Below, in pieces: positions 1 through 64,000 of a stretch of DNA of 64,000 nucleotides. Source of the DNA: Margaritifera margaritifera (lineage: Eukaryota; Mollusca; Bivalvia; Unionida; Margaritiferidae). The stretch is taken from assembly GCA_029931535.1 (NCBI GenBank), contig JAQPZY010001128.1, positions 1,084,501 to 1,148,500 on the forward strand, read 5' to 3'. A program made the position numbers and the translations under genes. Positions within the stretch are counted from its first letter, which is position 1. Every line of letters begins with the position of its first letter. The notes under the pieces were generated by a model. That model ran no database searches and was not told the origin of the DNA. It worked only from the letters and a program-made list of their open reading frames with translations.

Positions 1-511
1 TTACAGCTCATGCATACAGACTGTACACCAACCTAAAGTACATGTCACTAACTGCCATTGTAGTGCCAAGGTCAATGTATCGGTCGCATACATCTTTTGT
101 CTTTGGGGTTGATCCATGCCTAGGGTGAATGATGTCTTTGTTTTTGTTTTTAATACCAGTAGGGGAGAATCGTTTTCCGGATTCGATTGTCATTGTTAAA
201 GGCTTGTATTGTTTGTTTTGTTATTGCTACGGTGATTACAGCTCTCACACCAAGCCGTCATCTGTTCACCTTAGTGCAGTCGGTTACACCCTTTGTGTCG
301 TCGGTGAATTAGACCTTTGACTTTTGTCTCTGAATAAATTTATTCTGTTTCTGGATGAGTTAATTATGTATTTTTTTTTTTTTTAATTCTTAGGTACATA
401 TACATTGTATATGTTGTATATGTATTCGTTATTTCCCCAAAGCATCAAAACCGCTACAGTCGTTATTACAATTGATGACTGATAACATTAACACCTAGCA
501 CCTTAATAACA
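1..511. other. no gene recognised; intronic or intergenic
   Basis: AT-rich sequence ending in a T-run near 370. Short ORFs on both strands show no motif I recognise. Under the host-gene model this lies downstream of exon 3, in an intron of the EF-hand gene. Confidence 0.4.
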
Positions 512-957
512 ATGGCAGAATCTACAACGAAAAAGAGACAAATTCTAACAATGGAGGAAAGAATGAATGTAATAAAAAGATGTGAAAAAAGTGAGACCCG
601 TCACAAAACATCAGTCAGTTTAAACGTCGGGAAAACTCAAATTCAGGGTGTTATAAAAGACAAAGAGTCAATTAGAAACGAATTCATATGCTAATACATG
701 TATATGTGATCTTCAGATATAAATGTAATTCATGTTTAATGATAGATGTATATCTTTATTGTTATATAAAATTATTTTCAGATAAATGCATGCAAAATTG
801 TAACAAGAAGTATAAATAAAGAATGCAATATAAACAGTGCTGAATTTCGACCTTGGAAACTGGTCTTTTTGTACAAACCTGTTATGAGAGACCACTTGTC
901 ATGAGAGACCGCTTTTTGTTGGCAGAAGGGGCGGTCTCTCAAGACAGGTTTTACTGT
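512..957 (+). mobile_element. pogo/Tigger-like transposon relic (HTH fragment plus 3' terminus)
   Basis: An ORF at 512-694 begins MAESTTKKRQILTMEERMNV and reads like the N-terminal CENP-B/Tigger-type helix-turn-helix that binds transposon ends (basic start, an EE..NVIK helix, then a GKTQIQ recognition-helix region). It stops after 60 residues, so the catalytic DDE domain is missing. At 934-957 the sequence ends in a terminus (GACAGGTTTTACTGTA) of the same kind as the pogo-like MITEs at 21-22.8 kb. This indicates a truncated Tc1/mariner-pogo class element. The left terminus was not found. The family is recognised by pattern only; the ORF is probably non-functional. Confidence 0.5.
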
Positions 958-1422
958 ATTACATTCAGCCTTAGAGAACTAATGGGGCAGAGCTACATGG
1001 ATCAAATAATAACTCACCCTTGACCCAAAACAGAGAATGACTAGAAATGTGTTTATGGAACATGAATGACCTAAACACAAAACTTCACAAGATTATTCTA
1101 GAACTCAAAATTATGGAGTGAAATTCACCCTCCATTTGCAGATTATTCATGGTCTATTCTAGAATTCAAAATAATGGAGTGAAATTCACCCTCCATTTGC
1201 AGAAAAGTGGCAAGTTTTCAGAACACTAGACGGATTTAATGAAGAAATAAAGGTAAAGCTTGAAAATAAAATTCATGAACACGAATTTTCACGGATTCAG
1301 TAATTTTTCTGCGCAATTTTTTAAACAAATAAGTGCAAATTATTCAATCGAGCATCCTAGAATAGATCTGGCTATTATAATACGCCTGTTCCAAATTTAA
1401 ACTGGAGCATTATCAAACTCAC
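958..1422. other. intronic sequence with a short direct duplication
   Basis: Non-coding. A segment of about 60 bp containing TCACCCTCCATTTGCAG occurs twice in near-tandem between 1080 and 1203. Nothing else is recognised. The splice donor of exon 3 lies at its right edge (GTGAG on the minus strand at 1422). Confidence 0.4.
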
Positions 1423-1569
1423 CTTTTTAGGGCGCTCTCCAGAGTATCGAAATTCTCTTTGGATTTCTTAATATCACTGGATACTTTGTACAGAAAGTCC
1501 TCAAAATGGGCAGACAACTCTGGATTTTCTTTCCTCAGTCGGCACCATAGTGCTTTGATCATGTTCTCA
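1423..1569 (-). CDS. CRACR2A-like: CRACR2A/EFCAB4-like gene, coding exon 3
   Basis: A 147-nt minus-strand exon with a consensus acceptor (TTTTGAAACAG, intron side 1570-1571) and donor (GTGAG at 1422). It starts in phase 2 and completes the Asp codon split from exon 2. The encoded segment contains KALWCRLRKENPEL and HFEDFLYKV followed by a lysine/glutamate-rich stretch. In the CRACR2A/EFCAB4 family this is the region after the EF-hands leading into the coiled coil. It ends mid-codon (two bases), so the gene continues beyond the left edge of the window. Its frame, splice sites and fit to exon 2 were all checked by hand. Whether the animal gene has the C-terminal Rab GTPase domain cannot be seen here. 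Confidence 0.85.
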
Positions 1570-2763
1570 CTGTTTCAAAATAATAATGCAGAGCATGTTT
1601 CACTACAGCATTTATGATAAAGAACAGTCTGATCTTGGTTATTTTATGCATTTTTATCCAACTATTGCTTTAATATAATTTGATTAATTAGAACAATTAC
1701 TTTAAAGTTATTTTAAAATTAAACCTGTTTATCAATCAACCTGGCTTTTTTCAAAAATGCAAAATTGCAAGAGTTTGTTTGCATTGGATTATTGACATCA
1801 GAGTGTAATTTGAGAAGAAACATATATATGGTATACTCTAGATTTCAACAATCAAAGCAATGAGAATACTAATCACTTGGAGGGTTCAAGTGATCCCAAT
1901 TTACATAAGATAGGATACAAGAACATAACTCAGAGATATTGCTGTTAATGAACCTTGTTACTATTGTAAACATACTGCTCAAATAATCTTTATAATATTT
2001 TCAAACTTTTCCCTATATGTCGCAAGAGAATTTATATTAATATTTAAAATATTATTTGAGGAATTATTTATTTATTGTGACAATTTCCTTTCTCATTTTC
2101 TACTTTTGCCATAAGTATTATCCTCAGTGGAACAATATCCAAGTATATTTGGGTTGCCTCCCTTGACATAAAATTTACCTGAAAGGCCACTGGATCAATA
2201 CTTTGCTATTAATTTTATTAAAATCATAAAGTTTGTTATTATTACTAGTGATACAAACTATATTTGGTAAAAGAGAATGGACACTGTGTCATAAGCATGG
2301 AGGGGTCAAAATCCTACCAAGCCAAAAACTCCGCTGTACTGTATTTGTTCATATATAACACACATATACCCAAATGTGAACAGTCAAATAATGCAGGGTC
2401 TCCACTGTTCATTCTACTAATTATAATATCTAATGATCAGCACAAATGCAGGTTATGTTGGTGTACTGTGCAACTGTACAGGTAGCTCAACACTCTTCAC
2501 AGTTACATGTGTGATACACACAAATAAACACTGTAATTTGCACATGTGATACATTAACTGTGTGATATACACAAATAAACACTGTAATGTGCACATTTTA
2601 TACATTAACTGAGATTGTTTGTGAAATGTTGGAGTACTTAACTTTTTTAAAATTGATAATTTTAAATACATGTAGGTAAGGATCCAAGTAATCCAAAATC
2701 ACAAAAAAAAAGCTGGTGTGCATTTTCTTGCACTACTTTAGCTGAATCTACAGGGGCTTACAT
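1570..2763. other. intron 2, left part; contains a 58-bp tandem duplication
   Basis: Non-coding AT-rich intron. Around 2505-2612 a unit of about 58 bp containing ACACAAATAAACACTGTAAT is repeated twice. Two minor ORFs (2264-2485 plus, 2453-2671 minus) show no domain and the second is created by this repeat. Confidence 0.5.
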
Positions 2764-2846
2764 TACCGTATATACTCGCGTAAGAACCGATACCAATTGC
2801 AAACTGCACAGACCCAGATCTGCCGTCGCATAATGTGCCGGCAGAT

Positions 2847-2851
2847 CTAGG
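2847..2851. repeat. target site duplication, left (CTAGG)
   Basis: CTAGG directly precedes the AGTAGTATG terminus. The same five bases follow the other terminus at 16462-16466. One more T is ambiguous, so the duplication is 5 or 6 bp. Confidence 0.85.
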
Positions 2852-2860
2852 AGTAGTATG

Positions 2861-2868
2861 TATAAAAG
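2861..2868 (+). promoter_or_regulatory. terminal TATA box, left end
   Basis: TATAAAAG begins nine bases inside the element terminus and is followed by a GC-richer stretch, as in a core promoter. It points inward toward the small ORF at 2932 and the HTH gene at 3362. The same box is present at the other end. Promoter activity is inferred. Confidence 0.5.
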
Positions 2869-2931
2869 CGGGTTCTGGCTCATTTCCTCTCATTTTTGTC
2901 ATCATGATAGAACCTTTATCTTTATATTTTT

Positions 2932-3033
2932 ATGATCTTGATTGAGGCTGATAATCGTGGAAAGAATAATCGGGAAATCGGATGCTCTAATCAGCAATAC
3001 TTTGAACATTTAATCGAGAGAGATAAGCCTTAG
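2932..3033 (+). CDS. small ORF of 33 residues, left arm
   Basis: The first ATG of any length after the terminal TATA box opens a 33-residue reading frame (starts MILIEADNRGKNNREIG, ends at TAG). It is kept open in both arms. It is polar and charged with no recognised motif. It could be a real peptide, an upstream ORF controlling the HTH gene, or chance. The 328 bp between it and the HTH gene are AT-rich with no further long ORF. Confidence 0.3.
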   Translation: MILIEADNRGKNNREIGCSNQQYFEHLIERDKP

Positions 3034-3361
3034 ATCAAAATGTTTTATGACCCTTAAACAGCTCGATAGAAGATCTAAAAACACTTCGATTATTGTAAAA
3101 TGAAGATAGAGCGGCTATTATGGTAAATTACAGCTTCTATTAATTTGAGTCAGAAAATAATTTTTCCTGAAATTTTTTAAGAAAAGTTTGATCATGATGA
3201 AAAAGAGTGAAAAACCATGAAAAAGGCTTAGGCGAAAGAAGATTGAAATGGGAGCATTACTTGGCAAAATAAAGCTTATTGATAATACTTAAATTTTATA
3301 AGATTTTTGATTTTGACAATATTATTAAAAATTTTCAAAAGTTTTCAAGATTAATATAATA

Positions 3362-3826
3362 ATGCCCGTGAAAAAGACAGAACTGTCAAATGAGGATATT
3401 GATTTTATTATCGCGAACAAGGGTAAATTATCTGTAAAAGAGTTAACATCGCGGTTCAAGATTGGAACAGCACCTTTGTATAAGCTTTGGGGCGGAAAAC
3501 AAAATAATATTGTTAATAGTGCTGATGAGCAAAAAGAGCAGGTTGAGTACACTAAAAAGGTTAATAAGGCTCTTGATAAACATTGGCCAGTTGATATTGC
3601 GGGCAATGATAATCAAAAGATCAAGAAGGACGTCAAACACTTACAGAAAACAATTACCCGATTAAAAGAAGATAATGACAAAATCAAAAGCCAATCAAAA
3701 CAATATCAGATATTGGCTGAAACAAGTCAGGAAAGAGCGAAGTTGTTGAATACGAAGGTGAATCTGATGAGAGCGTTTTATAACCACCCGCAAAGTGAAG
3801 TAACGATCAAAGATATTCAGGTATGA
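3362..3826 (+). CDS. helix-turn-helix / coiled-coil protein, left arm (154 aa)
   Basis: ATG in a normal context opens 154 residues. Residues ~7-43 (ELSNEDIDFIIANKGKLSVK and on to YKLWGG) have the spacing of a homeodomain-like helix-turn-helix: helix, KLSVKEL turn region, then a recognition helix ending in LYKLW. Residues ~58-140 are rich in K, E and Q with heptad spacing (KHLQKTITRLKEDNDKIK) and probably form a coiled coil for dimerisation. The gene converges on pPolB, its stop lying 3 bp from the polymerase stop (3826 versus 3830), a virus-like compactness. Likely role, inferred: binding to element DNA, for example the ends or the 46-bp arrays. The ORF is intact. Specific family not identified. 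Confidence 0.7.
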   Translation: MPVKKTELSNEDIDFIIANKGKLSVKELTSRFKIGTAPLYKLWGGKQNNIVNSADEQKEQVEYTKKVNKALDKHWPVDIAGNDNQKIKKDVKHLQKTITRLKEDNDKIKSQSKQYQILAETSQERAKLLNTKVNLMRAFYNHPQSEVTIKDIQV

Positions 3827-3829
3827 TTA

Positions 3830-6800
3830 TTATTCATTGTTTATCAAGATAGATCTTGACGTTGATGTTATCGTGGATTTGATTAGAATAGCGTAATGGC
3901 CATGTGCTGGTGTGTTTATTCCATCTTCGCAGTACCTTTTGTCATCGAAGTTGTTTAGACCTTTCTTATGCACCTCAATGAGTATGACTTCCTGTTTGTA
4001 GGACCGAATACCGCAATTGATTACTGTTTTTACATTCTCTTCTGGAAGTCTAAACAGTGCTTCTCTGTAGTTATTCAGTTTCAGATTGTTTCTGACGTAA
4101 CATTCTTGGATTCCTTTCGCCTTATTTTTTTCCTTACCATCGTCGGTCTGAACCGCGTACATCTTCGATCTTAGACCAACAAATTCAGTAATGGGGACCA
4201 TATTAAACTCTTCTTTCATCTTGCCAATTACTTTCTTGTTTGTGGCATCGAAAAATGGACTATCTTTTGATACATCAGATAAGTCAAACTCATCTTTATT
4301 ATCGTATATCTCCTGGAACGCATCTTCTGAATCAACTTCGTATAATAGCGAATCAGTATCCGTTAGAAGCAGTTTTGCAGAGGGCCATTGTTTTTTTACA
4401 AAAGTGTAGTGAAAATTGTATATCAACCACTTAGACAGATCAAGCACTGAAGCTCCAACATAGATTGGTTTGTTAAGTTCAAGATTAGTTTGTTTTCGTT
4501 TTATCAACACGAGATTTTCGTTGATTCTGATCAGACCATCAAAAGTATTAGATGCGACTTGTTTGCGACATTGTTGTTTGTTTGTGACAATTTTTATTGT
4601 AATTCGATTACGGATGTTCTCCATTGTCTTGCCGAACACAGAATTATTCATCAACTTATAATAGTCCTGTTCGAACTTGGTAATAGCTAATGTTCTTCGT
4701 TGAGTATTGGAATTGATATAATCAGCCATCCAAGTGCTATGTTTAAATTTTAGAACACAAATAACTTTCTCGACAATTAAGCCTGCGTCAACTGCCTGTT
4801 TAAGACTTTTATAGTGGCAGATATAATTCTTTTTATCGCAGAGATTCGGCACCAGTTTTGCAAATTTACATGGGTTGGATTCGCGCAATAATCGCTGGTT
4901 ATCTGAGAGGAATGAATCTGGAATAACCTTCTTTTCTGCGAGGTACGGATAGTCATTGTGATAGTCGTGAACATCTTTTGGGTAAATAATATCAGATTCA
5001 ACATAATACGAATATTTTTCATGCATCTCCTCGGTAATGTTCTTTGTTTCCTCTAGAAATTGCTTTGGCGTGATCCACTCGAAACCGCCGTATGGCATCG
5101 GCTGAGACATAGCATAATCGTAAAGGTTATGTGTATCAAAATAAAGTAGAAACTTAGATTGTTTTGTTGGATCATACTCTTTCATATATTTGTTATTTGC
5201 AACAGAATGTTTCTTGCTGATTACACTGATTCCACCTCGAATAGCATGTTCCATAAACAAGTACATGTCAACATCCCGCAGTAATTCAAGCTCGATTTTA
5301 CTGTTTTAGCAGAGCATCAAATGACATGTTTGGAGCAGAGTAATACCAAAATGGATCCAGCTTGTAGCTGTCAAGCCCCATCAAACGAAATTTCTCAAAA
5401 ATGTCGGCGAGCAACAGTGTATCAGTTTTCAAGTACAGATCATGATAATCAGCAAATGTTTTACAGTCGAAGTCATTCCAGACTTTTACTGCGTGTTCGT
5501 ATTCGTTATTTGTAATATCTTTATCGTTTAACAGTGAATGAAATTGACTTGGTGATGGCAGGGCTGTTTCAGAGAAGCGATTGTATCCATCTTAATAGTC
5601 ATACGGAAACTCACCTTTTATCTTCATCAGATCTGATTTTGAACCAAATTCGCGATCGATATTTTCAAATGTGCTACAAGATTTTGCTAGAACGTGGAGT
5701 GGACTGTTCATAAACTGATAGCTATCGATGAATCTTAGTTTGTTGTATGTAATCGACATAAAACGTTCTGTATTTGTTGGTATAGCCCCGAAAGTTGATT
5801 GTCTGCCATCTGGAAGATACAGTATGCTGCGATATCAGGATGACCAAGTCTTTGAATTATGAAATGGCTGTCGTATCCTTTGAAATTATGCGCAATAACA
5901 GGAATGAATTTTGGTGGGATTAACTTGTCTTTGCATTCGACATGAACACAACCGAAGTAAACACCAGTAAAACTGTCAAAATGTTGAACACGATCTCCAA
6001 TTTTATCGAACTTTCTATCGCATGCGGCACAGCATTTCGCGTTTTTGAAATTATTTTCTTGAGTTATTGTCATTGGTTTTGGTTGGACATTGCGACTAAG
6101 TATCGTAGTAATACGGTCTGATTCCGCCAGTAAATGTTTAATAAGATTTACTTCAGGGGGCTCTGATTGATCATTTTCAACACGATATAATTTAAGTGGA
6201 CTTGAATAACGTGGATTAGTGCAAATGGTAATAGCACCATAAGAAGCAGCAACATGTTTTGTTTTTCGAATAGTTTTACAATTGCAGTCGGTCTCACATC
6301 CTTTTCTAGGGCATTTTTGTGTGCAAGGAACATTAAAACACTCAAAATCAAAATATATTACAAATGGAATTGTCTGTGTTCGTTCAACATGCTTAAATTT
6401 TTGTATTGAATTTGCTTTATTTGGCATTGAGGTCTTTTGTATCTGTTTACAGTATTTTCTGTGTTCGTTTAATCTCTGTTGGCACGAATAACTCTGAAGA
6501 CAGTTGTAACAGTAAAACGCCTTTGCATTATGATTCGAAGATGATGAAGAAGCAAATTGACTGAAATTTTTGATACAGACAAAATGTCCTTTGTGTAGCA
6601 GTATATTGATTGGATCGTTGCCCTCATTGAGTTTACTCGAGATTAAAAGCGGAAACGGGTTAAAAGAATCATTGATCGAGAACACATTGATTCCACCTGC
6701 CAATAGCTCTTCATTTTGGTTCTCAATCTTTTTGATCTGTGTTATCTTTGTCGGAAATTCAATTCCACTCAAATTTAGTTTGTCGACGTGAGGTAAATAA

Positions 6801-7745
6801 TTTGATAATCGTTCTGCATTTTTTTTAACTGGAAATAACGCTGACAATAGTGCCCATCTGAGACATTCATTATCAGTATTTTTAACGTTAATACAAGCTT
6901 TTCTATCTGCAACTGCTTTTGGTAATTCTAAATAACTTCCAGCGCTAAGTGGATCAAGATGATGCACATGAACATAAATACATTTAACGGAATCAAGAAC
7001 CCACCCAGAACCTCCAGAAGTAAAAATGTCAAGAGCGGATGTAACACTCGAATAGATCTTGTCAGCGATTTCAGTTAGATCACTTCCCTTAAAAACCGAT
7101 TGAACTCTTGAGCGCAGAAAAGTATCTTGGAGCACAGATGCGTCTGTTGCCTTGTACATCAATACCTCAACGTGAACAGCAATCTTTACAGCACTTTTTT
7201 CCAAAAATTCTTTCGTCAAAATTATTCTCACAATTTTATCAATATCCTTTGCGTTTACCTCATCAACAATGATGTTCTTGAACGAGTACATTCTGTTGAA
7301 ACCCGCAAACGAAGATTCTTTGACGTTTTTTATTTCGGATATCTAACTGCTGTTGTTGACGAACTTCAATGATATTCTCTGCAAGTTTTTGTAATCCTTC
7401 ATTCGATCGCTTGTACCCTGGATCAATACCAGTTAACGTCTGATACTCTTTTCGGAGCTTATCAGCAGTTTGTGGTCGGGTTATTGATCTTCTCGCCGCG
7501 AGATCCTTGTGCTCCTCAATGAACCTCATTTGGTCCACCCGAGAGAATTTAGCCAAATTGAAAGTCTGACCAGTGATTTTATCGCCAGTGATCTTATCGC
7601 CAATTGCGCTAATCAACTTTTTGAGAGGTATTTTAGCATCAGGATATTTCTCAAATATTTCTGTGTACAACAGTCGTACTCGATCAGGGACATCTAATCC
7701 GAGCATACGATTTACTTCTTTGGTATTAGAATTTTTGTTTAACAT
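3830..7745 (-). pseudogene. protein-primed family B DNA polymerase, left arm, broken
   Basis: The pPolB (DNA_pol_B_2 type) copies linear DNA from a protein primer. N-terminal ORF 7263-7745, then 5735-7291 with a C2H2-like finger (FYCYNCLQSY...H..YC), Exo I (YFDFEC), a cysteine-rich endonuclease-VII-like insert and Exo II (HNFKGYDSHF). The C-terminal ORF 3830-5266 holds motif A (DTHNLYDYAM), motif B (NNSVFGKTMEN), motif C (TDTDS) and the KxY motif (RSKMYAV). All catalytic motifs are present. Breaks: a 1-nt insertion near 7340 and a 2-nt deletion near 5301 (private to this arm), a frameshift near 5820 and a stop at 5592-5594 (both shared with the right arm). A GDKIT duplication of 15 bp near 7580 is also private. 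Start is the ATG at 7745, which faces the zinc-ribbon gene. Confidence 0.9.
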
Positions 7746-7825
7746 TGTTATATAAATGTTTTATATTATTTTTCTAATTTGAATTCATTTTCAAATTAAA
7801 TTCATTTTATATATTTGTAATAGAT
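7746..7825. promoter_or_regulatory. divergent promoter region, left arm
   Basis: Eighty bp separate the start codons of pPolB (leftward) and the first zinc-ribbon gene (rightward). The stretch is nearly all A/T, holds TATA-like strings on both sides (TATATAAA-type and TTTATATA) and an inverted repeat AATTTGAATTCATTTTCAAATT-like centred near 7782. A bidirectional promoter with a binding site is the natural reading. Inference only. Confidence 0.4.
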
Positions 7826-8293
7826 ATGCCTCAAATCGGAAATAATCTGTGTGCTTGGTTTTGTGTAAATAAAAATAAAACGTGCAACAATCATTGTATA
7901 ACTCAATACTGCGGCACACACAGAAAATACGCTAAAAATCTATTTGTTAATGGTGAAAAACACAGAATAGCATGTGTTGGTTGTCAGAGGCGTGTAAGAA
8001 GTATTTATCCAATCTGTCGTTATTGTGGCGGAAACGATTACAAGAGCTTATTGTGGTATTACAAACAAAGGAGCCCAAAGTTAGGTGTTTTAAAACGAGA
8101 TCCTCCAACACCAGAATCATTTATTGCAGGCTATTTGAAACGGAAATTAACAGTACTAGAAGAACATTCATCATGCGAATCGCCGCCATCTACACCATCG
8201 CCACAACTGCCGCCATCATCTGCACCATCGCCGCCAACCAACAATTCGATCAACAGCCTATTAAATGGATCGCAGTTGATTAACATAGAATAA
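7826..8293 (+). CDS. zinc-ribbon protein 1, left arm (155 aa)
   Basis: Intact 155-codon ORF. Residues ~8-35 are Cys/His-rich (CAWFC, CNNHC, YCGTH) and could bind one zinc. Residues ~50-70 form a treble-clef or ribbon-like CVGC...CRYC pair followed by GGNDYKSLLWYY and a PPTPESFIAGYL segment. The last ~35 residues are a proline/serine-rich, low-complexity tail. The CxxC...CxxCG plus P-S/T-x-x-F module is shared with the proteins at 8340-8693 and 9622-9939, so the three are paralogues. It lies downstream of the divergent promoter and 46 bp before the next gene on the same strand. No known family recognised. Confidence 0.7.
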   Translation: MPQIGNNLCAWFCVNKNKTCNNHCITQYCGTHRKYAKNLFVNGEKHRIACVGCQRRVRSIYPICRYCGGNDYKSLLWYYKQRSPKLGVLKRDPPTPESFIAGYLKRKLTVLEEHSSCESPPSTPSPQLPPSSAPSPPTNNSINSLLNGSQLINIE

Positions 8294-8339
8294 GAATAAT
8301 ATTTTAAAATAAAAAAAATCAAACACAATTATATAGTTG

Positions 8340-8693
8340 ATGAAAACTAAAAATAATCGAAATAATCGATCACCGAATCAATCAAAGATTGATCACCATG
8401 ATCAACCACGGTTGATTGAAGATGGATCAACAACCAGCTCAAAAACATGTGAGGGATGCAATAGAACAACATATAATCCAATACCTCTTTGCGACAATTG
8501 CGGGTACAAACAATATTTTGAAATTCAGTTTTATCATTCGTATACTGCGCCACGATTAGGGTTAAATGGTATACTTGAAATGCCATCAATAAAAGATTTT
8601 CTGGAAATTGGATATGAACAACTAAGTAAAAATGCTTTTAACGCTTACAAAAATGAGCCTGCTGTCAGAAATATTATACTAGCTCAATCTTGA
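8340..8693 (+). CDS. zinc-ribbon protein 2, left arm (117 aa)
   Basis: Intact ORF; the first ATG is at 8340 (an upstream in-frame TTG was not used). The N-terminal ~35 residues are polar and low-complexity. Then KTCEGCNRTTYNPIPLCDNCG gives a four-cysteine zinc ribbon (CxxC...CxxC), followed by an aromatic YFEIQFYHSY strand and PSIKDFLEIGYEQLS, a probable amphipathic helix. The same layout occurs in the centre-only protein (9622-9939) and, more divergent, in zinc-ribbon protein 1. The stop codon abuts the 46-bp array. Function unknown; small zinc ribbons in such elements are often transcription or replication cofactors. Confidence 0.7.
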   Translation: MKTKNNRNNRSPNQSKIDHHDQPRLIEDGSTTSSKTCEGCNRTTYNPIPLCDNCGYKQYFEIQFYHSYTAPRLGLNGILEMPSIKDFLEIGYEQLSKNAFNAYKNEPAVRNIILAQS

Positions 8694-9243
8694 TTATTAT
8701 TAGCATCAAAATAGATCACTCAAAAACATGAAAATGTCATTATTATTAGCATCAAAATAGATCACTCAAAACATGAAAATGTCATTATTATTAGCATCAA
8801 AATAGATCACTCAAAAACATGAAAATGTCATTATTATTAGCATCAAAATAGATCACTCAAAAACATGAAAATGTCATTATTATTAGCATCAAAATAGATC
8901 ACTCAAAAACATGAAAATGACATTATTATTAGCATCAAAATAGATCACTCAAAAACATGAAAATGTCATTATTATTAGCATCAAAATAGATCACTCAAAA
9001 ACATGAAAATGTCATTATTATTAGCATCAAAATAGATCACTCAAAAACATGAAAATGTCATTATTATTAGCATCAAAATAGATCACTCAAAAACATGAAA
9101 ATGTCATTATTATTAGCATCAAAATAGATCACTCAAAAACATGAAAATGTCATTATTATTAGCATCAAAATAGATCACTCAAAAACATGAAAATGCCATT
9201 ATTATTAGCATCAAAATAGATCACTCAAAAACATGAAAATGTC
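8694..9243 (+). repeat. 46-bp tandem array, about 12 copies, left
   Basis: Direct repeats with unit GATCACTCAAAAACATGAAAATGTCATTATTATTAGCATCAAAATA in pieces of 45-46 bp, nearly identical and contiguous, so not a CRISPR array (no spacers). Starts right after the zinc-ribbon 2 stop and ends at the edge of the unique core. Mirror copy at 9996-10619. Confidence 0.95.
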
Positions 9244-9380
9244 AAGTACTTTCGATGAATTTTTTAAAAAGTGTGATATTTTTATTGCGTGAAATTTTTT
9301 GAAAACAAATTATTTGCGAAAAAAATTATCTCTGATTTTTTCGATCACAATTACAATGTTGGCGATAATGATCTCAATTT

Positions 9381-9550
9381 GATCAACTTTTTTCGGCGAG
9401 TGTGAGTAAGTCAACTTTCACGATCAACTTTCACGATCAACTTTTTTTGGCGAGTGTGAGTAAGTCAACTTTCACGATCAACTTTCACGATCAACTTTTT
9501 TCGGCGAGTGTGAGTAAGTCAACTTTCACGATCAACTTTTTTCGGCGATT
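9381..9550 (+). repeat. core repeat: GATCAACTTT... composite array
   Basis: A 41-bp unit (GATCAACTTTTTTCGGCGAG then TGTGAGTAAGTCAACTTTCAC) recurs three to four times, spaced by 13-bp GATCAACTTTCAC subunits. Found only in the unique core. The bases on its left (9244-9380) are A/T-rich and uncoding. Confidence 0.85.
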
Positions 9551-9621
9551 AAAAAAAATGTTTTATTGATGTTTTAGCGGTGAGTTTTCAATAATGTTTC
9601 AGTATAATCAATTGTTGACAA

Positions 9622-9939
9622 TTATTGAGCTTCTATTTCAATCTGATTGAAGAGATTATTTCCAATTGCTAAAAATGATTTAATTGATGGTGGTGGTACT
9701 GGAGAATGATTTAATTCTGGCAATGTGAATATATAAAAAAAACAAACCTCAAAATAATCATGATAACCACAATCATCGCATATTGCAAACGGATTCGCAG
9801 TTGTACACGAACAACCTTCACATGTTTTTGAATCTGTTGATAGCACATTAAGGTATTTTTCTGCAATTTCTGAATATTTTTGTCGTACTGTTTTTTCAGT
9901 GATTTTATCTTCGCCGATCATTAATGTTGTATTTCTCAT
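9622..9939 (-). CDS. zinc-ribbon protein 3, unique core (105 aa)
   Basis: The only protein gene outside the arms. Residues ~1-30 include a helical segment (KTVRQKYSEIAEKYLNVL); then SKTCEGCSCTTANPFAICDD with CG forms the four-cysteine ribbon, followed by YFEVCFFYIF and PPSIKSFLAIGNNLF. Alignment by eye with zinc-ribbon protein 2 is clear over the ribbon and the PSIK-F-IG tail, so it is a paralogue with a different N-terminus. Intact, single copy. As it is unique to the core it marks the palindrome junction. Function unknown. Confidence 0.7.
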   Translation of the reverse strand: MRNTTLMIGEDKITEKTVRQKYSEIAEKYLNVLSTDSKTCEGCSCTTANPFAICDDCGYHDYFEVCFFYIFTLPELNHSPVPPPSIKSFLAIGNNLFNQIEIEAQ

Positions 9940-9995
9940 ATTATACTATATTTTTTACTTTAAATTTATTAAAAATTATCGTTGGCGTAATCAAT

Positions 9996-10619
9996 TGTGA
10001 TCTATTTTGATGCTAATAATAATGACATTTTCATGTTTTTGAGTGATCTATTTTGATGCTAATAATAATGACATTTTCATGTTTTTGAGTGATCTATTTT
10101 GATGCTAATAATAATGACATTTTCATGTTTTTGAGTGATCTATTTTAATGCTAATAATAATGACATTTTCATGTTTCTGAGTGATCTATTTTAATGCTAA
10201 TAATAATGACATTTTCATGTTTTTGAGTGATCTATTTTGATGCTAATAATAATGACATTTTCATGTTTTTGAGTGATCTATTTTGATGCTAATAATAATG
10301 ACATTTTCATGTTTTTGAGTGATCTATTTTGATGTTAATAATAATGACATTTTCATGTTTTTGAGTGATCTATTTTGATGCTAATAATAATGACATTTTC
10401 ATGTTTTTGAGTGATCTATTTTGATGCTAATAATAATGTCATTTTCATGTTTTTGAGTGATCTATTTTGATGCTAATAATAATGACATTTTCATGTTTTT
10501 GAGTGATCTATTTTGATGCTAATAATAATGACATTTTCATGTTTTTGAGTGATCTATTTTGATGCTAATAATAATGACATTTTCATGTTTTGAGTGATCT
10601 ATTTTGATGCTAATAATAA
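9996..10619 (-). repeat. 46-bp tandem array, about 13.5 copies, right
   Basis: Reverse-complement counterpart of the left array with one to two more units and a few private substitutions (for example near 10147 and 10334). The homology between arms starts in this array. Confidence 0.95.
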
Positions 10620-10973
10620 TCAAGATTGAGCTAGTATAATATTTCTGACAGCAGGCTCATTTTTGTAAGCGTTAAAAGCATTTTTACTTAGTTGTTCATA
10701 TCCAATTTCCAGAAAATCTTTTATTGATGGCATTTCAAGTATACCATTTAACCCTAATCGTGGCGCAGTATACGAATGATAAAACTGAATTTCAAAATAT
10801 TGTTTGTACCCGCAATTGTCGCAAAGAGGTATTGGATTATATGTTGTTCTATTGCATCCCTCACATGTTTTTGAGCTGGTTGTTGATCCATCTTCAATCA
10901 ACCGTGGTTGATCATGGTGATCAATCTTTGATTGATTCGGTGATCGATTATTTCGATTATTTTTAGTTTTCAT
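10620..10973 (-). CDS. zinc-ribbon protein 2, right arm (117 aa)
   Basis: Same 117-residue protein as 8340-8693 with no amino acid change seen. ATG at 10973. Intact in both arms although the polymerase is not, which suggests either recent arm homogenisation or selection. Confidence 0.7.
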   Translation of the reverse strand: MKTKNNRNNRSPNQSKIDHHDQPRLIEDGSTTSSKTCEGCNRTTYNPIPLCDNCGYKQYFEIQFYHSYTAPRLGLNGILEMPSIKDFLEIGYEQLSKNAFNAYKNEPAVRNIILAQS

Positions 10974-11020
10974 CAACTATATAATTGTGTTTGATTTTTT
11001 TTATTTTTAAAATATTATTC

Positions 11021-11485
11021 TTATTCTATGTTAATCAACTGCGATCCATTTAATAGGCTGTTGATCGAATTGTTGGTTGGCGGCGATGGCGATGATGGCG
11101 GCAGTTGTGGCGATGGTGTAGATGGCAGCGATTCGCATGATGAATGTTCTTCTAGTACTGTTAATTTCCGTTTCAAATAGCCTGCAATAAATGATTCTGG
11201 TGTTGGAGGATCTCGTTTTAAAACACCTAACTTTGGGCTCCTTTGTTTGTAATACCACAATAAGCTCTTGTAATCGTTTCCGCCACAATAACGACAGATT
11301 GGATAAATACTTCTTACACGCCTCTGACAACCAACACATGCTATTCTGTGTTTTTCACCGTTAACAAATACATTTTTAGCGTATTTTCTGTGTGTGCCGC
11401 AGTATTGTGCTATGCAGTGATTGTTGCACGTTTTATTTTTATTTACACAGAACCAAGCACACAGATTATTTCCGATTTGTGGCAT
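11021..11485 (-). CDS. zinc-ribbon protein 1, right arm (154 aa)
   Basis: Right-arm copy of 7826-8293, intact and one residue shorter in the proline/serine tail (PSSPSPP instead of PSSAPSPP), with a few substitutions (T/A in HCIAQY, L/V in KNVFVNG, P/L in the tail). All cysteines and histidines of the zinc sites are kept. Transcribed leftward, away from pPolB. Confidence 0.7.
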   Translation of the reverse strand: MPQIGNNLCAWFCVNKNKTCNNHCIAQYCGTHRKYAKNVFVNGEKHRIACVGCQRRVRSIYPICRYCGGNDYKSLLWYYKQRSPKLGVLKRDPPTPESFIAGYLKRKLTVLEEHSSCESLPSTPSPQLPPSSPSPPTNNSINSLLNGSQLINIE

Positions 11486-11568
11486 ATCTATTACAAATAT
11501 ATAAAATGAATTTAATTTGAAAATGAATTCAAATTAGAAAAATAATATAAAACATATTTATATAACAA
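11486..11568. promoter_or_regulatory. divergent promoter region, right arm
   Basis: Mirror copy of 7746-7825, A/T-rich with the same inverted repeat, between zinc-ribbon 1 (leftward) and pPolB (rightward). Activity inferred. Confidence 0.4.
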
Positions 11569-14500
11569 ATGCAAAACAAAAATTCTAATACCACAGAAGT
11601 AAATCGTATGCTCGGATTAGATGTCCCTGATCGAGTACGACTGTTGTACATGGAAATATTTGAGAAATATCCTGATGCTAAAATACCTCTCAAAAAGTTG
11701 ATTAGCGCAATCGGCGATAAAATCACTGGTCAGACTTTCAATTTGGCTAAATTCTCTCGGGTGGACCAAATGAGGTTCATTGAGGAGCACAAGGATCTCG
11801 CGGCGAGAATATCAATAACCCGACCACAAACTGCTGATAAGCTCCGAAAAGAGTATCAGACGTTAACTGGTATTGATCCAGGGTACAAGCGATCGAATGA
11901 AGGATTACAAAAACTTGCTGAGAATATCATTGAAGTTCGTCAACAACAGCGGTTAGAATCCGAAATAAAAAACGTCAAAGAATCTTCGTTTGCGGGTTTC
12001 AACAGAATGTACTCGTTCAAGAACATTATTGTTGATGAGGTAAACGCAAAGGATATTGATAAAATTGTGAGAATAATTTTGACGAAAGAATTTTTGGAAA
12101 AAAGTGCTGTAAAGATTGCTGTTCACGTTGAGGTATTGATGTACAAGGCAACAGACGCATCTGTGCTCCAAGATACTTTTCTGCGCTCAAGAGTTCAATC
12201 GGTTTTTAAGGGAAGTGATCTAACTGAAATCGCTGACAAGATCTATTCGAGTGTTACATCCGCTCTTGACATTTTTACTTCTGGAGGTTCTGGGTGGGTT
12301 CTTGATTCCGTTAAACGTATTTATGTTCATGTGCATCATCTTGATCCACTTAGCGCTGGAAGTTATTTAGAATTGCCAAAAGCAGTTGCAGATAGAAAAG
12401 CTTGTATTAATGTTAAAAATAATGATAATGAATGTCTCAGATGGGCACTATTGTCAGCGTTATTTCCAGTTTAAAAAAATGCAGAACGATTATCAAATTA
12501 TTTACCTCACGTCGACAAACTAAATTTGAGTGGAATTGAATTTCCGACAAAGATAACACAGATCAAAAAGATTGAGAACCAAAATGAAGAGCTATTGGCA
12601 GGTGGAATCAATGTGTTCTCGATCAATGATTCTTTTAACCCATTTCCGCTTTTAATCTCGAGTAAACTCAATGAGGGCAACGATCCAATCAATATACTGC
12701 TACATAAAGGACATTTTGTCTGTATCAAAAATTTCAGTCGATTTGCTTCTTCATCATCTTCGAATCATAATGCAAAGGCGTTTTACTGTTACAACTGTCT
12801 TCAGAGTTATTCGTGCCAACAGAGATTAAACGAACACAGAAAATACTGTAAACAGATACAAAAGACCTCAATGCCAAATAAAGCAAATTCAATACAAAAA
12901 TTTAAGCATGTTGAACGAACACAGACAATTCCATTTGTAATATATTTCGATTTTGAGTGTTTTAATGTTCCTTGCACACAAAAATGCCCTAGAAAAGGAT
13001 GTGAGACCGACTGCAATTGTAAAACTATTCGAAAAACAAAACATGTTGCTGCTTCTTATGGTGCTATTACCATTTGCACTAATCCACGTTATTCAAGTCC
13101 ACTTAAATTATATCGTGTTGAAAATGATCAATCAGAGCCCCCTGAAGTAAATCTTATTAAACATTTACTGGCGGAATCAGACCGTATTACTACGATACTT
13201 AGTCGCAATGTCCAACCAAAACCAATGACAATAACTCAAGAAAATAATTTCAAAAACGCGAAATGCTGTGCCGCATGCGATAGAAAGTTCGATAAAATTG
13301 GAGATCGTGTTCAACATTTTGACAGTTTTACTGGTGTTTACTTCGGTTGTGTTCATGTCGAATGCAAAGACAAGTTAATCCCACCAAAATTCATTCCTGT
13401 TATTGCGCATAATTTCAAAGGATACGACAGCCATTTTATAATTCAAAGACTTGGTCATCCTGATATCGCAGCATACTGTATCTTCCAGATGGCAGACAAT
13501 CAACTTTCGGGGCTATACCAACAAATACAGAACGTTTTATGTCGATTACATACAACAAACTAAGATTCATCGATAGCTATCAGTTTATGAACAGTCCACT
13601 CCACGTTCTAGCAAAATCTTGTAGCACATTTGAAAATATCGATCGCGAATTTGGTTCAAAATCAGATCTGATGAAGATAAAAGGTGAGTTTCCGTATGAC
13701 TATTAAGATGGATACAATCGCTTCTCTGAAACAGCCCTGCCATCACCAAGTCAATTTCATTCACTGTTAAACGATAAAGATATTACAAATAACGAATACG
13801 AACACGCAGTAAAAGTCTGGAATGACTTCGACTGTAAAACATTTGCTGATTATCATGATCTGTACTTGAAAACTGATACACTGTTGCTCGCCGACATTTT
13901 TGAGAAATTTCGTTTGATGGGGCTTGACAGCTACAAGCTGGATCCATTTTGGTATTACTCTGCTCCAAACATGTCATTTGATGCTCTGCTAAAACAGAGT
14001 AAAATCGAGCTTGAATTACTGCGGGATGTTGACATGTACTTGTTTATGGAACATGCTATTCGAGGTGGAATCAGTGTAATCAGCAAGAAACATTCTGTTA
14101 CAAATAACAAATATATGAAAGAGTATGATCCAACAAAACAATCTAAGTTTCTACTTTATTTTGATACACATAACCTTTACGATTATGCTATGTCTCAGCC
14201 GATGCCATACGGCGGTTTCGAGTGGATCACGCCAAAGCAATTTCTAGAGGAAACAAAGAACATTACCGAGGAGATGCATGAAAAATATTCGTATTATGTT
14301 GAATCTGATATTATTTACCCAAAAGATGTTCACGACTATCACAATGACTATCCGTACCTCGCAGAAAAGAAGGTTATTCCAGATTCATTCCTCTCAGATA
14401 AACAGCGATTATTGCGCGAATCCAACACATGTAAATTTGCAAAACTGGTGCCGAATCTCTGCGATAAAAAGAATTATATCTGCCACTATAAAAGTCTTAA

Positions 14501-15471
14501 ACAGGCAGTTGACGCAGGCTTAATTGTCAAGAAAGTTATTCGTGTTCTAAAATTTAAACATAGCACTTGGATGGCTGATTATATCAATTCCAATACTCAA
14601 CGAAGAACATTAGCTATTACCAAGTTCGAACAGGACTATTATAAGTTGATGAATAATTCTGTGTTCGGCAAGACAATGGAGAACATCCGTAATCGAATTA
14701 CAATAAAAATTGTCACAAACAAACAACAATGTCGCAAACAAGTCGCATCTAATACTTTTGATGGTCTGATCAGAATCAACGAAAATCTCGTGTTGATAAA
14801 ACGAAAACAAACTAATCTTGAACTTAACAAACCAATCTATGTTGGAGCTTCAGTGCTTGATCTGTCTAAGTGGTTGATATACAATTTTCACTACACTTTT
14901 GTAAAAAAACAATGGCCCTCTGCAAAACTGCTTCTAACGGATACTGATTCGCTATTATACGAAGTTGATTCAGAAGATGCGTTCCAGGAGATATAAGATA
15001 ATAAAGATGAGTTTGACTTATCTGATGTATCAAAAGATAGTCCATTTTTCGATGTCACAAACAAGAAAGTAATTGGCAAGATGAAAGAAGAGTTTAATAT
15101 GGTCCCCATTACTGAATTTGTTGGTCTAAGATCGAAGATGTACGCGGTTCAGACCGACGATGGTAAGGAAAAAAATAAGGCGAAAGGAATCCAAGAATGT
15201 TACGTCAGAAACAATCTGAAACTGAATAACTACAGAGAAGTACTGTTTAGACTTCCAGAAGAGAATGTAAAAACAGTAATCAATTGCGGTATTCGGTCAT
15301 ACAAACAGGAAGTCGTACTCAATGAGGTGCATAAGAAAAGGTCTAAACAACTTCGATGACAAAAGGTACTGCGAAGATGGAATAAACACACCAGCACATG
15401 GCCATTACGCTATTCTAATCAAATCCACGATAACATCAACGTCAAGATCTATCTTGATAAACAATGAATAA
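11569..15471 (+). pseudogene. protein-primed family B DNA polymerase, right arm, broken
   Basis: About 1300 codons from the ATG at 11569 to the TAA at 15469-15471, similar in length to Polinton-type pPolB. Order: a ~300-residue N-terminal region, zinc finger near 12780-12850, Exo I at 12946-12960, cysteine-rich endonuclease-VII-like insert 13255-13375, Exo II 13407-13437, Exo III (YHDLYLKTDTLLLADIF) 13852-13902, motif A near 14160, motif B near 14650, motif C at 14937-14951, KxY near 15132. Private breaks: a stop at 12472-12474, a stop at 14994-14996 and a 1-nt insertion near 15340. Shared with the left arm: a frameshift near 13480 and a stop at 13704-13706. The N-terminal part (11569-12471) is open here where the left arm is not. 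Assigned to the protein-primed branch by motif style. A terminal-protein domain was not identified. Confidence 0.9.
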
Positions 15472-15474
15472 TAA

Positions 15475-15939
15475 TCATACCTGAATATCTTTGATCGTTA
15501 CTTCACTTTGCGGGTGGTTATAAAACGCTCTCATCAGATTCACCTTCGTATTCAACAACTTCGCTCTTTCCTGACTTGTTTCAACCAATATCTGATATTG
15601 TTTTGATTGGCTTTTGATTTTGTCATTATCTTCTTTTAATCGGGTAATTGTTTTCTGTAAGTGTTTGACGTCCTTCTTGATCTTTTGATTATCATTGCCC
15701 GCAATATCAACTGGCCAATGTTTATCAAGAGCCTTATTAACCTTTTTAGTGTACTCAACCTGCTCTTTTTGCTCATCAGCACTATTAACAATATTATTTT
15801 GTTTTCCGCCCCAAAGCTTATACAAATGTGCTGTTCCAATCTTGAACCGCGATGTTAACTCTTTTACAGATAATTTACCCTTGTTCGCGATAATAAAATC
15901 AATATCCTCATTTGACAGTTCTGTCTTTTTCACGGGCAT
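15475..15939 (-). CDS. helix-turn-helix / coiled-coil protein, right arm (154 aa)
   Basis: Right-arm copy of 3362-3826, intact, with two residue changes seen (P/H before LYKLW; A/V near YQIL). Its stop is 3 bp from the pPolB stop at 15471. Confidence 0.7.
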   Translation of the reverse strand: MPVKKTELSNEDIDFIIANKGKLSVKELTSRFKIGTAHLYKLWGGKQNNIVNSADEQKEQVEYTKKVNKALDKHWPVDIAGNDNQKIKKDVKHLQKTITRLKEDNDKIKSQSKQYQILVETSQERAKLLNTKVNLMRAFYNHPQSEVTIKDIQV

Positions 15940-16279
15940 TATTATATTAATCTTGAAAACTTTTGAAAATTTTTAATAATATTGTCAAAATCAAAAATCT
16001 TATAAAATCAAATATAAAATTTAAGTATTATCAATAAGCTTTATTTTGCCAAGTAATGCTCCCATTTCAATCTTCTTTCGCCTAAGCCTTTTTCATGGTT
16101 TTTCACTCTTTTTCATCATGATCAAACTTTTCTTAAAAAATTTCAGGAAAAATTATTTTCTGACTCAAATTAATAGAAGCTGTAATTTACCATAATAGCC
16201 GCTCTATCTTCATTTTACAATAATCGAAGTGTTTTTAGATCTTCTATCGAGCTGTTTAAGGGTCATAAAACATTTTGAT

Positions 16280-16381
16280 CTAAGGCTTATCTCTCTCGAT
16301 TAAATGTTCAAAGTATTGCTGATTAGAGCATCCGATTTCCCGATTATTCTTTCCACGATTATCAGCCTCAATCAAGATCAT
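16280..16381 (-). CDS. small ORF of 33 residues, right arm
   Basis: Mirror copy of 2932-3033, also open. See that entry for its unknown role. Confidence 0.3.
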   Translation of the reverse strand: MILIEADNRGKNNREIGCSNQQYFEHLIERDKP

Positions 16382-16444
16382 AAAAATATAAAGATAAAGG
16401 TTCTATCATGATGACAAAAATGAGAGGAAATGAGCCAGATCCCG

Positions 16445-16452
16445 CTTTTATA
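16445..16452 (-). promoter_or_regulatory. terminal TATA box, right end
   Basis: TATAAAAG on the minus strand, nine bases inside the right terminus, pointing inward. Confidence 0.5.
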
Positions 16453-16461
16453 CATACTACT

Positions 16462-16466
16462 CTAGG
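16462..16466. repeat. target site duplication, right (CTAGG)
   Basis: Matches 2847-2851. Immediately followed by the rest of the interrupted MITE (TCTATGCAG). Confidence 0.85.
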
Positions 16467-16521
16467 TCTATGCAGTTTGTAAAGACTAATCAGTAGAACA
16501 AACAAGCAGGTATATACGGTA

Positions 16522-17776
16522 CGTAGAAAAGTATGGGGGAAAAGAAGTCTTTCACTAATTGCCTAAACAATAATAGCTGAATGAGTATTTAAAAATTAAT
16601 CAAATTTATACAGGCTGAAGTTCATAGCTTCCTCTTATTAAATACATACAGAAAAGGGTATGTTAATGAGTGAATTTTTTTAGTATGACACAATTATTGA
16701 GATTGCATAGCAGGGGTAGAAAAATTGATTGCCCAGGAGCCCAGGACAACTAAAAATTAATGCCAGGCAACTATTTTTCCCACTGTGAAAACCCAGTCTG
16801 ATAACTGAAAGTATTATTAAAAAACTATCATGTTAAAAATCATAATGGAATTTTACATACTTTCCAGCAACAAACACTTGATCATGAAATTACCCCTCTG
16901 GGTACCTACAACAGGGTGGTCTAATTATCTCCATATAATTCTGTAGTTAAGTGCTAGGAGATTGTTATCAGCACCGTTTGAGGCCACACTAATCTGCATG
17001 CATTGGCTACTCATTATCTGATTAAGTAATCACAGTCCATGCTACCATCCCCTCAGGGTGAACACTTCAAGAAACAAGACTCTTAAGTGTTCTTGGGAGC
17101 AAATGTGTAATTTAACCGCCAGTATACACAGGTTTGGTTTCTGTATTGTCTGTAATATTTTTTACCATCTAATTTTTCATATATCATCAATCCATAAAAA
17201 TTAAACATTTTTGTCCTCTAATTGAAAAAAATATGCAAACAGTAGATACCAATGAATTTTACAATTGATATTTTTACCTACAATCATTCGTACACAAAAC
17301 AAAAAATCAATAAAAAGTTTACCACCAAGAGACTCCTTTTCTGTTGAGCTTACCACCAGCAAGAAAGACCAAAAATATAACATTGCACTTAATCTAAGAA
17401 ACTTTAATACTGACCTTAATCTAGAGTGGATGGATGGACATATGGATCGATGGACATATGGATTGATGGACATTCATATGCATGACAAAATGATCACTGT
17501 ATCTTGCTTTTGCCAATGTAGGCTTGAAAATAATTACATAAAATATATTAGAATTGCCTTATTAAGACTAAAATATCTGGCCACTCTGCAGAGGGGGTCA
17601 GGTTACTAAGGGGCTGCTTTAGGCAAGTTTTACTATATTAATATATGATGATTTTATGAATTCCAGTTTTAACTCTACTGTTCTCTATGAATGTATTGAT
17701 AGAAAGTTTAAAAAATGAAGATAAAATGATGTATAGAAATAGAAGGACCTAGGTAAAGGGTTAAAAGGTCACGTAC
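16522..17776. other. intron 2, right part
   Basis: Non-coding. A short degenerate run of GGATGGACATATGGAT-like units lies at 17425-17475, and a piece resembling a pogo-like terminus (CAAGTTTTACTATAT) at 17620-17640. ORFs 17201-17473 and 17265-17609 show no domain. Confidence 0.45.
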
Positions 17777-17930
17777 TCATCAAACAGACTGTGAGCCTCA
17801 ACATTGTTCATCATGTGGACAAATTGTTGCTCTTCCTCAAAATGGTCAGTCTGCTCATCTCCATAGACTGCTTCACTGTCCATCTCTTTTACCTCAGTGC
17901 TGGCACCAGTCTTCAATCCAATAAAACTAC
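17777..17930 (-). CDS. CRACR2A-like: CRACR2A/EFCAB4-like gene, coding exon 2
   Basis: A 154-nt exon. Acceptor TTTTATTGTAG (intron side 17931-17932) and donor GTACGT (17776 downward). It enters in phase 1, matching exon 1 exactly, and leaves in phase 2, matching exon 3. It encodes an acidic linker ending DHFEEEQQFVHMMNN and VEAHSLFD, which corresponds to the segment after the EF-hands in CRACR2A/EFCAB4 proteins. The wrong frame contains a TAG, so the phase fit is informative. Confidence 0.85.
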
Positions 17931-18085
17931 CTACAATAAAACATCAGCTGCTTCAGTCAGAATGTCATACAGTCTTACAAAATTTTATTGAATTTGGTCC
18001 ATTGTGGAGAATTAAAGAAGAATATGACTCCTGTGGATGGATCAGGGAAGAAAGTATGCAAGAAAATGATGAAAGAATAAGAAGC

Positions 18086-18306
18086 TACCGTATATACTTG
18101 CATATAAGCCGATACCAACTGCAAACTGCATAGACCCAGATCTGCCATCGCATAATGCGCCAACAGATCTGGGTCTATGCAGTTTGTAAGGACTAATCAG
18201 TAGAACAAACAACATAGACCCTGACCTGCCAGCGCATTATGCAACGGCAGATCAGGGTCTATGTTGTTTGCATTTGGACCCGGATCATACACTAGTATGT
18301 ACGGTT
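18086..18306 (+). mobile_element. double-hairpin MITE, copy 2 (complete)
   Basis: TACCGTATATACTTGC...GTATGTACGGT ends. Two hairpins: stem 1 GACCCAGATCTGCC/GGCAGATCTGGGTC-like with CTGCATAG arms, stem 2 CATAGACCCTGACCTGCC with ACAACATAG arms, joined by ACTAATCAGTAGAACAAAC. No ORF. TA at the ends would fit a TA target. Confidence 0.85.
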
Positions 18307-18567
18307 TATTGAAACTTATAGCTGGCTGTGCCCAAAATATGTTTTGGTGTACAATCCTACATACTGGTAGTACTGAATGACATAATTACAGGATATAAGA
18401 TATACTGAACTCAAGGCCAAATTTGGACTCTAGGAGGACATCAAGACATGAAGCAGTGTGATTCTAAACATTTCTGAAAGATAACAAATTAATGATGGTA
18501 TTTCATATCAACTTCCTAAAATACACAGAGCTGATGGACTCTGATTCTCTACATTCATAATAAATGT

Positions 18568-18772
18568 ACTATCTATGCTCGCTTATAAGTCGATTCCAAC
18601 TGCAAACTGCACAGATCCGATCTGCTGCTGCATAGTGGGTCTATGCAATTTGTCAGGGGTAATCAGTAGAACAAATAACAAAAGCCCTGATCTGCCTGCG
18701 CATTATAAGACAGCAGATCAGAGTCCATGTTGTTTGTAATTGGATTTGACTTATGAGCAAGTATTAACGGTA
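18568..18772 (+). mobile_element. double-hairpin MITE, copy 3 (diverged)
   Basis: Same layout with many substitutions and a shortened first hairpin. Confidence 0.8.
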
Positions 18773-18822
18773 TACAAGCCATTTGGCTCATCAGCCCTTG
18801 GTATCAGAGGATGAATATCAAA

Positions 18823-19044
18823 TACCGTATATACTCACTTGTAAGTTGAGTCCAACTGCAAAACTGCACAGACCCAGATCTGCCATCACATAATGCACTG
18901 GCAGATCTGGGTCTATGCGATTTGTTATGAGTAATCAGTAAAACAAAATATACAGACCCTGATCTGCAAGTGCATTATGTGACAGCAGATCAGGGTCAAT
19001 GTTGTTTGCAGTTGCACTCAATTTATAGGCAAATATATATGGTA
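18823..19044 (+). mobile_element. double-hairpin MITE, copy 4
   Basis: Complete copy with TACCGTATATACTCAC start and both hairpins. Confidence 0.85.
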
Positions 19045-19224
19045 CATCTTGTATTTTTTTAAAAATATGCCATATATTCATCATATAGATCAAAATAAAT
19101 GTACATACATACAAGTATGATGAAAATTTAACTGCTGATAATAGAGTGACTAATACATGAGGCAAAGTTTTCACAATTCTAACACAGCAATACTTATCAC
19201 TAATCCAAGTTATGTTGTCATTAT

Positions 19225-19425
19225 AGGGAGCCATGGCAGCTCAGTTGGTAAAATGTCCGATTCATAATCCATGGGTTGCGGGTTTGATACCTGCCCATGC
19301 CAGACCAGGTCGGCTGCCTCAGTCTGTCCTGGGGAATGGCACTTAGCTCCTATTTCTTTGGCATGATATAGCCAATAATGTGTTAAAAATGCCATTAAAA
19401 CCAGCAAACCAAACCAGACCTGTCC
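19225..19425 (+). mobile_element. tRNA-derived SINE, copy 1
   Basis: Head with Pol III A box (CAGCTCAGTTGGTAAAATG) and B box (GGTTTGATACC), then a body ending GGCATGATATAGCCAATAATGT and an A/C-rich tail (AAACCAGCAAACCAAACCA). The same tail motif is in copies 2-4, so it is one family. Confidence 0.8.
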
Positions 19426-20069
19426 TTATACTCAAATGGAAATTCATGCAAAGGCAATATAGGAACAGAATGATCTGTTATCTAGCAATCCTTATTATCT
19501 GACTATAAATTAAGTGAAATGTGTATGCAAAGTGAACATATGTATTGGTGTAAGTACTTCAGGCTTGAAACCCACTATAGTATTTAGTGTCAAGATAGGG
19601 TTCTAAACACAACAGTGAATATATAATTGCCCTATGCCTAGGAATATCTCAAGTATACCATATACGATAGTGTCAGTGAATAGCTAATATATCATGCCAA
19701 CAGACCTATAAAATGATTATGCATTATATGAAATGGCAGGGTATTGGAGGGCAATGTACATGTCCATTCAGAATCCTCTATTATTACATGTGGATCTAAA
19801 ATATCATAAGTTTGATCAATATTATGCTGATCAGTCTTTCTTTAAACCTAAATGTAAATTTATAATATTACGAACAATTATTATATTTGATCAAATGTAA
19901 CATATACACTGATAACTAGAAAAAGACCCTTATCTGAAAAAATATGATTGAAAATTCTCCAATATATTTCCTGCCCTTTTTAAGAAATTTGCTTACCATT
20001 AAAACTGTGAACTGCATGTTTTTTTTCCTTCCTTTCAACCTTTTACTGTTTTTGCTATATTTCAATTTG
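19426..20069. other. no feature recognised
   Basis: AT-rich intron 1 sequence without ORFs or repeats that I can name. Confidence 0.4.
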
Positions 20070-20222
20070 TAAAGCGGCAGACATATAATGTAAGTGTCAC
20101 AGGTTTGATACTCACCCAGACCAGCTCAGGTCAACTGCCTCAGTGTAATGGCATTTACAGTAGCTCCCATTTCCTCAGCATGATATAGCAAATATTTTAA
20201 AGGTGCAATTAAAAACCAATGT
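20070..20222 (+). mobile_element. tRNA-derived SINE, copy 2 (5' part decayed)
   Basis: B box (GGTTTGATACTC), then CAGCATGATATAGC and a tail of the same family as 19225-19425. Confidence 0.65.
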
Positions 20223-21059
20223 ACCAACACCAAACATGACATTAAATTTGAATTCAGATTTAAATTTAAATCCAGTAATATTAAACACACACGTAATTGC
20301 TATTACAAAGGTACTGATGGCTGTGATGTTTAAATTGTAACCACAATCAATATGTTTTCCATACCTGAGATAGAACATTGCATGCAATCTTCATCTTTTG
20401 TTGTTGTTTTTTTCTTCAAATTAATATCATTACCATCTCAATTGCTTTATCACAGGCAAGATATAAATGTCACTCATGCTGGCAGCTGTGTAGACTGACT
20501 ATTAAAACACATCCAGGTAAATATCCACTTGATCTTAATGGTACAAATAAAGGGGGATCAAAGTAATCCACCACATTAGTCCAGACAAATTTCTTAGGAT
20601 CTGTAAACTAGGGTCTACTATCATTCAAACATCATGAATGGCTTATGATACAAGATTTAAATACTGTGGCTTTTGAAACACAAAAATATTTTTAAAAATT
20701 CTTACTCAATGGGTAGATTTCTATCAAATTTATCAGAACAAAACAGCTATGGTAAGTGGAAAAGTAATCAAATTTACATTCATTATACCCTCATTCAAGA
20801 CTTGTCACTTTTAGACCATCATCCAGTTTAAATACTTAAAAGTTCACAACCAACATCTTAAAGTGACTGACTTATCTAAGACTTATGGCCAGGTCACACT
20901 GCAAGATCTACTAGGATCGACCGTATTTCCTGCTGTTTAATACACACTCAAATGTAAACAGTAAAGACTACAATCTGCTGTTATATAATATATATAATAT
21001 ATGTGCATATTACATGTTCAGATCAGACTTAGGCTATAAATCATTAAAATCACCATCAA
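20223..21059. other. no feature recognised
   Basis: AT-rich intronic sequence. Short ORFs (20175-20387, 20378-20566) lack domains. Confidence 0.4.
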
Positions 21060-21061
21060 TA

Positions 21062-21226
21062 CAGTAAAACCTATCTTGAAAGAACACTGCTATGCGAGCT
21101 CACCTGTTTTGAGAGACCAGCTTCTCAATGTACACAGTGATTCTACAATGTTTAACTGTTACCACCTGTCATGAGAGATCACACATTTTTAGCAGAAGGG
21201 GTGGTCTTTCAAGACAGATTCTACTG
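21062..21226 (+). mobile_element. pogo/Tigger-like MITE, complete, TA flanks
   Basis: CAGTAAAACCTATCTTGAAA at one end and TTTCAAGACAGATTCTACTG at the other are inverted repeats. TA dinucleotides flank both ends (21060-21061, 21227-21228), as expected of Tc1/mariner-pogo elements. Interior non-coding. Confidence 0.75.
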
Positions 21227-21228
21227 TA

Positions 21229-21315
21229 TAGACCCTGATCTGCAAGTGCATTACTGCTTTGTGACAGCAGAACTGGGGCAGTGTTGTTTACAGCTGATGT
21301 GTATTATGTACCGTA
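21229..21315 (+). mobile_element. double-hairpin MITE fragment
   Basis: Carries TAGACCCTGATCTGC and a TGTTGTTTACAG segment typical of stem 2. Truncated directly beside the previous MITE. Confidence 0.55.
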
Positions 21316-21417
21316 CTACCGTACAGATAAATATGGTAAAGTGAGAAATAACCTGCAATATAGGTCATAGCAAATATGAACTGAGTGCACTTAAGTTAGA
21401 CAACTTCATTAGACATA

Positions 21418-21504
21418 CAGTAGAACCTGTCTTGAAGGACCACCCCTCTGCCAATAAATCAGTCTCTTAAGACAGGTGGTCTTTAATGATAGGTCTTAAC
21501 ACTA
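21418..21504 (+). mobile_element. pogo/Tigger-like MITE fragment
   Basis: Starts TA-CAGTAGAACCTGTCTTGAA and includes ACCACCCCTCTGCC; the 3' end is missing, cut by the next element. Confidence 0.6.
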
Positions 21505-21902
21505 TACAGTGAAACCTCTCAAGACCAATATCCCATGGGACCAAGTAAAAGTTTTCAGTTTTGAGGTGTTTTCTGTTTATTGAGGTTTTCAAATTGTACC
21601 TAAAATGAGATACAATCAGTTATGTCACCTAATGTCCACTTCATGTTTTATTAATATATTAATCTTGTTTCTGTTGACATTTATCCTTTAAGTGTTTACA
21701 CTAATTTAGTTTCAACACATGCATTTTTGCCTTTATATAAATTTACATGATTTGATAAAATGCTACTGTCTAGTAAATATGAGAGAACATTGTTGCAAAA
21801 TTGTACTTTTGTTGGTCAAAAGTGTGGGCATGAGCCTTATTTCAAGTTCAAAAGCCAGTTAATGGAGGATTATTTAGGTGTATTATATCAGACAGATAAA
21901 CA

Positions 21903-22124
21903 TACCTGTATATACTCATGCATAATCCGGATCCAAATGCTAACAATATAGACCCTGATCTGCCGTTCAGTAATGCGCTGGCAGATCAGGGTCTATGTTG
22001 TTTGTTCTACTGATTAGTCCTTTCCAACTGCATAGACCCAGATCTGCCGGCACATTATTCGATGACAGATCTGGGTATATGCAGTTTGCAGTTGGTATCG
22101 GCCTATACGCGAGTATAGATGGTA
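21903..22124 (-). mobile_element. double-hairpin MITE, copy 5 (complete, reversed)
   Basis: Reverse orientation: the CATAGACCCTGATCTGCC stem comes first. Nested in 21507-22789. Confidence 0.85.
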
Positions 22125-22347
22125 ATCTCCTTTGCTTTCCACATCAGATGGCACTAAATCCTAAAGAATTAACCCTGAAAGAGTTGACTTCAGCAATAAG
22201 TAAATATTACTGCTTAGCCTGTTGTTAACAATGGTGAAAATCTGTCCTTTTGTTAATACTTGCTGTAATTTGTGCCAATGAGAGATGTGGTCTTTGTTAA
22301 GCATGGTGGTCCCAGGCTATTTTCTGACCTTTGGCTGACCTCATAAC

Positions 22348-22567
22348 TACCGTATATACTCGCGTATAATTAGATACCAACTGCAAACTGCAAAGACCCA
22401 AATCTGCCGTCGCATAATGCGCCAGCAGATCTGGGTGTATGCAGTTTGTAAGGACTAATCAGTAGAACAAACAACACAGACCCTGATCTGTCAGAGCTTT
22501 ATACGATGGCAGATCAGGGTCTATGTTGTTTGCACTTGGACCCGGCTTATATGCGAGTATAGACAAT
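22348..22567 (+). mobile_element. double-hairpin MITE, copy 6 (complete)
   Basis: TACCGTATATACTCGCGTATAA start, both hairpins, GCGAGTATAGACAATA end. Also nested in 21507-22789. Confidence 0.85.
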
Positions 22568-22902
22568 AGGCTCTGGCAGTTACCTGGCCATGTTTGGAGT
22601 AAGTTTCGGTTTTATGAGGTTCATTTCAGTGTACAAATTAAATTGAGGATGAAAATTTGTTTCAGTTCTTTTAATATCTGTATTTGTTAGTTTATTCAAT
22701 AATTTTTGTTTAAATTAAAGAAGGAAAAAATCTGGAAAAATCTTTCAGTTTCAGGAGGATTTCTGTTTCAATCTTGAGATGTTTCACTGTATAAAATATA
22801 ACTTTCAGCACTGAGAATCTGGTCTCTCGTGACAGGTGGTCACTTGTAGCAGTGTACCTTCAATACATGTTGTAGTGTATTGACAATACAATAGTATCCT
22901 AT

Positions 22903-24540
22903 AACAAGAGTCCCTCAAAGGGACTAAAGCTGTACTGGCTGAAAAGAATTTCCAGGAATTCAAGACAAGACCATTTTTTCTTTTTAACTGCCATGTGCTG
23001 AAACCATCTATGATATTCTTCAGATATAACAAGATTTTCAAATTAGCTGCTGTAGTGGACATACTGGATTTCAACATGGTACCATTTTCATGCAGGACCA
23101 ACAAGGCATCATAAGAAGTCTTTTGGTGCAAACCCCATGTTGATTTGACTTTCCATTTTGAAGAAGCAACAATAACAAGAATTTCAAGATGGATCCCATG
23201 GTGGCCATATTCAATATCAGATTGGCACCATTTCTATTTAGTACCAACTAAACATCATAAGAAGTCTTTTGGTGAAAGCACAATGTCGATATGACCACCC
23301 ATCTAGGAGAAGTAGTAATAACAAGATTTTCAAGATGGCCATTATGGCAGTCATGTTAGAAGTTTGATCAGCACCATTTTCATTTACAACCAACAAGACA
23401 TTATAAGAAGTCTTTCTCTGAAAACCCCATGCTGTTATGACCATTCATTCAGAAGAAATAGTGATAACAAGATTTTCAAGATGGCCACTGTGGCAGGCAT
23501 ATTGAATGTATCAATGGCACCATTAGGACCAACTAGACTTCATAATAAGTTGTTTAGTAGAAAAACCATGTTGATACGACCATCCATACAGGAGTAGTGA
23601 TAACAATATTTTCAAGATGGCCACTCCTGTGGCCATATTGAACATCAAATTGATACCATTTTCATTTTGGACCAACTATACATCACAAGAAGTCTTCTGG
23701 TGAAAACCCCATGGTAATATTACTTTTCATTCAGAAGGATTAGCAATAAGATGATTTCCAAGATGGCCACTGTGGTAGCCATATCGGACATCAGATTGGC
23801 ACCATTTTTATTCAGGACCAACTAGACATCATAAGAAGTCTTCTAGTGAAAACCCCATGTCAATATGACTTTCATTCAGGAGGAGTTGCAATAACAAGAA
23901 TTTAGAGCTGGCAACTGTGGAGGCCATATTGAACATCAGATCGGCCCCATTTTCATCTTGGAGCAACAAAAGATTGTAAGAAGTCTTCTGGTAAAAACCC
24001 CATGTAAATATGACTTTCTGCTTATGAAGAGCTGAGATAATAATATTCTCAAAACGGCTGCCATGGCAGCCATTTTATATGTCAGATTGGCACCAATTTC
24101 ATTTATGACCAACTAGGTATAATAAAAAATCTTTTGGTGAAAACTACATGTTGATATGACCATTCATATAGGAGAAGTAGCAATAACAAGATTTTCAAGA
24201 TGGCCACCATGCCAGCCATATTGGAGTTCAGATCTTCACTATTTTCTTTTATGACCAACTGGACATCATAAAAAGTCTTATAGTGAAAATCCCATGTTGA
24301 TATGAAAATCCATTCAAGAGTAGCATTCAAGCTGGCCACTGTGGCAGCCATAATGGCTGTCTAATTGGCACCATTATCATCTAGGACTAACTAGATCTCA
24401 GGATGAATGTGTGTGTGTAAAATTTCAATGCAATCATTAATATAGGAGTAGCGATAACAAACTTGTTCTAACAGATGGACAGACAACGGATGACGGACAT
24501 CAAATGACAGACAACAGGCCATCCTACAAGCTCTTATATA
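22903..24540 (+). mobile_element. tandem-core dispersed repeat, copy 1
   Basis: Starts ACAAGAGTCCCTCAAAGGGACT (a short palindrome), continues with a unique head (GAATTTCCAGGAATTCAAGA), then about ten degenerate units of ~145 bp carrying CAAGATGGCC, GGACCAACTAGACATCATAA and GAAGTCTT, and ends in a GACAGACAACGGATGACGG tail with AAGCTCTT. Non-coding: ORFs inside are read-throughs of the tandem unit. The layout resembles bivalve repeats with tandem cores (pearl/Helentron-type), but the class is not proven. Confidence 0.75.
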
Positions 24541-24725
24541 CTTTAAGGATGTTATATTTTTTACCTTTATATTATATTTTATACGCATTTCACAGAATGT
24601 TAACATCTTTACCTCTTATGTAATTTATCTTGCAGTACTTCTTGTTTACATTTATTTGGAAGAGTTTATCTTCCTAAAGCTTTTGTGCAATTCTTTATTT
24701 TTACATTTTTAAAACTTTTCTTTTA

Positions 24726-24827
24726 ACTGGCACCATATAGCTATTATTGCACTAAAGTGCTGTTAAACATACATACATATATGTACATACATACATACAT
24801 ACATACATACATACATACATACATACA

Positions 24828-24859
<32 letters not shown>

Positions 24860-24862
24860 CAC
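24726..24862 (+). repeat. SINE-like 3' tail followed by a (CATA)n microsatellite
   Basis: GCACTAAAGTGCTGTTAAACATACATAC resembles the SINE tails in this window; ATAC repeats run from about 24765 to 24860. Confidence 0.75.
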
Positions 24863-26487
24863 ATATCTTCTGATCCATGACCAGTAGAGCTAAAAATGCC
24901 AAGTCCAAAACAATTAAAAGCTATTTTGAAAAAAATCCCTAAAAATGTCCAACCTCAACTTTACAACTGCTTTAATGGGTCAATTGAAAAATGAATATGA
25001 ATGTTTTTGCACTTGGTAAATTTTTTTAAAGTTTTGGAAACTAAAACAAAGAAATGTTTTTATTTTTCTAGTGGCAGTTGATTAAATATTTTACCTAGCT
25101 GTAATTACAATAATGTAATCTAGGTACTCATATCAGTTACAAATTAATTACTATGTATAGTTTCTGCTGTACTCATTTGAAGTCATGTGGTTAAAATAAA
25201 TGGTGGGGTGTAATGACAAACTTCAAAATAGTTCCAGTGTTTTTCAAAACCAATTACTTCTATTTAGGCATTATGGGATTGCAGACTACATGCAAGAACT
25301 ACCAACCTCCGAAACTGAAGAGCCTGACAATGTATAAGAACTACTCACCTCCAAAACTCCAAAACTGATGCGATGGACAATGGAAGTGCTCCAATGAGCA
25401 TGGACAATTTTACATCGTACAAAAACACGTTAACACATTTTTTACAAGAATTTTACTTAGTTCAAATTAAAATCAAGACATATATTAGACTGACCTTAGC
25501 AAGTCATCACAACAAAGTAAAGGGGTCAAATGTGTGGAACAATTTTGTTACACTCTTAATATATATATGAATCTGCTGAGCTGGTTAGCATAGAGATAAC
25601 ATAACTGTATAGTGAATTGCCAGATAGCAGAGGCACTTGACTAGGGATGATGATGCATAGTGTATGTAATGACAAAAATGGCTACATGAACCTTAAATTG
25701 CGATCTGGGGTATTACAATTTTGACTTAGGTATTTGGGATACAAGTATGAAACTGTTATTATTGAATATTATTCCCAAACAGCTGTTCCTATCTGTGGTG
25801 CCAAAATCTAGTGGTTTTCTACAATGAAATTATTAGCAGAAATTATTTATTGGTGCATATTGAATTTTAGGAGCTACTGACATCCCTTTGTTAACTCATT
25901 TCCATTTGGTAAGGGGGTCAATCTTTAACCTTGAGGCTTGCAGATTTTTTTGCAAATATAAGCAAATCTAAAAAATGCCAAATATAAATTATGTCCGCTA
26001 TACAGTAGTCACACAGATGAACCATCAAACCCATGGTATAGTAGTCCAACTTGGGAGAAATATATGTTCAAGACTAACCCCAACTGTACAAATTGCAGAA
26101 TTCTTGTTGTTTCTTGCAAATTTACTGTAGAGCTGACATTTCTATATTTATTCAATCTGTTCTTTAATGCATATTTTATCTGTAAATAAACAACTCGACA
26201 CAAAAAATAGATAAAGTGGATATATTACATAGATCCAATGAATGGAAATCTTCCTTAAAGTTTTCAAAGACCCCTTTTTTCCTACAAAGGAAATACTGCT
26301 TGCCTATAAAATTCTGTATAGCTGATTTTGCCCAGCTCCAATTCATTCACCCTTAAGTAAAATAAATTAATCCATTTATATTCTGTGGCATGACCACATT
26401 AAAAACAAGTCTGATTCCTTAGTACTACTAGCCAAGTAAGACAGTCACGTCAGTTTGAATCTGAAATCTTAACAGTAGTAAAATTGT
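24863..26487. other. no feature recognised
   Basis: AT-rich, non-coding. ORFs 25373-25570 and 26009-26203 show no domain. Confidence 0.4.
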
Positions 26488-26669
26488 GGGGTTTAATTGT
26501 TGGTTTTAACAACACTTTTAAAAATATTATTGTCCATATCATGCTGAGGAAATGGAGCTAAGTGCCTTCTCCAAGGATACACTGAGGCAGCTGACCTGGG
26601 CAGGTATAGAACTTGCAACCCTGCAATTACAAATCTAATGCTGTACCAACTGAGCTACTGTGACTCCCT
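26488..26669 (-). mobile_element. tRNA-derived SINE, copy 3 (minus strand)
   Basis: Read on the minus strand: GGGAGTCACAGTAGCTCAGT (A-box region), a B-box-like GCAAGTTCTATACC, then the shared body (GCATGATATGGAC) and a tail with AACCAACAATTAAACC. Confidence 0.7.
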
Positions 26670-27217
26670 AATCAATTTGTAGGTTAATACAAACTAAGGT
26701 GAAAAGAACTGATCACCTTACACTGACAATTAATGAGATGAAAATTAAAATATTAAATATAAATTGGAGCTAACCTATGAAAACCCTAATAATCCTATGT
26801 TTATAGAAGGACTCTCCATTTTCCCAAGTGAACTTAATAACAGAAATAATCCAGGAAACAAATACATGCATACATAGACTAAATTAAAATAAGTGATATA
26901 TTCTGACCCATGCCATAGGTTGTGTGCTGTATATGTATACTATTGTTTTTACTAATTATCTCCCTTCGATCTTAATTTACCTTTTACTTTTGTTTTAGAT
27001 GTCTGTGAAAATGGACAAGTGAAAAAGGCAAATCAAAGCAAACATTTCTCAGAGAAGAGACAGCCACAACCAAGGAATCTGATGTTAACAAGGGTCATAA
27101 AATGTGCAGAAGGCAACCACCATTAAATCTTTGGGGTGGGAGGCCAGGATTTGACTATTCAAGACAATGTTTCAAATAGGATATGAATGGAGCTTGCTGA
27201 CCTCATTTTGATAACCT
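26670..27217. other. no feature recognised
   Basis: Non-coding AT-rich sequence. Confidence 0.35.
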
Positions 27218-27345
27218 CTGAACTAGACCATGGAATAAATGTATGTGTAAAGTTTCATGGCAATCCTCAAAACTTGTGCTATGTACGATGGACAACAGAC
27301 CATCCTATAAGCTCTTCTGGTCAATGACCAGTACAGCTGAAAAAC
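27218..27345 (+). repeat. 3' end fragment of the tandem-core repeat
   Basis: Matches the terminal part of the copy at 30651-31800: GTGTAAAGTTTCATGGCAAT, GGACAACAGACCATCCTATA and TCTTCTGGTCAATGACCAGT. Confidence 0.65.
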
Positions 27346-27751
27346 AACAAACACTTCTAATCTCTCAATTTTGCTGGGTGGAAAAAAATATTTCTGCTCC
27401 CCATGGTCTCTCTAAATATTCAATGTTATTTGGTAACAAATATGTTTGTCTTTGATGAGAACAACAAAATTAAAAAATCTGGCTCAATGGAAAATCCCAT
27501 CACCCCTTCCCCAATAAACTGGCTGGTGCATGAAAGCTGCACTCACTCATGCTACTGTTGAACAGTAACTCCCTCTTTCTAAATGTTAAATATTTACATC
27601 AATGTAAAATTGCATACCCTTGCCCAGAGAAAGAATTTATATGAACAACAAGAATAATGTATGAGAAAATGCATCTTTAGATCGCATAACATTAAGATTC
27701 ATTATATATGGGTATGTCTGACAATCATCGGTTATAGCTCCGCTAAACGAT

Positions 27752-28009
27752 TAGGGGTGAAACAATTCATCAATATATCGATGCATTGATACTTTTGCCA
27801 TGTCAATACACGTATTGATACAAGAGGTGAAGAATCGATAAAAAACGATATCTACCCTATATAAGTTACATTAATCTTCAGCGGTCATGAAGAATTATTA
27901 GTCGTTTACCTTCTTATTCTTTAAACTAAGAATCGATAATGCATCGTATCATAGACTGTGTATCGTGAATCATATCGATATGCGGCACAGGTGTATCGTT
28001 TCACCCCTA
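27752..28009. mobile_element. hAT-type MITE with 8-bp target duplication
   Basis: Terminal inverted repeats TAGGGGTGAAAC...GTTTCACCCCTA and a perfect TAAACGAT duplication (27744-27751 and 28010-28017). 258 bp, non-coding, with many ATCGATA motifs. Terminus and 8-bp duplication are typical of hAT elements. Confidence 0.88.
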
Positions 28010-28371
28010 TAAACGATGATACAAAATGCTAATGTTCAAGCTTGGCCAAGGTCTGATCAATATCAAGCTGCATACCAAATTAAGGGAGTTAAATGAGAGA
28101 GGGTTGGTCCAACAATCAGGGATTATAACACTGATAAACAATGATGCAAAACACAGACACTCAAACTCAGCCAAGGTCTCATCAATGTTAATCTGCACAC
28201 CAAATTTGGTTGAAATCCAAAATTAATTAAGGGAATTACTGTGTGGAAATGAAAGTGGAATGGATGGAATGAAGGATGGTCAGATGGTCAGAGAGGCCCA
28301 GATTAAATGTCCCCCCTATTCTATGATAAGCAGGGGACAAAAAAACACTTTATCACTAAATTGCTCCTTAC

Positions 28372-28630
28372 CAAATCCTTCTGTGAATTCTTCCAGAGTT
28401 AAGTACCCATTTCCATCATCATCCAGTGAGTCAAACACTGACTCTAACTGATCAGGAGTCAATGGCAGCTCGGACTGAAGTCGCTGCATGTCCCGTTTTG
28501 TAATAAATCCTTTCTCTTCCTCATCGCAAACTTTGAAAAGTTCATGTGCCTTCTGTGCCATCATTTCCTTTAGCTCCTCTTGTGAGGGGTGTGGATTCAT
28601 TTCTTCATACTGCTCATCATACGATGACAT
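28372..28630 (-). CDS. CRACR2A-like: CRACR2A/EFCAB4-like gene, first coding exon
   Basis: ATG at 28630 ([20 protein letters not shown]); donor GTAAGG at 28371. Residues ~25-53 form a first EF-hand-like unit ([20 protein letters not shown]). Residues ~60-88 form a canonical second EF-hand with loop [12 protein letters not shown], whose acidic positions 1, 3, 5 and 12 can bind calcium. CRACR2A and relatives sense cytosolic calcium near ORAI/STIM contacts; vertebrate CRACR2A also has a long isoform with a Rab GTPase domain. The exon ends in phase 1, as exon 2 requires. A poly-C run in the 5' leader (28648-28661) precedes the ATG by about 18 bp. Assignment to the EFCAB4 family is confident; A versus B type is not. 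Confidence 0.88.
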
Positions 28631-29955
28631 TTTTGCCCTCTTTTTTTGGGGGGGGGGGGGAGGAGGGAGGCACAAGCTTTTCTCGTTGATTTATTGTAAA
28701 ATTACACAAAAAATGCGTGCTATCCCAGTGATAAAAACTAGTCCTGTAGCAAAAAGGTTATGTGCACTGTTGTACATATGTTGTATAACTCACTGCAAGC
28801 TGTTGCATCTCGAGACATTCAATAATTTTCTGTTATATATATATATATGCTGTGTGTGCAATTTTATCAACACCAAAAACCCCTACCTAATATAAACCAG
28901 TTAGTCCTGATGCAGTGTGAATGACTGCTATAGAGATCATTGCTTCTGGGCAGGTGACAATCAAAGAAGTTCTAATAGATCTTGAAACTACCCATGTAAA
29001 GGTCACCGAACAGCACTATAACTTCCTCACTAGCTACAGAAAGGTTTAACCCTAATCTGATTGTACCTTATTACTTATAATCAAGCCTAGAGTCAATTCA
29101 ATTCAGATAAAGCTAATCTGAGAATTATACAGTATCACAACTACATCCTATGTATAGTTACAGTTTACACCTGCTGGGTTATACCAGGTGAGAATGTAGG
29201 TAAATTTACCTGGCAGCCAGGTATACTATAATGCTCCGAAAGACTTACAAGTAAAACTGAAATAGTCACTTTTTCTGGAAATATATGTGCACTTGTGCTG
29301 TTCAAATACTGCAAAAAATGTAAACATCCACGATTCCCCTTCCAACAGAAAAATCAAAAAGATTCACAATCTGAACTATTTCCTTATGGAGTCTTTTCCT
29401 CCAGCTGGTAGATAAAGCTCTGGATAGTACAGAAATATTATCAACTCAATCAGTATTCACCATTCCCACTCGAGCAGTGTTTACATTCCACAGCTCAAAG
29501 CAAATACATGTATTAGTAATTGAATACATACACTATATGTAGTACAGGTTATTGAATATGCTGTAGGAAAAATAACTAACTATTCATGCAAAGTTATTAC
29601 AAAGAAAGTTAGTTAAAAAAATCTGGCATGATCAGTGATGCATCAACACTATCCACTCAAGATACAGGTATGACAATCTCCAACTGCATACAGTCCTCAC
29701 AATGACTGAAGCAGTGACAGTCCGTTGAATATAAAGATATACATGTATGCAAGTAAAATATGTGTTATCAGAAAATTAAAGTAAAACTCCGTACAATATA
29801 GTGTGATACAAAATTAATATTGATCCAATGATAAAGTAACATGTTGCAACAGGATATTAACTTCTCCACATGCAAATATTGACGCAGTCATTCCAATGAG
29901 TGGTAACATATGTCACATGCAAGTTGTAAATAAGAGAAAGTCTGTCATACATAGC
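28631..29955. other. upstream region of the EF-hand gene; no second gene recognised
   Basis: Contains the poly-G/C tract at 28648-28661, a short (TA)n at 28837-28848 and otherwise AT-rich sequence. A promoter is expected here but no clear core element was found. Confidence 0.35.
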
Positions 29956-30033
29956 CTACACAAGTTGCCCTTTGAGAAGTGTGGTGTTCCTGTACATGTT
30001 CTTTGGAATGACGTCAATAAAATGCCTGTGCAT
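29956..30033 (-). CDS. possible terminal exon of an unidentified host gene
   Basis: A very good acceptor (TTTTTCTTGCAG on the minus strand, intron side 30034-30035) is followed by 25 codons and TAG. Read in phase 0 it starts MHRHFIDVIPKNMYRN and ends KGQLV. It lies 5' of the EF-hand gene on the same strand, so it would be the last exon of a neighbouring gene whose other exons are further right. No family recognised; phase is unknown. Confidence 0.35.
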   Translation of the reverse strand: MHRHFIDVIPKNMYRNTTLLKGQLV

Positions 30034-30035
30034 CT

Positions 30036-30650
30036 GCAAGAAAAATAAAAAAATAAAATATGACAAATCTTACAGATGGTAAAGAACAGGATTGTACAGA
30101 TTGTCTATATAAACTAAGTTTTTTCCAAAGTACAAGAGTTTGCATTATTTGACATATAGTATGTCCACAAAACCTTCACTGCCCCATCTGAAAGGTGATA
30201 CAACCATTGACTAAAATATGATACATTATTTAACCTCTATGAAGATACAAAATATTCTATAGCTGATCTGTTGGTAAAGTCTGTTGTATGGTTTACAGCT
30301 AAATAATCTGTCACAGACTATCTGTCCACCTAAGAAATGTTAACAGATTTGATCCCCAGACTTGTGCAGTGATCTTAAAATTATTTGATATGAATAATAA
30401 ATACATTTTTCATAATAACTTAAGATAATAAACTTTCATCAAACCTAGATGATAAATAAATATAGCCTGTTTTATCTGTATACTGAAGTAAACAAGTTTT
30501 CATATAAAATATGGAAATTCTGTGAATTTCGTCCCTATGCATCCTTCAAAACTCAAACTCTGTTCAAATACATCTTTTAACATGACTTTTGGCAATAACT
30601 TGCAAGAAAACAAGCAAAAAAGGTATTTGGACATAGTTTAGGACAAATAA
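30036..30650. other. no feature recognised
   Basis: AT-rich, non-coding. Confidence 0.35.
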
Positions 30651-31800
30651 GATAAGAGTCCCTCAAAGGGACTGAGAGCCTACTGGCTGAAAAGAATTTC
30701 CAGGAATTCAAGATAAGACCATTTCTTCCTTTAACTGCCAAGTGCTGAAACCATCTTTGATATTCTTCAGATATAACAAGATTTTCAAATTAGCTGCTGT
30801 GGTGGACATATTTGATGTCAAATTGGTACCATTTTCATGTAGGACCAACCAGGCACCATAAGAAGTCTTCTGGTGGAAACCACATGTTGATATGACTTTC
30901 CATTGTGGAGGAGCAACGATAACAAGATTTTCTAGATGGATGCCATGGTGGCCATATTCTATATCAGATTGGCACCATTTCTATTTACTACCAACTAGAC
31001 CTCATAAGAAGTCTTTTGGTGAAAACACAATGTCCATATGACCAGCCATCTAAGCAAGTAGTAATAGCAAGATTTTCAATATGGCCAACCAACTAGACAT
31101 CATGAGAAGTCTTTCAAGTAAAACCCCATGCTGATATATGACCATTCATTCAGGAGAAATGGTGATAACAAGATTTTCAAGATCACCACTGTGGCAGGCA
31201 TGTTAAATATATGAATGGCACCAATAAGGACCAACCAGACATCATAAGAAGTTGTTTAGTAAAATCCCCATGTTGATATAACTATAAATTCAGTAGGAGT
31301 AGTCATAACAATATTTTCAAGACGGCCACTGTTGTGGCCATATTGGACATCAGATCGAAACCATTTTTATTTTGGACCAACTATACATCACAAGAAGTCT
31401 TCTGGTGAAAACCCCATGTCAATATGAATTTCCATTCAGGACGAGTATTGATAACAATATTTTCAAGATGGCCATTTTCATTTAGGACCAAATAGACATC
31501 ACAAGAAGTCTTTCAGTGCTGATATGATCATCCATTCAGGAGGAGTGGCAATATCAGGATTTTCAAGATGACCACCCTGGTGGCCATATTGGATATCAGA
31601 TGGGCACCATTTTCATTTAGAACCAACTAAACCATCGGTTGAAGGTGTGTGTAAAGTTTCATGGCAATCCTCCAAGTAGTTTAGGAGGAGTAGCAATAAG
31701 AAACTTGTGATAATGGACAGATGGATGACAGACGACAGATGGACAACAGACAACAGATCATCCTATAAGCTCTTCTGGTCTATGACCAGTAGAGCTAAAA
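30651..31800 (+). mobile_element. tandem-core dispersed repeat, copy 2
   Basis: Same start (AAGAGTCCCTCAAAGGGACT), head and ~145-bp core units (about six to seven), with the complete tail AAGCTCTTCTGGTCTATGAC then CAGTAGAGCTAAAA. It faces copy 3 tail to tail. Confidence 0.8.
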
Positions 31801-31960
31801 CTCAGCAACTTGATATGTGTTACACTGACCTTTAAGTCCAAAGACTTTTGGAAGCTAACGGCCTATAATGTTCAAATTAATTACATTTAACTACTGGTAC
31901 AAAGTAAACTTGGATAACTCAAATATCATTGACTCATATACTCAGTATTACAGTGTTCCT

Positions 31961-33362
31961 TTTTAGCTCTACTGGTCATAGACCAGAAGAGCTTATGGGA
32001 TGGGATGTTGTCGATATTTCATCATCCGTAGGTCAGTTAGCACAAGTTTGTTATCGCTACTCCTCCTAAACTACTTGAAACTTTACACACTTTCATCCCA
32101 TGGTCTAGTTGGTCCTAAATGAAAATGGTGCTGCTCAGACACACAATATGGCTGCCACAGTGGCCATCTTTAAAATCTTGTTATCGCTACTCCTCCTAAA
32201 TGGACGGTCATATAAACATTGGATTTTTACTCAGAGACTTCTTATGATGTCTAGTTGGTCCTAAATGAAAATGGCACTGATCTGACATCCAGTATGGCTG
32301 CCACAGTGGCCATCTTGAAAATCTTGTTATTGCTACTGTTGCTGAATGGATTGTCACATCAACACGGGGTTTTCACTAAAAGACTTCTTATGATGTCTAG
32401 TTGGTCCTAAATGAAAATGGTGCCAATCTGTCATCCAATATGGACACCAGAGCAGCCATCTTGAAAATCTTGTTATCATTACTCCTCCTAAATAGATGGT
32501 CATATTGGGTTTTTTCTAAAAGACTTATTATGACTTGTTATGATGTCCAATTGGTCAGAAATGAAAATGGTGCAGATCTGATGTCCAATATTGCCACCAT
32601 GGCAGCCATCTTTAAAATCTTGTTATCACTACTCCTCCTGAATGGATGGTCATATGAACATCGGGTTTTCACTAAAAGACTTCTTATGATGTCTGCCTGA
32701 TCCTAAATAGAGATTATGCCAATCTGACATCCAATAAGGCCACCAGAGCAGCCATCTTAAAAACCTATTTATCACAACTTGACTTAAACAGTCAGTCATA
32801 CTGATGTGGGATTTTCACAAGAAGACTTCTTATGATGTCCAGTTGGTCTAAAATGAAAATAGTGCTGATCTTGCAATGGCAGCAATCTCGAAAATATTGT
32901 TATTGCTACTCCTGAATGGATGGTCATATTTTGAAAATACTGTTATCTCAACTCCTCTCCAAATGGATGGCTATATCAACATGGGGTTTTCACCAATAGA
33001 CTTCTTATGATACCTAGTTGGTCCTAAATGAAAATGGCACCAGTCATACATCCAATATGGCTGTCATGACAACTGTCTTGAAAGTCTTGTCGCCACTACT
33101 CCCCCTGAATGGATGATCATTATGACACTGGGTTTTCACCAAAAGACTTCTAATGATGTCCACTTTGTCCTAAATGAAAATGGTGCCAGACTTACCTCCA
33201 ATATGTGTAACACAGCAGCTAATTTAAAAATCTTGTTATTGCTGAAGAATATCAGAGATGGTTTCAACACTCAACAGTTAAATGGAAGAAATGGTCTTAT
33301 CTTGAATTCCTGGAAATTCTTTTTGCCCAGTAAAGTAACAGTTCCATTGAGGGACTCTTGTT
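31961..33362 (-). mobile_element. tandem-core dispersed repeat, copy 3 (inverted)
   Basis: Minus-strand copy: starts at left with the tail complement TTTTAGCTCTACTGGTCATA and ends with the head complement TTGAGGGACTCTTGT. Core of about eight to nine units; the spacing between CTTGTTAT anchors is 144-146 bp. ORFs 32401-32700 and 33113-33367 are tandem-unit read-throughs. Confidence 0.8.
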
Positions 33363-33860
33363 TATAATGCTGTACATGGGAGCCATAAAAATGACCAGCA
33401 TTACAAGTCATGGAACCTTATACTGAGGGATGTTACAACAAGGTTATGTCATAATAGTGCATTAAAAGAAACAAAAAAATAGGGTATATAATGATGTAAA
33501 ATCATATTATAATTGGTTCTCATTATCTGAGATGGATTAATTATGGTACAGTGTTCCCTCATTATAATACTGTTAATGGGAGCAAGAAATGTTACCCACA
33601 CTATACGTGAGAAAACATCATTCTGAGGAATGTTCCAAACAGGCTGGATCATAATAGTGCATACAAACATGAAATAGAGCATTTAATGATGTGAAATCAT
33701 GCAATTGGTTTTCATAAGAACTAAAAATAAAGTGAAATAAATTAGGTAATAATAAATCAGAATTTTGTTTGACTTAATAAGATCCATAACCATACCCACA
33801 TTACAAGAAGGGCAGCAGTATAATAAGGTACTTTATAGTGAGGGACCCATATTAGAATGA
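33363..33860. repeat. duplicated ~185-bp repeat, MITE-like
   Basis: 33363-33520 and 33548-33710 share GGAACCTTA/GGAATGTT-type and TCATAATAGTGCAT...AATGATGT(A/G)AAATCAT blocks. A third, inverted end (TTATAGTGAGGGACCC, 33828-33845) mirrors GTGTTCCCTCATTATAA at 33552. Non-coding. Confidence 0.5.
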
Positions 33861-34159
33861 TGCACAGTCTTGGTGTTTAGCCTTCTCTTGCCTGTGACGT
33901 TAAATGCTTGAACCAACCCAATCAACAACAATTTTAAGTTTTTTCATGATTTCCTGTATGTGATCTATACATGCAAGTTGAAAAAATTGGCTGTAAAAAC
34001 TATGGATGCATATGGGCCCCAAAACTGGGTCAAAACCCAAAACTGGGTCAAAATTTTAAAACTCTTTACAGGACTAACATTTTTAAAGGTTTGACAGAGC
34101 TAAGATGGTAGCAAACAAGAAGTTTGGGGAATTCTATGTCTTGCTTTGGCATAATCCTA

Positions 34160-34760
34160 AAACCTTGTTAAGACAATAGAGCAATAAGAGTAGGTCACTG
34201 TGACCTTAACAGTAGGTCAATGAGGTTATTAATATCCCTACAATAAACACATCCATCAAATGTCATGACTGTACACACATCATTATATATGGAACTGAGC
34301 TAAATGCAAACACTTAAACATAATCAGTGGAGCATGAAAAGTATGTCAGTGTGACCTACTTTTGTCCATGGTGAGTAGTAAGCTTCAAGATGAATACATC
34401 CATCAAGTTTCATGACTGTCCATACAACAGTGTCAGAGAAACTGACCCAATGCAAAAACTTAACAGAATCGCTGAAGCATAAAAAATAGGTCACTGCACC
34501 TACATTTTCTCCATGGTGATTAGCACCTTCCAAGATCATACATACAACTGTGTCAGAGAAAATAAGCTAACTGCAAAAACTTAAATAATTGCAGGAGAGT
34601 GAAAATTAGGTCACTGTCACTTACTTTTGTCCATGGTGAGCAGTACTCTCCAAGATGACTATACCCATCAAGTTCCATGACTGTACATATAATAGTGTCA
34701 GAGAAAAGTAGCTAAATGCAAAATCTTAATGTTGATGCTTATGACCATGACATTGAATAT
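34160..34760 (+). repeat. degenerate tandem repeat, ~125-130 bp unit, four to five copies
   Basis: Each unit has TAGGTCACTG, CTCCATGGTGA, CATCAAGTTTCATGACTGT and GTGTCAGAGAAA. Copies near 34190, 34340, 34480, 34610. Confidence 0.75.
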
Positions 34761-34826
34761 AGTCAGAAAAGTGCTTGCAGTTTATAACCTATGCTTTGCC
34801 AGCAAGATAAATATCATGGATGTAAA

Positions 34827-34925
34827 CAAAAGTCCCTTGAAGGGACTGATGCTCTGCAGGCTGAAAGAATTGACAGGACTCTAAGATAAGTCTATTTCTT
34901 ATGTTTTTATATTTTTAACTGCCAG
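34827..34925 (+). repeat. head fragment of the tandem-core repeat
   Basis: ACAAAAGTCCCTTGAAGGGACTGATGC and GAAAGAATTGACAGGA, cut by the following SINE. Confidence 0.6.
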
Positions 34926-35108
34926 GTATGTGCTGCAGCAGCTCAGTTGATAAAGAGTTGGACTCGTAACTCAACAGTTGCAGGTTCATTAGCCGCTCAT
35001 GCCAGCCTGGGTCAACAGTATTTATGTGTCCTTGGGAAATGTATTTAGCTTCTATTTTCTCAGCATGATATAGCCAATAAAGTGCTGTTAAAAACCAAAC
35101 AACAACAA
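34926..35108 (+). mobile_element. tRNA-derived SINE, copy 4
   Basis: A box CAGCTCAGTTGATAAAGAG, B-box-like GCAGGTTCATTAGCC, body with CAGCATGATATAGCCAATAA and tail AAAAACCAAACAACAACAAC. Confidence 0.78.
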
Positions 35109-35384
35109 CATCATTAAACCATCTCTGATATTTCTGAAGAACTCCAACATACTGTACCAAATTCAATAACTAAATAATTTCTTACATGTTCAAGTTAACA
35201 TAATCACAAAATACATGTACCTGTTAAGTATAGAACAAAATTCTTTGTTATGGCATTTGACCTTGAAATTGATATCATGGCTAGAAGATAACTGAACTTG
35301 TCTCAGACAATGTTAAGATATGCCCATATGCTAAGTTTGGTTAAATCTATAATTATTATATTTTTAGAAAAGTTATTGAACTGG

Positions 35385-35805
35385 TATTATTCCGATATAT
35401 CCCCAAACAGGCATTATTTAAGGTATTCTTCTGATATATCCCCAAACAGGCATTATTTAAGGTATTATTCCAATATATCCCCAAACAGGCATTATTTAAG
35501 GTATTTTTCCGATATATCCCCAAACAGGCATTATTTAAGGTATTCTTCCGATATATCCACAAACAGGCATTATTTAAGGTATTCTTCCGATATATCCCCA
35601 AACAGGCATTATTTAAGGTATTCTTCCGATATATCCCCAAACAGACATTATTTAAGGTATTCTTCCGATATATCCCCAAACAAGCATTATTTAAGGTATT
35701 CTTCCGATATATCCACAAACAGGCATTATTTAAGGTATTCTTCCGATATATCCACAAACAGGCATTATTTAAGGTATTCTTCCGATATATCCACAAACAG
35801 GCTTT
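35385..35805. repeat. 39-bp minisatellite, about 11 copies
   Basis: Unit GATATATCCCCAAACAGGCATTATTTAAGGTATTCTTCC, in pieces; 39 is a multiple of three, so both strands stay open and give spurious ORFs of 169 and 146 codons. Confidence 0.95.
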
Positions 35806-36084
35806 GATAAAAAAAATCTATTCATACTTGTTTATATTATCACACTGAGAAGACAGTACAGCTAGAGTCCTTAGTCTTTTGACCTGAAAATAAATGTCAG
35901 AGTGCTATCATCTTACTTATTGGAATGCAACTAAATGTCAAAAGTCACTTGTATATCAGAGACGGTCCTTGGATCCCAAATTTGGAATAAGTCACTTCTC
36001 CATCCAAGCAGAACAGGAAGAAGTAAGATGTCCACAAGGGAGTCTTTATACATTTTATGATGATACCAAAGCGATATAATTTAT

Positions 36085-36225
36085 AAAAATAATAATAATA
36101 ATAATAATGATAATAATATTAATAATAATTTTAGTATTAGTATTACAGTAGTAGTAGCAGTAGTAGTAGTAGTTGTTCTTGAAGTGGTAGTAAAATGCTG
36201 GTACCTGCTGCTGCTGCTACTGCTG
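36085..36225. repeat. trinucleotide microsatellites (AAT)n, (GTA)n, (CTG)n
   Basis: AATAATAAT at 36088-36125, GTAGTAGCAGTAGTAG near 36150-36175, CTGCTGCTGCTACTGCTG near 36207-36225. Confidence 0.85.
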
Positions 36226-36338
36226 TGGCAATGCACATTTTAGAAATGTAAAAAGTACATCCCAATGGCTCCTACCAGGTCTAAAAAGTGCGCAAATATC
36301 TTTGTTGGCTTCTTATTTACTCAAGAAATTAAAACATA

Positions 36339-36739
36339 CATCATTATCACTGGCACTTGGACTGTGGCTTTATTAATTTCCACAATAAATATTCACTTTT
36401 CCAGGATAATATTAGTGTACAAGGAAACTGTAGGAAACCGTGATATAGTCTGACTGAACCACAACTGTAGGAAACCGTGATATAGTCTGACTGAACCACA
36501 ACTGTAGGAAACCGTGATATAGTCTGACTGAACCACAACTGTAGGAAACCGTGATATAGTCTGACTGAACCACAACTGTAGGAAACCATGATATAGTCTG
36601 ACTGAACCACAACTGTAGGAAACCGTGATATAGTCTGACTGAACCCCAACTGATTCAATGTGTATAATGCTGGAGAAGTGAATATTTAGTGCACAAATTA
36701 ATAAATCCATGCCCCAAGCACCTGTGATTATTATCAGTC
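36339..36739. mobile_element. foldback element with a 37-bp minisatellite core
   Basis: Arms of about 80 bp (36339-36420 and 36660-36739) are imperfect inverted repeats sharing AAGTGAATATTTA and AAATTAATAAA blocks. The loop (36425-36655) is six copies of AACTGTAGGAAACCGTGATA plus TAGTCTGACTGAACCAC (37 bp). ORFs here come from the repeat. Confidence 0.65.
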
Positions 36740-36843
36740 TTCCTGTCATGAGTCTTTCATACTGAGTTTTTAATTTCTCATGCTCGATAAACCAGTCCCC
36801 TCTAGAATTTATTTTTGACATTTTAGTCCACATTGTTTCCTCC
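36722..36843 (-). CDS. possible host exon beside the foldback element
   Basis: An acceptor-like TTGCATACAG (minus, intron side 36844-36845) leads into an open frame with protein-like composition (MSKINSRGDWFIEHEKLKTQ then YERLMTG). A possible GT donor lies at 36721, at the edge of the foldback element. No family recognised. The exon could as well be chance or TE-derived. Confidence 0.22.
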
Positions 36844-36845
36844 CT

Positions 36846-38549
36846 GTATGCAACTTTTGAAATAAATGCTGCAGTGTTTGTAATGAAGATTTCATCTTCT
36901 CTTCTTTACATTTTCTATCAATGATCATGAACCATGTGCCCTCTATTGGCGCCAAAGCTAATAAAAATCAGTAGGTAAGACATTCTTTAGTCAATGAAAT
37001 TAATCATCATACGCTTCTTTGGCACTGAGTGCACTCTATTCATTAAGCTTGTGATGCACTCGATTCAGTCTAAAATCAACTTTGATCTTTATTTTCTTGG
37101 ATCTTTTCTTATGGGCACCATGGAGGGAACTTTCTTGCGCCAAAGATAAAAAAGGGTTATTGGCACAAGGGCACAGCCTAAAATGAACCCTAACTATGGT
37201 GTAAAATTATTTCTTTATGTTGTTTATTACACTAGATGAAGAACAGCTTCTTTTTTTGATATTATTTCAAGTTTATAACAACAAAAGCTAATTGTCACTG
37301 GATATTATTTCATCTGAGGCTTATACCACATAGATAACTTGATGAACTTGAATCAACTTAAGTACTGTGTAACAGCAATGACAGGGAACTAGTTTAAGCA
37401 CAGTCTTGTTCTACCAGACTCTTGCATGTCTGTATGAGATCTACACCATATGAGGGTCTGGTAAAACATTTCACTGATCTTTGTTACATGTACCAAGAGA
37501 AGGTGCTTCAGTCAAACTTTCTCAAAGCAGAACCATAAAAATATTTCTTCCTATCTAAAAATTCATCTTGACATACTTTCTGCAATCATTTCAGCCAAAA
37601 TTCTATTGGAAACTTAAAAGGATATCATTAAAGATCACTTTGCAAACAGATATCGGATGCTGGAGGTCAGCATATCTCAATCAGCCAATGAAATTGTCCA
37701 TGTTTACTCAAAACTTGACATAATCTCATCATCACAATGATGAATTATGTCATCTCATCTAACTGGCCAATCAAATAATTTTTCGCAATTTTTATAAAGC
37801 TTCATTCTGGCATTACAAGGAAAACTCTTTCTATTTACCAAACCCTCACTTGGCAAAGATTTCATGGAGCTACACATGAGGTCTGGATGAATGAGATTAG
37901 TTTCAGCAAGAAGCGAGATTTGGTTCAACCTTCGATTTTTACCCATCTGCAATGCAAATAAATTGACCTCATGGAGCATCAGCAGATCATTTTGAAGTTT
38001 ATTCAGTCCAGAAAAAATAAACTGTACGTATTTAAAGTGACCCTTTAATACTTAGTGCTGTGTTTTTACCAATTTTTAGAAAAAGTCTATACTTCAATGT
38101 AACTTTACTACATGTACTGTCCTGAGGCTAGGACTTACTGGAAGTAGTAGAGCATGAATAATTACTGATGGTCAGGTGTAATAAGCACTGTTTAAATGAA
38201 CCTTTCTTGCAAGTACTGGTACTAATATCCAAAACTGCCAAACCGACTAGTGTGGATTTCTTAACCCACTGATGATAAAGTGCATTTTTAAATACTCTAA
38301 CCTGATAGCAAAAAAGTATGAGGCAAAATTAATATTGCTTTCCTGTTAATTGAGGGTGAAGTTTTACAACATAAAACGACTCTTTGTCCCAAAGTTACCC
38401 ACGAGGATGGTCCCTGGTACATGCAAAAGTCACTGTGTTCATAAGCTCAAAGAAGTACAAAAAAAATGCAAGCACTGACCTTTGACCTAACCGCAAGATC
38501 AATTAGGTCTGGTTTCAAACTCCTTCACAACAGTGCGGATATACTGGTA
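36846..38549. other. no gene recognised
   Basis: Mostly non-coding. An ORF at 37755-37979 (minus, 74 codons) has no recognised domain. CTATTGGCGCCAAAG and CTTGCGCCAAAG at 36945 and 37135 are weakly inverted, possibly an old repeat. Confidence 0.35.
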
Positions 38550-38840
38550 GTAAAATATGTACCATTTTCATCCAGAACCATTAACATATTGCATGACATG
38601 TTTTAGTGAAAACCCATGTCAATGACACCATTCATGCAAAAGGAGTTGCAATAACAAGATTTTGAGATGGCCACAATGGTGTGATGCTGGAAGTCAGATG
38701 TGCTCTATTATCATTGAGATCCAGTTACATATTGCTTTAATACTAGTGTTTTAGTGCTTTTGGAAAAACTCTCATGTGGATACAACCATAACATCCATTT
38801 AGGAGAAGTTGCCATATAACGATTTTCTGCGTGGGCATCA
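38550..38840 (+). repeat. core fragment of the tandem-core repeat
   Basis: Two decayed units with ACCATTTTCATCCAGAACCA, TTTTAGTGAAAACCCATGTC and AATAACAAGATTTTGAGATG. Confidence 0.55.
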
Positions 38841-38939
38841 AGGCGTTGAAATTAGATTATACTCGCGTGCGACCAATCTGGTCATGTGCGAGGGAATGGC
38901 ATCAAGGCAGTCAGTTTGAAGGTTTTATAGCATCATTTT

Positions 38940-40198
38940 AACAAGAGTCCCTTAAAGGGACTGACACTCTACTGGGCAAAAAGAATTTCCAGGAATTCAA
39001 GATAAGACCATTTCTGCCTTTTAACTGTCGAGTGTTGAAACCATCTCTGATATTCTTCAGCAATAACAAGATTTTCAAATTAGCTGCTGTGGTGGACATA
39101 TTGGATATCAGACTGGCACCATTTTCATTTAGGACAAAGTAGACATAATTAGAAGTCTTTTGGTGAAAACCCCCATGTCATAATGATCATCCATTCAGGG
39201 GGAGTAGTGACAACAATATTTTCATAAAAGCCAGCATGGCAGCCATAACTGATGTACGACTGGTACCATTTTCATTTAGAACCAACTAGGTATCATAAGA
39301 AGTCTATTGGTGATGTTGATATAGCCATCCACATAAGAATAGAGATAACAATATTTTGAAGATTGCCACTGTGGTATCCATATTGAGGGTTAGTCATTTT
39401 TACTTAGGACCAAGTAGACACTATAAAAACTCTTATGATGAAAAGCCCATGTCAAAATGACTTTTTCTTTTAGAGGAGTAGCTAAAACAAGATTTTCAAC
39501 ATGGCCACATAATGAATGTCAGATTAGCACCATTTTAATTTAAGACCAACAAAACATTATGAGAAGTCTTTTAGTGAAAACTCCATGATGATATGACCAT
39601 TCATTAGGGAGAAGTAGTGATAACAAGATTTTAAAGCTGGCCACCGTGGCAGCCATATTAGACCCCAGATTAGCACCATATATGACTTTCCCTTCAGGAG
39701 GAGTAGCAATAAAAAGATTTTCTAGATGGATGCTCTGGCAGCCATATTGGACGTTAGATTGGCACCATTTTCATTTAAGACCAACTGGACATCATAAGAA
39801 GTCTTTTGGTGAAAACTCCACATAAACCTCATGTTGATATGACCATCCATTCAGAAGGAGTAGCGATAACAAGATTTTCAAGATGGCTGCTCTGTGGCCG
39901 TCATACTGGATGTCACATCGGCACCATGTTCATTTAAGACCAACTGGACATCATAAGAAGTCTTTTGGTGAAAACTCCACATAAATATAACTTTCTGTTC
40001 AGGGGGAGTTGCAATAAAAAGATTTTCAAGACGGCTGCCATGGTGGCCATATTGGACTTCACATCGGCACCATTTTTATTTAGGACCAACTAGACATCAT
40101 AAGTCTTTTAGTGAAAATCCCATGCTGATATGACCATCCATGAAGGTAGAATTGCAATAACAGAATTTTCAAGATCGCTGCTGTGGCGGCCATATTGG
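38940..40198 (+). mobile_element. tandem-core dispersed repeat, copy 4 (3' truncated)
   Basis: Start AACAAGAGTCCCTTAAAGGG, shared head, about eight units, ending abruptly at GGCCATATTGGACCCCAATC with no tail. Confidence 0.78.
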
Positions 40199-41204
40199 AC
40201 CCCAATCAGGCAAAGTAGTAACAAGAAGAGTTTTCTTCCAGTGTTGTTGGTCCAGTGGTATAACTACCGCCCCTACAATGCAGGGGGTGGGCATTCTTGG
40301 TGGCGTTTCCTAGTTATTCTGAAAAATAGACTAGTTGCAGGGGTTCATTGTGAAGAACACAAGTGTATTTTATTGGATTTTTCTTCTGTGTAACACAGAG
40401 TACTGAGCATTTATCTGGGTGTAAGGACATAAGTAATTTTCCCCATCTTAACATTGGATGTAGGTCTTGTTGTATACTCATTTCTCCTATTCTCGCAGGT
40501 TTCCTAATCTTGCGGTATTGACTACTTCCTTTGTAAATAGATCATTGAATCATCTGCCGGTTGTTTATTATGCAAGCACAGTCAGATGATTGTTTACATA
40601 TCGCTCATTAAAAAAATATGGTAGACAATATGGGTGATTGTACTGCAACCGTGACATCATCCCGGAATGTTGCAATCGTGTACGACTCTAACTACTTATA
40701 TAAATAATATGGCACATAATATAAATGAAATTATGCCAGTAATTCATATTGATTGATTATTACCAGAGTTTCCCTTTGACCCGTACTCCCGGGTTTTGAT
40801 GCAGGATTTTATATCTGACCTGAAACTTCACTAATCAATTATAATTGGTCTAAAAAAAAAATCGAAGTCGTCTGCTTCAGAAATAAAATGTGCTATTTAT
40901 TAGGGATTTTGATGTGCTGAATTCAAATATGACAATTAAAACAACTGATTGGCTACTGTTTCCAAGATATTTAAGTTTTTACATTTTATGTCTATGTATA
41001 TTGTGTACATAGTAGAGTTTTAATCATAAATTGCAAACCTAGGTCTTTTCATGTGTTTATGGTTGCTTTACATGATAATATTTCACCTGTCCTGTTTATG
41101 TAACACTTTAAAAAACAGCAAAAGGGCTATATAAATAAAAAATATATTGAAACAAAAGTCAAAAAACTATTATGTATATATAAGCACACAGTTTAGTCCT
41201 TATT
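40199..41204. other. no gene recognised
   Basis: Has an incomplete tRNA-like string near 40245-40300 (GGTCCAGTGGTATAACTACC). The rest is AT-rich. Confidence 0.35.
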
Positions 41205-42884
41205 CAGTGTCTACTCGGCACTTCTTGGCTTGTCTCTTGTATTCATTAAATGGAGCATCTCTTGTCACTGTCCAGCATTAGTCTGCAAGCATTGATGGGC
41301 TCCATTTGACCTGATCGTGTTTCTCCATTGTTGCAATGTCCTGGTGAAATCACTCGCCATGCTCGTTGCTCACTGCTAAGCAGTTCGGTGGAAACAAATC
41401 TAGATGAGAGTGCAAAAAATGTATCTTTAGTGACATGTTGCAACCATGGCTTTTTTATGCCTTGAGGAGGTTTTCCACCAACTCCCTGTAGTTGTCTGCC
41501 TTGTTGTTTCCGAGAAAATTTGTTGCCACTAACTGGAAGGCTTTCTATGCCGTCTTTTCCTTGCCACGCAGTGCACGGTGAAATGCATCATCTGGAAAAA
41601 GTTCATGAATCTGAGGACCAACAAAGACACCTTCTTTTATCTTAGCTTCAATTAACCTTGGAAATTTTCCATGGAGGTACTTGAAAGCTGCTTGTGTTTT
41701 GTCCATGGCCTTGACAAAGTTCTTCATCAGACCCAGCTTGATGTGTAAGGGTGGTAACAAAATCTTCCTTGATTCAACAAGTGGTGGATGCTGAACACTT
41801 TTCATCTCATGCTCCAATGACGGTCGGAGAGACCAATCTCTCGATGTAGTGGGAATCTCTCGCACGACTATCCCATTCGCAGAGAAAACAGCAGTACTTT
41901 GTGTATCCAGTCTGCAAAACAAGCAAGACAGCAAGAACCTTGAAATCGCCACAAAGCTGCCACTGATGTTGGTCATAGTTTATGCACCTCAAAAGTTGTT
42001 TCATGTTTTCGTAGGTTTCCTTCATATGGACTGCATGACCGACTGGAATTGATGGCAAAAAACTGCCATTACGCAGCAAAACAGCTTTAAGACTCGTCTT
42101 CGATGAATCAATGAACAGTCTCTACACATCTGGATCATGAACGATGTTGAGGGCTGCCATCACACCATCGATGTTGTTGCAGGCTACAAGATCACCTTCC
42201 ATGAAGAAGAATGGGACAAGATCCTTTTGACGGTCACGGAACATGGAAACCCTAACATCACCTGCCAGGAGATTCCACTGCTGTAGTCTGGAGCCCAACA
42301 GCTCTGCCTTACTCTTGGGTAGTTCCAAATCCCTGACAAGGTCATTCAGTTCACCTTGTGTTATGAGGTGTGGTTCAGAGGAGGAGGATGGGAGAAAATA
42401 TGGGTCATGTGACATTGATGGTTCAGGAGTAGAAATTTCATCCTCTTCCTCGTCTGACTCAAGTGAGAATGATTTTGGTGCATCAGGAACCGGCAGTCCT
42501 TCTCCGTGGGGTACTGGGCGTATAACTGACTGAATGTTTGGATAATGCACAGTCCACTTTTTCTTCTTTGACACACCTTTCCCAACTGGAGGCACCATGC
42601 AAAGTAACAATTGCTGATATGATCTGTTGGCTCTCTCCAAATCATTGGCACTGCAAAAGGCATAGATTTCCTTTTCCTGTTCAACCACTGGCGAAGATTT
42701 GTTGCACAAGTGTTGCAGCATATGTGTGGCACCCACATCTTGTCCTGATCTCCAATTTTGCAGCCAAAATAAAGGTAATAGGCTTTCTTAACCATAGTGG
42801 TTATACTGCGCTTTTGTGATGCAAAAGTCACTTCACCACAAACATAGCAGAAGTTATCTCATTGTTCACACAAGTACGAGGCAT
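41205..42884 (-). pseudogene. transposon-derived ORF of a family widespread in animals, frameshifted
   Basis: Minus-strand fragments line up in order: an N-terminal Cys-rich part (ICCNTCATNLRQW, MPFAVPMIWREPTDH) around 42560-42840; an acidic/serine linker 42360-42480; GELNDLVRDLELPKSKAELL at 42270-42345; GDFKVLAVLLVLQTGYTKYC with CFLCEWDSRARD near 41850-41950; ILLPPLHIKLGLMKNFVKAM near 41690-41770; EGVFVGPQIHELFPDDAFHR near 41570-41640; and a C-terminal part (ISPGHCNN region in one frame, RFHQDIATMEK-like in another) to about 41205. The zinc-knuckle-like start and CFLCEWDSRA block recur in many repeated animal genes that I know as TE-derived, but I cannot name the superfamily. At least three frameshifts make it non-functional. 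Confidence 0.6.
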
Positions 42885-43576
42885 CTCTGCTCACTTTGGC
42901 TAAACAGAAATGTGTCCCTTTGCAAATTCAAACACTGACAAATAAGAGAGCATGACACTGTATGATTTGTAGAGCTGATATAGGGCAATTTCTTCAGCAG
43001 AGTGATGTAAGCTTAGTTATGATTGCATCATCCATGACTTCTAGGAATAACATAATGCAATTCATATCATGTATGACACAATACCAGCTTCAGATTGCAT
43101 CATTCATTGTTTTGCCTAAAAAGCAAGTACTGTCCAAACCCAGTCATAGATTTATTCATAGATCCAGTCAAAGATGTAATTTAGTCATTTCTGGTTTAAA
43201 ATGAGATCCCTTCCCTTTATAACTCACTTTTCCTCCGCCATTCCCAAGTCAAGGGTCGTATATACTGACCCAGTATAATATCTTTAAAACTAGAGCCAAT
43301 CAACAATTTTAAGCATCATTTTCGTTCTCAGTGACCCAGAATTAGTCAAGTTTGACAACAATTATTGCAGAAGCAATTTGGCTGTAGACCAGTGATCATT
43401 GTTCTCATGAGAAGTTGTGTGGGATTGTTGGATAACTGACATCAATGTCAACTTCGCTCTTTTCTTCTGAGAAGATAAACAGATTGTTTGACTCACACTC
43501 ATTGAAATAATTGTGATTTAACACCTCTTTATAAAGTAAAATGGCCAATCAGCTGTGATGACTAGGGGAATGAACA
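42885..43576. other. no gene recognised
   Basis: AT-rich with short ORFs only. A TATAAAG (about 43530) and a GGCCAATCAG (about 43545) lie just upstream of the possible exon at 43577. Confidence 0.35.
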
Positions 43577-43609
43577 ATGGCAAACAGAAATCAAAGAGGA
43601 TTGAATGGG
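43577..43609 (+). CDS. possible first coding exon of an unknown gene
   Basis: ATG followed by ten codons (MANRNQRGLNG) and a consensus donor GTAAGTA at 43610. A TATA-like box and a CCAAT box precede it. Too short to identify; no downstream exon was assigned. Confidence 0.2.
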
Positions 43610-45690
43610 GTAAGTACAATGTACTTGTTTTGATGATGTTATACTATCCTCAATTTTGGGGTAATTATTGATTTAAATTTATTGTCAATTGGTCACGCTT
43701 CTGGTATAGTGGCATGTCCTATTACCGCAGCATTTAAACATTTTTTTGTTCAGTGATGTCACCATGTGTAACATCTGAATAACCTTATGTAAACATAATG
43801 TCATGAAGTTCACACAGCCGTGAATATTAAAAATTTGAAGGATAACTCTATTCTGGGTAAACAAAATAGTAGATTTCCTTTACATGTACAAATTTAACTA
43901 TGTGATCAAATCCCATTCATACCATATCCAGTTCCAATCCCTTTTTTGTACATTTCAATCATAAAATCGTGCCAAACACAATGTCTACAAATCATTTGCT
44001 TCACAATTTAAACCATACAAGCAGAAACGGTGACATGACTCAAGCTCTTTGATAAAAACTGATATCTTACTCATGGGGGGACCATTATGGGTGTATTTTC
44101 AAACTTGTGAGTTTTGTTTCAATGTGGGTTCTTAGATCAGTAGGTATAAATGCAAGTTAATGAGCCCCGTCATCACTTCAAATTCATAAAAGGTGTTTTC
44201 TAAACAAGAGGCACACGATTCAAGTTTACGAGGGTAATTGGGGTTAACAATAAATATGCCATGTAACATAACATAAGAATATCATAAATCATAATAATTA
44301 TGATTTATGATATTTACTATAACTCTGGCATATAAATATCTTGATTAAATTTATGAATTTAATGTTGAAAATTTGTTATTAAATGTGTTGCTTTTACATA
44401 ATATTTCCTGATTTTTTTATAGATTTTTTTTTTACTTTTATACCGTACTACCGACGGTCACAGTATTTCCAATTGCCGCGGTAACAGGACGTTCTCTTTA
44501 GAGCGCCTCTCGTTAGAGGTCACCTCGGAATATCCGGCACTTTGGCGGTCCCGTTGATCGGATATTAAAATCATTCACCGTGACACATGCATCACAAGTT
44601 GGTTACTGATGTAGTAGGATACAAAATGAAAAAGTAAATACGGTGAAACTTTCATGGGTATGTTTCCTAGGTAGTAACGCGGTAATAGAACGTACCGGCC
44701 TATATGTGAATTATATAATAATTTATTATTTTCTAACATTACTGTGTACATCGTTATCTTGTTGAATGCACGACATTGTGTTATATCAAATTCGATTTTC
44801 AAATTTAAGCATTACATTTTAAATACTATGGCTCAGAGTAATATAAAGCCTCTATTAAAGGAACCCCAATAGAAAAGAATCGTGTGGCGAAATCCCTGTC
44901 ATTACCAGTAATGTCATATAAATACTGGAAAAAGTGGCGGAGATCAACTTCTTGGTCCTGCCACAATCACAATGATAATACTGAAAGCTAATACAATAAA
45001 CATTTTTGCATGTTTACTTACGCTAAAGCCTGCGAGCCGTGTTTCAAGAGCGTTCGTTGCACTTCCTGGTTTTTCTGTTTTGACTGTGTTTTTATTTGGA
45101 CGATAGTTTTATCTATGTAAAATGAGTGGATTAGACTGGTCCCTTGTCTTACTTACGCTAAAATTACTGCAGGTACGAGCATTTATGACCTCAACATTTG
45201 GACTATAAGATTAGAGGCTAGCATCGTATCTAATGTATACAATATGGCGGGTGCACAACAGCTCGCAGAAATATTACGTATACTTAATGAAAATTTAGGA
45301 ACAAACTAATTTTATTTGAAGGAAAAACAGAGTGAATGTATTTTGTCATGTTGAAGTGGTGATGTCTGAGCTCCTTACCCACTGGATATGGCAAAACAGT
45401 AATTACAGAAGCACTGCCATTTCTTACCCCAGCTTTAGTGGCTGTTATCGTTGTCAGTTGCTTAAATACCATATTGAACAGCAGACGGCCAGACTTGGCG
45501 ACAGATGTGTCGTCGTAGATGATGCAGTAGTTACAGAACTGGAGAATTATGGAGTTGAAATGGAAGAGTCTTGTTCTCATGCAAATGTGCATGGATTGAG
45601 AAACGTCAACAGTCGGTGCTGTGGTTTGAACAACCAAAAAGTTTATCATGTAACTTTTGTGATTTTTTTTATCATGTCACTTTTATGATT
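43610..45690. other. no gene recognised
   Basis: 44450-44560 is richer in GC than its surroundings (GCCGCGGTAACAGGACG, GGTCACCTCGGAATATCCGG) and could be regulatory. TTACTTACGCTAAA occurs twice (45017, 45152) as direct copies. ORFs on both strands at 45284-45688 overlap fully and neither shows a domain. Confidence 0.35.
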
Positions 45691-45716
45691 TTGTTAACAA
45701 ATAAAATGACACGAAG

Positions 45717-46965
45717 TTGAACATTTTCAGACCCAAGACACAAATCCTGATATTGATATTACTGAGCGAGAGGGAAGATATTGTTATCAAACCAGTGGAC
45801 AAGGGATCATGCGTTGCTGTCGTGAATGCGTTTGACTACATCACTGAGGCGAACAGACAACTTTCAGACGAGAGATTTTACAACAAACTCAAGCATGACC
45901 CATCAGCTGAACACGCTGAAATCGTATGTCAGACATTAAAAGACAGGCATACCGCGGGTCATATTGATGACAAAACACGACTTACCTCCTACCAGTTGAT
46001 CCCAAACCAGGAAGATTTTATTTACTCCCTAAAATACACAAAGAAGTGAACCCGGGGAGACCAATCAGTTCCGGAAACAACCATCCCACTAACAAAATTT
46101 CTGAACTCGTTGATTATCACCTTAGGCCTTTCGTGTAAAAACTGCCTTCATTTGTCCAAGATACAACGGTCTATCTAAACAAAACACCGAAAACTAACCA
46201 TCCAGATAACACTCTCCTCATTACTATGGACGTCAGTTCCTTATACACCAACATCGCACACGAAGAAGGTATCACAGCTTGCAAGGAAGCATGGGACAGT
46301 CGATCTGATCCTTCCCCACCTACATACTATTTGGTCAAACTCTTAACACGTGTTCTTAAGTTTAACAATTTTGTATTTGACAACCAACGCTTCCTACAAA
46401 TTAATGGAACTGCCATGGGCACTAAAATGGCACCTTCGTATGCCAGTGTTTTTATGGGAAGACTCCAGCAAAAACTCCTCAACGAGGCACCCTATAGACT
46501 TCTAAGCTGGTGCAGATTTATTGACGACATCGAATCAAAATGGATCGAAACGGGCGACAATTTCAAAATATTTCTTGAATTCGCCAATAACTTCCATCCT
46601 ACGATTCATCAAACAGGTCCAACATCTATTTGGATACTCAATCTACCCTCCTGGAGGGAAACATAGAAACTGACCTGTATTATAAACAAACTGACTCTTA
46701 CCAGTATCTACTCCCAACCAGCTGCCAACCCCAGTACGTAATTAAAAATCTTCTTTAAGGTATGTGCGTTAGGCCCAACATATATGCTCTAATCCGGCTA
46801 CCTTTGAAAAGAGACTCAGAGAGCTCAAGGGTCACCTTAGAAGGAGAAGATACAGAAAAAGCTACATCGAGGAGGCTATTAACAAAACTAGACTCCTCGA
46901 TAGAGGAACCCTCCTGAAATATAAAACCAACAAACACGTTAGTGCACATTTCTAACGGATTTAAA
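45717..46965 (+). pseudogene. Penelope-like reverse transcriptase relic
   Basis: Two main open segments. 45717-46049 has IVIKPVDKGSCVAVVNAFDY and RQLSDERFYNKL, typical of the RT N-terminus in Penelope-like elements. 46226-46666 has [36 protein letters not shown] and the catalytic FIDDI motif. Beyond that the frame changes; downstream segments to 46965 still resemble the RT thumb (KRLRELKGHLRRRRY, LLKYKTNKHVSAHF). Frame breaks near 46050-46200 and 46650-46760, plus a gap just after FIDD, show it is dead. No GIY-YIG endonuclease is visible. Confidence 0.75.
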
Positions 46966-47529
46966 ACACAATAAGTATTATTATTCCACTTTTAATTATA
47001 AATATATGACCAAACAATAAAATCATTGTGCAAGACGTGTAACAGTTAACACCGGCCTCCAACTGTCTTTTGGTGCGGGAAAATTAGAACGTGTACAATA
47101 CGGATATCTTTGCAGAATATGGTAAGTAGATTATTGTATTGTTAAGCAAAACTGATTCTACGTAAAAACTCGTTATATAAACTATTTATTAATATTCAAA
47201 TACGCTTGCACATACCGCATAGTTGCCTCCAAAACAAAGATGGCGGACATCGTAAATATATGTATGACATTGAACATAGCCCAGAATAAAGATCGGTTGT
47301 CAATCATACAGAACATTCTTTGGCCAAACATCGTACTGAACATGGTCTTAAAATACCCGTATGTACATAAATTTGCTTGAATAACTGTTATATGTGTAAT
47401 TTACAGCATTCAAACAATGTAAACAAAGGATATGAAAATACCATGTTTTACATATTCACATGGTACGTATCAATAAATCACAACAAATCCCATCCCACCC
47501 AAAAAGTAAATAGTTTGTTGATTTCATGT

Positions 47530-47530
<1 letters not shown>
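46966..47530. other. no clear gene; two weak exon-like spots
   Basis: GCAGAATATG precedes a GTAAGTAG donor near 47119. At about 47239 AAAGATGGCGGACATC opens a 46-codon frame. Neither is convincing alone. Confidence 0.25.
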
Positions 47531-47531
<1 letters not shown>

Positions 47532-47599
<68 letters not shown>

Positions 47600-47615
47600 T
47601 ACATACATACATACA
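47532..47615. repeat. (TA)n microsatellite with (CA)/(CATA) flank
   Basis: Uninterrupted TA repeats 47532-47591, then ACACACACATACATACATAC. The ORFs of IYIYIY type are artefacts. Confidence 0.95.
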
Positions 47616-48885
47616 TACGTACATATATGTGTGTATACTAAAATTAATTGATTTGTAAATTCTGCATAACTTCAAGTATAAAAGGTGAGTTTGAAGTTAT
47701 ATTCATGAGCAGGTGTTTTACGTATAAAAGATTTACATACGGTATGTATTGATTTATGTATTTTTATGTATAAATCACAACGAAAAGGATATTTATAACC
47801 ATAATCTCTGCCAACATCACCATTACCATTACCACCACTACAAGACGAAGAATGGAGAATACAGCACAAGCACCATTTAAGCTATGTAGTTTTTCTCTTG
47901 CGTGTGAGTTAATCTTTACCTACTCAGTAATAATAGGTAAAATATTTTATTCTTTTAAGTAGAAAAACTTTATTATTTTACGTAGTAAACAAAAATCAGC
48001 AGCAAAAACAAAGCCAATATAATATCTGTCTATGGTATAAATTATCTATCAAATGTAATAAAACTTTTTAAATAAAAAAAAAGAATTCATCATTTGATAC
48101 AGTGTAATCTAATGGCAGACTCAGATCTGGGGGAGGTTTTCAGACTTTGGCCTGCAGCAGAAGATATCATTATGGACCACAAGAATTCCTCAGATCTGCA
48201 TGAAGAAGCAATGGATGCACTTCCAGCCCAACTCAAACCAAAAATCAATCATTAACAGTGGAAATTAGGTTAGGAATATATTACATTCATAATATTGTGC
48301 CCATTTGACAACATGCACTGATCTAACATAGATATTTTGGATACTGTCCTTTCCTACGTCAGTTGGCCGCAGTCTAAATAGTCAGCAGTCCAATGGGATC
48401 ACAGATAAAAATATAATTTATTTACATTTATTGATAGGTCCATTACCTTATCTCTGGCAGTGTGCACCCTACATCAGACTCTTATGCTAACAGTATCACA
48501 TCGTCAACTTCTGCGTCGCCGTGGTAAATTTATATGTACAAAAGACCAAGAGCACATATTTCCATGTGTAGTGAAGTGCTTCAATACAAAAATTTCGTAT
48601 GGATCTGTCTTTTTCTTTAGAATACCAAGTATACTTTTAAAAAAAAAAGACATATCCTAGTCCCAGCTACAAACATTCATCGAATCCCTCAATTTTGTTG
48701 AAACCTTGACCCTTTTGGCTTTCGGAATTCAACAATCTCCTCGGGATTTGGTGAACGTTTATTATTTTTTTTTTTTTAATCAACGTCAATGATCGTAAGA
48801 GGGATATACCTATGTGACAACTCCTACGTTTACTTTGATCATTCTACAGTGATGTATCAAGAACAGTGCTGTATTATATATAGTA
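47616..48885. other. no gene recognised; one 48-codon ORF
   Basis: Around 48113-48256 an ATG opens a frame of about 47 residues (begins MADSDLGEVFRLWPAAED) with protein-like composition but no family I know. The rest is AT-rich. Confidence 0.3.
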
Positions 48886-49070
48886 CAGGGGCTGTGGTGG
48901 CTCAGTGATTAAGACATTGGACTCGTGAACAAAAGGTTACGGGTTCAAGTTCTATCATCGGATCAGACTGTATCGGTAAGTGGTGTGTTCTTGGACAAGG
49001 CACTTTATTCTGGTTGCCTCGTCACGATATAACCTTCAAAGTGTTGATCTGCCATAAAATAGCAAATATG
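48886..49070 (+). mobile_element. tRNA-derived SINE, second family
   Basis: A box TGGCTCAGTGATTAAGACA and B box GGGTTCAAGTTC, then a body unlike copies 1-4 (GTGTTCTTGGACAAGGCACT). The tail is A/T-rich. Confidence 0.75.
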
Positions 49071-50791
49071 ATGTGTATGTGATATTAATGACTGCTCATG
49101 TGTTATGCAAACAAAATGTGCTAGGATGGCTGCAAAGTTCACGGATGAGTGCACATACCATTAGAATAGTATAGGTACTAAACAAGAGATAAACAGTCGC
49201 AAAATTCCTTTTTAATAAAATCCTGTATAGTTGTTCTAGGCCTACAATGAACAATATTACTGCGAATTCAAATTCGCTCAAATCGTATGCATGCTCAAAT
49301 TTTGTGATATGATCATTATTTATTTTTGGATGCAGTAGTGTAATCAAATATTTTTTGTAGGCATTCTGTTTCCTTGCATGAATAAATTAAACAAATCAAA
49401 CAAACAAAAAAAAAAACAGAGTCTGTACAGTAAGAAAAACAAATTATTGCAAAGATATGGGGGTCTGAGCTATTTGTATTTCTGTCTCCATTTGTAAATT
49501 CGAGAGATATTAGTGATTATTCGCTTGATTATGGAGTTTCAGTGTTGCAAACAAACAAAAAAATTTTAAAAAATACAGAAGAACAGATAATTCTTAAATT
49601 GAATAATTAGATAGTTCATAGGAATGAGAGTCATCATGCTAATATCACAGGAGTCACAGCGCAAGTTAATGTAAATAATTCAAAGGAGAAAGCTGTTAAT
49701 TAGTATTGTTTGCTTACTGTGAGGCTTTAAAGACCTTTTTAGGGATATGTGCGGAACCTGTTTCAAAGACATCCATGAAAAAATTTATATTTTATAGAGT
49801 GAGTTATTTTTTTAGAGTAGTAAGTTGCTTATCCAAGCGTAGTTTGTTTTGTTAAGTGAAACGTAGTAACAATGTAAACAGCTTTTTATGAAGCATCCAG
49901 GAGGGGTATAAGGTACCATGAGAATATTAACTAAATATACCTTTTTCAGATTAAACACTCTCAATTAATATCATAATTAAGGAAATTATATACAGACATT
50001 TCCTATTTGTGATATCACCGATGTGCATATAATATCATATGAAAATGTTATAAAATATATCAGTCTTACATCAAAGGCATCAGATTTATAAATGTAGTCG
50101 TACAAGTTACCATTTATAAAAGGCTGCCTATGTAACAAATACAATCATCCATTCAGATTAATTTCACAAGAAATTTATAAAACTCATTGAATGATTTCAA
50201 AAAGGGTTCCCAAAACATCCATGAAAATTACTGATTGATTTTGTATGATAAATATGATATGAAATGAGCACTCGTGTAAAATCCTTTATGTATGGACAAG
50301 CACATCATAAGGAGATACTAAAGTTTATTTGTAGGCATTATTCTTTTTGCCAGAATAGACAAAATTCTCAAGTTTGCCACAGAAGTAAATATAAAAATTA
50401 CTGATATTTTTATTCATAAATATGATACAATTGTATCCATATTTAAACACTACCTTAAAGTTTAAAATAATTAAAAGAATTTTGTATGGTGTAATATTAC
50501 AATATTTTATATCTTTATATAAACTTGCATCCTGAAACTCCACCAAATTTACTATTATAATTACTGACTTATAGGTCCTGACTGTATCTATAGTAATTAT
50601 GAATAACAATCATTTTAAAAAAACGCGATTTTCAGGCTTTTTCATAATGACATTACCTTAAATGAAAGAGATTTACAATCTAAAATTTACATTATTTTTA
50701 AATATTGTTTTGCTAACAAACTTTCTAACACTAGAATATTCCATTCAAATCATATTTTCAAGATAGTGGTTAATAAGTCAATCCATACTCT
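49071..50791. other. no feature recognised
   Basis: AT-rich; ORFs 49096-49347 and 50325-50609 are leucine/isoleucine-rich chance frames. Confidence 0.4.
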
Positions 50792-51250
50792 AACAAGAGG
50801 CCCAAATGGACTTGATATCACTGGCTTACACAACTTAACAGTTGACCATATCACTAAGCAGACTTAGGTAGTATTTTAAGAACACAACGTGCAGTAAATT
50901 TTACCTCATTTTACTATAGGCTGGTAAACATTCTTTCCAAAGATAAAGTGATAATTAGTATGCATAGTCTTTTGTTCACAATTGATATCAGCCAAGATCT
51001 TGATGAAATAAACCTATTTACAAAGTTTTATTTTTTTTTTAAACTGGTTGATATATATAGTCTCTAGATCTAGAGAAGGAGCGAGCTCATTCAGTCAGAC
51101 GCAAGATCATCTCATTAATATGATCTCACTTGTTATAGAACCTGTGTAGGACAATGATAATATCTTATTTGTCACGTTTAAGCAAATTTAGACATGGTAA
51201 CAAGCTCAACCAATCTGATACAAGATTAACCACATAAATATCCATACATG
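50792..51250 (+). repeat. dispersed repeat starting ACAAGAGGCCCAAATGG
   Basis: The start (a short imperfect palindrome GGCCCAAATGGAC after ACAAGA) resembles the head of the tandem-core family and repeats I know from bivalve genomes. The right limit is approximate. Confidence 0.45.
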
Positions 51251-52119
51251 TATATATGTGAATTTGGTCACTTTGGCTTGGAATTTTTCATTTCTTTGTT
51301 TGTTTTTAGACACTGAATAGCATATTTTTGTTTGTTTTCAGAGAGCAACATTTTTTTTTTTGCCTCCTGAAAACAAACATAAATTCAGTAATGTGATTAC
51401 CTCTTTTAGCAGAACACCTGTCTTAAGCATATGAATGGATAGTCTCCCAAAAGAGGTTTTACTGTACTTGTGGTGTTAATGGTGGTGGTGGTGGAAGTAG
51501 TAGTAGTATAAGTATAGGTCTCAGACGTAGATTCGTAGGCTGACAAATATGATGTTTGACAAAACTGGGGTTCTGCAAAATGCAGCCATGACAAAAACTA
51601 AGAGAGCATTAGAGAAAAATTTGTCATACATGTAAAAGGTTCATTCAGAACTTAACCCACTGTGATGACAAACACGTCTATGTCTTGTTTACTTGCACGG
51701 ACGATATGTTTAATTTCACCTAAAAATTGTATTAAGGGTTTAGAGGAATATTTTAAATATAAGCACAGCCAGTAAGACATCAGAACAAAACACGAATCCG
51801 GTTTTGTATTTATTACATAACCCTCTTTTTTAGTTTTAGCTTTACTGTATGATTGAAATTTAAAACGAATTGGGATTTATACAAGTTTGATTCACTGCGT
51901 CTGAAAATATATATGCGCGGGCGTCGAAGTAGACACATGAAATGCCCACAAACTGACATTTTGTGGTGGGCAGTGAACTGGGAAAGCTGTGACTCTTCAC
52001 TCTGCGTATATCTGTCGTAACTCAAAATTCTGAAAGACATGTAAATCTCTAATTTGGCTATACTGGTACACAGGCAATGAGGAGATTTTCACAATTAATG
52101 CAGTCATGGAGAATTTTGC
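51251..52119. other. pogo-like terminus and TGG-rich microsatellite; otherwise nothing
   Basis: 51415-51470 has ACACCTGTCTTAAGC and AAGAGGTTTTACTGTA, matching pogo-like ends; 51478-51505 is a (GGT)n stretch. ORF 51813-52040 lacks a domain. Confidence 0.4.
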
Positions 52120-52129
52120 AATGTCCTAT

Positions 52130-52650
52130 GCAGATAGTTTGAATCTTACCGAATGCGATGAAGACCATATTTCTGATCACATCCGAACCAGATTTGGCAT
52201 ATAAGCTTGGATCATCAATACCATTTTCCTGATTAGATCTGGATCAGATTTGGCATGTAAGCTTGCATCATCAAGACCATATTTCGGATCAGATTCGGAC
52301 CAGATTTGGTATGTTAGCTCAGATCAAGACCATATTCCTGATCCGATTGGGACCAGATTTGGAATGTCAGGTTAGATCATCAAGACCATATTCCTGATGA
52401 GATCTGGACCAGATTTGTCATGTAGGCTTACATCATGAAGACCATATTCCTGACCAGATCCAGACCAGATTTGGCATGTAAGCTTGCATCATCAAGACCA
52501 TATTTCGGATCAGATTCGGACCAGATTTGGTATGTTAGCTGAGATCAAGACGATATTCCTGATCAGATCTGGATCATATTTGGCTGGTAAAGTTAGATCA
52601 GGAAGACCATATTTCTTATCAGATCCGGACCAAATTTAATGTCTTAGCAC
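52130..52650 (+). repeat. tandem repeat, ~60-bp unit, about eight copies
   Basis: Units contain ATCAAGACCATATT(C)C, GATCAGATCTGGACCAGATT and TGGCATGTAAGCTT. Degenerate. Confidence 0.85.
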
Positions 52651-53113
52651 AGAATATTAAAAGGCTTGCAAACAGAAACAGATTAAAAACTGGAGTAAAG
52701 TCTCACTCTACCGAACAGGCTGAAATTACTGAAAGACATTTATCTATGATTGGTTTAGGTATTTTATTTAAAATATAATATAAAAGGGTACAACAAATAG
52801 TTTTAAGCGAATAATGAATTAGTGACACCTATTCTTACCAAATGAGCGATCTAAATGTGATCCACATTACATCCCGTGATCTTCCATCTATATTTTTTTC
52901 ATACGGTTGCATTGTGTTTTTTTATTTTTATTTTTATTGGTATTGAATTAAGTATCTTCTTCGTATGGTTTATAATTTCTTAAGTATTCCGTTATTATGA
53001 TCTGTTCTTCTATTTTGCTTATTTACTTTTATGTTGATCTTAAACTTTTTTCGTTCTAAATCATCACAACATGTCGTGTTTAACTTGTGTAGTGTTTACC
53101 TCTTTTTTATATG

Positions 53114-53115
<2 letters not shown>
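52651..53115. other. no feature recognised
   Basis: AT-rich, non-coding. Confidence 0.35.
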
Positions 53116-53183
<68 letters not shown>

Positions 53184-53212
53184 CGTGTGCGTGCGTGCTT
53201 GTGTGTGCTTCT
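53116..53212. repeat. (TA)n(TG)n microsatellite
   Basis: TA repeats 53116-53161 followed by TG/CG-TG repeats to about 53210. Confidence 0.95.
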
Positions 53213-53389
53213 TATACTGTTTTATCTTGTTTACTGTCTGTTTTATGTCTTGTATAGAATTTTATTATGCATTTTGATTATATCAAATAAATACTAAAAC
53301 CACTAGCGTCCACAGTCAATATACAGTATGAATTTCACACAAAAGACTTGAATTCATATAGAATCTCACCTATGAAACCTGTTAATGGA

Positions 53390-53890
53390 AGCATCTGATC
53401 ATTTTAAAGGCAGAACTTTTTATGCTACCGGAAACTGATCCATGTTCCGAAGATTCATTTGTTCCAAGGTTCATTGTTCAGAAGGTTTATTTGTTCCAAG
53501 GTTCATAAGTCCGACATATCTTTGTACAAGAACTCTATTTGCCAAACATTTATCTCAAAGTTCCATTCTTCCGAAGGTTCGCAAGTTCGAAAAATATAGG
53601 GGTCGATAGTCCGATGTTACATTGATCAGAGGGCTCATAACGTAGAAGGAAAAGGTTGAAATGTTGACAAGTCCGAAGGTATTTGACAGCATTGGGTTCA
53701 TTGGTCAGACGGTTCATTAGTCCGAAAATATTTGAAAAAGGATTCACAAGACTGACGGTTCTTTTGTCCAAAGATATTTGAAAGGTTAATTGGTTCGAAG
53801 ATTCAATTTTCGGAATATATTTTATTGGTCCGAACATATTTGAAAGAAAGTTCATTGATCCAAGGGCGTAATTAGTCTGAATATATCTGA
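53390..53890. repeat. degenerate minisatellite, GTTCATTGGTCCGAA type
   Basis: Runs of 15-30-bp units built on GGTTCATT(A/G)GTCCGAA(G/A) and ATATTTGAAA. The reverse-complement type is at 60095-60490. Confidence 0.75.
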
Positions 53891-54928
53891 ATTTAGGTTA
53901 ATTTGTGGAGTATATATCTTTAACATTTAAAAAAAAAAACGAACAAATTTGGAAAAGAGTCCCAAAGTAGGATTCATTGGATAAATAATATTTAAGCGAT
54001 AAAGGCCTTTATTTAATAAAAAAAAAATCAATCAAAACAATTTATTTTATCTTGATTATTTTTCTTCTAAAAAAAAACAGAAAATGTTACAAGTGCAGAC
54101 ACAAATTAAATATTAGTTGTATTATTAAAGTAACTTTACAGTTACTTAAGTATTACTTTTCAGCAAATGATTTTCTATTAAATCTGCATTCCGTCATAAA
54201 AAAGGACATAAAACGAGGCAAAGCCACAAAATAGTTTATGACTCTAAGCAAACAAACTCAGCAACATTAAAATAAAACATTGTAAGCAGTTACGGAGAAA
54301 CATTGTGGTTTCCATTCAAAGGCAAGCCAATTACAAAAATGAACAGTTTCTTTGTAATAAAATCAGTTTATAATTTGTCCAAATTAGCAAACGACTTTCT
54401 AACTTTAGCTAGAAACGCGTCTGCATACGAAAGCTCCCACCCATAGGTATTCAATGAAATAAATGTTTGTTCAATCAAGGAATTGTTTCATGCAATCAAT
54501 TTTTGTCTCAGAGGTATATTAGCATAAATATAGAGCTGACATGAATATCCTAAGCATCCAAATATCTTCTAATATTAGAGACAACTTGCCATAATCAGAA
54601 CTATTATTTTTATTGCGTGTTTGAATTAATGGGCAATAAAGACTGCGTATTAATAGGTTTGACTGGTTCTCGACAAACATGTCTCTTACAAAATAACATT
54701 ATTGCTGATCATGTTATTGTAACAAATGCATATAATAACGTATAGTTTCATAATACTTTTATATCTCTAAAACGTTGAATCTTTTGATCATATAAATTTA
54801 AAATAAACAATACATTTTATTGCAGCAAAACAAAAAAATACAACTTTATAAGATCTACACTTTTTTCCTCAAATACTGATCATGTCATAAGCTACTAGCA
54901 GCGGATTCAATATTTTTATACAGAACAT
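53891..54928. other. no feature recognised
   Basis: AT-rich sequence with several A-runs. Confidence 0.35.
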
Positions 54929-55021
54929 CGAATAATAATAATAATAATAATAATAATAACTTTATTTTCTGATGATAATACATTTGGTTCTGAATCAATT
55001 AACCAATCTTACATGTAGTCC

Positions 55022-55600
55022 TCAATGATATTTCACAACACTGCTGCAGAATATGAAAAAAGATGTTTTGTACAGAGTCGTTTTGAATTGAGGCGAATGA
55101 AGATTAGAATACGAAATAGTAGGCAGATTGTGTGAATGTATATTGGAAGCTGGAGTTAGGAGATCATTGATATATTGTGGAGCCATGTAATGAAACGATT
55201 TATATGTCAAAATAGCTTTAAACTACTTTGCTTTATAATTAAAAGACAACCACTGTAAATTAACGAATAAATGAGAGGGTGGATAGTCTTTTCTTGTAAT
55301 AATTCTACTCGCTTGTTTTTGGAGTTTAATTATCTGATTAAGAGTAGTAGCATTGCAATTCCCCCTTATAGTGCAACCATAATCAAACAAAGGTAATATA
55401 TATCCATTATAAAACATTTGTAGCATAGATTCTGACATATACGAAGACAATCTGTTCAATAAGGCTATTCTGGAGGATATTGCAGAACACATGTGCATTA
55501 TTTGAATTTCCCATTATAAATGCCTGTCGATAATAACACTTAAAAGTTTTTATATTTTCTGTGTTATTTAATTTAGTTCTCTGAACAAATAACAAATATA
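55022..55600 (-). pseudogene. LINE ORF2, C-terminal part
   Basis: Fragments with RIALLNRLSSYMSESMLQMF, LPLFDYGC and QKQASRIITRKDYPPS follow the RT in this type of LINE (thumb and connection). Frame changes near 55215 and 55495. Confidence 0.7.
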
Positions 55601-55673
55601 TTGATATCCTCTAATTTCTTTACTCTTTGCCTTGATGCAATTGTCACACAGTTATTTTTTTTTCTTTCTGTGT

Positions 55674-56330
55674 TTAATTCCATTTTTTTTTTAAAAAATT
55701 TTTGTTTGTTTTGCACCACTGTATAACAGCATCAACGTCGCGTTGTAAAGTTTGCTCAAGAGAAGGGATTGAATCACTCATGGCATGTAAGCTTGTGTCA
55801 TCCGCAAAAAGATCAGTTTCAGTGGCATGTATATGAAGAGTTAAATCATTAATGAAAAGGAGAAAGAGCAAAGGGCCAAGATTACAGCGTTGATGGACTC
55901 CACTTTTGACGTATTGTAAAGAAGATGTAGCATTGGCCACAGAAACACACTGTTGCCTTCCTGTTAGGTAAGAATCAAACCAAGCAAGCGAATTATCACT
56001 GATTTTGTGTGCCATGAGTTTTTCATCAATATTTCATGATCTATTAATATCAAACGCTCTTATAAAATCTAAATAAATTGCTCCAATTATTTTTCCGTCA
56101 TCTATAGCTGCTAGCCATGTATCAACCAACTTTTTGAGGGCTGTTTGGCATGAATTATTTTCTCTGAAACCTGATTGGGAGTTATGTAGAAGATTATATT
56201 TCTTTACAAATCGAACATGATGAAAGGCGATGTGTTTTTCAAACATTTTAGATATGGTTGGTAAAATTGATATAGATCGATAATTGTTTGCTGACAATCT
56301 ATCACCTTCTTTAATGACTGCGAACACTTT
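55674..56330 (-). pseudogene. LINE ORF2, reverse transcriptase
   Basis: 56034-56327: YRSISILPTISKMFEKHIA and SQSGFRENNSCQTAL; 55674-56015: WFDSYLTGRQQCVSV, GVHQRCNLGPLLFLLFINDL and the catalytic FADDTSL. A stop and a frame change near 56016-56040 separate the two. Confidence 0.85.
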
Positions 56331-56777
56331 GGCTAATTTTATATAGCTGGAAAGATTCCCGTATCAATACTTGTATTTATCAAGCTATCAATTGAAGGGG
56401 CAGCAACTTGAGTTGATAGTTTGGGTATTTTTGGTGAGATTTCATCTAGTCCTGTTGTTTTGTTGCCATCGAGTTTCTCTAACAATATCTATAACACCTT
56501 GAATACATATGCAAGGGATCTGGAATGATATATGAGATGGGACTTTCGACTCCACAAAATCTATAAGGAGTGAAAAATCTTGTGATGTGAAAGAATGTTC
56601 TCCAAGTATCGAAGTTAATGATGTAACAATGGTATTTAGGTCATTTGCAATATCTAATGGCTCTGTTCTTGTATGACTACCGGTTTTTAATTCTGAAGGG
56701 AAAAACTTTAGAACTTGAATTAAAGTTACAAAATTCTTCCATATTTTTCTGCAGTCATTTTAATTCTCAATTAATCT

Positions 56778-57038
56778 TTAAAAATTTTCATTTTCAGCTT
56801 TAGCTATTAAACTTTTTACAAAATTTCTGTGTTTTTTGTAACTTCGTTTGTCACGCTGTTTGTGACAGAAATTACGCAGTGTCAAGGCCCTTATTTCAGA
56901 GCTAAACCAGTCAGGTTGCATAATTTTCTCTACCCTTTTGCATTTAAATGGAGCATCTCGATTTAGGACCGCAGGAAGTCCAACGTTGTATATCAGTGTC
57001 TGGATATATAAAAGGAGGCTGACAATTACTTTGAGCAT
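56778..57038 (-). pseudogene. LINE ORF2, region between endonuclease and RT
   Basis: Contains QPDWFSSEIRALTLRN and RDKRSYKKHRNFVKSL, a basic linker common between endonuclease and RT domains in these LINEs. Confidence 0.6.
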
Positions 57039-57129
57039 ATTTCATATGTGACTCAAGTAGGGGACTGTATCATTTGAGTGAGATTATATATTTGTAGAAT
57101 ATCATTCCATTTACTTTGCCAGTTAGTCA

Positions 57130-57530
57130 TTAAAAAATATTGAGATCACCCATTAACAAAAGTTCTGAGCTAGAGCTAGAAGTAGTAGATAATTCATTTT
57201 CACATCTCTCAAACCAAGACGATAGCGAATTTGGAGGATAATAGAGAGAGCACAGAAGGATGGGCTTAGACGATGGTTGTTTCAGTTCAATCCAAATCTT
57301 TTCCAACTGAGATGACTCTGTGTCCATTCTACTTTTATATTTATTGTTTATAAACTCTATCCTTCCGTTCCAAGTTGAAACCGTCGATGGACAATGAGTG
57401 ATCATTAGTACTATCATTAAGAAATGTTTCTCAGAGTCCTAGAATGTCAATCTGATGCTTATTGAATACAGTATGCTTGAGTTCATCTAGTTTTGGGTTT
57501 ACGTGCCGAATATTGAGATTTACTATACTG
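57130..57530 (-). pseudogene. LINE ORF2, AP-type endonuclease
   Basis: Minus strand from ~57530: NIRHVNPKLDELKHTVFNKH then DILGL, then past a stop ITHCPSTVSTWNGRIEFINN, the LLCSLYYPP segment and the GDLN active-site motif at the end of 57130-57417. Confidence 0.7.
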
Positions 57531-57534
57531 TAGT

Positions 57535-57670
57535 ATCATTTATTTTCGTGGGGCTCAATTTTCGTGGTTTTGCAAAAAATGACATTTTTGTGGGTACTTA
57601 AATTCGTGGTTTTGCCTGTCAAAGTTTGCATATTACTAAGTGTTTAATTTCGTGGTTTAACCTCTACAAA
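57535..57670. mobile_element. small MITE of TTCGTGG type
   Basis: Several TTTTCGTGG(G/T) direct copies (57542, 57562, 57605, 57650) in 135 bp, a pattern I know from bivalve repeats. Lies between the LINE endonuclease and its 5' ORF. Confidence 0.5.
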
Positions 57671-58044
57671 TATCCAAAATAAAGAATAAAAAAGAATAAA
57701 ACTCTGCCGACGTAAACGGCGGTCACTTGAATGTTTATAACAATACTTTCACATGTATGAGCACAAATCAAAAACCTGACAAGTTCAATACTGACACCGT
57801 GTTTTTGTCCAAGTGAATAACATCAATGGAAGCGGACGCAGCCAACAGCACTAAAACAATACTACCGCCTCTATGATCACAAATACGCAGACTACAACAC
57901 TAAGTCAATCGGTAAACCCTTTACTTTAATTAATTAAATATCCGGTTACCCCCAGATAATTCCTAACGGGTCGTGTATGTATAATCATTAGATCTCTGGT
58001 AATAAGAGTCTGAGTAAGGAACTTGAACGGTTTTGTGATCTAGG

Positions 58045-58530
58045 TCGAGCGGTGACAAAGTTGATATTCCAAACAGACAGATGAGTCATGACTGTAGGAG
58101 TCGCAGTCATGTTTTGTTCTTGACTGTAATGACTTTGTACTGAGCGTACATTGTGTGTGACAAAGTTCCGATACCAACAGACAGAGGAGACACTGTCGTA
58201 GGAATCGAAATGTGTACACTATCTAGTCATATTTAGTTCTTGACTGTAATTACTGTAATGACTTTGTATTGAGCGTTCATTGTGTGTGACAAAGTTTCGA
58301 TACCAACAGACGGATGAGTCATGACTGTAGGAATCGCAATGTGCACAATATCTAGTCATGATTTGCTCTTGTCTGTAATGATTTTGTCTTGAGCGTTTCT
58401 TGTATGTGATACACCTACGGTTAATTTGCCTGTAACGAGTATTTTGTCGTGATAGTTCCGTGTGTGACGAGTACTGACTGATATGGTAGTTTCTTGATGG
58501 TTTCCGCGTGAAAATGATATGATGCAAGAT
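58045..58530 (-). repeat. three tandem copies coding CCHC zinc knuckles in LINE ORF1
   Basis: A unit of about 120-130 bp (ACAAAGTTTCGATACCAACA...CTGTAGGAATCGCA) occurs three times. The best copy encodes YCAHCDSYSHDSSVCWYR, an exact CX2CX4HX4C knuckle; the other two are decayed (one has lost a Cys). Confidence 0.7.
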
Positions 58531-58568
58531 GTCAAGGTTTCGGAGTTAAATTGAAACACCCTCATTTC

Positions 58569-58985
58569 TCAAGTGCACTTTACATCTAATTCTGAACAGA
58601 GATCTCGTAGAACCCTATTATAAGGATCAATATCAACACTTCCTCTTGGAATAAGACTAGAGATCATCACATTGTAACGTGCTGAAATCGACCTAATAAG
58701 TGACTTGTAATGAGAGGAAAATGTACTTAGATCCATGCGTTTATCCGCATCATTCCCTCCGACATGTATGATTATTGTGCCAAAGTTAACTAGATCCATT
58801 GTTTAAAGTTCTTGTTTTAACGAAAGTATAGTGGCTCCAGGAAGAATGCGTACATAGACATCAGGTTGTAAGCCAGAAAGCTTGATAGGAATGGAATGTA
58901 ATGGAAGAATGGAACTACCAATAGCAAGAGTTTTGTGCTTTGAGAGTGGAAGTTTGTGATGCTCATCTTGCTGGTGGTGATCAAG
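58569..58985 (-). pseudogene. LINE ORF1, SGNH-type esterase
   Basis: Block I-like LAIGSSILPLH near 58930-58900 and the IIIHVGGNDADKR block near 58770-58745, followed by VMISSLIPRGSVDIDPYNRV. A stop near 58802 splits it. Confidence 0.65.
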
Positions 58986-60094
58986 TCCAGCGTCATAAGC
59001 AACGTCCTTTTAGGAGCTGACGCATTAGTGGTGAGCAGTATTTCAAGCAATGAGAGTGTGCTAGAGTGATTGGTTTGAACCTTTCTATGTTTGTCTGCTA
59101 CTGACTGTGTTTTGTTTAAACTGTTTACAGTTCCCCCCCCAAAAAAAAAAATTTGCCATTTTTAACTACCGTGATCTTAATCATGACTGAACCAACCCCC
59201 AAATCAATAGTGTTCGTCCTCGCCACAAGAGAAACATTCTTATGAAGTTGCACGACCATCGGACAAATATAAATCAAGTTATCATTCAGAAACGAAACAG
59301 TTTGCTGACGGGCAGAATTATTTTTAGCCGCTGTGATCTGGATATTTGATGAACTAACCTCCATATGAATAGTTTTCGTTCGTTACCCGAGAGCAACATT
59401 CCTGTACAGTTTCATGTCCATTAGGCAAATAGAGCTCAAGATAATATGGAAAATGTACAGATTGATAGAAGGAAAGACGGAAACACGTAATAATATACTC
59501 CTAGCGATATGGCGGGTGTATAAACAAAGTCAACTGAGATAAGTGAAAATTTGCGAATTTAGAATACATCTCTAGTTATTTTGTCAGGCAATTACACGAC
59601 TGCAGTGACCTTACGTTATCCATATTCGTCAACCAGCCATTAAGTGGTCATATTTTAAAGGTTTGATTTGGTGATATTTTGGGTAAAAACTCCCACTTAA
59701 AGAGCAACTGAACAGGGGAGGTAGCAAATACGCTGCCATCCCTATAATTTTGCAGATAAAAAGAAAGTGTGTGTGTGGGGGGGGGGGGAGGAGACAACAC
59801 AGAAAGCACCATTTGCTTCGTTTTGTTTGTTATTATTTATGGGGTAAATCCCCTGTCCAGATCCAGTTTAAAAGAAGGACTAAAATTTAAATATTATGTA
59901 ATACATACATGATTGCAAGACAAAACATGACATATACCTGTATGACCCAGAGTCCACACCAAAAATGAGTACTATATCTTCATCGATTCATCGAGAAAGA
60001 GAGAGAGAGTGTGTTTGTTTTCAAAAATTAAAATAACAATTTATTGTTTGCACTTTCTTCCTGATTTTATTTCGAACTAATCAGGACTCTTCAG
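58986..60094. other. no gene recognised
   Basis: Holds a poly-C/A tract at 59131-59150, a poly-G tract at 59778-59790 and a (GA)n at 59996-60010. The ORF 59125-59364 lies over a repeat with CGAGAGCAACATTCCTGTAC downstream and seems non-coding. Confidence 0.35.
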
Positions 60095-60490
60095 GGAAAT
60101 GAACCACTTGATCCAGTTAATCAAATTTGGACCATTAATCATTCTTTCATTCCATTTGAACCTTCAGACTGTCGAACCACAGGACGAATGAACTCTTTTT
60201 TCAGACCAATGACTCTTCAGACAAATAAATTCACCTTTCGGATTATGATGCTTCGAACAGATTAACCTTATTTCTGGATTAAAGAATCTTCAGGCTAACG
60301 CACCTTTGCACTATTGAACCTTCTGAACATTGAACCTTTGGACTAAAGCATCTTCGGACTACTGAACCTTGGTGCCATTAACCCCTCTTTTGGACTGATG
60401 AATATTCGAATCAATGAACCTTTGAAACAGTAAACCTTTTTATCGCACCATAGAACCTTCGGACAAAAGAACCTTCGGACTATCGAAATG
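60095..60490. repeat. degenerate minisatellite, TTCGGACTAATGAACC type
   Basis: Units such as AACCTTCGGACTATCGAA and CAGACCAATGACTCTTCAGA; reverse complement of the 53390-53890 type. It directly precedes the second pPolB relic. Confidence 0.75.
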
Positions 60491-60825
60491 TAACCCTCCA
60501 CATCTTGGGCTATTTGAAGTTTACAATTTGGTTTAAAACTGAAACAGATATACAGAGTAATCTTGTTTGAAGGACAACCGTGTCTTAAATCTTATATTGA
60601 AATTAATACAAACTTGAGACATAAAGTAACAAATGAGTTTTTAAAAATGACTTTTTCAAACGAAAGAACATTTGGTAGACAAATGGAAAGTCTTAGGAAA
60701 AGAAGAACAGTAAAACTATGTACATATGAAAATAAATTGTGCAAAATGTCAGAAATATATATAATTTGCCAGGAGAACAGTTATTAACGATGACTTAATG
60801 TTAGTCAGCCTAAAAACAAAGACAC

Positions 60826-60928
60826 AAAAAAAAAAAAAAAAAAATACCCCCGCCCAAAAAAAAAAACAAAAAAATTTTTAAAAAAAAACAAAACAAAACA
60901 AAAAACAAACAAACAAACAAACAAACAA
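60826..60928. repeat. A-rich low-complexity tract inside the pPolB relic
   Basis: Poly-A with C interruptions, then (CAAA)n. Confidence 0.9.
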
Positions 60929-61083
60929 CAATATATAAAACATAATACAAGAAAATCAATTTAGCAAAACCAGTTTACGGTGTTAGAGTTATCTAATGGT
61001 TCATGTACAAAGTTTGCTACAAGCTGAAAAACAAATACGGTGATGGAACGGGACTGTTAATAACCAATACTGATTCATTATGT

Positions 61084-61916
61084 TGTTATGTATGATGTTT
61101 ATATAATATTATAGATATTTTAGGAAATTATAAATGTTTCTTGACTTTAATATTTGCTTAAATCTTAATGTTTATCAGGAAAAATATGTTTAACTAGTGT
61201 CCTTGAATTAGGTTGTTTACTTCAGATTTGAGTTCAAGCATAGTTTTGATAAACATAATATTTTTCTAAATTTGAGGTCAAGGTTGATTTTGTTTACAGA
61301 TAAGACTGGAAAATCCTTAGAGTTATATGTAAAAAGTCATGTCTACACAAGTAAAATTCCATTAAGATGACACATATTCTAGAACATTCTGTCATGTGAC
61401 CAATCTTTATATATACCATGTTTAGTGGACAGTTTTTGAGTTTCGACATTACTATCAGTCTTGTAAAGAGCTATTACAGTTGTGGAAAGTCATTCCAAAT
61501 TCTAAGAGAGGAATTATTTAAAATATTCATTGGATTATAACAGTGCTCATAAACTTTGGATTTTGGATTTTTAATTGATGATTTTGGAATTTATGTGAAC
61601 TTATTCAGAGATATTTTGGAGTACTTCATTTTGACATCAGCACATTAAAGACTACTAGTACATCAGGACTTTGAAGACCATTGGCACATCATAACATTAA
61701 AGGATACAGCCGTGAATTCGGAACATTCTATATTTATTACTTGTGATTAGAACACTAATTCTTATTGGATTATTTGGATTTTAATACACATTACTGTAAG
61801 TGTCTTTTTTATTTTTCATCTTAATTATCTAGAAATAAATTGCTTGTTGATTTTTACTTGAGTTGTTGGTTTCACGTTCTTTCTGTTACATTTTTCTAGA
61901 CCATAGAGTCGTAACA
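61084..61916. mobile_element. solo LTR with 4-bp target duplication
   Basis: TGTTATG...GTCGTAACA ends (TGTTA/TAACA inverted), flanked by ATGT at 61080-61083 and 61917-61920. Internal TATATATA near 61410 and AATAAA near 61836 fit promoter and poly-A signal. No internal region or second LTR, hence a solo LTR. It interrupts the pPolB relic just after motif C. Confidence 0.75.
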
Positions 61917-62004
61917 ATGTATACATATTGAGAGAGAAAAAGTTTACAGAGCACAACGATAACATCAAGTTCTGTGACACAAGTGACTATCCCGAGGACA
62001 CCAC

Positions 62005-62150
62005 CGACAGACCTGGGTCTATGCAGTTTGTAATGACTAACCAGAAGAACAAACAACATAGACCATGATCTGCCGGTGCATTATGCAACGGCAGATCAGG
62101 GTCTATGTTGTTTGTTTTTGGACCCACGTTATACGCGAGTATATACGGTA
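62005..62150 (+). mobile_element. double-hairpin MITE, copy 7 (5' truncated)
   Basis: Keeps part of stem 1, stem 2 (CATAGACCATGATCTGCC) and the end GCGAGTATATACGGTA. Interrupts the pPolB relic. Confidence 0.8.
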
Positions 62151-62534
62151 GTTCCGTGATTTAGGGTCAAAACCGTATTCATTCTGGATTGATAAGCATG
62201 AAAAGAAAAGATTGTTACAAAATAAGGAAATGCGTGAACAGAACGAATTTAACATACGAAATGTATGAAGACTGCTTATTTACTCACAAGGAAAATCACA
62301 AGGAAATGAATCAGACCATACAACCGTGAGATGTATAACAGCAGAATGCAAAAAGTAGTATTGTCGATGTATGATGATGAGCTTTTATTTGGTTCATAAG
62401 GTAAACACGTTATCTAACGGACACCTGAGTACTCTATAGTCAAAGTGATACCACAGTCAATTTATAGTCAAAGGGATACCAAAATTTTTATAGTCAATCT
62501 ATAGTCAAAGGGATGGCAAAGTTTCTTGATTTAT

Positions 62535-62652
<118 letters not shown>

Positions 62653-64000
62653 TATATGTATAGTTTGCACAAATGCTCGCAACTAAACATCCGATACGGA
62701 TTAAGACTGTTGTAAAAGAATTCCGGATCGAAATAATATATCGTTAACTTTATTTGTTCATTATTTGGCCGGAAGTTAATATAAGACCCTGGCAGTGAGA
62801 TTATCGGTGCGATAATATCGATATATGTGGGCATGATTGTAGATTTACATGAATAATTGAAGACTACATCTTTGCCATCAAACCCTACTCATAGAATTAA
62901 GGGGAAATAATAATGGGCAAATGTTCATTATAGTATAATAAACTGTAATTACAAGAGACTTTCCTTGAGGATTACGGTGTCACCTATTTTCGTGGGATTG
63001 TAGACTCTGTTCAAGTACGCTCAAGACGAGCTTATACCGGCTTTTTTTGTTTGTTGTTGTTGTTGTTACATTTTTTTTTATTGAAAACCACAATTCTAGT
63101 TTGTAAATTAATTGTGTAGATCTTCAATTTTAATATTTTCCAATATAATGACCAGTATTAGATATCGTAACCATAATTAATATAATTTGATTCTGTGAAA
63201 TGACAGGGGTGTACGAAGATTACCATAGATTCTGGCCAAAAAATGGCGGTCAGTTTCGAAGAGTTTTAATTGGAGGGGTTTGTTCCGTTGTTGGTTGTTA
63301 GACAAGAACACATGAGAGCACAAAAGTTGTAACTGTAGCACATTTTTGCTTGCTGACTCAGCCAATGTGGCTGAGATCCATCATCATTGTTTTTACTGCC
63401 TGTAGACTATCTCAGACCTACCAGATACTACTAATTCATGCAGTATGTTGTCGATTTTTGGATCTTTTTACAGCATACCAATTTTGTAGACTTACACCAT
63501 TTAAAAAAATATTTAGCATTTTTTACTGAGTTGATATTTGAGAGAGTTTTGCAGTAGCACATAGTGCTCAAAACTGATAGCCTGATGCCTGTGACCCCTC
63601 TAATTGCAGCTTGGGCCCCTCCTGTATTCTAAGTGAAGCACCCATTGGATTTGTTGTAGAAAAAATCTAATTGCCTGAGAAAACTTTGATCGCGCTGAAA
63701 AAATGCAGAAATTTATTGTCAAGTTGTTGAAAGACTAGGAAATTAATAATATTTACATCCATTTATGCTCCTTACCATTATGAAGATTGTCTACTTACTG
63801 TACTTTATCGAAAGCTGTAAACTCTGTGTACAAAGTTAAGCATGTAACTTATAAATGGGGAATATATTGCCTGGATTACCTATAATTAGTGCTCACTTGG
63901 CTTTAACATATGATTCTACCAGCCATAGGACAATAATACCGTTTTTAAGGCCGTCTACAGCACATACCGTTTTATAGCTAAAATCTATCGCTTTTGAAAA
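62653..64000. other. no gene recognised
   Basis: AT-rich. ORF 63177-63365 (minus, starts MAESASKNVLQLQLL) has no domain I recognise. Confidence 0.35.

Follow-up and report, generated by a model that had tools for sequence, protein, structure and literature searches.

We analysed a window of 64,000 nucleotides from Margaritifera margaritifera (assembly GCA_029931535.1, contig JAQPZY010001128.1, positions 1,084,501 to 1,148,500). Positions 2852 to 16461 of the window form a palindrome with two arms of ~6.4 kb and a single-copy core of 752 bp. The left arm (2852 to 9244, + strand) begins with AGTAGTATG, and its inverted counterpart, the right arm (9997 to 16461, − strand), terminates in CATACTACT. 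The arms could be aligned over 6422 columns with 98.58% identity, 50 mismatches and 14 gap openings. A CTAGG target-site duplication directly abuts both the AGTAGTATG end (2847 to 2851) and the CATACTACT end (16462 to 16466). Its left copy lies within a dispersed hairpin repeat, the host of the insertion; uninterrupted copies of this repeat at 18086 to 18212, 22348 to 22474 and 21998 to 22126 showed 88 to 90% identity to the joined flanks of the element. The arm identity and the duplication on both sides bear out the preliminary description, which had reported a whole-element palindrome with nearly all of its genes present twice. The inserted unit is an inverted dimer (arm, axis, mirror arm), integrated whole and bordered by a 5-bp target-site duplication.

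The doubled gene set comprises a 154-aa ORF, a polymerase and Cys-rich ORFs of ~155 and 117 aa. ORF a (154 aa; 3362 to 3826, +, and 15475 to 15939, −) showed an HTH-like start and a coiled coil by eye, and its reading frame was open over the full length in all five other copies aligned. An alignment search found no homologue of ORF a at E ≤ 0.001. Its Pfam matches, HTH_Tnp_IS630 in one copy (E of 0.048) and DUF6262 in others, were all under the cut-off, as were those to DUF4618 and a superantigen-like family, and none of them was taken as evidence of its identity. ORF c (155 aa at 7826 to 8293, +; 154 aa at 11021 to 11485, −) is Cys-rich and zinc-ribbon-like by eye, and the alignment search again gave no homologue at E ≤ 0.001. 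ORF d, also Cys-rich, encodes 117 aa at 8340 to 8693 (+) and is mirrored at 10620 to 10973 (−). The single-copy core (about 9245 to 9996), which has no mirror in the arm-to-arm alignment, contains the Cys-rich ORF e (105 aa; 9622 to 9939, −), similar to ORF d by eye. ORF e is present once in the window element and in both arms of copy C527, and the first ~60 bp of the core resemble the axis-flanking segment of other copies. The core had earlier been called unique; it is indeed single-copy in the window, but a better reading is that it forms the inner end of the right arm and that its mirror on the left was lost.

Between ORFs a and c lies a protein-primed-type family B DNA polymerase, with a broken frame in both arms. 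The left copy (3830 to 7745, −) consists in the ORF list of a C-terminal ORF (3830 to 5266), a 518-aa ORF (5735 to 7291) and an N-terminal ORF (7263 to 7745); the right copy spans 11569 to 15470 (+), its end being placed by symmetry with the left copy. Some frame breaks are at a common position and some are private to one arm. Among 8000 candidates scored, 5103 were polymerase homologues. PF03175 was matched by three of the six homologues scanned, which had 44 to 45% identity to the window ORF (best value 1.5e-20), and was not reached by the element's own ORFs in the Pfam scan. Several relatives carry an endonuclease-VII-like insert within the polymerase. The window element is one copy of a Maverick-related transposon family with a protein-primed-type polymerase.

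The search for other copies in the same 2.45-Gb assembly yielded further palindromes: all 11 two-ended copies fetched, the window included, were palindromic, and their flanks were unlike. All 11 have the termini AGTAGTAT, with one end of C501 one base short. The 5-bp duplications differ between copies and were exact in 10 of 11 (only poly-G in C501), that of C641 agreeing at 4 of 5 positions; offsets of 3, 4, 6, 7 and 8 gave no full match in the seven informative copies tested. The inverted arms are 2.0 to 8.0 kb long, and in the longer copies the genes lie inside them. The palindromic share of the element was 51 to 98% in the eight copies for which it was computed, and the palindrome covers nearly the entire element in C527, C886 and C1525. 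Polymerase matches occurred in inverted pairs in 22 of 28 cases (11 of 17 loci) in the palindrome family, as opposed to 0 of 61 in the class with ~50% identity (Fisher p of ~1e-15, computed on matches, which are not independent). Since ten relatives in the genome are also mirror-built, the palindromic form seems to be an enduring character of the transposon family rather than an accident. The palindrome centres vary: that of C501 leaves 118 nt, and the arms of C1525 both stop within the polymerase, some tens of bases apart, around a ~50-nt loop. Four copies (C1206, C114, C898 and C231) are shortened and asymmetric. This asymmetry is what ordinary deletions would leave.

These copies also confirm that the window palindrome is real. 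Some libraries are known to yield artefactual palindromes, and collapsed or fold-back chimeric reads could in principle produce one. Chance or assembly error is nevertheless very unlikely, because ten more palindromes lie in unlike flanks, each with its own 5-bp duplication; an empty-site relative of the window flank is also present, and we regard the artefact reading as extremely improbable.

Between copies, the polymerase is under purifying selection, with synonymous sites diverged to saturated. In the C-terminal ~350 codons of nine copies, dS was 0.32 to 3.03 in 26 of 36 pairs and saturated in 10, and dN/dS was 0.02 to 0.07; over up to 867 codons of the N-terminal part, the dN/dS between copies was 0.05 to 0.14. 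The outer 449 bp of the other copies matched the window at 71 to 86%. Within a copy, the main arm blocks are 98.6 to 99.9% identical. The within-copy arm differences were distributed as in neutral change, with ~7.7 synonymous versus 28.3 non-synonymous differences in 12 of 14 rows (43.8 versus 98.3 when two misaligned rows are included). They were concentrated in the outermost 1 kb of C1157 and C641, and the window copy showed the opposite trend. A homogenisation gradient from the ends was dropped as a candidate, as the arms of C465 differ more in the interior and those of C1157 and C641 more towards the termini.

A non-coding axis segment was found by blastn in C527, C886 and C1157, and one half of it in C465. 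C1157 agreed with C886 and C527 at 105 and 106 of 129 positions, where ~30% would be expected by chance. The segment was absent by blastn from seven of the 11 two-ended copies (C641, C501, C231, C898, C1206, C114 and C1525). The copies without it are mostly shortened. That four copies share this segment, although some of them are saturated at synonymous sites, supports an ancestral axis. A z of −22 for single-strand folding at the C527 centre was given no weight because any palindrome gives such a fold.

Comparison with Polinton/Maverick elements, including Polinton-like viruses, showed a shared protein-primed-type family B polymerase, inverted terminal repeats and a short target duplication. 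The AGTAGT ends also fit the (AGT)2 end motif reported for vertebrate Mavericks (PMC8097293). If the element were simply a Polinton/Maverick or a Polinton-like virus whose inverted repeats had grown, the polymerase homology and these ends would be accounted for. However, the gene set here sits within the inverted repeat, the arms of 2.0 to 8.0 kb compare with inverted repeats of 46 to 1447 bp in intact vertebrate Mavericks (PMC8097293), the target duplication is 5 bp rather than 6 bp, and ORFs a and c have no database relatives. A single-sequence query found no relative among IMG/VR viral contigs; searching with an alignment gave a single contig, L045, which has ORFs of the rve-integrase, capsid-like and ATPase-like kinds. 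L045 showed no inverted repeats of at least 60 bp within the 13.6 of 17.4 kb examined. In tblastn searches of 20 subjects (pieces L011 and L014 left out), the L045 polymerase, used as the control, matched 20 of 20, whereas the rve-domain ORF (PF00665; a single distant query) and the capsid-like (PF16903, below cut-off) and ATPase-like (PF04665) ORFs matched none. The Pfam scan of 19 element ORFs revealed no integrase family, capsid, packaging ATPase or protease (only the capsid-like and ATPase-like ORFs of these last three serving as tblastn queries), and no cut-and-paste transposase of, for example, the P or Mutator type above the cut-off. Taken with the 5-bp duplications, these results make an ordinary Polinton a very improbable identity for the element.

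The best explanation, to which we assign roughly even chances, is a protein-primed element that replicates via a self-complementary hairpin and thereby keeps its arms alike. As the polymerase type and the end repeats suggest, protein-primed replication would start at the AGTAGT ends. Being self-complementary, the single strand displaced in this way would fold into a hairpin one arm long with the axis as its loop, and copying from the open end round the loop would restore the full palindrome. The arms would be made alike in every round because they are the two strands of one duplex. Premature fold-back could give a shortened palindrome with a new axis; the arm stops and ~50-nt loop of C1525 are as fold-back copying would give. 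Integration presumably depends on a DDE-type integrase in trans, as the element itself yielded none, and conversion between the arms after insertion probably adds to their homogeneity. We infer the priming and integration steps because neither a terminal protein nor an integrase was identified in the element.

Chromosomal gene conversion, which maintains arm identity in sex-chromosome palindromes, is the main rival to hairpin replication. Here a transposon derived from a Maverick, its terminal inverted repeats grown to an extreme length, would have become palindromic once and carried the form passively, with conversion keeping the arms alike. In four of seven copies (C465, C231, C1157 and C641) the two arms have an identical polymerase frame break, and in 5 of 11 pairs the stop counts are equal and above zero; both observations are explained by conversion at least as simply, and the clustering of differences at the outer ends of C1157 and C641 also fits it. 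Conversion, however, leaves unexplained the persistence of the form over saturated synonymous divergence, and it accounts neither for the constrained axis segment in the copies that keep it nor for the new axis of C1525, which is nearly symmetric; we consider it a sizeable but lesser possibility. The palindrome could instead be made anew at each insertion through dimerisation of a single-armed element, in line with the different axis positions of the shortened copies C501 and C1525, the one-armed copies or remnants C1229 and C90, and the single matches C284 and C797 (outside the set of one-armed relatives read). Such a recurrent by-product is already weakened by the homologous axis common to the diverged copies C527, C886 and C1157, one half of which C465 retains. 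Moreover, C1229 stops within the axis-proximal tandem array and C1214 within the polymerase, and these two and C90, read in part, had no second end within the stretches read, so that no single-armed copy with two distinct ends has been encountered so far. We therefore think recurrent dimerisation improbable.

The preliminary description had proposed either a distinct element type propagating as an inverted dimer or an integrated replication by-product, and it is partly supported. The first option is supported by a form common to a diverged family and an axis shared by four copies. The by-product finds no support as a one-off event, but its hairpin or template-switch mechanism is our preferred account of how the form arises and persists. 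Long palindromes are usually regarded as unstable accidents; that a family has retained a whole-element palindrome while its synonymous sites diverged to saturation implies some use for the form. Somewhat more tentatively than hairpin replication itself, we suggest that this is a self-complementary transposon of animals. Its genome would have to be an inverted dimer, replicated by protein priming through a hairpin with a conserved terminal loop; one duplex would serve as template for both arms in each round, so that they could not drift apart while the element is active. If so, eukaryotic transposons would gain a genome form new to them. The family links possible hairpin replication with the polymerase lineage of Mavericks, and its many natural copies in one genome make replicative homogenisation and chromosomal gene conversion distinguishable.

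Hairpin-ended or self-complementary genomes occur in poxvirus telomeres, self-complementary parvovirus forms and palindromic ciliate rDNA, and would resemble this family, in which the palindromic axis may likewise be a replicated hairpin and the arms the two strands of one duplex. To our knowledge, none of them is an integrating protein-primed transposon. Teratorn, a fish herpesvirus-piggyBac element, differs in its size (41 to 182 kb), piggyBac-type transposase and 18-bp TIRs; it is not protein-primed, and its description gives no whole palindrome. Bidnaviruses combine a protein-primed polymerase, derived from Polintons, with terminal inverted repeats (PMC4061559), but they are viral, with capsid and helicase genes, and their inverted repeats are confined to the ends. 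In Foldback and Galileo of Drosophila, long inverted repeats with internal tandem repeats dominate the element, and inverted repeats also make up most of the element here (51 to 98%, eight copies). In D. mojavensis the Galileo repeats are at most about 1.26 kb long, and the copies with the longest repeats are without a transposase ORF (PMC3573991), whereas the arms here are several kb long and bear genes, including the polymerase. The tandem arrays of the window element consist of 46-bp units at the inner ends of the left arm (8693 to 9244, 12.0 units) and the right arm (9997 to 10620, 13.6 units). These units showed no similarity to those of other copies, with 21 to 24 of 46 positions matching and a shuffled mean of 22.6. 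The array period in the other copies is also 46 bp, despite the dissimilar unit sequence.

The element spans 13,610 bp (2852-16461) and terminates in AGTAGTATG and CATACTACT, with CTAGG abutting both termini immediately outside. Both flanks derive from a dispersed hairpin repeat, the target of the insertion, and when joined they were 88 to 90% identical to uninterrupted repeat copies at 18086-18212, 22348-22474, and 21998-22126, which shows the empty site. The two arms aligned with 98.58% identity over 6422 columns. The preliminary description of a whole-element palindrome in mirror image was right. From the end inward, each arm contains ORF a (154 aa, inward-pointing), the DNA polymerase (outward-pointing), ORF c (about 155 aa), ORF d (117 aa, Cys-rich), and, innermost, a 46-bp tandem array, the left one at 8693-9244. 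The 752-bp core contains ORF e (9622-9939; 105 aa), which is Cys-rich as is ORF d. ORF e occurs once in this copy and in both arms of the related copy C527 (piece L007:4957-5283), and ORFs e and d lie on opposite sides of the array. The array period is common to the window and pieces L007, L011, L039, and L041, yet the window unit is unrelated in sequence. The hairpin repeat is clustered at 18086-18947, 21900-22561, and 62004-62150; copies run in either orientation and, judged by eye, are of more than one sequence type.

The outer 449 bp of the element served as the query against the same assembly, which comprises 1696 contigs and 2.45 Gb. The 17 matches comprised eight inverted pairs, the window's own included, and one single, and all eight pairs were palindromes. 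The outer 449 bp of the other copies showed 71 to 86% identity to the window, some over short stretches, whereas within a copy the main arm blocks were 98.7 to 99.9% identical (98.6% in the window). The inner, array-bearing arm parts were less alike (C527, 93 to 95%; C886, 92.7%; C231, 96.3%; C1157, 85.8%). In a polymerase search, 89 matches were scored out of 16,362 candidates, and counts are lower bounds. By reading of the match table, the family comprised at least 28 matches at 73% identity or more, at 17 or more loci; at least 22 of them formed at least 11 inverted pairs, with the minus strand always first. None of the 61 listed matches at 49 to 53% identity (the ~50% class) formed such a pair (Fisher p about 1e-15, computed on non-independent hits). 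One ~50%-class relative (L047) showed no inverted repeat in the 8 kb examined except a dinucleotide run, and an HNH endonuclease ORF adjoins its polymerase.

C898 was single in the polymerase search, yet palindromic judged by its ends. Three further pairs (C1206, C114, and C1525), with arms 71 to 76% identical to the window arm, proved to be palindromes as well, each flanked by an exact 5-bp duplication. In C1101, which lies outside the two-ended copies examined, the polymerase matches form an inverted pair. All 11 two-ended copies examined were palindromic, ten besides the window copy. The proposal of a distinct element type, an inverted dimer, is supported at the family level. The observation is larger in extent than a reader of the sequence alone could see. 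The exact target-site duplications were CTAGG, GGGAC, ATGCC, ACAAC, GGTAC, ACGCC, CATGT, ACTCA, and GTCCT. One was imperfect (TTGCC/TTGGC, 4 of 5 positions), and another, GGGGG, is poly-G and uninformative, one end of that copy being short. A stagger of 5 bp, not 6 bp, is thus a family trait.

Single copies were also found. C1229 has one arm terminating within its 46-bp array, and no matching duplication was found near the break. In C90, the polymerase is accompanied by ORFs c and d and by a short tandem repeat, beyond which the 3.6 kb examined had no arm match; in the 3.2 kb of C1214 examined, DNA similarity to the arm was absent upstream of roughly mid-polymerase. These three were taken as broken copies; the single matches C284 and C797 may be complete single-armed ones.

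C527 and C886 have in common a central loop some 50 nt long (42 of 47 aligned positions alike) and the stem flanking it. C1157 has the axis segment adjoining an insertion; its loop was alike at 21 to 23 of 34 positions, and its stem matched C886 and C527 at 105 and 106 of 129 positions, compared with about 30% by chance and 46 to 61% in the next 100 columns. Between these copies, C-terminal synonymous sites of the polymerase were saturated, and N-terminal dS was 1.8 to 2.0. The window copy retains one half of the segment, matching 48 to 53 of 60 to 62 over about the first 60 positions and 32 to 34 of 65 further on, i.e., no match. When the C886 segment was used as a blastn query, C527, C1157, and C465 gave a match, and C641, C501, C231, C898, C1206, C114, C1525, C1229, and C90 gave none. 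The two-ended copies lacking it have shortened centres, except C641, whose centre is a tandem array. Where it is kept, we take the axis to be homologous and under constraint, and hence ancestral.

We estimated dN/dS over about 350 C-terminal polymerase codons in nine copies (36 pairs) and up to 867 N-terminal codons. C-terminal dS was finite in 26 pairs (0.32 to 3.03, with dN/dS of 0.02 to 0.07) and saturated in ten; N-terminal dN/dS was 0.05 to 0.14. The lowest C-terminal dN values (C886-C1229, 0.008; C1157-C641, 0.014; C527-C501, 0.018) bound unselected time on those branch pairs to about 1 to 2%, with a looser bound for the window copy (lowest dN, 0.037). N-terminal dN was higher (0.060 for C886-C1229), which we ascribe to weaker constraint. 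Without the N-terminal rows of C465 and C231, whose alignment is faulty across frame breaks, arms within a copy differed by about 7.7 synonymous and 28.3 non-synonymous changes (43.8 and 98.3 with those rows). This is as expected in the absence of selection, indicating that the insertions are young relative to the family and that the arms were alike at insertion or soon after.

We infer a replication mechanism for the inverted-dimer element, in which fold-back copying would yield near-symmetric new axes. C1525 has the predicted geometry, which random deletion would rarely produce: its 5593-bp palindrome has its axis within the polymerase, and the arms stop within some tens of bases of one another, with a loop about 50 nt long between them. 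Near symmetry is also seen in C501, where the palindrome extends to a 118-nt centre, while C1206, C114, C898, and C231 are asymmetric. Chromosomal gene conversion between arms, instead of replicative homogenisation, is a serious rival. Against a purely replicative account, C465, C231, C1157, and C641 (four of seven copies) have the same polymerase frame break in both arms, and stop tallies (not positions) of the two arms were equal and non-zero in five of the 11 listed pairs, zero in both arms in one, and different in five. In the window copy, the frame is disrupted in both arms, with some breaks at the same place and others private. The shared breaks indicate that, after function was lost, arms were still being homogenised or broken copies were still being mobilised in trans. 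In C1157 and C641 the arm differences concentrate outward, but in the window copy they concentrate inward, and thus no single gradient holds.

The C-terminal polymerase ORF of the window had 5103 homologues (E ≤ 0.001) among the 8000 candidates scored. It was 42 to 53% identical to 13 aligned homologues, and the alignment retains LLxTDTDS, motif C of family B polymerases. Three of six scanned homologues matched PF03175 (E of 7e-16 to 1.5e-20) and four matched Endonuclease VII (PF02945); no ORF of the element itself scored above curated Pfam cut-offs. This genome seems very rich in such polymerases (16,362 first-look candidates), and several of the 61 at about 50% identity have long open frames.

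ORFs a and c had no homologue in the databases searched, and a Pfam scan of 19 element ORFs gave no integrase, capsid, or ATPase family. From L045, a Polinton-like viral contig, we took three ORFs that Pfam identified as rve-integrase, capsid-like (match below cut-off), and ATPase-like, and compared them by tblastn with 20 sequences, namely the window element, one control from the ~50% class, and 18 pieces of relatives of the element. These single distant queries matched none, whereas the L045 polymerase matched all 20. Published accounts give intact vertebrate Mavericks inverted repeats of 46 to 1447 bp and 6-bp duplications, with (AGT)2 as one end motif (PMC8097293), and Galileo of D. mojavensis repeats of up to about 1.26 kb, the longest-repeat copies having no transposase ORF (PMC3573991). 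TDD-4 and TDD-5 use a Gypsy-like integrase and produce 5-bp duplications (PMC2836005), making an integrase of this broad class a plausible partner that would act on the element in trans. The partial, preprint-free literature searched did not contain the phrase 'palindromic transposon', nor did any title or abstract start there describe a palindrome that spans a whole element and carries a protein-primed polymerase.

Elsewhere in the window, a tandem repeat at 35292-35848, open in three frames, codes for a peptide of YIPKQALFKVFFR-like repeats and is probably incidental. Retroelement ORF fragments, reverse-transcriptase-like by eye, lie at 45705-46666 and 55223-57438.
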